Shown: positions 1-64,000 of the stretch, piece after piece
Numbering within the stretch: the stretch's first letter is position 1
Layout of the letters: each line of letters starts with the position of its first letter
Assembly: GCF_037975245.1 (NCBI RefSeq)
Contig: NC_092579.1
Coordinates: 18,287,678-18,351,677 of the forward strand
DNA: 64,000 nucleotides
Direction of reading: 5' to 3'
Source: Apostichopus japonicus
Taxonomy: Eukaryota; Echinodermata; Holothuroidea; Aspidochirotida; Stichopodidae
The notes under the pieces: model-generated
What the model saw: only the letters and a program-made list of their open reading frames with translations
Databases searched by the model: none
What the model was told of the DNA's origin: nothing
Program-made: the position numbers and the translations under genes

Positions 1-170
1 CTTTTGCCACGAGCAAAAGAGTAATAACGTAAGGGTATTTGTATTGCAATGATTTAAATATTGACATGCCAATTTGAATAGTATTTAAAAAAATAATATA
101 TTGCATCATTTAGTTAGAGAAATGCATGATTGTTATTTTCTAGTTTATATTTTATAGATGTTTCAGGAGA
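1..170 (+). repeat. Interspersed block B, partial copy
   Basis: The window opens inside an AT-rich block that recurs at 2,514-2,752, 3,572-4,413 and 6,881-7,722, always between arrays of the 197-bp satellite. Shared landmarks are CCACGAGCAAAAGAG, AATAATATATTGCATCATTT and a closing ATTTTATAGATGTTTCAG. This copy lacks the left part (the CCAATACCACCACCACC stretch). No coding potential is seen. Confidence 0.8.
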
Positions 171-2513
171 TCCCAGCCTTAATGGGTGGGTTATGTATTT
201 GATATGTTCTAACTGTTTTTCTAGCCTTGTTTTTCCAAATGCAGAAGCAAATTAAGAAGCAGTACGATGACACTTAAGAAGAAGGATGATGTCTGTGGAA
301 GGTGGAGGCAGACGGAAGGAGGTGGATTAAGATGCTGGACGATGCCACCAGAAGAAGAGGGGGGTCCCAGGTTTAGTGGGTGGGTTATGTATTTGATATG
401 TTCTAACTGTTTTTCTAGCCTTGTTTTTTCAAATGCAGTAGCAAATTAAGATGCAGTACGATGACACTTAAGAAGAAGGAAGAAGACTGTGGAAGGTGGA
501 TACAGACGGAAGGAGGTGGATTAAGATGCTGGACGATGCCACCAGAAGAAGAGGGGGGGGTCCCAGGTTTAGTGGGTGGGTTATGTATTTGATATGTTCT
601 AACTGTTTTTCTAGCCTTGTTTTTTTTCCAAATGCAGAAGCAAATTACGATGCAGTACGATGACACTTAAGAAGAAGGATGATGTCTGTGGAAGGTGGAT
701 GCAGACGATGGGAGGTGGATTAAGATGCTGGACGATGCCACCAGAAGAAGAGGGGGGGTCCCAGGTTTAGTGGGTGGGTTATGTATTTGATATGTTCTAA
801 CTGTTTTTCTAGCCTTGTTTTTCCAAATGCAGAAGCAAATTAAGATGCAGTACGATGACACTTAAGAAGAAGGATGATGTCTGTGGAAGGTGGATGCAGA
901 CGGAAGGAGGTGGATTAAGATGCTGGACGATGCCACCAGAAGAAGAGGGGGGGGTCCCAGGTTTAGTGGGTGGGTTATGTATTTGATATGTTCTAACTGT
1001 TTTTCTAGCCTTGTTTTTTTTCAAATGCAGAAGCAAATTAAGATGCAGTACGATGACACTTAAGAAGAAGGAAGATGTCTGTGGAAGGTGGATGCAGACG
1101 ATGGGAGGTGGATTAAGATGCTGGACGATGCCACCAGAAGAAGAAGGTGGGGGGTCCCAGGTTTAGTGGGTGGGTTATGTATTTGATATGTTCTAACTGT
1201 TTTTCTAGCCTTGTTTTTCCAAATGCAGAAGCAAATTAAGATGCAGTACGATGACACTTAAGAAGAAGGATGATGTCTGTGGAAGGTGGATGCAGACGGA
1301 AGGAGGTGGATTAAGATGCTGGACGATGCCACCAGAAGAAGAGGGGGGTTCCCAGGTTTAGTGGGTGGGTTTTGTATTTGATATGTTCTAACTGTTTTTC
1401 TAGCCTTGTTTTTTCCAAATGCAGAAGCAAATTAAGATGCAGTACGATGACACTTAAGAAGAAGGATGATGTCTGTGGAAGGTAGATGCAGACGATGGGA
1501 GGTGGATTAAGATGCTGGACGATGCCACCAGAAGAAGAGGGGGGGTCCCAGGTTTAGTGGGTGGGTTATGTATTTGATATGTTCTAACTGTTTTTCTAGC
1601 CTTGTTTTTCCAAATGCAGAATCAAATTAAGATGCAGTGCGATGACACTTAAGAAGAAGGATGATGTCTGTGGAAGGTGGATGCAGACGGAAGGAGGTGG
1701 ATTAAGATGCTGGACGATGCCACCAGAAGAAGAGGGGGGGGGTCCCAGGTTTAGTGGGTGGGTTATGTATTTGATATGTTCTAACTGTTTTTCTAGCCTT
1801 GTTTTTTTTCAAATGCAGAAGCAAATTACGATGCAGTGCGATGACACTTAAGAAGAAGGATGATGTCTGTGGAAGGTGGATGCAGACGATGGGAGGTGGA
1901 TTAAGATGCTGGACGATGCCACCAGAAGAAGAGGGGGGGTCCCAGGTTTAGTGGGTGGGTTATGTATTTGATATGTTCTAACTGTTTTTCTAGCCTTGTT
2001 TTTTTCAAATGCAGAAGCAAATTAAGATGCAGTACGATGACACTTAAGAAGAAGGATGATGTCTGTGGAAGGTGGATGCAGACGGAAGGAGGTGGATTAA
2101 GATGCTGGACGATGCCACCAGAAGAAGAGGGGGGGTCCCAGGTTTAGTGGGTGGGTTATGTATTTGATATGTTCTGTTTTTCTAGCCTTGTTTTTCCAAA
2201 TGCAGAATCAAATTAAGATGCAGTGCGATGACACTTAAGAAGAAGGATGATGTCTGTGGAAGGTGGATGCAGACGGAAGGAGGTGGATTAAGATGCTGGA
2301 CGATGCCACCAGAAGAAGAGGGGGGTCCCAGGTTTAGTGTGTGGGTTATGTATTTGATATGTTCTAACTGTTTTTCTAGCCTTGTTTTTTCAAATGCAGA
2401 AGCAAATTATGATGCAGTACGATGACACTTAAGAAGAAGGATGATGTCTGTGGAAGGTGGATGCAGACGATAGGAGGTGGATTAAGATGCTGGACGATGC
2501 CACTAGAAGTTCG
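171..2513 (+). repeat. 197-bp satellite, array 1 (about 12 monomers)
   Basis: Head-to-tail monomers of about 195-198 bp. Each has a pyrimidine-rich half ending TTTTTCCAAATGCAG, then GATGACACTTAAGAAG, then a purine-rich half (GGAGGTGGATTAAGATGCTG, CCACCAGAAGAAGAGG) ending in a G run of variable length (5-9). Monomers differ mainly in T-run and G-run length and in a GGA/ATG swap after CAGAC. Short frames are open across one monomer on either strand, but they shift with the homopolymers and are not genes. Confidence 0.95.
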
Positions 2514-2752
2514 TTTCTAGTTTATATTTTATAGATGTTTCAGACGTTCCCAGCTACCAATACCACCACCACCTTCCACAACTCACCGGCTACCTTCCCC
2601 CAGCCTTTTGCCACGAGCAAAAGAGTAATAACGTAAGGGTATTTGTATTGCAATGATTTAAATATTGACATGCCAATTTGAATAGTATTTAAAAAAATAA
2701 TATATTGCATCATTTAGTTAAAGAAATGCCTGATTGTTCTTTTCTAGTATAA
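2514..2752 (+). repeat. Interspersed block B, copy 2
   Basis: Satellite sequence stops at CCACTAGAAGTTCG, and block B follows with its CAATACCACCACCACC stretch, the CCACGAGCAAAAGAG motif and an AT-rich right half. The array resumes abruptly at about 2,753 (AAGAGGTGGATTAAG), in the middle of a monomer. The same left junction recurs at about 3,572 and 6,881, so array and block have been copied together as one compound unit. Confidence 0.85.
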
Positions 2753-3571
2753 GAGGTGGATTAAGATGCTGGACGATGCCACCAGAAGAAGAGGGGGGGT
2801 CCCAGTTTTAGTGGGTGGGTTATGTATTTGATATGTTCTAACTGTTTTTCTAGCCTTGTTTTTTTCAAATGCAGAAGCAAATTAAGATGCAGTACGATGA
2901 CACTTAGAAGAGGGATGATGTCTGTGAAAGGTGGATGCAGGCGGAAGTAGGTGGATTAAGATGCTGGACGATGCCACCAGAAGAAGAGGGTGGGGTCTCA
3001 GGTTTAGTGGGTGGGTTATGTATTTGATATGTTCTAACTGTTTTTCTAGCCTTGTTTTTTTCAAATGCAGAAGCAAATTAAGATGCAGGAAGATGACACT
3101 TGAGAAGAAGTAAGATGTCTGTGGAAGGTGGATGCAGACGGAAGGAAGTGGATTAAGATGCTGGACGATGCCACCAGAAGAAGAGGGGGGGGGTCCCAGT
3201 TTTAGTGGGTGGGTTATATATTTGATATGTTCTAACTGTTTTTCTAGCCTTGTTTTTTTCAAATGCAGAAGCAAATTAAGATGCAGTACGATGACACTTA
3301 AGAAGAAGGATGATGTCTGTGGAAGGTGGATGCAGACGGAAGGAGGTGGATTAAGATGCTGGACGATGCCACCAGAAGAAGAGGGGGGGTCCCAGGTTTA
3401 GTGGGTGGGTTATGTATTTGATATGTTCTAACTGTTTTTCTAGCCTTGTTTTTTCAAATGCAGAAGCAAATTAAGATGCAGTACGATGACACTTAAGAAG
3501 AAGGATGATGTCTGTGGAAGGTGGATGCAGACGATAGGAGGTGGATTAAGATGCTGGACGATGCCACTAGA
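2753..3571 (+). repeat. 197-bp satellite, array 2 (about 4 monomers)
   Basis: About four monomers of the satellite described at 171-2,513. The array starts in mid-monomer and ends at the same CCACTAGAAGTTCG junction as arrays 1 and 3. One monomer near 3,085-3,115 carries the GGAAGATGACACTTGAG variant, so this array has its own mutations. Confidence 0.93.
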
Positions 3572-4413
3572 AGTTCGTTTCTAGTTTATATTTTATAGAT
3601 GTTTCAGACGTTCCCAGCTACCAATACCACCACCACCTTCCACAACTCACCGGCTACCTTCCCCCAGCCTTTTGCCACGAGCAAAAGAGTAATAACGTAA
3701 GGGTATTTGTATTGCAATGATTTAAATATTGACATGCCAATTTGAATAGTATTTAAAAAAATAATATATTGCATCATTTAGTTAAAGAAATGCCTGATTG
3801 TTCTTTTCTAGTTTATATTTTATAGATGTTTCAGACGTTCCAGCCACCAGTACTACCAACCATGCCATTCCACAACTCACCAGCTACCTTCCCCAGCCTT
3901 TTGCACCGAGCAAAAGAGTAATAACGTAAGGGTGTTTGTATTGCAATAATTTCTGTCCTGGGTATGACTATAAACTACATCCAGTAGTGGGGCCTTGACT
4001 TGGGAAAGTTGAGGTTCTGGGGAGTGTGGAGCTGCCCCTTAGCCACTATTGCTCCCAGGAGTGCCCTGACCCGGGGCATGAGTGCCTGCTTAGGGTCCCA
4101 ATTATGGGTGAAATAATATCAGGTGAAATAATATGGGTGAAATAATATCAGGTAAAATTATAGATGTTTCAGACGTTCCCAGCTACCAATACCACCACCA
4201 CCTTCCACAACTCACCGGCTACCTTCCCCCAGCCTTTTGCCACGAGCAAAAGAGTAATAACGTAAGGGTATTTGTATTGCAATGATTTAAATATTGACAA
4301 GCCAATTTGAATAGTATTTAAAAAAATAATATATTGCATCATTTAGTTAGAGAAATGCATGATTGTTATTTTCTAGTTTATATTTTATAGATGTTTCAGA
4401 CGTTCCCAGCCTT
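3572..4413 (+). repeat. Block B tandem copies with a GC-rich insert
   Basis: Three partial block-B copies surround a distinct, more GC-rich segment at about 3,950-4,158. That segment contains GGGGCCTTGACTTGGG and GACCCGGGGCATGAG and ends in a short tandem of GGTGAAATAATATCA. The whole compound is repeated almost unchanged at 6,881-7,722. I recognise no known element in the GC-rich insert. Confidence 0.85.
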
Positions 4414-6880
4414 AATGGGTGGGTTATGTATTTGATATGTTCTAACTGTTTTTCTAGCCTTGTTTTTCCAAATGCAGAAGCAAATTAAGAAGCAGTACGA
4501 TGACACTTAAGAAGAAGGATGATGTCTGTGGAAGGTGGATGCAGACGGAAGGAGGTGGATTAAGATGCTGGACGATGCCACCAGAAGAAGAGGGGGGGTC
4601 CCAGGTTTAGTGGGTGGGTTATGTATTTGATATGTTCTAACTGTTTTTCTAGCCTTGTTTTTCCAAATGCAGAAGCAAATTAAGATGCAGTACGATGACA
4701 CTTAAGAAGAAGGATGATGTCTGTGGAAGGTGGATGCAGACGGAAGGAGGTGGATTAAGATGCTGGAAGATGCCACCAGAAGAAGAGGGGGGGGTCCCAG
4801 GTTTAGTGGGTGGGTTATGTATTTGATATGTTCTAACTGTTTTTCTAGCCTTGTTTTTTTCAAATGCAGAAGCAAATTAAGATGCAGGAAGATGACACTT
4901 AAGAAGAAGGATGATGTCTGTGGAAGGTGGATGCAGACGGAAGGAGGTGGATTAAGATGCTGGACGATGCCACCAGAAGAAGAGGGGGGGGGTCCCAGGT
5001 TTAGTGGGTGGGTTATGTATTTGATATGTTCTAACTGTTTTTCTAGCCTTGTTTTTTTTCAAATGCAGAAGCAAATTAAGATGCAGTACGATGACACTTA
5101 AGAAGAAGGAAGATGTCTGTGGAAGGTGGATGCAGACGATGGGAGGTGGATTAAGATGCTGGACGATGCCACCAGAAGAAGGTGGGGGGGTCCCAGGTTT
5201 AGTGGGTGGGTTATGTATTTGATATGTTCTAACTGTTTTTCTAGCCTTGTTTTTTCAAATGCAGAAGCAAAGTAAGATGCAGAACGATGACACTTAAGAA
5301 GAAGGTCGATGTCTGTGGAAGGTGGATGCAGACGGAAGGAGGTGGATTAAGATGCTGGACGATGCCACCAGAAGAAGAGGGGGGGTCCCAGGTTTAGTGG
5401 GTGGGTTATGTATTTGATATGTTCTAACTGTTTTTCTAGCCTTGTTTTTCCAAATGCAGAAGCAAATTAAGATGCAGAACGATGACACATAAGAAGAAGG
5501 ATGATGTCTATGGAAGGTGGATGCAGACGGAAGGAGGTGGATTAAGATGCTGGACGATGCCACCAGAAGAAGAGGGGGGGTCCCAGGTTTAGTGGGTGGG
5601 TTATGTATTTGATATGTTCTAACTGTTTTTCTAGCCTTGTTTTTTCAAATGCAGAAGCAAATTAAGATGCAGGAAGATGACACTTAAGAAGAAGGATGAT
5701 GTCTGTGGATGGTGGATGCAGACGGAAGGAGGTGGATTAAGATGCTGGACGATGCCACCAGAAGAAGAGGGGGGGTCCCGGTTGTAGTGGGTGGGTTATG
5801 TATTTGATATGTTCTAACTGTTTTTCTAGCCTTGTTTTTCCAAATGCAGAAGCAAATTAAGATGCATGAAGATGACACTTAAGAAGAAGGTCGATGTCTG
5901 TGGAAGGTGGATGCAGACGGAAGGAGGTGGATTAAGATGCTGGACGATGCCACCAGAAGAAGAGGGGGGTCCCAGGGTTATTGGATGGGTTATGTATTTG
6001 ATATGTTCTAACTGTTTTCTAGCCTTGTTTCTTCAAATGCAGAAGCAAATTACGGAAGGAGGTGGATTAAGATGCTGGACGATGCCACCAGAAGAAGAGG
6101 GGGGGGGGGTCCCAGGGTTATTGGGTGGGTTATGTATTTGATATGTTCTAACTGTTTTTCTAGCCTTGTTTTTTCAAATGCAGAAGCAAATTAAGATGCA
6201 GAACGATGACACATAAGAAGAAGGATGATGTCTGTGGAAGGTGGATGCAGACGGAAGGAGGTGGATTAAGATGCTGGACGATGCCACCAGAAGAAGAGGG
6301 GGGGTCCCGGTTGTAGTGGGTGTGTTCGGTATTTGATATGTTCTAACTGTTTTTCTAGCCTTGTTTTTTCAAATGCAGAAGCAAATTAAGATGCAGGAAG
6401 ATGACACTTAAGAAGAAGGATGATGTCTGTGGAAGGTGGATGCAGACGGAAGGAGGTTGATTAAGATGCTGGACGATGCCACCAGAAGAAGAGGTGGGGG
6501 GGGGTCCCAGGGTTATTGGGTGGGTTATGTATTTGATATGTTCTAACTGTTTTTCTAGCCTTGTTTTTTCAAATGCAGAAGCAAATTAAGATCCAGAACG
6601 ATGACACATAAGAAGAAGGATGATGTCTGTGGAAGGTGGATGCAGACGGAAGGAGGTGGATTAAGATGCTGGACGTTGCCACCAGAAGAAGAGGGGGGTC
6701 CCAGGGTTATTGGATCGGTTATGTATTTGATATGTTCTAACTGTTTTTCTAGCCTTGTTTTTTCAAATGCAGAAGCAAATTAAGATGCAGTACGATGACA
6801 CTTAAGAAGAAGGATGATGTCTGTGGAAGGTGGATGCAGACGATAGGAGGTGGATTAAGATGCTGGACGATGCCACTAGA
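4414..6880 (+). repeat. 197-bp satellite, array 3 (about 12-13 monomers)
   Basis: Same monomer family as 171-2,513, with more internal variation: GTCGATGTC, CCCGGTTGTAGTGG and CCCAGGGTTATTGG variants. A shortened monomer near 6,050 joins CAAATTA directly to CGGAAGGAGG, losing about 80 bp. The variants recur in the same order in array 4, 3.3 kb downstream. Confidence 0.94.
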
Positions 6881-7722
6881 AGTTCGTTTCTAGTTTATAT
6901 TTTATAGATGTTTCAGACGTTCCCAGCTACCAATACCACCACCACCTTCCACAACTCACCGGCTACCTTCCCCCAGCCTTTTGCCACGAGCAAAAGAGTA
7001 ATAACGTAAGGGTATTTGTATTGCAATGATTTAAATATTGACATGCCAATTTGAATAGTATTTAAAAAAATAATATATTGCATCATTTAGTTAAAGAAAT
7101 GCCTGATTGTTCTTTTCTAGTTTATATTTTATAGATGTTTCAGACGTTCCAGCCACCAGTACTACCAACCATGCCATTCCACAACTCACCAGCTACCTTC
7201 CCCAGCCTTTTGCACCGAGCAAAAGAGTAATAACGTAAGGGTGTTTGTATTGCAATAATTTCTGTCCTGGGTATGACTATAAACTACATCCAGTAGTGGG
7301 GCCTTGACTTGGGAAAGTTGAGGTTCTGGGGAGTGTGGAGCTGCCCCTTAGCCACTATTGCTCCCAGGAGTGCCCTGACCCGGGGCATGAGTGCCTGCTT
7401 AGGGTCCCAATTATGGGTGAAATAATATCAGGTGAAATAATATGGGTGAAATAATATCAGGTAAAATTATAGATGTTTCAGACGTTCCCAGCTACCAATA
7501 CCACCACCACCTTCCACAACTCACCGGCTACCTTCCCCCAGCCTTTTGCCACGAGCAAAAGAGTAATAACGTAAGGGTATTTGTATTGCAATGATTTAAA
7601 TATTGACAAGCCAATTTGAATAGTATTTAAAAAAATAATATATTGCATCATTTAGTTAGAGAAATGCATGATTGTTATTTTCTAGTTTATATTTTATAGA
7701 TGTTTCAGACGTTCCCAGCCTT
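6881..7722 (+). repeat. Block B compound, second copy with GC-rich insert
   Basis: Near-identical repeat of 3,572-4,413, offset by about 3,309 bp. It includes the GC-rich insert (about 7,257-7,467) and the ATCAGGTGAAATAATATGGG micro-tandem. It is the centre of the 3.3-kb tandem duplication. Confidence 0.88.
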
Positions 7723-10460
7723 AATGGGTGGGTTATGTATTTGATATGTTCTAACTGTTTTTCTAGCCTTGTTTTTCCAAATGCAGAAGCAAATTAAGAA
7801 GCAGTACGATGACACTTAAGAAGAAGGATGATGTCTGTGGAAGGTGGATGCAGACGGAAGGAGGTGGATTAAGATGCTGGACGATGCCACCAGAAGAAGA
7901 GGGGGGGTCCCAGGTTTAGTGGGTGGGTTATGTATTTGATATGTTCTAACTGTTTTTCTAGCCTTGTTTTTCCAAATGCAGAAGCAAATTAAGATGCAGT
8001 ACGATGACACTTAAGAAGAAGGATGATGTCTGTGGAAGGTGGATGCAGACGGAAGGAGGTGGATTAAGATGCTGGAAGATGCCACCAGAAGAAGAGAGGG
8101 GGGTTTAGTGGGTGGGTTATGTATTTGATATGTTCTAACTGTTTTTCTAGCCTTGTTTTTTTCAAATGCAGAAGCAAATTAAGATGCAGGAAGATGACAC
8201 TTAAGAAGAAGGATGATGTCTGTGGAAGGTGGATGCAGACGGAAGGAGGTGGATTAAGATGCTGGACGATGCCACCAGAAGAAGAGGGGGGGGGTCCCAG
8301 GTTTAGTGGGTGGGTTATGTATTTGATATGTTCTAACTGTTTTTCTAGCCTTGTTTTTTTTCAAATGCAGAAGCAAATTAAGATGCAGTACGATGACACT
8401 TAAGAAGAAGGAAGATGTCTGTGGAAGGTGGATGCAGACGATGGGAGGTGGATTAAGATGCTGGACGATGCCACCAGAAGAAGGTGGGGGGGTCCCAGGT
8501 TTAGTGGGTGGGTTATGTATTTGATATGTTCTAACTGTTTTTCTAGCCTTGTTTTTTCAAATGCAGAAGCAAAGTAAGATGCAGAACGATGACACTTAAG
8601 AAGAAGGTCGATGTCTGTGGAAGGTGGATGCAGACGGAAGGAGGTGGATTAAGATGCTGGACGATGCCACCAGAAGAAGAGGGGGGGTCCCAGGTTTAGT
8701 GGGTGGGTTATGTATTTGATATGTTCTAACTGTTTTTCTAGCCTTGTTTTTCCAAATGCAGAAGCAAATTAAGATGCAGAACGATGACACATAAGAAGAA
8801 GGATGATGTCTATGGAAGGTGGATGCAGACGGAAGGAGGTGGATTAAGATGCTGGACGATGCCACCAGAAGAAGAGGGGGGGTCCCAGGTTTAGTGGGTG
8901 GGTTATGTATTTGATATGTTCTAACTGTTTTTCTAGCCTTGTTTTTTCAAATGCAGAAGCAAATTAAGATGCAGGAAGATGACACTTAAGAAGAAGGATG
9001 ATGTCTGTGGATGGTGGATGCAGACGGAAGGAGGTGGATTAAGATGCTGGACGATGCCACCAGAAGAAGAGGGGGGGTCCCGGTTGTAGTGGGTGGGTTA
9101 TGTATTTGATATGTTCTAACTGTTTTTCTAGCCTTGTTTTTCCAAATGCAGAAGCAAATTAAGATGCATGAAGATGACACTTAAGAAGAAGGTCGATGTC
9201 TGTGGAAGGTGGATGCAGACGGAAGGAGGTGGATTAAGATGCTGGACGATGCCACCAGAAGAAGAGGGGGGTCCCAGGGTTATTGGATGGGTTATGTATT
9301 TGATATGTTCTAACTGTTTTCTAGCCTTGTTTCTTCAAATGCAGAAGCAAATTACGGAAGGAGGTGGATTAAGATGCTGGACGATGCCACCAGAAGAAGA
9401 GGGGGGGGGGGGGTCCCAGGGTTATTGGGTGGGTTATGTATTTGATATGTTCTAACTGTTTTTCTAGCCTTGTTTTTTCAAATGCAGAAGCAAATTAAGA
9501 TGCAGAACGATGACACATAAGAAGAAGGATGATGTCTGTGGAAGGTGGATGCAGACGGAAGGAGGTGGATTAAGATGCTGGACGATGCCACCAGAAGAAG
9601 AGGGGGGGTCCCGGTTGTAGTGGGTGTGTTCGGTATTTGATATGTTCTAACTGTTTTTCTAGCCTTGTTTTTTCAAATGCAGAAGCAAATTAAGATGCAG
9701 GAAGATGACACTTAAGAAGAAGGATGATGTCTGTGGAAGGTGGATGCAGACGGAAGGAGGTTGATTAAGATGCTGGACGATGCCACCAGAAGAAGAGGTG
9801 GGGGGGGGTCCCAGGGTTATTGGGTGGGTTATGTATTTGATATGTTCTAACTGTTTTTCTAGCCTTGTTTTTTCAAATGCAGAAGCAAATTAAGATCCAG
9901 AACGATGACACATAAGAAGAAGGATGATGTCTGTGGAAGGTGGATGCAGACGGAAGGAGGTGGATTAAGATGCTGGACGTTGCCACCAGAAGAAGAGGGG
10001 GGTCCCAGGGTTATTGGATCGGTTATGTATTTGATATGTTCTAACTGTTTTCTAGCCTTGTTTCTTCAAATGCAGAAGCAAATTACCGAAGGAGGTGGAT
10101 TAAGATGCTGGACGATGCCACCAGAAGAAGAGGGGGGGGGGGTCCCAGGGTTATTGGGTGGGTTATGTATTTGATATGTTCTAACTGTTTTTCTAGCCTT
10201 GTTTTTTCAAATGCAGAAGCAAATTAAGATGCAGAACGATGACACATAAGAAGAAGGGTGATGTCTGTGGAAGGTGGATGCAGACGGAAGGAGGTGGATT
10301 AAGTTGCTGGACGATGCCACCAGAAGAAGAGGGGGGTCCCAGGGTTATTGGATGGGTTATGTATTTGATATGTTCTAACTGTTTTCTATCCTTGTTTTTT
10401 CAAATGCAGAAGCAAATTACGGAAGGAGGTGGATTAAGATGCTGGACGATGCCACCAGAA
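7723..10460 (+). repeat. 197-bp satellite, array 4 (about 14 monomers)
   Basis: Follows array 3 monomer by monomer until about 10,040, then diverges. Shortened monomers (CAAATTACGGAAGG or CAAATTACCGAAGG junctions) occur near 9,352, 10,083 and 10,417. The last monomer breaks at CCAGAAGAAGAACAAC and passes into a related 96-bp repeat. Confidence 0.94.
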
Positions 10461-10653
10461 GAAGAACAACGGGTTCCAAGAATGAAGGATGATTGAGTGG
10501 GATGAAGATGGATGAGATTGCAGGATGATGATGATAAAAGATGGATGAAGGCTGACGAAGAACAAGGGGAGTCCACGAATGAAGGATGATTGATTTGGAT
10601 GAAGGTGGATGAGGTTCTAGGACGTTGATGATAAAAGATCATAAGAGGAAGAC
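10461..10653 (+). repeat. 96-bp purine-rich dimer at the satellite edge
   Basis: Two head-to-tail units begin GAAGAACAAC at 10,461 and GAAGAACAAG at 10,557, sharing GAATGAAGGATGATTGA and GATGATAAAAGAT. The unit resembles the purine-rich half of the neighbouring 197-bp monomer (GAAGAAGAGGGGGGTCCC, AAGAAGGATGATG). It may be a diverged or ancestral form at the array edge; that relationship is inferred. Confidence 0.7.
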
Positions 10654-10855
10654 TGCGCAAGCAAATTTCCTGATGTAGACTGCAAGACGATTAAGTCAGA
10701 ACGATTAAAGGCGGAAAAAGACAGGATTAGAAGAATAATACGATGAAGTTGAATGAAAACGTATAGGACAGCCATGACTGTGATGACGAAAGAAGATGGA
10801 CGTAATGCTATATGTATCAGAGGGAAAGGTGGACAATCAGCAGACAATAGACCTG

Positions 10856-11906
10856 CATAAGTGTTTTATTGCTACACTATATATCGTGGGGCATATGCTC
10901 TTTCACAGAAAGTCATACCTCCTGTGCTATTGTATGTTTGCTAAAATGATGGAACAGGCATGCACGCATGCAACGATAGTACCCAAAATGTTGGCAAACT
11001 GAATTACCTGTATTTATAAACTTTTGAAAATATGTATTCCCCAAAAAATTACGTAAATAGAGTGTTCATGTTATTAAAAACACGTAAATTCACGTAAATA
11101 AAGTCATGAACCCTTCCATGGTTTTCCCAATCAATTGAAACCAGTTTACCACTTGTCTGGTGTATGAACTAACAAAATCCCTAAATTGAATTGATTGGCT
11201 TTTTAGTCCAGGAGGATTTCATGATTTTACCACATCTGTAGTAATTTCAGCAACAGTACATTGCCATGATGGAATGCATCCATTTTAAATCTTTGTAGGC
11301 TTAATAGTTTATCAAAGTATGGATATTCGGTCTTTTTTACGCTTAATAATTCATTTCTACATGTGGGTGGGTAGTTCACCATGCAACTGAGTCCTAATAT
11401 CATATAATTCCTAATGTAAAACTATGCGTTTTAGTCACAGTGTGAAGGAAGCTGGACCGTGAATTTGTTATTTTCATCAGGCTGCAATAGTGGTGGCAAC
11501 AGTGTTTTAATTTCTCAATAGCTGTCGGGGCATATGCTCTTTTACAGACCATAATCATTCCTGTCTAGTTAAGAATTAAAATCTGTTGAAATAGTTATGT
11601 CTAGAAAATTCATGTGTGTGTAGAAATCATGATCCACGGTTTTCCCGTAGTCAATTAAAAATTGCTTTCTCCAAGCTGGTTCAAGGAAATCATCCGTAGA
11701 ACGTTTGAAACTAATACATGCATGAGTATGCAAAGGGGTTTCTAGTTAAGAAGAAATTTATCGTTTTCACCACATGTGTAGTTATTTTAGTCCAACTGAA
11801 CATTATCATGTTGGAGAAGTACATTGTAACCTATCAAATTCGAGTAGGGTTATAGTTTCTCTAAGTATGAATACTTTCTGCATTTTTTATGCTTAATATT
11901 TCATTG
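10856..11906 (+). repeat. Old tandem duplication, period about 640 bp
   Basis: Copy 1 (about 10,856-11,360) and copy 2 (about 11,500-11,906) share, in order, AGTGTTTTA, GGGGCATATGCTCTTT, GGTTTTCCC, a CACCACATGTGTAGTTATTT-like stretch, the TATGGATATTCGG/TATGAATACTTTC pair, and TTTTTTAYGCTTAATA. They are clearly diverged. Copy 2 stops where the LINE begins. No reading frame longer than about 70 codons looks coding. Confidence 0.6.
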
Positions 11907-11964
11907 CAGCATTTACTTATTGCTTTAATCATGCATTCATTTTTAATTATATTGGTTCATATAT

Positions 11965-14700
11965 TTATAGTTCAATTTGTACAAGTTGTCTCAAATACTG
12001 CTCTTTTTCAACTCACTGGATATGATTTTCACCATAAAGATCGAAAAGACAAAAGAGGTGGCGGAGTTGCGATTTATGTTCGCAATACCCTAAAATATAG
12101 TGTTTTGACTGATATGGGTTTTGCAATGGCTAATGTACTTGAGTGTATAACAATTAAGGTTTCTGTGCCAAACGAAAAGATTGTTTTGATATCTTGATAA
12201 CCTTGATAACCTGATTCATCTGTTGAAGTATTGTGTGATACTCTTGAGAAACTGTATAGACATAAAAGATGTAATGTTTATCTATATGGAGATTTCAATC
12301 TAAATCTATTGAACTGTGAGCACAGTAATCATGTACATGATTTTTGAATACCTTGTTTAGTTTAAGTATGTTTCCTTTGGTAGACAAACCCACGCGTATC
12401 ACCAGTCAGTCTGCTACATTAATTGATAACATTTACACAAATGTCTTGGGGGCCGAGCATCATTGTGGTATATTAGTTTGTGATGTAAGTGATCATCTCC
12501 CCATTTTTACAATTTGTAGTCATGGATACGATACAAAAAGTCAAGTTCCTGACAATGGTTGTATCTACATAAGAAATCAAAGTGATGTAAATATGAATGC
12601 ATTTTATAGCAAACTTAGTCATGAGTCATGGGAACAAGTTTACACTGCAGAAAATGTTAATTCTTCATACAATAATTTTATTGATATTATTACAAGGTGT
12701 TTCAATGAAACTTGTCCTATCAAGTTGGTGTCAGCCAAGAGGAAATTTAAGGACAAGCCATGGATGACCAAAGGGCTGAAAAATGCTTATAAGAAGAAAA
12801 AAGTGCTTTATATAAGATTCTTAAAGAAAAGAACAAGTGAGTCTGAACTGAGGTACAAAGGTTATAAAAATAGGTTAAATTCAGTCTTAAGATTCTGTAA
12901 AAGGGAGTATTATTCAGAGCTTATAAATAAGCATAGTGATAATTTGAAAGAGACATGGAAAGTGTTGAACAGTATAATCAACAGAAATTGTGGAAATAAA
13001 AGTAGCTATCCTGATACTTTTGTTGAAAATGATAAAGAGGTAACAGGTGAGGCCATTGCTGATAGGTTCAATCATTTCTTTACAAGTATAGGAACAAACC
13101 TAGCAGCTCAAATCCCTAATAAAGATGGGTCTATTTTTGATTATCTTAAAAATCACAATATGAATTCTATGTGCTTAGCAGATACAGACACTTTAGAAGT
13201 GCTACAAGTTGTGAGTAATTTTTCTAGTAAGACATCTGTTGATTGTAGTAACATGAGTATGTTAGTTACAAAAGATATTATATTGTATGTAGTTGAACCT
13301 TTAACATTTATTTGCAATATGTCTTTTGCCAGTGGTATCTTTCCAGATGCAATGAAAGTTGCTAAAGTCATTCCAATCTATAAAACTGGAGATAAGAACA
13401 CTTTCAATAATTATAGACCTATTTCACTGCTTCCACAGATTTCAAAAATTCTTGTAAAGTTGTTTGATGTAAGGTTGGATGATTTCATTGCTAAGCATAA
13501 TATTCTCTCTGAGAACCAATATGGTTTCAGGTCCGGTAGGTCCGCTAATATGGCAATACTTGAGCTTGTTGAAAAAATTACATCTTCTTTAGACCATAAG
13601 AAAGCAGCCGTTGGGGTATTTATAGATTTAAAAAAAAGCATTCGATACTATTGATCATAATATCTTACTTAAAAAATTAAATCATTATGGTTGTCGTGGT
13701 ATTGTCCAAAATTGGCTCTCAAGCTATTTATCAAACCGGAATCAGTATGTTCAAGTTAACAATAAAAAGTCTGGTTTATGTAATGTATTGTGTGGGGTTC
13801 CGCAAGGATCAATCCTTGGACCTAAACTTTTCATTTTGTGCTTGAATGATATTTACAATGTTACCAATATATTGAATTTCATTTTTTTGCAGATGACACA
13901 AACATATTCTGCAGTCATAGTGACATCAAAACATTATGTAATTTGGTCAGTACCGAACTTAAGAAGTTAAGCAGATGGTTTGCCCTTAATAAATTATCAT
14001 TGAATGTAAACAAAACAAATGATATGATTTTCTCCAACCACCATACCACATGTAACAATGTCAACATTACTATAGATGGTTTAGAAATTGACCAAGTTAA
14101 CTGTGTCAAGTTTCTTGGTGTGTTCCTTGACTAAACTCTCCTGGAAAGATCACATTTCCCATATTTCAAGTAAACTTTCCAAAAGTATTGGTGCTATTTA
14201 CAAAGCTAGTCATGTTCTTAATACACATGCTCTGTATTCTTTATATTGTGCTATTTTCCTTCCTTATTTGAATTATTGTGTGGAAGCATGGGGTAACACT
14301 TACAAAACCAATGTACATCCAATATTTTTAAAACAGAAAAAGGTTATTCGTATTGTCTGTAAGGCTAAATTTTTGGACCATACTTCCCCACTATTTCATA
14401 AGTTACGAGCACTTACGTTTTTTGATCTTATTGATTTCAATACAAGTATTTTCATGTATAAAGCTTTTCATAATAGTCTGCCATCAACTTTGCAAAGCTA
14501 TTTTGTACTTAGTAACAATAAGAGATTTTATGGCAATTTTTATTTGAATTATGCAAGAACAAAGAAAAACAATTTTCTATCTCCTTCTCTGGTGTTAAAA
14601 TTTGGAATTCATTTGATAAAACCATTAAATCTGCTGTTACATTAAGTTTGTTTAAAAAAAGACTTAAAAACAATTTCCTGACAGCCTATGATGATGATTG
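11965..14700 (+). pseudogene. LINE endonuclease-reverse transcriptase, frame-broken
   Basis: Endonuclease remnants come first: GGGVAIYVRN near 12,057, GDFN near 12,290, LIDNIYTN near 12,420 and SDHLPIF near 12,490. The reverse transcriptase follows: YRPISLLP near 13,410, QYGFRSGRS near 13,518, the FIDL motif near 13,618, [10 protein letters not shown] near 13,796 and the catalytic FADD near 13,887. The C-terminal part is at 14,130-14,640. The reading frame changes several times, including at an A8 run (13,628) and a T7 run (about 13,881), and breaks near 12,197 and 14,130. FADD is present but out of frame with the upstream motif. Such an element would be immobile as read, although homopolymer assembly errors cannot be excluded. 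Confidence 0.85.
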
Positions 14701-15009
14701 TTTAAATTAAGTTATACACCGTCTCTTTCTCTCTATGCCACAACATGTGTGTTTTTATTTTTAGTGCTTTCTGTATTTTTTTTTCTTCCATTTATTATTG
14801 CCATCACCAATTTACCTTCACTGTATTACATGTATAGACAGATACATAACTGGGGAAAGTATTTATAAGCATTTTGCTTCTTTTTTCTCCATTTCCATTT
14901 AATCTTGATTTATCTATGCATATACCCATTCAACGAATGTTGTCTCTATATTGTATTGTGCTTTCAGTGAGCTTAAAAATGTTACGCTCAACATTCTTGT
15001 ATTTAATTG

Positions 15010-15050
15010 ATGATGTCAATAAATGATGTCAATAAATGATGTCAATGGTT
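15010..15050 (+). repeat. LINE 3'-terminal short tandem repeat
   Basis: Three copies of GATGTCAATAAAT, the last diverging into GGTTCAATAAAAGC. The position, just after the LINE untranslated region, fits the microsatellite-like ends of CR1/L2-type elements. It supports the 3' boundary and a sense orientation. Confidence 0.75.
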
Positions 15051-15254
15051 CAATAAAAGCTTGTTTCCCTACGTTTAATGTTTGAATTGTTTTCTTGGCT
15101 GAGCTTCCTGAATGGTTATATCAATGTAATTCTTTTGCATTGGACAATTGCAGCATATTAAACATACTTGGTATGAAGCAAATACATTTATAATTTACTG
15201 AAATATATTATTTATTAGTTTTATTTTGGTTAACAGTGTTGTTCTCTCACACGA

Positions 15255-16319
15255 CTTTACAGCTTAACCCTGGTCATTGGTAACGTGTCACACCTACACA
15301 CAAGGGCGGCGGAAGCACTTTCAATCTGGGGGGCACCAACGTCGAAGGGCACTTAGCAGAAATTCGATTGGACTGATGCAGCCTGATATTTAGTACCCTT
15401 TACAACTCTTATTGTATTATCTTATTTGCGTATACACATCACTCCATCAACGCCACCCCCCCCCCCCCCCTCAAGGAAACAATGCATATTAGCACTGCAA
15501 TATCTAATGTGCAAATTGGGAAACAAGGAAAAAGACAAAATGAGGTGAAATCATTATAAAGTCGAAGTCCCTGCACACGCGATCGATACATGCATGAAAG
15601 CAAATGAAATATGTCAAAATACTGAAAGAAAAATAATTTTCTATGTGTTTTTCAATGGTTAAACTGATATTATTATGATCATTATTATTGTAACGACTTT
15701 GCCAATAATTATAACCAATTTGGAAGGGTTATAACACGGCAAATGATTGTATGTTATTGGCATGCGATGTAATAACCAACGCATGCCTATATGATATGCA
15801 CATTAGCATGTTGAAATTTTGATAATATTTTTCGGGCAAGTCGTTACAGCCTCCCCAATTCAAATTGGGCTCCTACGCCTGTGGTAGTAAACATTTAAAA
15901 ATTCCCGAAATATTTCATTCGACGTGGGTTTCGCTTTGTTAACTCTTTTTTTTATTTAGAAATTTTTTGGTAGAAAAAGGGCACATTTTTAACCTGAGGA
16001 AAAGTGGGGGGCACGTGCCCCCTGTGCCCCCCCCCCGGTTCCGCCGCCCTTGCCTACACACCAAAGTGTGCACAATTCAGGCAATCTCTCCTGGGGCACC
16101 ACAGCCACGTACGTGTCCCCCGGGGGACTTCTCATAGTGTGCAGCCACAAACCGGCACACGCAACTATATTTACAAGTTACCTCGCAAGTCCCCATTAAT
16201 ACACCTGGGTGAAGAGAGCCAATGGAGATAAAGCGCCTCGCCCAAGGACACAACGCAATGATCAGGACTCGAACCTGTAATCCTTAAGTCCACTGCCTTA
16301 ACCACTTGACCACAACGCC
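15255..16319 (-). mobile_element. tRNA-derived SINE, split by a MITE
   Basis: Read on the minus strand, the SINE head starts at about 16,319. It has an A-box-like TGGTCAAGTGG (16,302-16,312) and a perfect B box GGTTCGAGTCC (16,265-16,275), as in a Pol III tRNA promoter. A body follows with TTGTGTCCTTGGGCGAGGCG and GCGAGGTAACTTG. The distal part is separated by the hAT MITE and continues at 15,255-15,300 (rc of CCCTGGTCATTGGTAAC), matching the second SINE at 21,215-21,480. The body sequence is of a type found widely in marine invertebrate SINEs; the superfamily name is not certain. Confidence 0.75.
15301..16052. mobile_element. Non-autonomous hAT-type element, 752 bp
   Basis: Ends are CAAGGGCGGCGGAA and TTCCGCCGCCCTTG, perfect inverted repeats of 14 bp. 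They are flanked by the exact 8-bp duplication CCTACACA (15,293-15,300 and 16,053-16,060). An 8-bp target duplication with C(A)...(T)G ends indicates the hAT superfamily. No transposase frame is present. A subterminal stretch near 15,840-15,885 (CGGGCAAGTCGTTACAGCC) is shared with the element at 63,331-63,761. Confidence 0.92.
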
Positions 16320-17239
16320 TTCAAATACACTTCAGTCACGGGGATGTCGGATAAACGTGACTCTACGGCCACATTTCATCATGTTATCTGAGAGCTCACT
16401 GTTCTTGACACTTCACTTACTCCCCCCCCCCCCCCAAGTCAGTCATACTCCTCCCATCTTCCCGCCCAAAGATGTAACCAAAGTAAAGCTCTTGGTCTGT
16501 TATTAGGGTAAAATCACATACATATTTCTTCTATTTCATATAATCAAGAGAAGATTTCAGTGGCCTAGAAGATCTGGAACTATATTCACTCGCAGTTACT
16601 CGAAATGATTTGCTATTTTAATGCGTTTACCACAGGGGGGGTTACATTATTGTGACTTTGTGTGACACTGAGGCTGGTGCAACCTTAGTGAAATAAACAA
16701 GAGCAGGCTGTCAAAATGTTCCCTCATATTCTACGCCCACTCCCGCTCTCTTTAAGTGATGTCCCAACCAATGAACCAAATTTCCACAAAAAGAGTTACA
16801 GAACCTGTCGTGCAATCATGTTACTTACAATACTTACAGAATGATGATAATGGTAGGACTATATTTATTCTCGGACTTGCATAAACGTATAGAACTTACT
16901 TTTAACGAACTGGGCAGCGGCTAACTCCAAAAACATTACACACTCTTAGTGTGCTAACTTATTACAAATACTGACTCGAATTCTCGGATCTTAGTGTGGC
17001 TCGAACATTCCACATAGCTACGAAGGAACCAGACTATTGTCACGAGAGCTGGACAGTTCTGTTTTACCTCCATGGGGAGACGGAAACAAAGGAAGAAAAT
17101 AACATGTGCAACTACAACAATTCACTATACACATCAAAGAAATTAGATCAAGCAGACCCCCAGAGATAAAACAATACACACAAACAGGAAAACTATTCCA
17201 GCAGTGATGCCAGCTATGTGCGGATATGGTAGGCCATAC
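16320..17239. other. No gene seen
   Basis: AT-rich sequence with a C15 run near 16,422 and no reading frame with protein-like composition. I found no repeat that recurs elsewhere in the window. Confidence 0.6.
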
Positions 17240-17625
17240 GGGATATATTTGCTGATATAATGTCCATACGAATTAAAATGATTACCGGTATTCATTCTAT
17301 TTAATACCGGCATTAATTCTCAGCCAATGACCATGTAGCGTTATATGCCGGTATTAAATATAATTAATACGGACATTAAATACAATTAATACGGGCGTTA
17401 TATAGAATTAATAGCGGCATGAAATAGAATAAATACCGGCAAAAAATAGACCAATCACATTACCGAATTTTGAAGCTGTTATCATGCTCTGAGCTAGTGG
17501 TAATCCCTCTTGCTGTAGCGTGAAAGCAGCGTAGTAATTTCTGCTGTATGAACAGGGGGTGGGAGCCGGAGGCCTGTGGGGACACGTGCTCCCCTCCATT
17601 TCCCCCCAAAATAGCAAATGTGCCC

Positions 17626-17750
17626 TTAAGTGATTTGGCCGGTGTGTATCGGTTTATAGCATAACGAGTGGTAGTCGTGGAATGAGATAGTGCCCCTCTG
17701 ATTTTGTGCCCCCCCCCCACTTTTTGGAAGCTTCCTCCCCCTGTGTAGAA
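17626..17750 (+). repeat. Diverged copy of the 45-bp-satellite spacer start
   Basis: GGCCGGTGTGTATCGGTTTA, TAGCATAACGAGT, CTCTGATTTTGTG and CTTTTTGGAAGC match 22,203-22,300 in the same order and orientation. The right-hand part (TCTGATGTTGTG, CCTTTTGGAAGC) also matches every spacer between the 45-bp arrays. This shows the spacer contains part of an older dispersed element. Confidence 0.75.
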
Positions 17751-17841
17751 TGCAAAGTACAACGCAATGGCACGCATTACAAAGTACAATATCTGCATGA
17801 ATTTCGTCGAGAAGCGAATGATACTTGTAGGTTATTGACAA

Positions 17842-18072
17842 ATGTTGACTCCCACTCCCACACAATCCGATGTTTTACCAGTTCGCAATGCTTTGAACCA
17901 GTTTGTTAATCTTCGAAGAACATTACGCTATGCAAAGCTTGGAAGACTCCTGAATGAAGACAAGTACAATTTCGCATCAGTGTCTCTGGATGAACTAACG
18001 GGGGAAGTTTCACGCCCTGCACAAAGCTGGAAACTTGTTAATATCATTGCAAATTACACGTTGCGCAACTAA
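17842..18072 (+). CDS. Unrecognised short ORF, possible exon or element fragment
   Basis: A 76-codon open frame lies between the inverted subrepeat arrays. From codon 10 on, its composition looks protein-like: mixed hydrophobic and charged residues, with RNALNQFVNLRRTLRYAKLG and DELTGEVSRPAQSW. I recognise no family. It stops just before the right-hand inverted array. It could be a captured gene fragment inside a transposable element, or chance. Confidence 0.2.
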   Translation: MLTPTPTQSDVLPVRNALNQFVNLRRTLRYAKLGRLLNEDKYNFASVSLDELTGEVSRPAQSWKLVNIIANYTLRN

Positions 18073-18220
18073 AGTTGCAGTGCCAACTAAACAAATATGG
18101 TCTTTTTAATGCCCGTATTAATTCTATGTAATACCCGTAGTAATTCTATTTAATGCCCGTATTAATTCTAATTAATACCCGTATTAATTATATTTCATGC
18201 CCGTATTAATTCAATTTATT

Positions 18221-19480
18221 TTATAATTTATCAAATTAGTGCATTTTAAGCAACTTTTAATGTCTGGAAGTGTCATTTCCGGTATCTTAGAGGCACATGG
18301 CAAACATTGTTCTTGCTTGTATTATTTTATTGCTCCACTCAAATAGTGTAATTGGTATCCCCGAAAAATTGCCGTGAAAAGCAACCCTCCCTTCTCCCCC
18401 CTTCCCCCCCCCCACATATCTTTACGCTTGTGTAATACTTCCATATTAGTCTGTGCATGCAGTTCTCAATTTAATGTTAATGTTGCAAAGTGGATAGTAG
18501 CCTATTTTCCTAGTATTTAATTGTTAGTGATGAGCCCAGGACATCATAACCGCCATCCTATGTTATTCTGGCATGTGGATCTATCTTTAAGGATACATTT
18601 TTAAGTAAAATGTGGAGGTGATAACTGTTGTCATTCGGCTTTAGTCATATCGCATCAGAAAGGACAGCCATAGCCTGTCTAGGGGCCAAAGCTAACTATA
18701 TCCAGGGTGCAGGGAATGCAAATACAGCAGCTGAGCAGACGACACTGGTGAAGTAATTAGATCCCTATGTAATTGCTTCTACTATCGCTTCCTAAGAATT
18801 ATCTGTACAATCCACTGCCACATTTTGACGATTTTGAAACCCAAATGCAGCACACGATATCACCGTTTTGAGTGATTTATGTCAACTTTCTCACTTTAGT
18901 TATGTCAAAGACGTAGTGTTTGTACCGGCACTTTCTTTGCCGCACGAGCAAAGCGCCACCAGTCAGATGGGTGACCTCAGTATACGTAACATTATGTCAT
19001 TCTCCCTACTTCAATTTCTATGGTCCAAACCAAGTTTAAAGGCAATTTGTGTTATTAATAATTGTATTTGATTGCTGACATCAATCATATACTAATATCA
19101 TTTAAAAATTAGGTAGTCACAACAATTCCTCACAGTAGCTTCATAATGACGTCACTGTATAGTTGAGTTATACCCAGTTATGCGTGTTTTGCTTGTCTTC
19201 ATGAAGGAATGTTAACTTTTACATGGAGACGTAGATATCAGTCAGAGGAGATGGCGCTAGCTTAGTACGTACCACAGCCGGAGAAATTATCGCCTCCGAC
19301 CTGTCTCAAACTCTAGCACGTTTTACACGTTTAGCAGTGTAAGGTCCTACTGACAAGAGGTTTTAACACTTTTCCCTTAATTATGAAGTGAAACGCATTC
19401 TACTTTGTATTCTACGTAAGTAAACTAAAGGCCAATACTGTCCCATTTCAATCACAAAACAGCAATCTTAGATAGGCCTA
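18221..19480. other. No gene seen
   Basis: AT-rich DNA without a convincing reading frame, RNA gene or repeat shared with the rest of the window. A C-rich tract lies near 18,388-18,415, and an isolated TGACGTCA is present near 19,146. Confidence 0.6.
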
Positions 19481-20335
19481 TCAGTAAAGTTTTTCCCTGC
19501 CAACATCGTTGAGTGGCGAGTAATAATTAAGGTCCATCAAATAATCAAGAGGAATTTGACGGCTCTTTTTAAGGGCCATCAAATAATCAAGAGAAATTTG
19601 ACGGCTCTTTTTAAAGGCCATCAAATAATTATATTCAAGTCTTTGCGTTAGCACAACCAGGGAGTTGTTATGGAACTCCATCGTACAACTGCCATATATA
19701 CTGTACACAAATCAAGCTTGGTGTTGGATTACGTATTGGTCAATGACGTTGGTAGCGTTCAAATATTAATATTATGGGCGAGGTTAATTGGGATCCCAAC
19801 GGAAAATATCTTGGAGAGAAACAAAATTGAAAAGTTGCAAATTTTTCGACTTTTATGCCACCATTTGAAGTAAGATTTAAATCGATAAGCTAGTTATGTA
19901 TGTCGTTATGGCATAGTGGAGTCAGTGAGGTTGAGAAATATCATAGAAAAGGACGCAAAATGCTGCTTTAAGGGCCATCAAATTTGCTAGAGAAAATTGA
20001 TGGGCCTTTAAAAGGAACCGTTGAATTCATTGCTTTTATTCAACGGACCCTTTTTAAAGCCATCCAATAACAAGAAAGATTTGATTTTAATGTTTCGTCT
20101 TCGTCCAACAAACAATAAATTCAACGGCCTTTTTTACGGGTCATCAAATAGTCCACAGAAACTTGACGGCTCTTTATTAAGAGACATCAAATAATCAAGA
20201 GAAATTTGACGGCTCTTTTTGAGGGCCATCAAATAATCAAGAGAAATTTGACGGCTCTTTTTGAGGGCCTTCAAATAATCAAGAGAAATTTGACGGCTCT
20301 ATTTGAGGGCCATCAAATAATCAAGATAATGGCCA
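19481..20335 (-). repeat. Dispersed palindrome units and segment duplicated at 37.7 kb
   Basis: Contains about three palindrome units at 19,515-19,630 and about five at 20,120-20,335, antisense to the main 45-bp arrays (TTTGACGGCTCTTTTT, GGGCCATCAAATAATCAAG). Between them, about 19,677-19,980 is a unique segment (ATCAAGCTTGGTGTTGGATT, GGCGAGGTTAATTGGGATC) present again at about 37,847-38,155. Near 19,990-20,060 diverged palindromes of the same type read TTGATGGGCCTTTAAAAGG and CAACGGACCCTTTTTAAAG. Confidence 0.85.
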
Positions 20336-21214
20336 TTGTTCCGTTTGTCATATAATTTTTTATTAATGTTTATTCCAAGCAATCGATTAACATTGTAATA
20401 ATTAAAAGTGGACTATCTGTTTGAAGAACCGAAGTCATGATCAACAATAATTAATTTGCTATTGTTTGTTTGTTTTTAACTTTATGAGCCTTTATATTTT
20501 CCCCGTGTTCTAAAAGTTAATATAAAAACTATAGACTAGGAATTTAGAAGCATGACTCTGCCTACAAAGAAAAGAACATGTCTGAAACATTTACATATTT
20601 TTTTCCCATCAGTTTAGTGTGAAATGTATCGGCGTACCAAGTACGTCTGCCGCTCCCCGTGCAATCCTCCGAGTTCATCAGAGGATCTTAAAAACCATGT
20701 TTGACAATTCCCTACATATTGCATAACATTTTGACAGGCGTTAACACGGTATACATTACTGAGTTGAAATGTATATCAATTAATGGTTTCGATCCCTCAT
20801 GTACTAACGATACTCCGTGGTTTCATTTGTGTATTTAACTACGTTTCTCATCATACTGAATGGGTTTCAAAACTTTTTGGAAAGTATCTACAGTTTTGAA
20901 TTGAGGACATCGGTAAGTACGATTTTTCACAGGTGCATGTGTCATTCGAAAACAACGTATATCTTAGCAAATTGTTATTTATAATTGCTTTCGCTTTTCT
21001 TTCAAAAAGTTTTCTATCATTCTGAATGGCACTCAAACAAGTTAGCGAGTATATTACCAGAAATTTAATCAATTGAGGCAGCCAGCATCAATTTAGAAAT
21101 ATTCTACAAACATTCCTCGAACACAAATTTAACAAGAAGAGAGCAATCTATGGAGTCGCAGATCTCATCTCCTCCATGCATGACGGTAGTGGTTAACTCA
21201 ACATACCGTGTGAT
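20336..21214. other. No gene seen
   Basis: AT-rich sequence. No supported reading frame or repeat was found. Confidence 0.55.
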
Positions 21215-21480
21215 GTGATGGCTTTCCAACATGTTATACAGCGCTTTACAGACTTTATATTACCCCTGGTCAAGGATAACCTGTCTCAGAGACAATCCCT
21301 CCAGTCGGTTGCAGTTATATACTGCGCCCAATGACAAGTTACCTCACAGGTACCCATTTAACCCCTGAGTTGAGAGAGGCAATTGAGATAAAGCATCTTG
21401 TCCAAGGACACAACATAATGGAATCTAATCGGAATCGAACCAGCAATTCTTGTATCACAAATCCGACGCCTGAGCCAAAA
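21215..21480 (-). mobile_element. tRNA-derived SINE, second copy, uninterrupted
   Basis: Same family as the split SINE at 15,255-16,319. On the minus strand it has an A-box-like TGGCTCAGGC (21,468-21,477), the B box GGTTCGATTCC (21,431-21,441), then TTGTGTCCTTGGACAAGATG and GTGAGGTAACTTGTC. The distal end matches the part of the first SINE that lies beyond its MITE. It supplies the empty-site comparison for that insertion. Confidence 0.75.
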
Positions 21481-22197
21481 ACGTTCTCGAAAAAAAAGTA
21501 GTCAGTTCACTGGTTGGAAAGATTTAATTCAAAAAGGCGCGAACGTTCACCGAAGGTGGGATCGCTACCCCCCCCCCCCCCCCCCCCGCTCCAACACACC
21601 CAGTCATAAACAAATCCGGGAAGACAGTATATCCGGCGGTGTGAGGGGGCATAATATTTACCGTAATGTCGGGAAATGAAGTTATAATTATATAATTATT
21701 GGTAACTATGTCCGGGCAGACATAACACATTAGCCTGAATATTATATGCAGAAACAATAGTTGCAAGCTTGCTGCATAAATATATTAGTATACGTTAAAA
21801 ATTTCTGACAAATAATAATAATGAGTGGAATTTAAAAAGACAATACAGTTCTTAAAGATTGCCAGCTGACTGTTGGTGAAACTGAGTCATGTTGTAAAAG
21901 TATATATGCTGATATGTGCTTTTAACTGTTGTCTCATTCATGAAACCATGAAATTCCTTTACTCAGAGTGGTAGTAGCCGACCCTCTCGTCTGCCCACAC
22001 TCACCATTGCATATGATCTCAACACTTCAGGCCAGGAGGGTAGGAGCATATGTGCCCTACTGGCAAATAAAATGTGCCCATTTGATGAAGAGCTGTCTTT
22101 TGGATACCTTAAGCCTTTGTTAATTTTAATATTTTTCAATTATTCACGCGCACCATAATAGTACTGATAGCATACTAACACATCATATATATTTCAG
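21481..22197. other. No gene seen; long C run
   Basis: Carries a run of about 19 C residues near 21,570 and otherwise AT-rich sequence. Short frames here are not protein-like. Confidence 0.55.
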
Positions 22198-22880
22198 TGA
22201 TGTGGCCGGTGTGTATCGGTTAATAGCATAACGAGTCGTGGTTGTCGAATGAGAAAATGCCCTTCTGATGTTGTGTCCCCTCCCCACCTTTTGGAAGCAT
22301 CCTACCCCCCTGCTTCAGGCGACCATTTGGAATCCAATTTTGTGGAGAGAGAGAGAGAGAGAGACATAAATCCAACACAAGAAATTCGTTCCACCACTTT
22401 ACAATTCTGTAGTCTTAGGTGGAGGTCTCAAGACCATTACGATTTGCTTAATTTAGTAAGGTTAGAGAACTCCCTGCATGGTTTTAGATGGCAACATCCA
22501 TGGAAATGGGTGTCGGTGCCTGGTATTGTCATTTCAATCCCTATTAATTAAGGTTTCCCGGGTAATAAATTCATTCAAGAAATTATTTTAAAAGTTTATA
22601 ATTAGTTGACTTTTAGTTGACTTCGACCTTTAGTGCAAGTGAAAGTATGATCAAGAAAGATGATGCTACTCCATCGAAGTCATATTTATTCATTTACAAA
22701 GAGCGCCATCTAATTTTACAAACTTATTTAGTACCCCGTTCCCGGTATCCTGTGTTTCTTTCTGTTTACTTTAAGAAAGGTTGAAACAATTGTAACACTG
22801 CATTAATTTGCTAAACATTGCGCAAAAGACTTTCGGTGAAACAATAAGGAAGCTGACATATTAGCAAAATTAGACAAATT
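22198..22880 (+). repeat. Spacer 1 of the 45-bp satellite domain, variant left end
   Basis: About 680 bp. Its left end (GGCCGGTGTGTATCGGTTAA) differs from all other spacers and instead matches 17,626-17,750. From TCTGATGTTGTG onward it is the common spacer: a (GA)n tract near 22,346, GGTGGAGGTCTCAAGACC, GGTGTCGGTGCCTGG and TTTAAGAAAGGTTG. It leads into array 1. Confidence 0.88.
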
Positions 22881-23175
22881 TATTTCTCTTGATTATTTGA
22901 TGGCCCTTAAAAGAGCCGTCAAATTTATTTCTCCTGATTATTTGATGGCCCTTAAAAGAGCCGTCAAATTTACTTCTCTTGATTATTTGATGGCCCCTAA
23001 AAGAGCCGTCAAATTTACTTCTCTTGATTATTTGATGGCCCCTAAAAGAGCCGTCAAATTTACTTCTCTGGATTATTTGATGGCCTCTAAAAGAGCCGTC
23101 AAATTTATTTCTCTGGATTATTTGATGGCCCCTAAAAGAGCCGTCAAATTTATTTCTCTTGATTATTTGATGACT
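22881..23175 (+). repeat. 45-bp palindromic satellite, array 1 (6-7 units)
   Basis: Unit of 45 bp, a multiple of three, reading MALKRAVKFTSLDYL-like on the plus strand. Each unit holds a 28-bp quasi-palindrome, with arms TTTGATGGCCCTT and AAGAGCCGTCAAA, and a 17-bp spacer such as TTTACTTCTCTTGATTA that overlaps the arms. The last unit ends GATGACTTATTAGC, an edge shared by arrays 2 to 6. Confidence 0.95.
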
Positions 23176-23880
23176 TATTAGCGTCCTGGTTGGCTAAAAT
23201 GGGTTTCTGTATCAATCACTTTCAGAATCATCTCTTTGAAATATCAAACCTGATTGAGTTTCAAAATGCCCCTCTGATGTTGTGTCCCCTCCCCACCTTT
23301 TGGAAGCATCCTACCCCCCTGCTTCAGGCGACCATTTGGAATCCAATTTTGTGGAGAGAGAGAGACATAAATCCAACACAAGAAATTCGTTCCATCACTT
23401 TACAATTCTGTAGTCTTAGGTGGAGGTCTCAAGACCATTACGATTTGCTTAATTTAGTAAGATTAGAGAACTCCCTGCATGGTTTTAGATGGCAACATCC
23501 ATGGAAATGGGTGTCGGTGCCTGGTATTGTCATTTCAATCCCTATTAATTAAGGTTTCCCGGGTAATAAATTCATTCAAGAAATTATTTTAAAAGTTTAT
23601 AATTAGTTGACTTTTAGTTGACTTCGACCTTTAGTGCAAGTGAAAGTATGATCAAGAAAGATGATGCTACTCCATCGAAGTCATATTTATTCATTTACAA
23701 AGAGCGCCATCTAATTTTACAAACTTATTTAGTACCCCGTTCCCGGTATCCTGTGTTTCTTTCTGTTTACTTTAAGAAAGGTTGAAACAATTGTAACACT
23801 GCATTAACTTGCTAAACATTGCGCAAAAGACTTTCGGTGAAACAATAAGGAAGCTGACATATTAGCAAAATTAGACAAAT
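23176..23880 (+). repeat. Spacer 2
   Basis: About 700 bp, full common spacer: a left part with TTCCTGGTTGGC-like sequence and AATCACTTTCAGAATCATC, then the segment shared with spacer 1. The (GA)n tract is short here. Short open frames at the left end are conserved only because the DNA is nearly identical. Confidence 0.92.
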
Positions 23881-24809
23881 TTATTTCTCCTGATTGATTG
23901 ATGGCCCTTAAAAGAGCCGTCAAATTTATTTCTCCTGATTATTTGATGGCCCTTAAAAGAGCCGTCAAATTTACTTCTCTTGATTATTTGATGATGGCCC
24001 TTAAAAGAGCCGTCAAATTTACTTCTCTTGATTATTTGATGGCCCCTAAAAGAGCCGTCAAATTTATTTCTCTGGATTATTTGATGGCCCTTAAAAGAGC
24101 CGTCAAATTTATTTCTCTTGATTATTTGATGGCCCTTAAAAGAGCCGTCAAATTTACTTCTCTTGACTATTTGATGGCCCTTAAAAGAGCCGTCAAATTT
24201 ATTTCTCTTGATTATTTGATGGCCCTTAAAAGAGCCGTCAAATTTACTTCTCTTGACTATTTGATGGCCCTTAAAAGAGCCGTCAAATTTATTTCTCTTT
24301 ATTATTTGATGGCCCTTAAAAGAGCCGTCAAATTTACTTCTCTTGATTATTTGATGGCCCCTAAAAGAGCCGTCAAATTTACTTCTCTTGATTATTTGAT
24401 GGCCCTTAAAAGAGCCGTCAAATTTATTTCTCCTGAAAATTTGATGGCCCTTAAAAGAGCCGTCAAATTTATTTCTCTTGATTATTTGATGGCCCTAAAA
24501 AGAGCCGTCAAATTTACTTCTCTTGATTATTTGATGGCCCTTAAAAGAGCCGTCAAATTTATTTCCCTTGATTATTTGATGGCCCTTAAAAGAGCCGTCA
24601 AATTTACTTCTCTTGATTATTTGATGGCCCTTAAAAGAGCCGTCAAATTTATTTCTCTTGATTATTTGATGGCCCCTAAAAGAGCCGTCAAATTTACTTC
24701 TCAGGATTACTTGATGGCCCCTAAAAGAGCCGTCAATATTATTTCTCTTGATTATTTGATGGCCCCTAAAAGAGCCGTCAAATTTATTTCTCTTGATTAT
24801 TTGATGACT
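23881..24809 (+). repeat. 45-bp palindromic satellite, array 2 (about 20 units)
   Basis: About 930 bp continuously open in one plus-strand frame (305 codons). Unit variants alternate at two main sites: CCCTT/CCCCT in the palindrome and ACT/ATT in the spacer. Both are second-codon-position changes in the plus frame. A 3-bp insertion (TGATGATGGCC) at about 23,990 and a GAAAATTTGATGG variant at about 24,436 are present. Confidence 0.95.
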
Positions 24810-25514
24810 TATTAGCTTCCTGGTTGGCTAAAATGGGTTTCTGTATCAATCACTTTGAGAATCATCTCTTTGAAATATTAAACCTGATTGAGTTTCAAAA
24901 TGCCCTTCTGATGTTGTGTCCCCTCCCCACCTTTTGGAAGCATCCTACCCCCCTGCTTCAGGCGACCATTTGGAATCCAATTTTGTGGAGAGAGAGAGAG
25001 ACATAAATCCAACACAAGAAATTCGTTCCACCACTTTACAATTCTGTAGTCTTAGGTGGAGGTCTCAAGACCATTACGATTTGCTTAATTTAGTAAGATA
25101 AGAGAACTCCCTGCATGGTTTTAGATGGCAACATCCATGGAAATGGGTGTCGGTGCCTGGTATTGTCATTTCAATCCCTATTAATTAAGGTTTCCCGGGT
25201 AATAAATTCATTCAAGAAATTATTTTAAAAGTTTATAATTAGTTGACTTTTAGTTGACTTCGACTTTTAGTGCAAGTGAAAGTGTGATCAAGAAAGATGA
25301 TGCTAATCCATCGAAGTCATATTTATTCATTTACAAAGAGCGCCATCTAATTTTACAAACTTATTTAGTACCCCGTTCCCGGTATCCTGTGTTTCTTTCT
25401 GTTTGCTTTAAGAAAGGTTGGAACAATTGTAACACTGCATTAACTTGCTAAACATTGCGCAAAAGACTTTCGATGAAACAATAAGGAAGCTGACATATTA
25501 GCAAAATTAGACAA
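24810..25514 (+). repeat. Spacer 3
   Basis: Common spacer of about 705 bp. The GTGTGATCAAGAAAG and GCTAATCCATCG variants separate spacers 3, 4, 5 and 7 from spacers 1 and 2, which read GTATGATC and GCTACTCC. So the spacers form two sequence groups. Confidence 0.92.
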
Positions 25515-26152
25515 ATTTATTTCTCTTGATTATTTGATGGCCCTTAAAAGAGATGTCAAATTTACTTCTCTTGATTATTTGATGGCCCTTAAAAGAGCCG
25601 TCAAATTTACTTCTCTTGATTATTTGATGGCCCCTAAAAGAGCCGTCAAATTTACTTCCCCTGATTATTTGATGGCCCTTAAAAGAGCCGTCAAATTTAC
25701 TTCTCTGGACTATTTGATGGCCCTTAAAAGAGCCGTCTTTTGATGGCCCTTAAAAGAGCCGTCAAATTTACTTCTCTTGATTATTTGATGGCCCCTAAAA
25801 GAGCCGTCAAATTTACTTCTCTTGATTATTTGATGGCCCCTAAAAGAGCCGTCTAATTTACTTTTCTTGATTATTTGATGGCCCCTAAAAGAGCCGTCAA
25901 ATTTACTTCTCTTGATTATTTGATGGCCCCTAAAAGAGCCGTCTAATTTACTTCTCTTGATTATTTGATGGCCCCTAAAAGAGCCGTCAAATTTACTTCT
26001 CTTGATTATTTGATGGCCCCTAAAAGAGCCGTCAAATTTACTTCTCAGGATTATTTGATGGCCCTTAAAAGAGCCGTCAATATTATTTCTCTTGATTATT
26101 TGATGGCCCCTAAAAGAGCCGTCAAATTTATTTCTCTTGATTATTTGATGAC
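25515..26152 (+). repeat. 45-bp palindromic satellite, array 3 (about 14 units)
   Basis: Starts with the GAGATGTCAAATT variant unit, also the first unit of array 4. At about 25,737 two units are fused (GCCGTCTTTTGATGG) with the intervening spacer deleted. Units ending GCCGTCTAATTTAC bring in-frame stops, so the open frame is not maintained. Confidence 0.94.
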
Positions 26153-26874
26153 TTATTAGCTTCCTGGTTGGCTAAAATGGGATTTTGTATCAATCACTTT
26201 CAGAATCATCTCTTTGAAATATTAAACCTGATTGAGTTTCAAAATGCCCTTCTGATGTTGTGTCCCCTCCCCACCTTTTGGAAGCATCCTACCCCCCCCC
26301 CCCTGCTTCAGGCGACCATTTGGAATCCAATTTTGTGGAGAGAGAGAGAGAGAGAGAGAGACATAAATCCAACACAAGAAATTCGTTCCATCACTTTACA
26401 ATTCTGTAGTCTTAGGTGGAGGTCTCAAGACCATTACGATTTGCTTAATTTAGTAAGATAAGAGAACTCCCTGCATGGTTTTAGATGGCAACATCCATGG
26501 AAATGGGTGTCGGTGCCTGGTATTGTCATTTCAATCCCTATTAATTAAGGTTTCCCGGGTAATAAATTCATTCAAGAAATTATTTTAAAAGTTTATAATT
26601 AGTTGACTTTTAGTTGACTTCGACTTTTAGTGCAAGTGAAAGTGTGATCAAGAAAGATGATGCTAATCCATCGAAGTCATATTTATTCATTTACAAAGAG
26701 CGCCATCTAATTTTACAAACTTATTTAGTACCCCGTTCCCGGTATCCTGTGTTTCTTTCTGTTTGCTTTAAGAAAGGTTGGAACAATTGTAACACTGCAT
26801 TAACTTGCTAAACATTGCGCAAAAGACTTTCGATGAAACAATAAGGAAGCTGACATATTAGCAAAATTAGACAA
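26153..26874 (+). repeat. Spacer 4, expanded GA and C tracts
   Basis: Common spacer with the longest microsatellites of the set: about 11 GA repeats near 26,340 and a C run near 26,292. Otherwise it is nearly identical to spacer 3. Confidence 0.92.
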
Positions 26875-29043
26875 ATTTATTTCTCTTGATTATTTGATGG
26901 CCCTTAAAAGAGATGTCAAATTTACTTCTCTTGATTATTTGATGGCCCTTAAAAGAGCCGTCAAATTTACTTCTCTTGATTATTTGATGGCCCCTAAAAG
27001 AGCCGTCAAATTTACTTCCCCTGATTATTTGATGGCCCTTAAAAGAGCCGTCAAATTTACTTCTCTTGATTATTTGATGGCCCCTAAAAGAGCCGTCAAA
27101 TTTACTTCTCTGGACTATTTGATGGCCCCTAAAAGAGCCGTCAAATTTACTTCTCTTGATTATTTGATGGCTCCTAAAAGAGCCGTCAAATTTACTTCTC
27201 TTGATTATTTGATGGCCCTTAAAAGAGCCGTCAAATTTACTTCTCTTGATTATTTGATGGCCCCTAAAAGAGCCGTCTAACTTACTTCTCTTGATTATTT
27301 GACGGCCCTTAAAAGAGCCGTCAAATTTACTTCTCTTGATTATTTGATTGCCCCTAAAAGAGCCGTCAAATTTATTTCTCTTGATTATTTGATGGCCCTT
27401 AAAAGAGCCGTCAAATTTACTTCTCTTGATTATTTGATTGCCCCTAAAAGAGCCGTCAAATTTACTTCTCTTGATTATTTGATGGCCCCTAAAAGAGCCG
27501 TCAATATTATTTCTCTTGATTACTTGATGGCCCTTAAAAGAGCCGTCAAATTTACTTCTCTTGACTATTTGATGGCCCATAAAAGAGCCGTCAAATTTAT
27601 TTCTCTTGATTATTTGATGGCCCTTAAAAGAGCCGTCAAATTTACTTCTCTTGATTATTTGATGGCGCTTAAAAGAGCCGTCTAATTTACTTCCCTTGAT
27701 TATTTGATGACCCTTAAAAGAGCCGTCAACTTTACTTCTCTTGATTATTTGATGGTCCTTAAAAGAGCCGTCAAATTTACTTCTCTTGATTATTTGATGG
27801 CCCCTAAAAGAGCCGTCAAATTTACTTCTCTTGATTATTTGATGGCCCCTAAAAGAGCCGTCAATATTATTTCTCTTGATTATTTGATGGCCCCTAAATG
27901 GGCCGTCAAATTTACTTCCCCTGATTATTTGATGGCACCTAAAAGAGCCGTCAAATTTACTTCTCTGGACTATTTGATGGCCCTTAAAAGAGCCGTCATT
28001 TGATGGCCCTTAAAAGAGCCGCCAAATTTACTTCTCTTGATTATTTGATGGCCCTTAAAAGAGCCGTCAAATTTACTTCTCTTGATTATTTGATGGCCCT
28101 TAAAAGAGCCGTCAAATTTATTTCTCTTGATTATCTGATGGCCCTTAAAAGAGCCGTCAAATTTACTTCTCTTGATTATTTGATGGCCCCTAAAAGAGCC
28201 GTCAAATTTACTTCTCTTGATTATTTGATGGCCACTAAAAGAGCCGTCAAATTTACTTCTCTTGACTATTTGATGGCCCTTAAAAGAGCCGTCTAATTTA
28301 CTTCTCTTGACTATTTGATGGCCCCTAAAAGAGCCGTCAAATTTACTTCTCTTGATTTTTTGATGGCCCCTAAAAGAGCCGTCAAATTTACTTCTCTTGA
28401 TTATTTGATGGCCCTTAAAAGAGCCGTCTAATTTACTTCTCTTGATTATTTGATGGCCCTTAAAAGAGCCGTCAAATTTACTTCTCTTGATTATTTGATG
28501 GCCCCTAAAAGAGCCGTCAAATTTACTTCTCTTGATTATTTGATGGCCCTTAAAAGAGCCGTCAAATTTACTTCTCTTGATTATTTGATGGCCCCTAAAA
28601 GAGCCGTCAATATTATTTCTTTTGATTATTTGATGGCCCCTAAAAGAGCCGTCAAATTTACTTCTCTGGACTATTTGATGGCCCTTAAAAGAGCCGTCAA
28701 ATTTATTTCTCTTGACTATTTGATGGCCCTTAAAAGAGCCGTCAAATTTACTTCTCTTGATTATTTGATGGCCCCTAAAAGAGCCGTCTAATTTACTTCT
28801 CTTGATTATTTGATGGCCCCTAAAAGAGCCGTCTAATTTACTTCTCTTGATTATTTGATGGCCCCTAAAAGAGCCGTCAAATTTACTTCTCTTGATTATT
28901 TGATGGCCCCTAAAAGAGCCGTCAAATTTACTTCCCTTGATTATTTGATGGCCCTTAAAAGAGCCGTCAAATTTACTTCTCTTGTTTATTTGATGGCCCC
29001 TTAATGAGCCGTCAATATTATTTCTCTTGATTATTTGATGACT
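26875..29043 (+). repeat. 45-bp palindromic satellite, array 4 (about 48 units)
   Basis: The largest array, about 2.17 kb. The minus strand is open for 237 codons (26,867-27,580) while plus-strand frames are also open, so both directions read through. Variants include CCCCTAAATGGGCCGTC near 27,890, a two-unit fusion near 27,997 (GCCGTCATTTGATGG), and the terminal unit CCCCTTAATGAGCC. Stop-containing CTAATTT units recur. Confidence 0.95.
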
Positions 29044-29754
29044 TATTAGCTTCCTGGTTGGCTAAAATGGGTTTCTGTATCAATCACTTTCAGAATCATC
29101 TCTTTGAAATATTAAACCTGATTGAGTTTCAAAATGCCCTTCTGATGTTGTGTCCCCTCCCCACCTTTTGGAAGCATCCTAACCCCCTGCTTCAGGCGAC
29201 CATTTGGAATCCAATTTTGTGGAGAGAGAGAGAGAGAGACATAAATCCAACACAAGAAATTCGTTCCACCACTTTACAATTCTGTAGTCTTAGGTGGAGG
29301 TCTCAAGACCATTACGATTTGCTTAATTTAGTAAGATAAGAGAACTCCCTGCATGGTTTTAGATGGCAACATCCATGGAAATGGGTGTCGGTGCCTGGTA
29401 TTGTCATTTCAATCCCTATTAATTAAGGTTTCCCGGGTAATAAAATCATTCAAGAAATTATTTTAAAAGTTTATAATTAGTTGACTTTTAATTGACTTCG
29501 ACTTTTAGTGCAAGTGAAAGTGTGATCAAGAAAGATGATGCTAATCCATCGAAGTCATATTTATTCATTTACAAAGAGCGACATCTAATTTTACAAACTT
29601 ATTTAGTACCCCGTTCCCGGTATCCTGTGTTTCTTTCTGTTTGCTTTAAGAAAGGTTGAAACAATTGTAACACTGCATTAACTTGCTAAACATTGCGCAA
29701 AAGACTTTCGATGAAACAATAAGGAAGCTGACATATTAGCAAAATTAGACAAAT
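29044..29754 (+). repeat. Spacer 5
   Basis: Common spacer, sharing CCTAACCCCCTGC, AATAAAATCATTC and GAGCGACATC with spacer 7. The two form a subgroup and were probably amplified together. Confidence 0.92.
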
Positions 29755-31083
29755 TTATTTCTCCTGATTATTTGATGGCCCTTAAAAGAGCCGTCAAATT
29801 TACTTCTCTTGATTATTTGATGGCCCTTAAAAGAGCCGTCAAATTTACTTCTCTTGATTATTTGATGGCCCTTAAAAGAGCCGTCAAATTTACTTCTCTT
29901 GATTATTTGATGGCCCCTAAAAGAGCCGTCAATATTATTTCTCTTGACTACTTGATGGCCCTTAAAAGAGCCGTCAAATTTACTTCTCTTGATTATTTGA
30001 TGGCCCTTAAAAGAGCCGTCAAATTTACTTCTCTTGATTATTTGATGGCCCTTAAAAGAGCCGTCAAATTTATTCTCTTGATTATTTGATGGCCCCGAAA
30101 AGAGCCGTCTAATTTACTTCTCTTGATTATTTGATGGCCCTTAAAAGAGCCGTCAAATTTACTTCTCTTGATTATTTGATGGCCCCTAAAAGAGCCGTCA
30201 AATTTACTTCTCTTGACTATTTGATGGCCACTAAAAGAGCCGTCAAATTTACCTCTCTTGACTATTTGATGGCCCCTAAAAGAGCCGTCAAATTTACTTC
30301 TCTTGATTATTTGATGGCCCCTAAAAGAGCCGTCAAATTTACTTCTCTTGATTATTTGATGGCCACTAAAAGAGCCGTCAAATTTACTTCTCTTGACTAT
30401 TTGATGGCCCCTAAAAGAGCCGTCTAATTTACTTCTCTTGACTATTTGATGGCCCTTAAAAGAGCCGTCAAATTTACTTCTCTGGACTATTTGATGGCCC
30501 CTAAAAGAGCCGTCAAATTTACTTCTCTTGATTTTTTGATGGCCCTTAAAAGAGCCGTCAAATTTACTTCTCTTGATTATTTGATGGCCCCTAAAAGAGC
30601 CGTCTAATTTACTTCTCTTGATTATTTGATGGCCCTTAAAAGAGCCGTCAAATTTACTTCTCTTGATTATTTGATGGCCCCTAAAAGAGCCGTCAAATTT
30701 ACTTCTCTTGATTATTTGATGGCCCTTAAAAGAGCCGTCAAATTTACTTCTCTTGATTATTTGACGGCCCCTAAAAGAGCCGTCAATATTATTTCTTTTG
30801 ATTATTTGATGGCCCCTAAAAGAGCCGTCTAATTTACTTCTCTTGATTATTTGATGGCCCCTAAAAGAGCCGTCAAATTTACTTCTCTTGATTATTTGAT
30901 GGCCCCTAAAAGAGCCGTCAAATTTACTTCTCTTGATTATTTGATGGTCCTTAAAAGAGCCGTCAAATTTACTTCTCTTGATTATTTGATGGCCCCTAAA
31001 AGAGCCGTCAAATTTACTTCTCTTGATTATTTGATGGCCCCTTAATGAGCCGTCAATATTATTTCTCTTGATTATTTGATGAC
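29755..31083 (+). repeat. 45-bp palindromic satellite, array 5 (about 29 units)
   Basis: About 1.33 kb. One unit near 30,070 lacks one base (TTTATTCTCTTG), shifting the frame. The stretch near 30,620-30,800 repeats the unit order seen in array 4 near 28,440-28,630 (ending TCAATATTATTTCTTTTG), a sign of block-wise amplification. It ends with the CCCCTTAATGAGCC edge unit. Confidence 0.94.
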
Positions 31084-31254
31084 TTATTAGCTTCCTGGTT
31101 GGCTAAAATGGGTTTCTGTATCAATCACTTTCAGAATCATCTCTTTGAAATATTAAACCTGATTGAGTTTCAAAATGCCCTTCTGATGTTGTGTCCCCTC
31201 CCCACCTTTTGGAAGCATCCTAACCCCCTGCTTCAGGCGACCATTTGGAATCCA
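31084..31254 (+). repeat. Spacer 6, truncated
   Basis: Only the first ~170 bp of the spacer, broken at CATTTGGAATCCA where satellite sequence (TTATTTCTCTTG) resumes directly. It marks a recombination or deletion joint between spacer and array. Confidence 0.92.
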
Positions 31255-31998
31255 TTATTTCTCTTGATTATTTGATGGCCCCTATATGGGCCGTCAAATT
31301 TACTTCCCCTGATTATTTGATGGCCCCTAAAAGAGCCGTCAAATTTACTTCTCTTGACTATTTGATGGCCCTTAAAAGAGCCGTCTAATTTACTTCTCTT
31401 GATTATTTGATGGCCCTTAAAAGAGCCGTCAAATTTACTTCCCTTGATTATTTGATGGCCCCTAAAAGAGCCGTCAAAGTTACTTCTCTTGATTATTTGA
31501 TGGCCCCTAAAAGAGCCGTCAAATTTACTTCTCTTGATTATTTGATGGCCCTTAAAAGAGCCGTCTAATTTACTTCTCTTGATTATTTGATGGCCCCTAA
31601 AAGAGCCGTCAAATTTACTTCTCTTGATTATTTGATGGCCCCTAAAAGAGCCGTCAAATTTACTTCTCTTGATTATTTGATGGCCCCTAAAAGAGCCGTC
31701 AAATTTACTTCTCTTGATTATTTGATGGCCCCTAAAAGAGCCGTCAAATTTACTTCTCTTGATTATTTGATGGCCCCTAAAAGAGCCGTCAAATTTATTT
31801 CCCCGGATTATTTGATGGCCCTTAAAAGAGCCGTCAAATTTACTTCTCTTGATTATTTGATGGCCCTTAAAAGAGCCGTCAAATTTACTTCTCTTGATTA
31901 TTTGATGGCCCCTAAAAGAGCCGTCAAATTTACTTCTCTTGATTATTTGATGGCCCCTTAATGAGCCGTCAATATTATTTCTCTTGATTATTTGATGA
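31255..31998 (+). repeat. 45-bp palindromic satellite, array 6 (about 16 units)
   Basis: Starts with a CCCCTATATGGGCCGTC unit close to the unusual unit at about 27,890 in array 4, followed by the same CTTCCCCTGATT spacer. Ends with the common CCCCTTAATGAGCC edge unit. Confidence 0.94.
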
Positions 31999-32710
31999 CT
32001 TATTAGCTTCCTGGTTGGCTAAAATGGGTTTCTGTATCAATCACTTTCAGAATCATCTCTTTGAAATATTAAACCTGATTGAGTTTCAAAATGCCCTTCT
32101 GATGTTGTGTCCCCTCCCCACCTTTTGGAAGCATCCTAACCCCCTGCTTCAGGCGACCATTTGGAATCCAATTTTGTGGAGAGAGAGATAGAGAGACATA
32201 AATCCAACACAAGAAATTCGTTCCACCACTTTACAATTCTGTAGTCTTAGGTGGAGGTCTCAAGACCATTACGATTTGCTTAATTTAGTAAGATAAGAGA
32301 ACTCCCTGCATGGTTTTAGATGGCAACATCCATGGAAATGGGTGTCGGTGCCTGGTATTGTCATTTCAATCCCTATTAATTAAGGTTTCCCGGGTAATAA
32401 AATCATTCAAGAAATTATTTTAAAAGTTTATAATTAGTTGACTTTTAATTGACTTCGACTTTTAGTGCAAGTGAAAGTGTGATCAAGAAAGATGATGCTA
32501 ATCCATCGAAGTCATATTTATTCATTTACAAAGAGCGACATCTAATTTTACAAACTTATTTAGTACCCCGTTCCCGGTATCCTGTGTTTCTTTCTGTTTG
32601 CTTTAAGAAAGGTTGAAACAATTGTAACACTGCATTAACTTGCTAAACATTGCGCAAAAGACTTTCGATGAAACAATAAGGAAGCTGACATATTAGCAAA
32701 ATTAGACAAA
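31999..32710 (+). repeat. Spacer 7
   Basis: Common spacer with an interrupted GA tract (GAGAGATAGAGAG) near 32,180. Nearly identical to spacer 5. Confidence 0.92.
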
Positions 32711-33276
32711 TTTATTTCTCCTGATTATTTGATGGCCCTTAAAAGAGCCGTCAAATTTACTTCTCTTGATTATTTGATGGCCCTTAAAAGAGCCGTCAAA
32801 TTTACTTCTCTTGATTATTTGATGGCCCCTAAAAGAGCCGTCAAATTTACTTCTCTTGACTATTTGATGGCCCTTAAAAGAGCCGTCAAATTTACTTCTC
32901 TTGATTAATTGATGGCCCCTAAAAGAGCCGTCAAATTTACTTCTCTTGACTATTTGATGGCCCTTAAAAGAGCCGTCAAATTTACTTCTCTTGATTATTT
33001 GATGGCCCCTAAAAGAGCCGTCAAATTTACTTCTCTTGATTATTTGATGGCCCTTAAAAGAGCCGTCAAATTTACTTCTCTTGGTTATTTGATGGCCCTT
33101 AAAAGAGCCGTCAAATTTACTTCTCTTGATTATTTGATGGCCCCTAAAAGAGCCGTCAAATTTATTTCCCTGGATTATTTGATGGCCCTTAAAAGAGCCG
33201 TCAAATTTACTTCCCTTGATTATTTGATGGCCCTTAAAAGAGCCGTCAAATTTACTTCTCTTGATTATTTGATGGC
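32711..33276 (+). repeat. 45-bp palindromic satellite, array 7 (12-13 units)
   Basis: Last array. It is open for 124 codons in the plus frame from 32,909 and ends GATGGCTTATTAGC rather than GATGACTTATTAGC. Confidence 0.94.
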
Positions 33277-33364
33277 TTATTAGCTTCCTGGTTGGCTAAA
33301 ATGGGTTTCTGTATCAATCACTTTCAGAATCATCTTTTTGAAATATTAAACCTGATTGAGTTTC
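33277..33364 (+). repeat. Spacer 8, truncated; right edge of satellite domain
   Basis: First ~85 bp of the spacer up to GATTGAGTTTCA, then unique sequence (CATGTTAACATTGG). This is the right boundary of the domain, about 200 bp before the receptor-like gene's start codon. Confidence 0.88.
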
Positions 33365-33559
33365 ACATGTTAACATTGGTCATGCATCGTGCTAAGGCTT
33401 TGCTGCTTTGCGTCTCGATGATACGTTTGTAGCATCCGACGAGACAAGAAGTAGCCTCCCACTTTATCCGTGTGTAGCTTTTTTGTAATAGTAGCGTTAA
33501 TTAAGTAGCTTATAAACGAGAATATATAGTGAGTGACCTTATTTATAGAATTCGTCGTG

Positions 33560-36500
33560 ATGGACGATATTGGAAAAATACGATCATCAGGCCTTATAGA
33601 GAAAAGGTCGAAAAAATCATGGCCAGTGATGTTTTGGGTTTTTATGAGGGCTTTGGCTCTGTTCTATCACCGAGCTGTGGTGACAGAGAGGAAATGTCTC
33701 TATTGTCACGTTGATAAAATGACGAGTGCCAGGCATGCAGCGACACGAATGCACGGAATGGACACTCCTCTGGATTTCTACATCTTGGCGTATGAATCCA
33801 GCAGTCCTGCAGCCGAGAGTCGCAGTGATGAGATGAATCATTCCGTGCAGGAACAAGATGGGGAGAGTTGTGACGTATGTCAGACGCTATGGTGGACTTG
33901 CTACCGGGATCCTGTCAAATACACTGAAGGATATCTTGGTATGTTATCAGTTTCTATCAGTTTGGTTTCCCAATAAATGCATTGTGTTATATACGGTTGA
34001 CGTATAAAAATGTCACTTTGAAAGTACGTTAGGTGCAAATAAATAAATAATAAAAAATATATATATATAAAACAATGAGAACACAATTATTTGATGGTTT
34101 TCATGGATTATATTCTTAACCAATTTCATGAACTTACTTTGGCTACTCTTTTGTTACGGGGAGAGGGGGTGGACTATTTTGCCAGACATGCATGGTTTCA
34201 AATCCGTCAGTTTACATAATGTATACCTGTGTCGACGGCAATATCCCTACTGAATGGTCTTACATGCTTACAGTTTGTATTACTGTATGAAAGGCCTCTT
34301 TTTATTTCCAATCTGTATCATCCAGAACATCCTTTCAGTGCATATCGGATTAATGTTGGTTGATGTGATAAAACGTTTAAGAAGTACCTGGTTCTGTTCC
34401 CAGACATGCAGGAAGAGTGTTTTATGTTTCAGAAAGGGACGATGGTTTTAAACGTAGAAGTAAAATATTTCATAATAAGATTAAACTGAGAAGGGGCGGA
34501 TTGGCCTGATGGCTTACCTACTATGTCCGAGACGCAGTCGGGTTTAGTTTCTCCATGCTATTCAATGCCTGCACCGTTTGGATGCGGAGCCTGTCAATAT
34601 CGATTCGCCATTGATAATGAGTGAACTTTCATAATTGAGGGCACGCTGATGATGACCATTCTCATTGCGATCAAAATCTGAATGTGCCAATCATATACTT
34701 AAAATTCGATTTCACATTAAAAAGATCTGATTAAGTTTCTAAGTTTGCTATAGTATAAGTATCATGATTTATCATTTGATTTGCGATACATAATATGCCA
34801 TATTAAAACTTTGCATTATAATTTTTTTTTACAAAATGCTGGTTATTATCGGCCAGGCGGTGTTCACAAATACTTGGTAACAATTGCTGTTAACATAAAG
34901 ATATTATTTATGAACATATTGAAACACAATCTTGTTAATTTAAATTAATACAAATTAAGTAATGGAGGGAACTAATGGTATTGAATCAAAAGATGATTAT
35001 ATGCTAGTAAACAACTACTAGTAGCCTTAATTATCAAGCTTTTGAATACAAAACGTGTCTCACATATGAGATGAGAAATATGTTAAAGACGGGTCAATTG
35101 ATTATGCAGCGTTAATTTTTCTTTTTCTTTTCTTTCGTTTCATTATCATTTTTTTTTTGTGTGTTATATTATAGGGATGAGTAGATGGATTCGAAGGTGG
35201 GATGGCGTTATCTCGATGGGTTGGTTGATTGTTACTATAGCAATTTTCCTTTTTTTATGGCGGAAGCTTCGTTCCACAGTTATTTGGAAAACTAGACCAA
35301 ATCCTGCGTCTTCTTGTCAAACTTTGTATGCTGGTATTATTGTCGACTCATTTCATCTTCGTCCTATGCTCCAAGATCCGTAGTCTCTTCAAGGCCGCCA
35401 CTCCAAGACTTTGTTGGGCAACTACCCTAAATGTAAGATACTTGATCAAGAGAGCTCAGTTCTTGGACATGCCAAGCAGAGGTCAGTATACTGATGATAA
35501 TCCCTTCATTATAGAAAACGGATGAATACATCCTATAGTCATATCGTCATTTCAATTTCACAGTTCCAATAAACCAGTGCCACCTATCAGGCCTTTGCAA
35601 CTGTATTGTTTGTAGATAAATAAATATGACGTACAATCTTTGGCAAGAAACGTGTCACATTTTTACTAACTCTATTGTTATTATCCTAGAAAAGGCCCCC
35701 CCTCCCCCAACTTTACTCTCGGATAACATACCTGCAATTTAGGATATCGAATCTTTGTATTAATTCATGTTTCCTATATACCCTTATGCACATTCCAATA
35801 CTAACTAAAGACAGTTGTTTTGATCGGCAATGGCAATTAACTTGTCTATGCAAATGTGTATTAAAGTTTGTAAGTTTCATTTTCTCGGAATTGATATTCA
35901 TCAAACCAGTTATTCTCTCCGTCTCTTTTCAAGGTTTACCCGGGGCACCGTTTCTTTTGATCTGTGTGGGATGTCCTTTCCTCATAGCACTGTATCGATT
36001 GGTAATATTCCTCTGCATCAGTACCTGTGACGTCAGTGTTTACAGCGTATCACAGTCACTGATCGGTGCCGTCTTCATGGTCAACTGGGGCTTGTTCCTA
36101 TACCTCATCTACTTCGTTAGACATTCTTTCCGATGTCAGTTCAATTTGCTGCTCTCATACATCAAAGATTTCGGGGATGACTTACAGAGATGTAGAGCAA
36201 TGATATTAATGTCGCTGCAGATTTTTCATGTTATTAACAACTCTGTACCCTGTATTTGGCCTTAACTTTCCCCGTGATGGTTATTGCCGTGGTTGCTAAC
36301 CTAACTGTAGATTACGTCATCAATGTGAGTAATTGTCTTGACCAGGAAAGCCAGTTGATTGCGAACCATCTGGCAATTTTATTTTGGTCAGAGATTGGAG
36401 TCGCACTTTTACTATGTTCTATAGCAATGGGTGGACTCAAAGTTCGTTACATCTGGGAAAACTTTGTTGGAAATGTTTTGATTATGAAAACTGACAAATC

Positions 36501-36684
36501 AAGGCTTCTCAGAAAAAAGTTGTTCCAGGAGGCAGAGTATTTGCTCAGGGAATCCAGCCTTCTTTTGACCACTATCGTGTTCTCGGTCACTGGCCTCTAC
36601 ATGGGATTCCATTTTGATAATCAAAATGTTATGATGATGAATAGTTCATGCAATGTAACTTCTGCAAAACTTTCATGTTATTAG
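33560..36684 (+). CDS. Candidate gustatory-receptor-like 7TM protein, three exons, two frame breaks
   Basis: Exons are 33,560-33,938, 35,175-35,481 and 35,934-36,684, about 478 residues. All four splice sites are GT/AG and both junctions are phase 1 with frame kept. The N-terminus is hydrophilic apart from MFWVFMRALALFYHR, which resembles the start of insect-type gustatory receptors and their animal relatives (Grl). Seven hydrophobic spans follow: VISMGWLIVTIAIF, LCMLVLLSTHFIFVLC, FLLICVGCPFLIALY, SLIGAVFMVNWGLFLYLIYF, LTFPVMVIAVVANL, AILFWSEIGVALLLCSIAMG and LLLTTIVFSVTGLYMGF. The frame breaks in exon 2 at a T7 run (35,250-35,256) and in exon 3 between about 36,234 and 36,262. It is a recent pseudogene or has assembly indels. 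Family assignment rests on topology and the N-terminal motif only; the classic TM7 signature was not found. Confidence 0.5.
34493..34590 (+). repeat. Possible tRNA-like SINE fragment in intron 1 of the receptor-like gene
   Basis: GGATTGGCCTGATGGCTTA has an A-box-like TGGCCTGATGG, followed about 35 bp later by GGGTTTAGTTTC, a weak B-box match. No body shared with the other SINEs is seen. Weak call. Confidence 0.25.
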
Positions 36685-37070
36685 TCTAACTTTGATCTGT
36701 TATTCATGATTGTAGCTAGAAATGTCAATGCACTGGTTAGCTCACCGTGCGTATTAAGTATATATTATGGATGAAGAGTGGTTGATTTCGCTCATATATG
36801 CGTTTGAACAGTTACGGAAAGTACACGATGATTTCCAACAAATCAAATGATAATATATCAACCATGAATTATAATTCTGTCATTAATTCCATAAGCTTAC
36901 AATAAGTTATATATGTCTATAAATCTCAGTTTCATATACGTATCTGTAAGTTTAATGATGGTACAAGGAAAACAACCTACGTTTGGATTATGTAGTTGAC
37001 GATTGAAAACATTAGCACAGTCTGTCACATACCATTCTGAGATTTGTATCCCAACCTTTAAGCATCATAA
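36685..37070. other. Downstream flank of receptor-like gene; nothing recognised
   Basis: AT-rich sequence without a clear AATAAA signal close to the stop codon and without reading frames. Confidence 0.5.
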
Positions 37071-38340
37071 AGAAATTTGACGGCTCTTTTTAGGGCCATC
37101 AAATAATCAAGAGAAATTTGACGGCTCATTTTGAGGGCCATCAAATAATCAAGGGAAATTTGACGGCTCTTTTGAGGGCCATCAAGTAATCAAGAGAAAT
37201 TTGACGGCTCTTTTTAAGGGCCATCAAATAATCTACGGAGATTTGATGGCTCTATTTAAGGGCCATCAAATAATCTACAGAAATTTTGACGGCCTTTAAA
37301 AGGCACCGATGAATTCGTTGCTTTAATTCGACGGGCCCTTTTCACTGCCATCCAATACCAGAAAAATTTGTGTGTATAGGTTTTTATATAATCTAGAAAG
37401 ATTTCATGGCCCTTAAATGGAGCCGTTGAATTCGTTGCTTAATTTCAAACGACCCTTTTTAGTGCAATTCAATACCAGAAAGATTTGTTTATATGTTTTG
37501 TCTTAGTCTTGCATGCAACGAATTCAACGGCTCTTTATTTGGGACATCAAATAATCATTAGAAATTGGATGGCCCTCAATAGGAGCTGTTGACATTGTCG
37601 CTTTATTCAACGGTCCCTTTTAGTGCCATCCAATAACAATAACAAGTTTTCTATTTTTTGACATGTCCATCGAGTTTTTTAAATATATCAATTACAAAAC
37701 AGCGAACTTAGATATCAGCAAAGTTTTTCCCTGCCAACATCGTTAATCGGCGAGTAATCAAGGATATTTGCAGAGAATGAGAAAAGTATCCAAGACAAAA
37801 TTCCACATTTAAAATTAATCGCATACATTACCCCAAACCCGCTAGCTCCATCGTACAACTACCATATATACTGTACACAAATCAAGCTTGGTGTTGGATT
37901 ACGTATTGGTCAATGACGTTCGTAGTGTTTAAAGATTCATATTATGGGCGAGGTTAATTGGGATCTTAACGGAAAATATCTTGGAGAAAAACAAAATTGA
38001 AAGTTGCAAATTTTTCGACTTTTATGCCACCATTTGAAGTAAGATTTAAATAGATAAGCTTAGTAGTTATGTATGTCGTTATGGCATATTGGAGTCAGTG
38101 AGGTTGAGAAATATCATAGAAGAGGACGCAAAATGCTGCTCTAAGGGCCATCAATTTTGCTAGAAAATTGATGGGCCTTTAAAAGGAACCGTTGAATTCA
38201 TTGCTTTTATTCGACGGACTCTTTTTAATGCCATCCAATAACAAGAAAGATTTGTTTTTACATGTTTCGTCTTCGTCCAACAAACAACGAATTCAAAGGC
38301 CTTTTTACGGGCCATCAAATAGTTCTCAGAAATTTGACAT
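37071..38340 (-). repeat. Dispersed palindrome units and copy of the 19.5-20.2 kb segment
   Basis: About six palindrome units at 37,075-37,290 in the orientation opposite to the big arrays. Diverged palindromes follow at 37,300-37,640 (GAATTCGTTGCTTTAATTCG between arms). Then 37,705-38,340 repeats 19,480-20,170: TTTTTCCCTGCCAACATCG, TCAAGCTTGGTGTTGGATT, GGTTAATTGGGATC. The two copies flank the 45-bp satellite domain and the receptor-like gene in the same orientation, 18 kb apart. Confidence 0.85.
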
Positions 38341-41300
38341 ATTTATCTATGAATATCTGTGGCTTGTAAAAGTTACATAGTTAACTTATTTATGCATATC
38401 TGTGGCTTACAACACTTACATTATGTATTCATCTATGAGTATTTGTGGCTTACAGTACATATATAACAATCATGATTATCCATAAATATGTAGACCAAAA
38501 TGGCATATTGATCTATAAATATCGGTGGCTTAGCATGATTACGAATAGGATAAATATATGAGTATATGTGGCTTACAAAACTAACAGTTCACCTATTTAT
38601 GGATATGTGGCTTACACCACTTTACATTATGGATTTATCTATGGATATCTGTGACTTATAATACATACGAATCATATGTATCTATGAATATGCATTACCT
38701 AAATAACAGATTAAGCTATCAATATCTGTAGCTTAGAATACTAATATAGTTATACTTAATTATAAATTTATGTGGCTTACACCACTTACATTATGGATTT
38801 ATGTATGGATATCTGTGACTTATCATACATACGAATAATGTTTAACCATGAATATGTATGGCCTAAATAACATATTAAACTATCGATATCTGTGGCTAAG
38901 AATACTAACAAAGTTATACTTACTTATGAATATATGTGGCTTACACCACTTTACATTGTTGATTTATCTATGAATATCTGTGACTTAGAATACATACAAA
39001 ACACATTTATTAATGAAATATGTATGGCAAAAAAAAACAGCTTAATCTATCAATATCTGTGGCCTAGAATATTTACATATATAAACTTACTTTTGAATAT
39101 ATGTGGCTTACACCACTTTACATTTTGGATTAATCTATGAATATTTGTGACTTAGAATACATACGGATCATATTTATCTATGAATATATATGGCCTAAAT
39201 AACAGCTTAATCTATTAATATCTGTGGCTTAGAATACTTACATTAATAAACTTACTTATGATTATCTGTGGCTTACACCGCTTTATATTATGGATTAATC
39301 TATGGATATCTGTGACTTACAATATTTAAATATATAAACTTACTTCTAAATACATGTGGCTTACACCACTTTACATTTTGGATTAATCTATGAATATCTG
39401 TGACTTAGAATACATACGGATCATATTTATCTATGAATATATATGGCCTAAAGAACAGCTTAATCTATCATAACTGTGACTTAGAATACTTACATTAATA
39501 AACTTACTTATGAATATCTGTGGCTTACACCACTTAACATTTTGGATTAATCTATGGATATCTGTGACTTAGAATACAAACGGATCATATTTATTTATGA
39601 ATATGTATGGCGTAGATAACAGCTTAATCTATTCATATCTGTGACTTAGAATACTTACATTAATAAACTTACTTATGATTATCTGTGGCTTACACCACTT
39701 TATATTATGGATTAATCTATGGATATCTGTGACTTAGAATATTTAAATATATGAACTTACTTTTGAATATATGTGGCTTACACCACTTTACATTTTGGAT
39801 TAATCTATGAATATCTATGACTTAGAATACATACGGATCATATTTATCTATGAATATATATGGCCTAAAGAACAGCTTAATCTATCAATATCTGTGGCTT
39901 AGAATACTTACATTAATAAACTTACTTATGAATATATGTGGCTTACACCACTTTACATTTTGGATTAAGCTATGGATATCTGTGACTTAGAATATTTAAA
40001 TATATAAACTTACTTTTAAATATATGTGGCTTACACCACTTTACATTTTGGATTAATCTATGAATATCTGTGACTTAGAATACATACGGATCATATTTAT
40101 CTATGAATATATATGGCCTAAAGAACAGCTTAATCTATCAATACCTGTGGCTTAGAATACTTACATGAATAAACTTACTTATGAATATCTGTGGCTTACA
40201 CCACTTTACATTTTGGATTAATCTATGGATATCTGTGACTTAGAATATTTAAATATATAAACTTACTTTTAAATACATGTGGCTTACACCACTTTACATT
40301 TTGGATTAATCTATGAATATCTGTGACTTAGAATACATACGGATCATATTTATCTATGAATATATGTGGCCTAGATAACAGCTTAATCTATCAATATCTG
40401 TGACTTAGAATACTTACATTAATAAACTTACTTATGATTATCTGTGGCTTACACCGCTTTATATTATGGGTTAATCTATGGATATCTGTGACTTAGAATA
40501 TTTAAATATATAAACTTACTTTTAAATACATGTGGCTTACACCACTTTACATTTTGGATTAATCTATTAATATCTGTGACTTAGAATACATACGGATCAT
40601 ATTTATCTATGAATATATATGGCCTAAAGAACAGCTTAATCTATCATATCTGTGGCTTAGAATACTTACATGAATAAACTTACTTATGAATATCTGTGGC
40701 TTACACCACTTTACATTTTGGATTAATCTATGGATATCTGTGACTTAGAATATTTAAATATATAAACTTACTTTTGAATATATGTGGCTTACACCACTTT
40801 ACATTTGGATTAATCTATGAATATCTATGACTTAGAATACATACGGATCATATTTATCTATGAATATATATGGCCTAAAGAACAGCTTAATCTATCAATA
40901 TCTGTGGCTTAGAATACTTACATGAATAAACTTACTTATGAATATATGTGGCTTACACAACTTTACATTTTGGATTAATCTATCAATATCTGTGGCTTAG
41001 AATACTTACACATATAAACTTACTTTTGAATATATGTGGCTTACACCACTTTACATCATGGATTTATCTATGAATATCTGTGACTTAGAATACATACGGA
41101 TTATATTTATCTATGAATATATATGGCCTAAAGAACAGCTTAATCTATCATATCTGTGGCTTAGAATACTTACATGAATAAACTTACTTATGAATATATG
41201 TGGCTTACACAACTTTACATTTTGGATTAATCTATGGATATCTGTGACTTAGAATATTTAAATATATAAACTTACTTTTGAATATATGTGGCTTACACCA

Positions 41301-44300
41301 CTTTACATTTTGGATTAATCTATGAATATCTATGACTTAGAATACATACGGATCATATTTATCTATGAATATATATGGCCTAAAGAACAGCTTAATCTAT
41401 CATATCTGTGGCTTAGAATACTTACATGAATAAACTTACTTATGAATATCTGTGGCTTACACCACTTTACATTTTGGTTTTAATCTATGGATATCTGTGA
41501 CTTAGAATACAAACGGATCATATTTATTTATGAATATGTATAGCCTAGATAACAGCTTAATCTATTAATATCTTTGACTTAGAATACTTACATTAATAAA
41601 CTTACTTATGGCTGTGTGGCTTACACCACTACTCTGTGGCTTACACCACTTTATATTATGGATTTATCTATGGATATCTGTGACTTAGAATGTTTAAATA
41701 TATAAACTTTCTTTTAAATACATGTGGCTTACACCGCTTTACATTTTGGATTAGTCTATGAATATCTGTGACTTAGAATACATACGGATCATATTTATCT
41801 ATGAATATATATGGCCTAAAGAACAGCTTAATCTATCAATATCTGTGGCTTCGAATACTTACATTAATAAGCTTACCTATGAATATCTGTGGCTTACACC
41901 ACTTTATATTATGGATTCATCTATGGATATCTGTGACTTAGAATACAATACAAATCATATTTATTTATTAAAATGTATGGCCTAAATAACAGCTTAATCT
42001 ATCAATATCTGTGGCTTAGAATACTTACACATATAAACTTACTTTTGAATATATGTGGCTTACACCACTTTACATCATGGATTTATCTATGAATATCTGT
42101 GACTTAGAATACAAACGTATCATATTTATCCATGAATATATATGGCCTAAAGAACAGATTAATCTATCAATATATGTGGCTCAGAATACTTACACATATA
42201 AACTTACTTTTGAATATATGTGGCTTACACCACTTTACATCATGGATTTATCTATGAATATCTGTGACTTAGAATACAATACAAATCATATTTATTTATG
42301 AATATGTATGGTCTAAATAACAGCTTTATCTATAAATATCTGTGGCTTACAATACTAACATAGTTATACTTACTTATGAATATGTATAGCCTAAATAACA
42401 GCTTAATCTGTCAATATCTGTGGCTTAGAATACTTACACATATATACTTACTTACGAATATCTGTGGCTTACACCACTTTACATTATGGATTTATCTATG
42501 AACATCTGTGACTTAGAATACATACAAAAAAAATTTATCTATGAATATGTATGGCCTAAATAACAGCTTAATCTATCAATATCTGTGGCTTAGAATACTT
42601 ACATATATAAACTTACTTTTGAATATATGTGGTTTACACCACTTAACATTATTAATTGATCTATGAATATCTGTGACTTAGAAAACATACAAAACACATT
42701 TATCTATGAATATGTATGGCCTAAATAACAGCTTAATCTATCAATATCTGTGGCTTAGAATACTTACATATATCAACTTACTTTTGATAATATGTGGTTT
42801 ACACCACTTTACATTATGGCTTTATCTATGAATATCTGTGACTTAGAATACATATGAATCATATTTATCTATGAATATGTATGGCCTAAGTAACAGATTA
42901 ATCTATCAATATCTGTGGCTTAGAATACCGACAGGTTTACTTATGAATATATGTGGCTTAAATAACAGCTTAATCTATCGATATCTGTGGCTTAGAATAC
43001 TTACACATATAAATTTACTTTTGAATATATGTGGCTTACACCGCCTTACATTATGGATTTATCTAGGAATATGTGAATTAGAATACATATGAATCATATT
43101 TATTTATGAATATGTATGGCCTAAAGAACAGATTAATCTATCAATATATGTGGCTTAAAATACTAACATAGTTATACTTACTTATGAATATGTTTGGCTT
43201 CCAGCACTTTACATTATGGATTTATCTATGAATGTGACTTAGAATGCATACAAATCATATTTATCTATGAACATGTATGGCCTAAATAACAGCTTAATCT
43301 ATCAATATCTGTGGCATAGAATACATAAATAAACTTACTATGATTATCTGTGGCTGAGACCACTTTACATTATGGATTTATCTATGAATATCTGTGAGTT
43401 AGAATAAATACGGATCATATTTATCTATGAATATATATGGCCTAAAGAACAGCTTAATCTATCAATATCTGTGGCTTAGAATACTAACATAGTTATACTT
43501 ACTTATGAATATGAAGTTTGGCCTAAATAACAGCCTAATCTATCAACATCTGTGGCTTAGAATACTTACACATATAAACTTACTTTTGAATATATGTGGC
43601 TAACACCACTTGACATTTTGGATTAAGCTATGGATATCTGTGACTTAGAATATTTAAATATATAAACTTACTTTTGAATATATGTGGCTTACACCACTTT
43701 ACATTTTGGATTTATCTAGGAATATGTGAATTAGAATACATATGAATCATATTTATTTATAAATATGTATGGCCTAAAGAACAGATTAATCTATCAATAT
43801 ATGTGGCTTAAAATACTAACATAGTTATACTTACTTATGAATATGTTTGGCTTCCAGCACTTTACATTATGGATTTATCTATGAATGTGACTTAGAATGC
43901 ATACAAATCATATTTATCTATGAACATGAATGGCCTAAATAACAGATTAATCTATCAATATCTGTGGCTTAGAATACTTACAGTTTTACTTATGAATATA
44001 TGTGGCTTAAATAACAGCTTAATCTATCGATATCTGTGGCTTAGAATACTTACACATATAAACTTACTTTTGAATATATGTGGCTTACACCGCCTTACAT
44101 TATGGATTTATCTAGGAATATGTGAATTAGAATACATATGAATCATATTTATTTATGAATATATATGGTCTAAAGAACAGATTAATCTATCAATATATGT
44201 GGCTTAAAATACTAACATAGTTATACTTACTTATGAATATGTTTGGCTTCCAGCACTTTACATTATGGATTTATCTATGAATGTGACTTAGAATGCATAC

Positions 44301-44985
44301 AAATCATATTTATCTATGAACATGTATGGCCTAAATAACAGCTTAATCTATCGATATCTGTGGCATAGAATACATAAATAAACTTACTATGATTATCTGT
44401 GGCTGAGACCACTTTACATTATGGATTTATCTATGAATATCTGTGAGTTAGAATAAATACGGATCATATTTATCTATGAATATATATGGCCTAAAGAACA
44501 AATTAATCTATCAATATCTGTGGCTTAGAATACTAACTTAGTTATACTTACTTATGAATATGTTGGCCTAAATAACAGCTTAATCTATCAATATCTGTGG
44601 CTTAGAATACTTACACATACAAACTTACTTTTGAATATATGCGGCTTACACCACTTTACATTATTAATTGATCTATGAATATCTGTGACTTAGAATACAT
44701 ACAAAACACATTTATCTATGAATATGTATGGCCTAAATACCAGCTTAATCTATTAATATCTGTGGCTTAGGATACATACGGATCATATGTATCTATGAAT
44801 ATATATGGCATAAAGAACAGATTAATCTATCAATATATGTGTCTTAGAATACTAACATGGTTATACTTACTTATGAATATGTTTGGCTTCCAGCACTTTA
44901 CATATTTTTTATCTATAAATATAGCGTACAAGATCCACATTTCAGATGTAACAATGAATATCTGTAACCTACAGTACTAACATAT
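38341..44985 (+). repeat. 42-bp-submonomer satellite, subfamily I
   Basis: About 6.6 kb built from related submonomers of about 36-43 bp around a core TATGAATATCTGTGGCTTA. Four types recur: one with GACTTAGAATACATACG, one with GTATGGCCTAAATAACAGC, one with TCTATCAATATCTGTGG and one with GGCTTACACCACTTTACAT. They form higher-order units of about 167 bp (clear near 42,480-42,840) and about 250 bp (39,100-41,400). A ~1-kb block near 42,880-43,440 recurs near 43,920-44,480. Short frames are by-products of the repeat. Confidence 0.92.
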
Positions 44986-46430
44986 AGCATATCGCATATG
45001 TATCTATGATTATATGTGGCCTACAACAATAACATTACAGATGTATATATGTATATATGTGGCCTACATTACTAACATAAGAGCTATATCTATGAATATC
45101 TGTTGCCTACAACACTAACATAAGAGCTATATCTATGAATATCTGTGGCCTACAACACTAACATAACATAAGTCTATATGAATGTCTGTTGCCTACAACA
45201 TTAACATATAATAGATATATCTATGAATATCTGTAGCCTACAACACTAACATAACATATGTATCTAAAAATATATGTGGCCTACAACACTTGCATAACAG
45301 ATGTATCTATGAATATCTGTGGCCTACAACACTAACATAACATATGGATCTAAAAAATATATGTGGCCTACAACACTAACATAACAGGTATATCTATGAA
45401 TATCTGTGGCCTACAACACTAATATAACATAAGTCTATATGAGTGTCTGTGGCCTACAATATTAACATATAATAGATATATCTATGAATATCTGTGGCCT
45501 ACAACATTAACATAATAGATGAATCTTAAAATATATGTAGCCTACAACACTAACATAACAGATGTATCTAAAAATATATGTGGCCTACAACACTTGCATA
45601 ACAGATGTATCTATGAATATCTATGGCCTACAGCACTAACATAACATATGTATCTAAAAAATATATGTGGCCTACAACACTTGCATAACAGATGTATCTA
45701 TGAATATCTGTGGCCTACAGCACTAACATTACCTGTATCTCTATGAATATCTGTGGCCTACAACACTAACATGTCATATGTATCTAAAAAATATATGTGG
45801 CATACAACACTTGCATAACAGATGTATCTAAAAATATATGTGGCCTACAACACTTGCATAACATATATATCTATGAATATCTGTGGCCTACAACACTAAC
45901 ATAACATATGTATCTAAAAATATATGTGGCCTACAACACTTGCATAACAGATATATCTATGAATATCTGTGGCCTACAACACTAACATTACCTGTATCTC
46001 TATGAATATCTGTGGCCTACAACACTAACATAACATATGTATCTAAAAAATATATGTGGTCTACAACACTTGCATAACAGATGTATCTATGAATATCTGT
46101 GGCCTACAGCACTAACATTACCTGTATCTCTATGAATATCTGTGGCCTACAACACTAACATGTCATATGTATCTAAAAAATATATGTGGCCTACAACACT
46201 TGCATAACAGATGTATCTAAAAATATATGTGGCCTACAACACTTGCATAACATATATATCTATGAATATCTGTGGCCTACAACACTAACATAACATATCT
46301 ATCTAAAAATATTTGTGGCCTACAACACTTGCATAACAGATGTATCTATGAATATCTGTGGCCTACAACACTAACATAACATATGTATATATATGAATAT
46401 CTGTGGCCTACAACATACATCGTAGATCTA
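44986..46430 (+). repeat. 42-bp-submonomer satellite, subfamily II
   Basis: At about 45,000 the array switches to a version whose core ends GGCCTACAACACTAACATAAC. It is arranged mainly as ~85-bp dimers that alternate TATGAATATCTGTGGCC with CTAAAAATATATGTGGCC. The switch is sharp, so the two subfamilies have been homogenised separately. The array dissolves into unique sequence after CTACAACAATAG. Confidence 0.92.
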
Positions 46431-48191
46431 TGAATATATGTACTACAACAATAGAACATTAATAGGCCTACTTTTTTTACATAAATACAAAGAATTTGTG
46501 ACAAGCATAAAACATGTTGTGATAATCAGTTAACTTAACTGTATATTGACATAGTAAGTTGAACTTGACACGGCTTTATTTCCAGAATGCGTTGTAGCTA
46601 GTGTAACGGGTTTCAGAAATGCATCGGTACTTCTCTTTTGCGATACCGTCAATACCGCATCGAGAATGGAATCGACATCGGCAGGTATGGAACTGCCGTT
46701 CGGTATTGCGTTTGTACTTATAAATACACTGACTGTATTATCCCTTTCGTGGGCTTACGTTGGCAATTGTTTTGCATTTGATGCACAAGTGCAAAAGTTA
46801 TATCTAAGCCATACCTTTTCAGGAAGGGAAGATAAGGTGTAGTGGAATGCCATTAAGCATTATGTACCGTTTCGCTGAAAACTAGGTCTTTTAATGTATT
46901 AGATGTTTCAACAACAAAAAAATCTTTACTGAACTTAAAATGTTACGTAATGTCATAGTAGCGCCTTCAGGCACATGATAATGTTCCCCAAAAACAAATT
47001 CTTTACAAACGTGCCCTTGCAGTAAAACAACAAATTTGAAAAGTGGTGTACAGCAAAACCCTAAATTTGTTCCTTTCGCCATTAGCGATAAAGATACAAG
47101 TGATCAGCTACGAGGCAAACTAAAAAATAAATACTTTCGTGACGGTTTTCAAATTTCAATAGCGTGGAGAGATTGAAATCAAAGTGTAGATGCATCCGCT
47201 AAATATTTGTTCACTCTTAAAGGGTGCGAAGACTCGCGCACAAAGAAACGTCTCATGCCGGTAATCTGACCTAGTTTTGAATGAGGTGTAACAGAAGTGT
47301 TAGAAACCACCATCGATCCCAGAAAATACACACACAGCTTGCCACCGTCGGTAATTGGACACTAGTGTACAGTCAATACATACAGCTACTGTACCCACAA
47401 CACAGTGTACATAGCAGCGATGGACATCTCAGGTCTATATTAAGATAATAAGGTATTACGTTTCATTACTGTCTGCATTTTGTATCGACAAGAAGAAAAC
47501 TTCACTTGCAAGCAACTTGGGCGAGTCTTCAATGCCTTTAAAGGAGAACGAAATGTCAGATGTCTTACAATCGCTGGTTTAAGTTGATCCACTTATCCGC
47601 GAGATAAGTTATGGGGATTTGTAATGGGAATGAAAAATAAGTAAATAAAGCAATTTTTGCATTGATTAAATATGTTTCATTTCACATTTGTAATTAGTCA
47701 TATGCTTAAAAAATTGTTTAAAAATTTGTTTACATAAGTCAGAGTTTTAAACACACTTTTTCATCTATAGAACAAATGGTTAATCTTGCCCATACGTAGT
47801 TAGTTGGACAAATAATTATTTATAATTACGGTGGGATTTGTAATACATTAAGCTTTGTTTGGTATCTGTTTAATTTGGTCTCAAATGCGGTCTCAATGTA
47901 CGTAATTAAATTGTTTGAGTGCGACTTCTCCCAGTGTTAGTAAGACGATCTGGAACATTTAGTATAGGAAAAGTGTACTCACGGTTTTTCTTCCTCATCT
48001 GTTCCCTTCCTTCCCCCTCGGTCCCCTTACTGTCCCTACCTACTTACCACGGACCAGCGAAGTAAAAGACCAGACGATCACCACGATTGACAGATAGAAT
48101 CCGACACAACTTAGATTGGAAATAAAGATATCCCTTGTAAATATCCAGGGCAAGGGAATTCAAAATGGCACCGTTTGATTGTTTGTGTTCG
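46431..48191. other. No gene seen
   Basis: Unique AT-rich sequence. A 63-codon minus-strand frame at 46,891-47,082 has no recognisable motif. An inverted CGATACCGTC/TACCGCATCG-like stretch lies near 46,640-46,660. Confidence 0.5.
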
Positions 48192-48370
48192 GTACGGCGT
48201 ATGGGCAGAGAGCCTCCTTATCCGGGGCAGAGGGTTGCCATAACTTAGTTCATTGATATCCGCAGGTTCCTTTATGAATCCAATCACACCGAGAAGGCAA
48301 GAAAATCCTGTAGTTATTTTCCTTTATGAATCCATCAAGCTTCCGAGAACGCAAGGAAATCCTGAGTTTT
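48192..48370 (+). repeat. Segment duplicated at 49,940-50,050, copy 1
   Basis: GGGCAGAGAGCCTCCTTATC, GGGTTGCCATAA, CATTGATATCCGCAGG, TTATGAATCC and CCGAGAACGCAAGG match 49,940-50,030 in order. It ends with two or three units of the CCTGAGTTTTGTTCCGAAAA type, the same unit amplified at 50,040-50,385. Confidence 0.8.
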
Positions 48371-48530
48371 GTTCCGAAAATCCTGCAAATACATACGAGA
48401 CACATTTAATTATGAATATCTGTGGCTTACACCCCTTCCATAACGGATGTGTCGATGAATATCAGTGGCTTAAAATACATACGAAACACGTTAACTTAGC
48501 CTATCTATGAATATATGTGGCTGAGACAAC
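48371..48530 (+). repeat. Remnant of the 42-bp satellite
   Basis: Three degenerate submonomers (TATGAATATCTGTGGCTTACA, CGATGAATATCAGTGGC, CTATGAATATATGTGGC) lie 2 kb beyond the main array. The transposon remnant starting at 48,531 follows directly. Confidence 0.8.
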
Positions 48531-49737
48531 TACACTACGGACAACCTAAACTCAAAATGTGGTTGTCCGGGGGAAAAAATGGTTGTCCGAATAAAAATGG
48601 GAAAAAAGACCAAATTAAATTTTGTAATTTACATAACAAGGTATATTGGCTCCAGAATGTGGAAAAAACATTCTCATTCGGTCTTATTCCACGGTTTGAA
48701 GGGATGTCTAAACAATCTTTAACATTTACACTGTTAAATATTTTGTAACATACATCGTATTTATGTTTGAATGTTGTACGAATGTTGCATCAAAATAAAA
48801 TTTACTGAAGCACATGGTCAATTGGACCGCGAAAAAAATTGCAACAGAAACTACTGTAGTATGAATGCGCATGTTAAATTAGCAACTCTTAATGCAGAGA
48901 AAAGAAACATACTGTGAGATGAAATATCCTTTTCAGAATCAGGGATTGTTAGCTTCCCACAAAATTCATAGATTGTCTCAACTCATAACATTTTCTGATC
49001 AAACAATGATTACAATATTACGTGATAGTCTCAGAAACAATTCAAGTGCATCTTCGTACCACCAGTGATTGTTGTCAAAATGTACGTAAAAATATGAGAC
49101 AACAAGGCCTAACGTTATGATATTTGAGTGCACACATAATTTACGATAGCCATAACTTAATTATCTCTGCACATGGGAAAGTAACGTTGCAAGTAATTGT
49201 TCTTAGACAACTTACTTCGTGTTCATTGAGCACTGCAAATGCAAGAATGTTTCCAGACGATCGGGAGGGACTATTAGCCAATCAAATCAATGGAAATTTG
49301 GTAACGCATCATTGTCTATTTTTAGCATGAAAATCTCCGTAATGGATTGTTGTTAACCCTGTACCTTGCGGTTGATTGTTATGATAAATTTATTTTCAAA
49401 CAAATTAAATGATCTGTAGGAGTGGGAGAACTTTTGATTCTTGTCAGAAGAACTTTTGATTCTTGTCAGAAGAAGTTTGTGGTTTTATGAAAAGAAATAA
49501 TGAAAGATGTTCATTCAAAAATGTGTTTTGTTATGTTTTCCGTTGACCTAGTGGTGAGAGTGTACGTTTGGTTTGTTTCTCAACAACAACAAAAAGTTTG
49601 TGTCCGCTTGACGCAAGCAATTTAAAGATTTCCACAAACAATTTAGTCGTCCGTCGGACAACCTCAAATGCGATTTTGGTTGTCCAAAAGAATTTTTAGT
49701 CGTCTCGGACAATCGGACGACCGTAAAATTTCAGCCC
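48531..49737. mobile_element. Probable hAT-like transposon remnant, one end preserved
   Basis: The right end reads, on the minus strand, CAGGGCTGAAATTTTACGG, a hAT-like terminus. Subterminal GGTTGTCC/GGACAACC motifs occur at both sides (near 48,560-48,590 and 49,650-49,715). The element separates two remnants of the 42-bp satellite. The left terminus is not recognisable and no transposase frame remains, so superfamily and left boundary are tentative. Confidence 0.5.
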
Positions 49738-49860
49738 TGATGTGTGTGTTACATCACTTGCATAATAGTTATAACTATGAATATATGTGGTTAGAATACT
49801 TTTAAAGTGCACTTATTATGAATATCTGTTTTGTAGCTTGCCTCACTAAGATACTAGATT
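49738..49860 (+). repeat. Remnant of the 42-bp satellite, right of the transposon
   Basis: Degenerate submonomers: CTATGAATATATGTGG, TTATGAATATCTGTTTTG. Probably once continuous with 48,371-48,530. Confidence 0.65.
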
Positions 49861-49939
49861 TATCATTGAATAACTTTAGTAGACATATACGAAACAGACT
49901 AGGCCTAATCTAACTTGTAAAAACAAGATACTTACAAAC

Positions 49940-50040
49940 TGGGCAGGGAGCCTCCTTATCTGGACAAAGGGTTGCCATAAGCAGCTCATTGATCTACGCA
50001 GGTTTCGTTATGAATTTTCAACCACTCCGAGAACGCAGGA
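49940..50040 (+). repeat. Segment duplicated from 48,192-48,370, copy 2
   Basis: GGGCAGGGAGCCTCCTTATC, GGGTTGCCATAA, CATTGATCTACGCAGG, CCGAGAACGCAGG. It leads straight into the 21-bp minisatellite, as copy 1 leads into a few units of the same repeat. Confidence 0.8.
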
Positions 50041-50385
50041 AAATCTTGTATTTAGTTCCCAAAATCCTGAATTTAGTTCCGAAATTCCTGAATTTAGTTC
50101 AAAAAATCCTGAGTTTAGTTCCGAAAATCATGCATTTAGTTCCGAAAATCATGAATTTTGTCCGAAAATCCTGCATGTAGTTCCGAAAATCCTGAATGTA
50201 GTTCCGGAAATCCTGAATGTAGTTCCGAAAATCCTGAATTTAGATAAAAAAATCCTGAGTTTAGTTCCGAAAATCCTGCATGTAGTTCCGAAAATCATGA
50301 ATGTAGTTCCGAAAATCATGAATGTAGTTCCGAAAATCCTGAATGTAGTTCCGAAAATCCTGAATTTAGTTCCAAAAGTCCATAT
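50041..50385 (+). repeat. 21-bp minisatellite (about 16 units)
   Basis: Units of 21 bp, AATCCTGAATTTAGTTCCGA plus one A, with ATT/ATG and CCTG/CATG variants. Because 21 is a multiple of three, both strands are open (VPKILNL on plus, FGTTFRI on minus). These frames are not genes. The same unit occurs two or three times at 48,340-48,390. Confidence 0.93.
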
Positions 50386-53300
50386 TGTTACACGAGTTAG
50401 AATTGTTCGCATTGACTTAAACAAGACTATATTCTCCAACAGCATGTTCATGTGGAATAAACGCAATATTGTTTTCGGTTATATTAATATTGTTCTACTG
50501 GAAACCGCGGTAAGTAACATTTGTCCATAAATTATATTGGTACTAACATGAAGATAATCCAGTACCAAAACTGTGGAGAAGATAAACCATTCCGAAGTGT
50601 GCAAATGAAGTTTCTATTTAAGAAAAGAAACCCAAAAATAGATCCTGTATAACAAACAACTTGTTCCACACTCAACCCTATCGTCCCATTGAAGGTAGTG
50701 GTGAAGTTAACGTCTGCATATAAAGGTTATTCACTGAAAGCCGACGTACAGTGTACACAGACAAGCCTGCACGTGTTTTATCTTTTCCGTATGGGAGTAT
50801 AGCTGTTAATTTAAATAACAATGTAGCAGTTAAATTCATGCATACTTTGATGAATAGATGATGAACGCACACGTTGGTGAAGACATTGTGATTATCTGAA
50901 TCCAGGAGGTAGTCTTACCTCAGTCTGATACTGTATACATGCGCTCAGTTAATCCGACCACTGAAAAACAAAAGCAAAAAGAGGAAATCCTTTTATAACA
51001 GTTCGAATGAAATGCATCATGCCTAAGACGGAACGAATACTAAAGTTCCGCTTCAAGGAAAAGAGGACAAAAAAAAAACTAAAACAAGATTGTTTGAACG
51101 AATTAGTTTTTATATTGGTAATTTGTATTTTACACGAATAAATTGTGAGCGGGAAACAAACTAACATTCCCGTACCATCATGAATATCCCGGCACACTTT
51201 ATTCATCTCGTATCCTAACGATCAAGTTATATATAATTCTGAAATTCTGGCACAGATTTGAATAGATTAGTCTTACATACAAACATTTGATCAGAATTTC
51301 TTTTGTTGTATTTGCCTCTGACGTCACGACAGATAACGGCGAGTAATGGTAAAGATATGACTCTTAGACAGACAATACCTGTATGGTGACGTCACACATT
51401 TCTCATATGAAATTTTTGACTTCGAAAATTTAATGGGAACCAATCAAATACATTTATTAAATCTATTGAGATCGGTTAAGAACTTAATGAAAGTTAAATT
51501 GAAACTTACGGATGCGGTTAAACTAGAATAGAATAATTCCCGTAAATGTATGTTTGTTTTCTCCTTACAGGAACAATTAAGGATTTCAGAAGACATTTTG
51601 GTGGCTACTAGGTCATGTTTGGGAAGCAGACAACACACTTCGACTGAATTATTTTGAAGAATATACATACACGGAACACAACAAATTATTTTAGTTTACC
51701 TCTGATTTCTCTCTCCGTTGGATGACGAAGAAATTTCGGATTTCTTCACAATGACGTCATTAGCACAAACAGGTGCACTGTATGCACTATCTTACACTAA
51801 GTGTGACGCTTAAGCCAGTTTCGTATATTTATAATCGTGTATAGTCTCATAATTCATACCAGTATATTGGCTTATATTTTTATATGTGGACATTTTTTTT
51901 TTCATTTAAAAGTAGAACGGTTAAGATTTATCATTTGAACAAATCTGGAGTAGCCTTCCTCATATCAAATTTGCTTTTTCTTTGTCATTCATGCAAATGC
52001 TTTACTAGACTGTGTTTACTGGTCTTTACCATAACAAAATAATAACATATAAAATGACTGTTTTTTGGTCCCAAAGATTTGTAAATATCAGTCTTAATCA
52101 TCATTGATGATCACAACAGTCCAGATGACTGCCAGGATTCATAATCATATATTTGTACAAATCGAGGTCATTCCTCTATACGTATGTGTGTCTGCTGTGA
52201 AGGTATCACATGTTTATTATCAGTGCCGGATTACCCGATAAGAAGATGAGACGAGGACCAAAGCGACCGGAGTTGCCAAGGCCCATTGTCTCCAGGTCAA
52301 GAGGGCCCCATAGGTCCTATAGGGTTCTTCGTAAATAATACTCCACAAGATATATACCAAGTTTCCATTTTTTTTTTTTTTTTTTTTGTGCCTGCCAAAA
52401 GCGGTGGATGGGGCAAGCATATGTGGTCTATTGCATGGATAGAAGGATAACACGTTTGTTCTCATTAGGTAAAAGTCGTACATTTGCATAGAAAGACAAA
52501 TATAGCTTGAAATGTATTGTTTTTATGTCATAGAGAGAGACAACTCCAACTCTAACCTCAGTATTGCTAGAAATCATCACTTTCGGATCCTCCATGCAGC
52601 CTGTCTGACAAAGACAATACGAAGCTGTGACGAATTACTGTGAAATAAATCATCGAACCTATACCAGGGCTTTACTACTCGAGTCCAATTTATGGACTCG
52701 GATTTGGATCTTCTGGAATCCACTACATTCGCTGTGAAGTTGCGGTGTTATTGTAGAAGTTTTTCGTGGCTTGAGGATAACTATTTAGTGTTTCATTTGA
52801 AAAAGAGTGATCCTTTAAACCAATAGTCAAACGACTTTCTCGAGATATTAAACATGCAAGAATCTAACAAAATAGGTTATGCTTTATTATATTTGCTTGC
52901 AGAGAATGTTAAAGTTATACAAATGCAGCCATCATTTTCTTAAGTATTATAGTTTCATAATTAATTTAGTGGCTCTTGCGAAAGGTCTGCATTACTCGTA
53001 TTACTTATAGGTCTACCAATTATGCGAAATAAGTGTACGATATTGGAAAGATCAATTTATTTTCACTTAATCTTAAATTAAAATGGTGTTGTACTGTAGC
53101 CTAAAGGGGCCTTCTAACAGATCATCTCGAGTTAAAAACAGGTGTACAAATTGAAATGGAAATTGCGCAAGTATGCACGCTAGTTTATTTTAATAGTGTT
53201 TAACTTGGGTGTCCGGCACCAATGATTACATGGGAGGGTGGGGGTGGGCTAAAGCGAGTAATTGCGATACCGCATAAGGGCAATGAGATTCGATTCACAT

Positions 53301-54595
53301 ATTTTCTGGACGGTATTTAAACGGTCACCTTTGAACGAAATAAGCTGTGTGCACCGCTTTTTTATTTATTTTGTTGTTGTTGCTCGAGGCTTATAAGGAT
53401 CTCAACTCTGGGGCGTCACGCCGCTATGTCTATCATCGGTAAACCTCTAGGACATTACGTAACGTAACGTCAAGTTCTTACTCAATGAAGGCAGCGTACC
53501 GTAATAAATAAATGATCACGTTAAAATCGATCTCCAGTGATGACGTCTATGATCAGAAAGGACAGAATGAAAAATTATATAATAAATCGACTGGACTATA
53601 TCGATTATTACGTCACACAATGTAATTACACGTACACTGGTCTTCATAAATTGTGTGAAGGAAAGCACCTCCAAAATATAAAATGGAAAACGAAAACCCA
53701 AACTAGAAATAGAAATTGCAACAGCAAACGAACAAATGTAGCCTATACCTGTCATTTGCGCAAAGGAGGGTGTACACAATAATTTCATTAAAATTTTTTT
53801 GTGCAAATTGTAGAGCCAATGGTAATAGAATACTTCTTCATTTCGAATACATTTTCTTTTTGTGATAAAACGTCTATCGCCATGGCGACAGCGATAAATA
53901 GTTAAAACTCTGAAAGAATAATTCTTTACATCGAACTTTCGGAGGCTCTTCTTCTTTCTTTCTTTTTTTTCTCAAGTTTAAGATGTGATTTATTTGTTAA
54001 TTTGACAGAATTCGAATTTCATTCAAGATCGTTGCATGGAAAATTGATATCGGTAACCCGTGTGAATCTTTAAAAATGAAAACGTGAGTGACTGTAGAGG
54101 TGTTAGCTGAAGCGATGACCTCCATTTTATAGTTCTCAAGTATATACATATGTATTTCTGAACACACGTGCGTGCTGTAATTTTAAAAACCAAATCTATC
54201 GCATAACGTCAACAAAAAGAAGAAGAAAAAACACATTTCAACGTAGAATGCTACTAGAATACTCTGGAGGTGTCACCGATTGGCAAACTGGGATCCCTAC
54301 TGAAGTCGTCAAGTTGATGTAACGTACATCTGTTGATGCGTTTGCGTGGTGACTTGCTCAGTCGAACCAAAACTCGTAATTCGTCTTATGTTGCGACAGT
54401 TTCAGTTGCAGTTTACTTTACTCCAATATAAATAGCATAAAATACAATTGATAAATAGGAGAGTATAAAATGTTATGATACAAAAATTACACAATCAAAA
54501 GTAACACAATCAACAGTTTTGAAAATTTAAGTTAAACTGGGAATGATAAGGAAATATCAAAAAGTGGGTGCATGCGTACCTGAACATTCCTGTTT
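50386..54595. other. Long stretch without a recognised gene
   Basis: About 4.2 kb of AT-rich unique sequence. No frame shows family motifs. Items present: three TGACGTCA sites (51,319, 51,387, 51,752), a T run of about 23 near 52,365, and a single hAT-like end CAGTGCCGGATTA at about 52,222 with no partner found. Exons too short to recognise cannot be excluded. Confidence 0.5.
51319..51759. promoter_or_regulatory. Cluster of three perfect CRE-type palindromes
   Basis: TGACGTCA occurs at 51,319-51,326, 51,387-51,394 and 51,752-51,759. This 8-bp palindrome is the classical CREB/ATF site. No adjacent transcription unit is recognised, so a regulatory role is only a possibility. Confidence 0.3.
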
Positions 54596-54598
54596 GTA

Positions 54599-54600
<2 letters not shown>

Positions 54601-54651
<51 letters not shown>

Positions 54652-54655
54652 ATAA
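54601..54655. repeat. (TA)n microsatellite
   Basis: About 55 bp of alternating TA with one TTTA interruption. It lies on the 3' side of the minus-strand Penelope-like fragment. Confidence 0.95.
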
Positions 54656-54699
54656 TATAAAAGATAAACAAGGGAATATTTTTAACAACGACATACTGC

Positions 54700-54928
54700 T
54701 ATATTTCGGAGTGGTCACCACTCCATCGTTAGGCAAAAGTACAAGATCAATTAAATACAAGGGCTAATATACATCCAAGGACGACAATAGTGATAAGCAT
54801 GAGTGATTTTTAAACTAGGAAGAAACTTAAAAACTTTTAAACTTAGAACAACCAGCAAAATTTTTTTTTAGTGAATATTTTTAACTTAGGGATGAATAGA
54901 ACAACCAGCAATAAAAAGTAAATAGGGA
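54700..54928 (-). mobile_element. Likely 3' untranslated end of the Penelope-like element
   Basis: On the minus strand, downstream of the stop codon, the sequence contains TAACGATGGAGTGGTGACC followed by ACTCCGAAATAT. A motif of the form ACGATGG...hairpin...CCGAAA is typical after Penelope-like reading frames and is sometimes a degenerate hammerhead-like core. Assignment is by position and pattern. Confidence 0.45.
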
Positions 54929-55288
54929 TTAGAATAGCTCCAACCCGTAGCTCGCTACATTTCTATTAAGGTCAGCATTTAAGTCTTTTATTAGGAGACT
55001 CTCTTTAATCTTCCTCCTGAACCACTGGGGTTCATTACCAATAGTGGCACAATGGTCAACAAAAGTAGGCAGATGATGTTTATGCGCAGTACAATGAAGG
55101 TTAATAGCGCCTTTCTGACCACCAAAGGAGATCATTAGATGTTCGTTGAACCTATCCTTAAGCCGTCTATTAGTTTCTCCGACATAAAAGGAATCACAGT
55201 CTGGACAGTTAATCCTATAAACAACATTGTTGGCATAATCTAACTTATAAGCATCCTTAAAATTGAACAGAGCAGAGATTTTCTTTTG
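54929..55288 (-). pseudogene. Penelope-like retroelement, GIY-YIG endonuclease C-terminus
   Basis: A 120-codon open frame on the minus strand, ending at a TAA (54,929-54,931). It reads VVYRINCPDCDSFYVGETNR, then RLKDRFNEHL, matching the GIY-YIG nuclease of Penelope-like elements: VYRI for the GIY strand, YVG for the YIG strand, a Cys pair, the conserved Arg, and His in EHL. A His- and Cys-containing tail follows (LHCTAHKHHLPTF). The reverse transcriptase that should precede it is absent. Sequence at 55,289-55,310 instead matches a hAT MITE, although the frame stays open into it. So this is a 5'-truncated copy. Confidence 0.8.
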
Positions 55289-55310
55289 TGGTGGCGCTCC
55301 GCTTAGATAG
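55289..55310 (-). mobile_element. 22-bp fragment matching the hAT MITE family
   Basis: On the minus strand, CTATCTAAGCGGAGCGCC plus four further bases is identical to 62,700-62,721 and differs by one base from 63,915-63,936. It abuts the Penelope-like coding fragment exactly. Either a truncated MITE lies here or the Penelope copy was truncated at a MITE. Confidence 0.5.
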
Positions 55311-56017
55311 TGTCGAAAGCGCCCCTACAGACCAATCTCGACCCCCCTGACCAATACCCCTAACTCTTTAAATACATACCCGCAGAAACTTCTCATCACA
55401 TTGAAGGCTTTAATTGCGTGCTAAATTTGTGGTCATTGTTGATTACTTTAAATACATACCAGCAGAACTTCACATCAACGGAACACTCCAAATTGTTCAA
55501 CGACTCTTATATTATTTCGCTGAAACAAATATTGCCCCTTGGAAATGATCTAGCACTCATCAATAGACTATAGACTACACACCATAACACCCTTATTATT
55601 CACAGACTCTGCCTTGAGTATTTATACTCAAGTTATTGAGTTATTGAGTATATGAGTATTACTCAAGTTAAAATATAGTCTTTACAGTATAGCCTCGATC
55701 ACTTCACCGCACATGTCAAGGTTCTCTGTCTATATATATATATATATAGATATTCTCTGCAATGCGAACACTTTGGAAGATATACGTCAACTGGGTTTTT
55801 GTAATATAAAAATATTACAGATTCTGTTTCAGAGACATTCCCTAAGAAGATTTAAACAAAACGAAATCTGAGAAAAGTATTTAGGTAAGTACCTAGTACG
55901 TAAAAATATTTTGACGTGTATCAATTATTTTTTTTCTTTATTTTAAATTATATAAATGATTATAGTATTGGCTCTTGTTCGTTAAATGAAATGTTGGCGA
56001 AAATATGGTGTAGAATG
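55311..56017. other. No gene seen
   Basis: AT-rich. ACTTTAAATACATACC-like sequence and a CAGAA-ACTTC stretch recur at about 55,370 and 55,447, a weak ~77-bp duplication. A short (TA)n tract lies near 55,732. Confidence 0.5.
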
Positions 56018-56240
56018 AAGGTAGCGGGGTTAGAAAACAGTAAATCCCCTACCTTATTGAAATATCACCCTGCAGTAGTGTACATTAACCTTTTTATGGC
56101 TAGAGTCGCGGTGAGTATTGGGCGATACCTAAGGTGGCGGGGTTAGAAGAGAGTGAATCTCCTACCTTATTAAAATATCGACCTGCAGTAGTGTACATTA
56201 TTCTGTTAATCGCTAGAGTCGGTGTGAGTATTGGGCCAGT
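56018..56240 (+). repeat. 113-bp tandem duplication upstream of the SDR gene
   Basis: Copy 1 starts AAGGTAGCGGGGTTAGAA at 56,018 and copy 2 starts AAGGTGGCGGGGTTAGAA at 56,131. Both continue with CCTACCTTATT, CCTGCAGTAGTGTACATTA and GTGAGTATTGGGC. It lies about 500 bp before the SDR start codon, so it could be in the promoter region or a 5' UTR intron. Confidence 0.85.
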
Positions 56241-56737
56241 TACACCTCGTCTCAAGTTTGTTTGGTTCTTCAGTTTAACATATCATGGTTGTACCGTATT
56301 ATGACCAATAGATTTGTTTGTTTTGTCTGTCACTCTTGTGGAGAAAATATGAGAACTTTGACTAAAATCAAGTCGTTGATCGACTCAGTGTCTTCCAAGC
56401 ATCCATGTGGAGATAAAGATTGCTCGAAAAATGCATGACACCATTCCTATGAACAACTGTATTGTTGCTCTTTTCACGGGAGGGGAAGGGGAGGGTTGTG
56501 GGACGTGAATGGAATGGATAGAGCTGGGGTATGAGATTCATAGGAGAGTCTGGAACATGAAAAGGGGCTGACGGTAGATCAGCTTAGGTTCTCGTTTTAC
56601 TCTACATGGTTGCTTATGAAATAATTGACCAAATTAATGGTTAATTTATTGATCCCGTCTTCTTTTCTAGGTCAAAACACGAGTATCATGATTATAAACA
56701 GTTTTCTTTCTTTCATTTACAACACACAGCCGGAATC

Positions 56738-59700
56738 ATGGCTGACAAGCAAGTTGTACTCATCACCGGCTGCTCATTTGGACTTGGTACTCATATTGCA
56801 ATGGAGTACGCCAAGGACCCTGGAAAATGTTATAAAGTATGGGCAGCAGTACGAGTTGATGACGAAAGCGAACTTATTAAGAAAATGGCAGGGAATTTAC
56901 TGGACGATACCTTGTTTGTTTGTTCCATTGATCTTACCGTCAAGAATAGTATCGAATCTACTGTGGAGATGATACTCAAAACAGACGGCAAAATCGACAT
57001 TTTGGGTAAGTTGAAGCAATAGTATAATGGGCAGTACTTAGCCAGGAGGTGGGAACTAGGCACAAGGGCCCTCAGTTTGTGAAAACCTCAACGGTGCCAC
57101 CCACCCCGGGCGCTTACATAAATCAGAAATATTTCCTTTTTGGTAACGAAAAACTACTTTCCTTAGACATTTCATTAAATCTCTTTGTAAATTACAAAGC
57201 GTGCCCTGATGTCATTGGAACACTTAACAAAGTAATTCACTGACGAATTTGCTTTTTGTTGAAAAATATTCAAATACTGGAATTTGTGATACGGAATGCA
57301 CATGGAGAGTATTTTTGTCCGAAGGATTTCAGAACTCTCGCAATATATATGGGAACAAAAAACAATCAATCGAATACAATTATCAAATGGAGCGTAACTA
57401 AGAAACAAACATCGTATAAACAAGCCTACATATCCAAAATAATATAAGCATGTCCAAAATTATGTGGGTGACGTAAAATCAAATGTTAGACGTGAAATTA
57501 GAACTACACAACGCCAGGATGCGGGGACATATACATTTAGTTAGTTATTTTGTTTGGGGAAGGGGGAGGTGGACGTGAGGTGATGTGATGTGATTGAAAA
57601 GTGTGGGTGGGCTGTAAACTAGCCAAATCCTCATCTTCTGCATTCGCACTTTTAACACATCCCTTTGATTAGAAGTGCTTGAAGGTGGCGACAGTAACGG
57701 TTGTTGAATTTTGAACACCAGTGGACATTATTTGACCATAGTCTAGCATCTTGGAAGGGGGCAGGGGGCAGGGGATGGGGGAGGAGACGGCGATACCGAT
57801 AACATTTAAGTATACCCTAGAATTTACCTTCTTCTTCTTTCGATGCAGTTAACAACGCCGTATGCAACTTTTTCACTCCATTTGAAACCCTTGATATTGA
57901 CTCGGGAAGAAAAGTCATGGAAATTAATCTCTTTGGTCATGCAAGACTCATTCATCTGCTGATCCCAGGAATGAAGGAACGACGTCACGGAAGAATCATT
58001 AGCATAGGATCTATAGGAGCTGTCGGATGTGAGTCACGCTAATATCATGCATACGTCATGCACACAAAAAGCATGCACAACAATCATGTATTTATATGCA
58101 GTTTGTTTTGAACTTTTTCAAGAAGTTTTAACCCAACGTAACTGTTTCCATGATTTGATTACAGTTTTGGGGTCAAATTTCTCTGACGGCACAAACAGAA
58201 AATTTGCTCCCTGGTATAGGAGTACTAACAACAAGAAAAAGATTGCCTGGATATATTTATCACTTTAAAGTGTTCCAGTTATTTTATTCTATTCCTTTTT
58301 TCTTAGGATAGGTGATTCTAACATAATTAAGAAATGCATCTGGGGCAGGGAGGGGTAGGAATGAAAAGATTACATTATATTTCCTTTAATATTGTCTCAG
58401 TCTGGTGATTCTGAGATATGCAAATTAACTTTTGTTTGTGTATCTTTTAACAGATAACGGAATATTCAACGAGTATTTCTCCGGTTCAAAGTGTGCCCTT
58501 GAGTCTTTAACCACCGACTTGAACGCTCAACTGAGACCGTACAATGTTTGGTTTGTTTTCATACATTTGATATATCTTTATAAAACAAAAACAAAACTTT
58601 TAGCAAACTGCTTTATCCACTAAAGAGCCTGTGTAAGAGAAATGTGAAAAAGTATTGTGGGCCTGACGTTTCGATCTTAGCAGGATCTTCTTCAGAGGCT
58701 GAATGACAAGTTACAGAAACTACAAGGGACAAATACAAGCACAGAATACAAACAGGTTAATAAGGTTGAATGGGCTCAACCTTATTTTATGAGGTTGAAT
58801 GAGCCCATGGGGAGGACATGACTAACCTTTCTTCTTGTTTTCCCAACCCCACCCTTCCATATCTCCTCTGTTAGAGTTAATCTCCCTTGAAATTTAATTA
58901 ATAAGGCAACAATCTCTTAACGTGGATTTAAGCCAATGCATTTACTTACCGGAACAAGAATTTTCTTGGTCGTCTAAGGGAAAATGGATTATACAAGCAT
59001 ATCTAGGGCCAAGGTAATGGTTGTGTAATTAATCTTCTCCTTGTAGAGGTATTTATTCAAATGAGGGTACCAACAAGAAGGTCTTTATAAGCTGACCATC
59101 TCATTAATTCTCCCTTTGGAGATTTATTGTATTTGACTGGTTGAACCGACACACTATACAACGAAGTCTGTTTCGTGAACTAATAACTTATGCGCATGCT
59201 CATTATAGCGACAAATTGACAACTCGTCTGCCATTTATGCAGATACTGTTGTTGCACGGTGTTCTTATGGAAAGATGTTGGAAACCATTTTAACAAGATT
59301 CCTCACGATAATATTTCATAAGTCTGATAATTTATTGTGCTTTCATTAAATGAGCATGCGCAAGTGGGTTTCGTAAACATCTAAAGTGTTTTAATTTTGG
59401 ACCGACTAGACACTTTAGGTTTATTTATAAGTGCTTGGCATTAATATCATTATAATCACGCAGAGCTAATTTCATTCAAAAGTCTTATAATTTGAAACTA
59501 CTCTGGACTAACCTACAAGAGAATCCTCATTCACCCAAGCGTAACCATGGTTTGAGATAGGTTGACCATTTTGTAATATTTAGCACATCTAGACTAGAAT
59601 ATATGGCACGCTTATACCCTAAGTATCACACGAGGCCCGTGGGTTGGTTTTAACGGACGAGTGGTTAATTCCCCCCCCCCTTTTTTGCACTGCCTGACCC

Positions 59701-61868
59701 TTCCCCCTTATTCAAGGGGCGCGTGCTCCGTGAGACTGCATCGCGCGCAGCGTCCTTCTGCTATCTGGATCAGTCAATATGTATATGGTTACTATTTTGT
59801 TCGTGTGGCCCATCCATTTTAGAAGCAGACTAATTGATCTATAACTTTAGATGTTGAACTTGGATGTCCAGTCACTTTGACATATGTCTCACTAGTAAAT
59901 TGTCGCCAAGAGACCCTTTTGGGGGTGGTGTGTGTGTGTGGGGGGGGGGCCTGTTACCTGTCAGAAATAAAGGCAGAGGAACTTAAAACAGAAGAACATT
60001 GCTTGATAATATTCGCAACTTCCGTTCAGCCTATGCATATTCTATACTTTATGAGATGTAATTAAGCCATTATGCATGGCAGGAAGATTCAACGACTCAC
60101 ATAGCGTCTAATTATTAACTATACTAATTAATTAAACACGAATGAATCAGACTGGCTGTGTCTTCTGCTGAAGTTGTTGCGTGCGGGGAAAATTTTCCTT
60201 CATTACACAGCTAACCTTTTAAATAAAAGGAATTGACTGTGATATTGTGTTACGTTAATATGTATTCAATTCTGTTGAAATATTCATATGTAATTTTATT
60301 TTGTTTCACATCCAAATTTTTTCCATTCTTAATTGTAAACGTGGCAAAATCGATAATTAAAACTAATTTATCAAATTGACCTCCTTTTTTTGTTTAGACT
60401 AATATTAAAATCATATTTATATATTCATCAGGCTCAGCGTCTTGCATCCTAGAGCTGTTCGAACCGAGCGTCCCATGAAGGTTTTTGAATCACGTGATTA
60501 CCAGGATCACGTGCGACTGACTGAAAAAGTTGATGAAGTCACGAATAAAATGTTTCAGGAACGACTTGATCAATTCGCAAATGCATTTAAGCCGGAAGGT
60601 CAAGCACAAGATCCGGAAGAGGTAGGCCATTAATTATTGCATTACTCACGCGCATTTGATCGCCCAAATATTCGCAACTATTATACTGAAGCGAATTGGG
60701 CAAACCTTCATGGACAGTGCTGCTCAATTTGTTAAAGGCCAATGAATACGTTGAAATCCTTTAAAACTACGTTATCAAGTGTTCGCTATGCAGACTATAG
60801 TGTCGTAAGTACGTAACTACCCCGGGCTAGTTCAATGTACGGCAGTGGCGTAGGAAGGTACTTTTGAGTGGGGGGGGGCTGAAGTTGATGGCCGGCCTGG
60901 GGGAGGGGTCTAAGGGGAGGGGGTGTCCCCCTTTGGATTTTTTTTTGCATTTCCAGGTGGCCTCAGATGCAATTTGGTGCAATATAGCACACTTCAACCC
61001 ACCCACTCCATTTTGTATATAATTTTGCATTTTCACCTGGCCTTAGATGCAATTTGGTGCTCCAAATGAGATTTTTTTTCTCATTTGGAAATGAAAAAGG
61101 GGTTTTCTGACTTGCGAAGCGGGGGGGGCGGAATGATACTTCCGCCCCTCCACATTTTTCACCGGGGGGGCTGGCGCCCCCCCCCAGCCCCCCCGGTTCC
61201 TACGCCCTTGATGTACGGTACTGTGGCACTATCAGAATTACTTCCGAGCCAAATCTCAAAACTAATGTACAGTAAGCATAACGTCACATTACATCGAATT
61301 TTGAAGACAATTAACTACTGAATGATACACAAACGCTAAACACTAAACGGTTGTAACTATATAGTTTGGAAAGAATTACGGATTAACAATATGGCAGTAT
61401 AGCAAATCTATATTAGTAACATACAAGTACTATTTACATATCTATCTATCTATATATGTGTGTGTATATTTGAGAATTCAGTACAGTGCCAAAACTTCCA
61501 GCCTCTACCGGGGTTCGAACCCGGGACTCCCGCTTTATATATATTTAGCTAACACCCTAACCAACTAGGCCATTCTATCGGTTTGTTAAATCGCCGACCA
61601 AATTCCTAGTACAACGATTACGCATATCTTTCAGTAACATAATAATTTAACACATTAATGTCATTTATTATGTCATTTATTCTTGTTACATTGTTTTCCC
61701 ATTGCTTAGACGGCCAAAATAATCAAAGATATCACTGAAAAAGAAGAACCATTCGCAGTCTACCAATCAGACCAGATAGGTGTTTACGTCGCCAGCACAT
61801 TCTACAAAGATACAACAGGAGAAGCCCTTGTAAAACACGTTAGGAGTACCCTGGAGCATACCAACTGA
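56738..61868 (+). CDS. Short-chain dehydrogenase, RDH8/17-beta-HSD1-like, five exons
   Basis: Exons are 56,738-57,005, 57,849-58,028, 58,454-58,550, 60,432-60,621 and 61,710-61,868, giving 297 residues (RDH8 is about 310). All junctions are GT-AG and keep frame. The family uses NAD(P)(H) to oxidise or reduce retinoids or steroids. Visible motifs are the cofactor loop TGCSFGLG (residues 10-17), NNA (91-93, Val instead of the usual Gly at 94), structural Asn116, catalytic Ser144 in IISIGS, and Lys162 in GSKCALESL. Tyr157 is five residues before Lys162 rather than four, and Phe158 stands at the YxxxK tyrosine position. The usual PG after strand 6 is replaced by LHPRAVRTE. The start is the first ATG after a splice-acceptor-like ACACACAG, so a 5' UTR exon is likely. 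The SDR fold is secure, activity and substrate are not. Confidence 0.85.
58655..58800 (-). mobile_element. Penelope-like terminal fragment in SDR intron 3
   Basis: On the minus strand, CAGCCTCTGAAGAAGATCC is followed by GCTAAGATCGAAACGTCAGG. This CTGAAGA...hairpin...CGAAACG arrangement is common in Penelope-like element ends and resembles a decayed hammerhead core. No coding part remains. Confidence 0.4.
58759..58786. repeat. Perfect 11-bp inverted repeat in SDR intron 3
   Basis: AATAAGGTTGA and TCAACCTTATT are separated by six bases. A further GAGGTTGAATGAGCCC follows, so three related arms are present. Confidence 0.75.
58800..60431. other. SDR intron 3, remainder
   Basis: No gene recognised. 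Contains a C-rich tract near 59,672, a (TG)n/G-run tract near 59,927-59,948, and unique AT-rich sequence. Confidence 0.5.
60843..61210. mobile_element. hAT-type MITE, 368 bp, in SDR intron 4
   Basis: Ends are CAGTGGCGTAGGAAGG and GGTTCCTACGCCCTTG, imperfect inverted repeats. An exact 8-bp duplication ATGTACGG flanks it (60,835-60,842 and 61,211-61,218). The interior is G/C-run rich with an internal repeat of GGCCTYAGATGCAATTTGGT (60,958 and 61,040). No transposase. Confidence 0.93.
61495..61585 (-). repeat. tRNA-derived sequence (SINE head or pseudo-tRNA)
   Basis: On the minus strand, TGGCCTAGTTGGTTAGGG (A-box-like) is followed by GGGTTCGAACCCCGG, a perfect B box and T arm. The expected acceptor-stem strands do not pair and the middle is a TA-rich stretch, so this is not a functional tRNA gene. 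No SINE body shared with the other two SINEs is seen. Confidence 0.55.
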
Positions 61869-62179
61869 CCTTTGACCCTGTTCTTTAAAGTCCGGGGCAG
61901 ATAATACGCAATTAACGTAATTTAAAGGGGACATCAGCCAAACCATCAGCTATGGCGTACCAGGCATAGAAATCTTTGTCAAGAACAACTCAACCGCAAA
62001 CCTGGAAAATACTATTTTCCAGATGTGATATATCCTAGTTTTAAAAGTATCTTGGAGATGACATTCGTAAATCTGTGATATTATAATACCAATATTATAT
62101 GTAACCTGGTAATTTCCCTTCCCCTGCTTTTTTTTTCATACTTTCAATGTAGATTGTTTACAGTGTTGGCATCGAAACA

Positions 62180-62185
62180 AATAAA
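62180..62185 (+). promoter_or_regulatory. Polyadenylation signal of the SDR gene
   Basis: AATAAA about 310 bp after the stop codon at 61,866-61,868. It lies in plausible 3' UTR sequence, before the MITE cluster. Confidence 0.5.
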
Positions 62186-62258
62186 TGCCCATCATTAGCT
62201 CATGTTAAGAGCCGCAATATTTTAGATTCAGCATTTTACAAAACCCATCACCAAATAG

Positions 62259-62554
62259 CAGGCGCGTAGCCAAGGGGGGCGAAGGGGGCAGCCGGCCCCC
62301 CCCCCCCCTTGAGCATATTTTTCAAATTTTGTTTTAATGTTTTTATGATATCGCAAGTATTTTCAAACGAGAAAATGTTAAGATGCAAGTCAAAAGGCCC
62401 GGGAAGTGCCATTTCCAGCGATCTGGGAGGCATTTTCAGTCAAAATTTTCTTGTACGCTTCGCGCCAACTCATGGTGGCGCTACGCTTAGATAATTTGCA
62501 ATGCCGAATCTACAGTTTCGCCCCTCCCTTGGCAAATTCCTGGCTACGCGCCTG
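62259..62554. mobile_element. hAT-type MITE, 296 bp
   Basis: Ends are CAGGCGCGTAGCCA and CTGGCTACGCGCCTG, flanked by an exact 8-bp duplication CCAAATAG (62,251-62,258 and 62,555-62,562). Its right half (CATTTCCAGCGATCTGGGAG, TTGTACGCTTCGCGCCAAC) matches, in reverse, the elements at 62,656 and 63,863. No transposase. Confidence 0.94.
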
Positions 62555-62655
62555 CCAAATAGTAAAAACATTGTTATTAATAATTCAAAACGATTCAAAA
62601 TATGAAACACTTGTAGCTCGATGATTTAGACTTCAGTCTGTGATATCTCACAAAA

Positions 62656-62860
62656 CAGGCGCGTATCCAGGATTTTCTAACCCGGGGGGCGCGAATTACT
62701 ATCTAAGCGGAGCGCCACCATCGGTTGGCGCGGAGCGTACAAGAAAATTTCTGGCTTTGATACCCCCCAGATCACCGGAAATGACACTTCTCGGGCTTGA
62801 AAATGACCAACCAAATGTACACTTTTGCCTGAGAACCAAGTATTTCTCAATTTTTTTTCC
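62656..62860 (+). mobile_element. hAT-type MITE, left end only
   Basis: Starts CAGGCGCGTATCCAGG and carries the family's subterminal block CTATCTAAGCGGAGCGCC, TTGGCGCGGAGCGTACAAG, CAGATCACCGGAAATGAC. No matching right terminus or copy of the preceding 8 bp (TCACAAAA) was found before the window ends. It is either a solo end or a longer element whose right boundary is lost. The end coordinate is only where clear similarity stops. Confidence 0.65.
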
Positions 62861-63330
62861 ATCCATAACCTTTTTGAAGATTGTCACCAGTCACACATCA
62901 TGTTCGACCTCATTGCATGTCCTATGGATCATTGCTTTTGTAGGCGATTCTACGTTACGGCCCACAATATCCGAAAGCCCCACTTTTCAAGGTTTTAAGC
63001 CCATTATTTGTTAAGAATTTGAAAATTCACATTTCTCGTGAATAAAAATCACTTGAAAACATACCCATAATGTTGCACAAAATTCAATCTATGGACAACC
63101 AATAGGGAAAAACCTCCTTGAACCCCTAATAGACAGGTACAAATTGCACGAGTAGAGGAAAGTATGATGAAGAATGTTGGTGAGGAAATTTTGGAAAATT
63201 CAGACACAGTTAATTTATTGGTGTACAAATATTAAAACCTCTTATTATGGCTATTATAAAACTTGGTTGAAGGAAATGAAAAATAGCAGATATTTCCGAT
63301 ATCAGGTATATCGAAACCGAACACTACACA

Positions 63331-63761
63331 CATAGGCGTAGGTCCCGTAGGAGGCGGGGCTGCAGCCCCCACCCCCCGCCCCGCAACCATTTTTTCGGGC
63401 ACCTACTGAGAGAAAAATAAATAGCAATGAATAGCTTAAAAATGATCTCCTTAATTGGTAATTAAAATAAAGTTCTAAGATTGGCCGACATTACTACTGT
63501 AAAAGAGAGTTTGACATAAATGGATCTGTATGGTTTTTCTCCATCTACATAAGACATTTGGTTGTTTACATTAGCATCCGGCGGTATACTGTGCTACTTT
63601 CACGGACCGTAAGGTACACGAAGCCATGCAATGTAATGACCGATGCTTGCTTATATGATATTGGCATCGATATGTTGAACGCGCGCAAAGCGCGCGAAAA
63701 ATTTTGGCTTTTTTTTCGGGCAAGTCGTTACAGCCCCAAATCCAATTGGGCTACGCCTTCG
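63331..63761. mobile_element. hAT-type MITE, 431 bp
   Basis: Flanked by the exact 8-bp duplication ACTACACA (63,323-63,330 and 63,762-63,769). Ends are CATAGGCGTAGG and GGCTACGCCTTCG, imperfect inverted repeats. About 130 bp near its right end (TGCTTATATGATATTGGC, CGGGCAAGTCGTTACAGCC) are shared with the 752-bp element at 15,301-16,052. Confidence 0.85.
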
Positions 63762-63862
63762 ACTACACACATAGACAGTTTTTGAGGCTGTTCATCGTGG
63801 AACAGGCATTTCAATGCTCACTGATATGATGTTATATCTGCTCTTTGCTTTACAAATTCGAG

Positions 63863-64000
63863 CAGGCGTGTAGCGAGTAATTGCCAAGGGAGGGGCGAAG
63901 CCTGTATGCAAACTATCTAAGCGAAGCGCCACCATGAGTTGGCGCGAAGCGTACAAGAAAAATTTTGGCCGAAAATGCCTCCCAGATCGCTGGAAATGAC
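63863..64000 (+). mobile_element. hAT-type MITE, cut by the window end
   Basis: Starts CAGGCGTGTAGCGAG and carries the same subterminal block as 62,656 (CTATCTAAGCGAAGCGCC, TTGGCGCGAAGCGTACAAG, CCCAGATCGCTGGAAATGAC). It is closest to the reverse complement of the right half of 62,259-62,554. Its right end lies outside the window. Confidence 0.8.

Follow-up and report, generated by a model that had tools for sequence, protein, structure and literature searches.

Among described systems, the closest printed precedent found for the locus presented here is the Tetris foldback element of Drosophila virilis with its TIR-220 satellite. Internal repeats of Tetris became TIR-220 satellite arrays, and its authors assign the element to Mutator, with target site duplications of 8-10 bp (PMC4079207). 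HINE elements are described as having sub-terminal inverted repeats in their left and right modules (PMC7492417), and further cases of satellites derived from mobile elements are tabulated in a review (PMC9659126). A likeness of another kind concerns the histone pre-mRNA 3' end, where the core of the mammalian downstream element is AAAGAG, with a role for the U7 snRNP (PMC7026596).

The window, i.e. the whole 64-kb stretch of DNA that was analyzed, includes a locus that is probably a non-coding satellite born of mobile DNA through insertion, array growth and block duplication. It was filed as a satellite of mobile-element origin.

The 45-bp unit, its arrays and the macro-repeat

The mismatch scan identified 145 units of a 45-bp palindromic satellite in seven arrays at positions 22896-33250 (Table 1), and TRF agreed on the place. 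The earlier note had reported about 145 head-to-tail units here, and this count was borne out, while its estimate of about 7.5 kb of arrays was too high, the lengths of the seven arrays summing to 6,672 bp. All the steps within the arrays were 45 bp except four (48, 26, 26 and 44 bp). Altogether 66 distinct 45-mers were present among the 145 units, and the mean identity of the inner units was 94.5% over all pairs and 94.3% between neighbours. The repeat thus has the homogeneous unit and the head-to-tail arrays of a satellite.

Table 1. Positions of the repeat features in the window.
Feature	Positions	Strand	Basis
Tandem macro-repeat, seven head-to-tail macro-units	22255..33365	.	spacer comparison, anchors at both ends
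45-bp array 1, 6 units	22875..23171	-	TRF + mismatch scan
45-bp array 2, 20 units, one 48-bp step	23876..24805	-	TRF + mismatch scan
45-bp array 3, 14 units, one 26-bp step	25512..26149	-	TRF + mismatch scan
45-bp array 4, 48 units, one 26-bp step	26872..29039	-	TRF + mismatch scan
45-bp array 5, 29 units, one 44-bp step	29750..31080	-	mismatch scan
45-bp array 6, 16 units, abuts truncated spacer directly	31256..31996	-	mismatch scan
45-bp array 7, 12 units	32707..33273	-	TRF + mismatch scan
Left member of flanking direct repeat, array 3, GACATATTAGC	25492..25502	+	
Right member of flanking direct repeat, array 3, GACTTATTAGC	26150..26160	+	
Mini-array, 2.5 copies of 42-bp unit, dispersed copy 1	19527..19629	+	
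Dispersed copy 1: core (diverged units, long hairpin) followed by five 42-bp units, the first at 20117	19676..20326	+	
Dispersed copy 2, full extent	37071..38340	+	

Each unit carries one 28-bp imperfect palindrome with the arms TTTGATGGCCC(T/C)T and AAGAGCCGTCAAA. The arms are as previously given except for left-arm position 12, which is mixed: 71 of the 145 units have T, 73 have C and one has A. The palindrome, described as near-perfect, does span 28 bp in every unit but is imperfect, with 8 to 12 Watson-Crick pairs over the 13 arm positions: 12 pairs were found in one unit, 11 in 53, 10 in 61, nine in 28 and eight in two of the 145. When the single unit at 22879-22923 was folded with DNA parameters, it outfolded most dinucleotide shuffles: on the plus strand one of 200 shuffles did as well (z -3.4), on the minus strand 4 of 200 (z -2.6).

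A search for the exact pattern of the 45-bp unit in viral and prokaryote collections found no match and no relatives of it, and the literature containing the letters of TTTGATGGCCC was judged unrelated by titles and the openings of abstracts. No tRNA genes were found in the window. An exon-like frame in the window has 17-beta-hydroxysteroid dehydrogenase 1 as its nearest solved chain, which makes an animal source probable; an echinoderm would be a guess from the letters of the histone consensus treated below.

The arrays are held in seven macro-units, which start at 22255, 23264, 24898, 26242, 29132, 31173 and 32089 and consist of a spacer of about 615 bp, followed by a 45-bp array and, to its right, a flank of 92 bp. 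The macro-unit at 31173 retains just 82 bp of the spacer, while the six full spacers are 613-631 bp long and 97.9-99.8% identical when gaps are left out. Compared with the 94.5% among inner units, this suggests that the array is older than the block duplication and that array length (6 to 48 units) changed after it. The first macro-unit starts within another repeat, which has a second occurrence at 17626-17741; this is compatible with plain segmental duplication. The macro-repeat is a feature beyond those of the earlier note, as are the 42-bp relatives, which lie outside the coordinates given there.

Dispersed relatives and the proposed mobile origin

A 42-bp version of the unit is present within a dispersed hairpin-rich element, of which the window has at least two copies (19527-20326 and 37071-38340) among the self-comparison matches listed. 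The 42-bp units at 19527-19629, 20117-20326 and 37071-37304 are all in the opposite orientation to the 45-bp arrays. In copy 2 the 42-bp array is followed by diverged units to about 37642, the core at 37846-38338 and then a 44-bp satellite. Terminal inverted repeats made up of tandem repeats are a mark of foldback/Mutator-type elements; the arrays flanking the core of copy 1 on both sides point in the same direction, though palindromic units blur orientation. The cores of the two copies are 93% identical over 497 bp, and both fold better than all of the 200 shuffles (z -5.7 and z -5.2). Compared by eye, the 45-bp unit has an extra AAAT in the spacer and a loop one base shorter than that of the 42-bp unit.

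The 45-bp arrays are flanked by an 11-bp near-direct repeat, GAC(A/T)TATTAGC, with one mismatch between its members. The left member was found at all six intact left edges and the right member at six of the seven right edges, the last one having GGCTTATTAGC instead. When the array and one repeat are taken out, the palindrome AGGAAGCT...AGCTTCCT remains. In 5,000 shuffles of the flanks, for which the left edge was taken from array 3 and the right edge from array 2, an 11-mer with one mismatch appeared 18 times, an 8-bp inverted repeat 321 times and both together never; since the flank windows were picked after the sequence had been seen, the result is support and not proof. Foldback/Mutator-type elements leave target duplications of about 8-11 bp; the array-edge repeat is 11 bp long and has one mismatch.

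The dispersed 42-bp relatives and the flanking direct repeat together support a mobile origin, and thereby also the suggestion of the earlier note that the satellite came from a small palindromic transposon. The source would be a dispersed, non-autonomous, hairpin-rich element bearing short arrays of the 42-bp palindromic unit, and part of one of these arrays probably inserted at the palindromic site, leaving the 11-bp near-direct repeat as a possible target duplication. The unit may have changed from 42 to 45 bp, if this is the right direction, by a 4-bp AAAT duplication in the spacer and the loss of 1 bp from the loop, as read by eye. Growth of the array could have proceeded by slippage or unequal crossing-over, perhaps favoured by the hairpins, and the whole locus would then have been tandemly duplicated to seven macro-units, the arrays of which now have 6 to 48 units. 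The window displays the apparent stages of satellite birth together: a dispersed element, short arrays, long arrays of a changed unit, and a block duplication.

Some observations stand against this explanation. The spacer and the right flank of the macro-unit had no match in the dispersed core, and clear terminal inverted repeats were not seen by eye in the insert. The 8-bp inverted repeat at the array flanks is broken at 23172, the right arm being altered at this one of the seven right edges. The two dispersed copies are unlike in layout, and comparing them fixed neither ends nor a target duplication. A Pfam scan of 10 ORF translations, out of 39 ORFs listed, found no transposase, although a non-autonomous copy need not carry one, and there is a weak hint of constraint on the palindrome, which is treated below.

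Alternative readings of the palindromic unit

The unit might instead descend from, or imitate, the histone pre-mRNA 3' end. Of all Rfam families in the 64-kb window, the histone 3' stem-loop (RF00032) had the lowest E-value, with a best score of 27 bits (E 0.002 for the window). The family gave 66 minus-strand matches in the arrays and one plus-strand match at 37077, with E up to 3; neighbouring 46-position matches would overlap at a 45-bp step, and the list may therefore miss some units. On the minus strand the unit consists of GGCTCTTTTAAGGGCC, a six-pair stem with a UUUA loop, followed by ATCAAATAAT and the purine run CAAGAGAA, which has the position of the histone downstream element. The six pairs of the stem GGCUCU-UUUA-(A/G)GGGCC and the UUUN loop were intact in 127 of the 145 units.

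Also the letters of the unit resemble those of the family. The T-variant matched 15 of the 16 letters of the Rfam core consensus and 20 of the 24 letters of the longer one, which 2 and 0 of 20,000 palindrome-preserving shuffles reached, respectively; the C-variant matched 14/16 and 19/24 letters (8 and 1 of 20,000 shuffles), these counts being uncorrected for the choice of Rfam family. The sea-urchin 23-mer matched with 18 or 19 letters at 131 minus-strand places in the window, while the top place outside this repeat family had 15 matches. Furthermore, CAAGAAAGA, which we take to be the sea-urchin histone downstream element consensus, is found 9 nt past GCC, behind a related stem, in both dispersed cores. 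These are the only two such places on both strands under the test used, and they represent one event because the cores are homologous. If transcribed, each unit could bind the stem-loop protein and the U7 snRNP.

Descent from or imitation of the histone signal is nevertheless unlikely. Every RF00032 score was below the curated cut-off of 34 bits, the snR46 and mir-133 models also had E below 0.001 on the same DNA in one Rfam scan, and MIR477 in a second scan and mir-95 in a third ranked above RF00032. The stem-loop is good where the units are young, and the downstream element where they have diverged. When H4, H3, H2A and H2B were searched over the window with tblastn, no convincing match was detected (best E 0.92), and the units were thus not located at a histone gene end in this search. 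The stem-loop was not clearly better conserved than the rest of the unit, having rank 28, 23 and 10 of 45 circular shifts in three sets. The histone consensus, too, had no exact match in the viral and prokaryote collections, which therefore gave no positive control, and the literature search found no paper combining 'satellite DNA' with 'histone stem-loop'. The resemblance may be chance.

As an ultimate origin, a histone 3' end would be compatible with the mobile-element explanation. A mobile element might have acquired a histone-type 3' processing signal, by capture or by evolving it, and then been amplified as a satellite with a candidate SLBP/U7 site every 45 bp, which we regard as distinctly improbable. 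If this were true, the satellite might act as a sponge for histone mRNA processing or, alternatively, be the element's route to S-phase, non-polyadenylated transcripts. Were the resemblance real, histone mRNA processing would be touched by repeats in a new way.

The palindrome could also be a working structure under selection, i.e. a cruciform, a replication or chromatin element, or a transposase binding site. The spacing of the units is regular and one unit folds when taken alone, both of which favour such a structure, but the variation among the units argues against it. In the 141 units tested (four of the 145 were left out as being out of register), 25 distinct alternative alleles were found in the 28 palindrome positions and 19 in the 17 spacer positions (p 0.53), and singletons numbered 10 in both (p 0.26). 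The lower arm variation in a first table of all 145 units was due partly to the four out-of-register units and was non-significant without them. Among the 127 inner units, with the polymorphic pair 12 left out, 45 arm changes were one-sided and one was two-sided, and 37 arm pairs were lost, two gained and seven kept; changes in the arms were thus not compensated. The imperfect pairs T-G (143/145) and C-A (140/145) had turned into Watson-Crick pairs in just two and three units, respectively.

The palindrome ranked third of 45 circular shifts in conservation among the 55 distinct inner units, with a minor-allele frequency of 0.040 vs 0.079, and tenth of 45 when the 141 or the 127 units were taken. 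The former rank is a mild conservation in favour of a working structure and a weak hint of constraint. We conclude that the palindrome is inherited and that constraint on it is not demonstrated, selection for a working structure being very improbable. The role in replication, chromatin or breakage envisaged in the earlier note is unsupported. Its proposed comparison of arm and spacer variability went against constraint in the allele counts and the one-sided changes, and for it only in the rank among distinct units. The results suggest that a satellite can be strongly palindromic without selection for its palindrome.

That the copy number or the order of the macro-repeat was made by the assembler is most improbable: long near-identical spacers are difficult to assemble, but array lengths differ across the seven macro-units, the spacers are not identical to one another, and the longest exact sharing found between arrays, that of arrays 3 and 4, extends over about 190 bp. 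A coding minisatellite with 15-residue repeats is scarcely conceivable and was rejected, as open frames like those of up to 380 codons that period 45 gives on both strands are expected of any period divisible by 3, units bearing GTCTAA recur, four steps are not 45 bp and no gene context was seen.

Comparison with known systems

The satellite of proposed mobile origin shares with RF00032 the minus-strand stem, the loop, most letters and the position of the purine run. It differs from the members of the family in its score below the curated cut-off, in its 145 tandem units and in that no histone gene was found in the window. With the oyster Cg_HINE/Helentron elements it has in common dispersed elements that hold palindromes and are associated with satellite-like arrays; Helitrons, however, make no target duplication (PMC7492417), and the possible one at the array edges here disfavours membership in Helentron/HINE.

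In Tetris the repeat is about 220 bp long and lies within long terminal inverted repeats, whereas the repeat of the present locus has 42-45 bp and is a palindrome in its own right, no terminal inverted repeats could be established, and the flanks of the arrays show no match to the core of the element. The two systems are nevertheless alike in that the tandem repeats inside a dispersed non-autonomous element are found also in longer satellite-like arrays, and the short target duplications of Tetris (PMC4079207) have a possible 11-bp counterpart at the array edges of the present locus.

Sm-site letters at the array edge

The minus-strand sequence at the left edge of the first array of the 45-bp palindromic satellite includes AAUUUGUCU, the letters given in PMC7026596 for the Sm site of U7, the snRNP of histone pre-mRNA 3' processing. 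Because the Rfam search of the window gave no match to U7, these letters probably occur there by chance.

Neighbouring repeats

Self-comparison of the window showed that the start of the macro-repeat (the seven head-to-tail units carrying the 45-bp arrays) and the middle of the foldback-like element have 116 bp in common (86%). The 44-bp satellite starts at most 2 bp from where, in the same comparison, dispersed copy 2 of the hairpin-rich element ceases to match copy 1. A large share of the left of the window is occupied by the ~195-bp satellite, distinct from the 45-bp one.

Other features in the window
Feature	Position	Strand	Description
~195-bp satellite	171-10465		two-unit periods of ~394 bp
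Reverse transcriptase open frames	12341-14645		broken
Foldback-like element	17345-18218		22-bp-unit arrays in inverted orientation, ~640 bp apart
Left edge of array	22866-22881	minus	AAATTTGTCTAA
Two open frames	35690-36684		many hydrophobic stretches
44-bp satellite	38340-46415		longer periods of 165 and 253 bp
GIY-YIG open frame	54929-55324	minus	weak Pfam match
Short-chain dehydrogenase	56645-57022		exon-like

Open frames

The hydrophobic frames are possibly exons of a membrane receptor; a Pfam search of them up to E 0.1 gave no match. Among solved chains, the closest to the short-chain dehydrogenase frame was 17-beta-hydroxysteroid dehydrogenase 1. Two of the three reverse transcriptase frames matched Pfam RVT_1, and by eye the frames appear to be of the non-LTR type. 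A GIY-YIG domain is present in Penelope-like elements.
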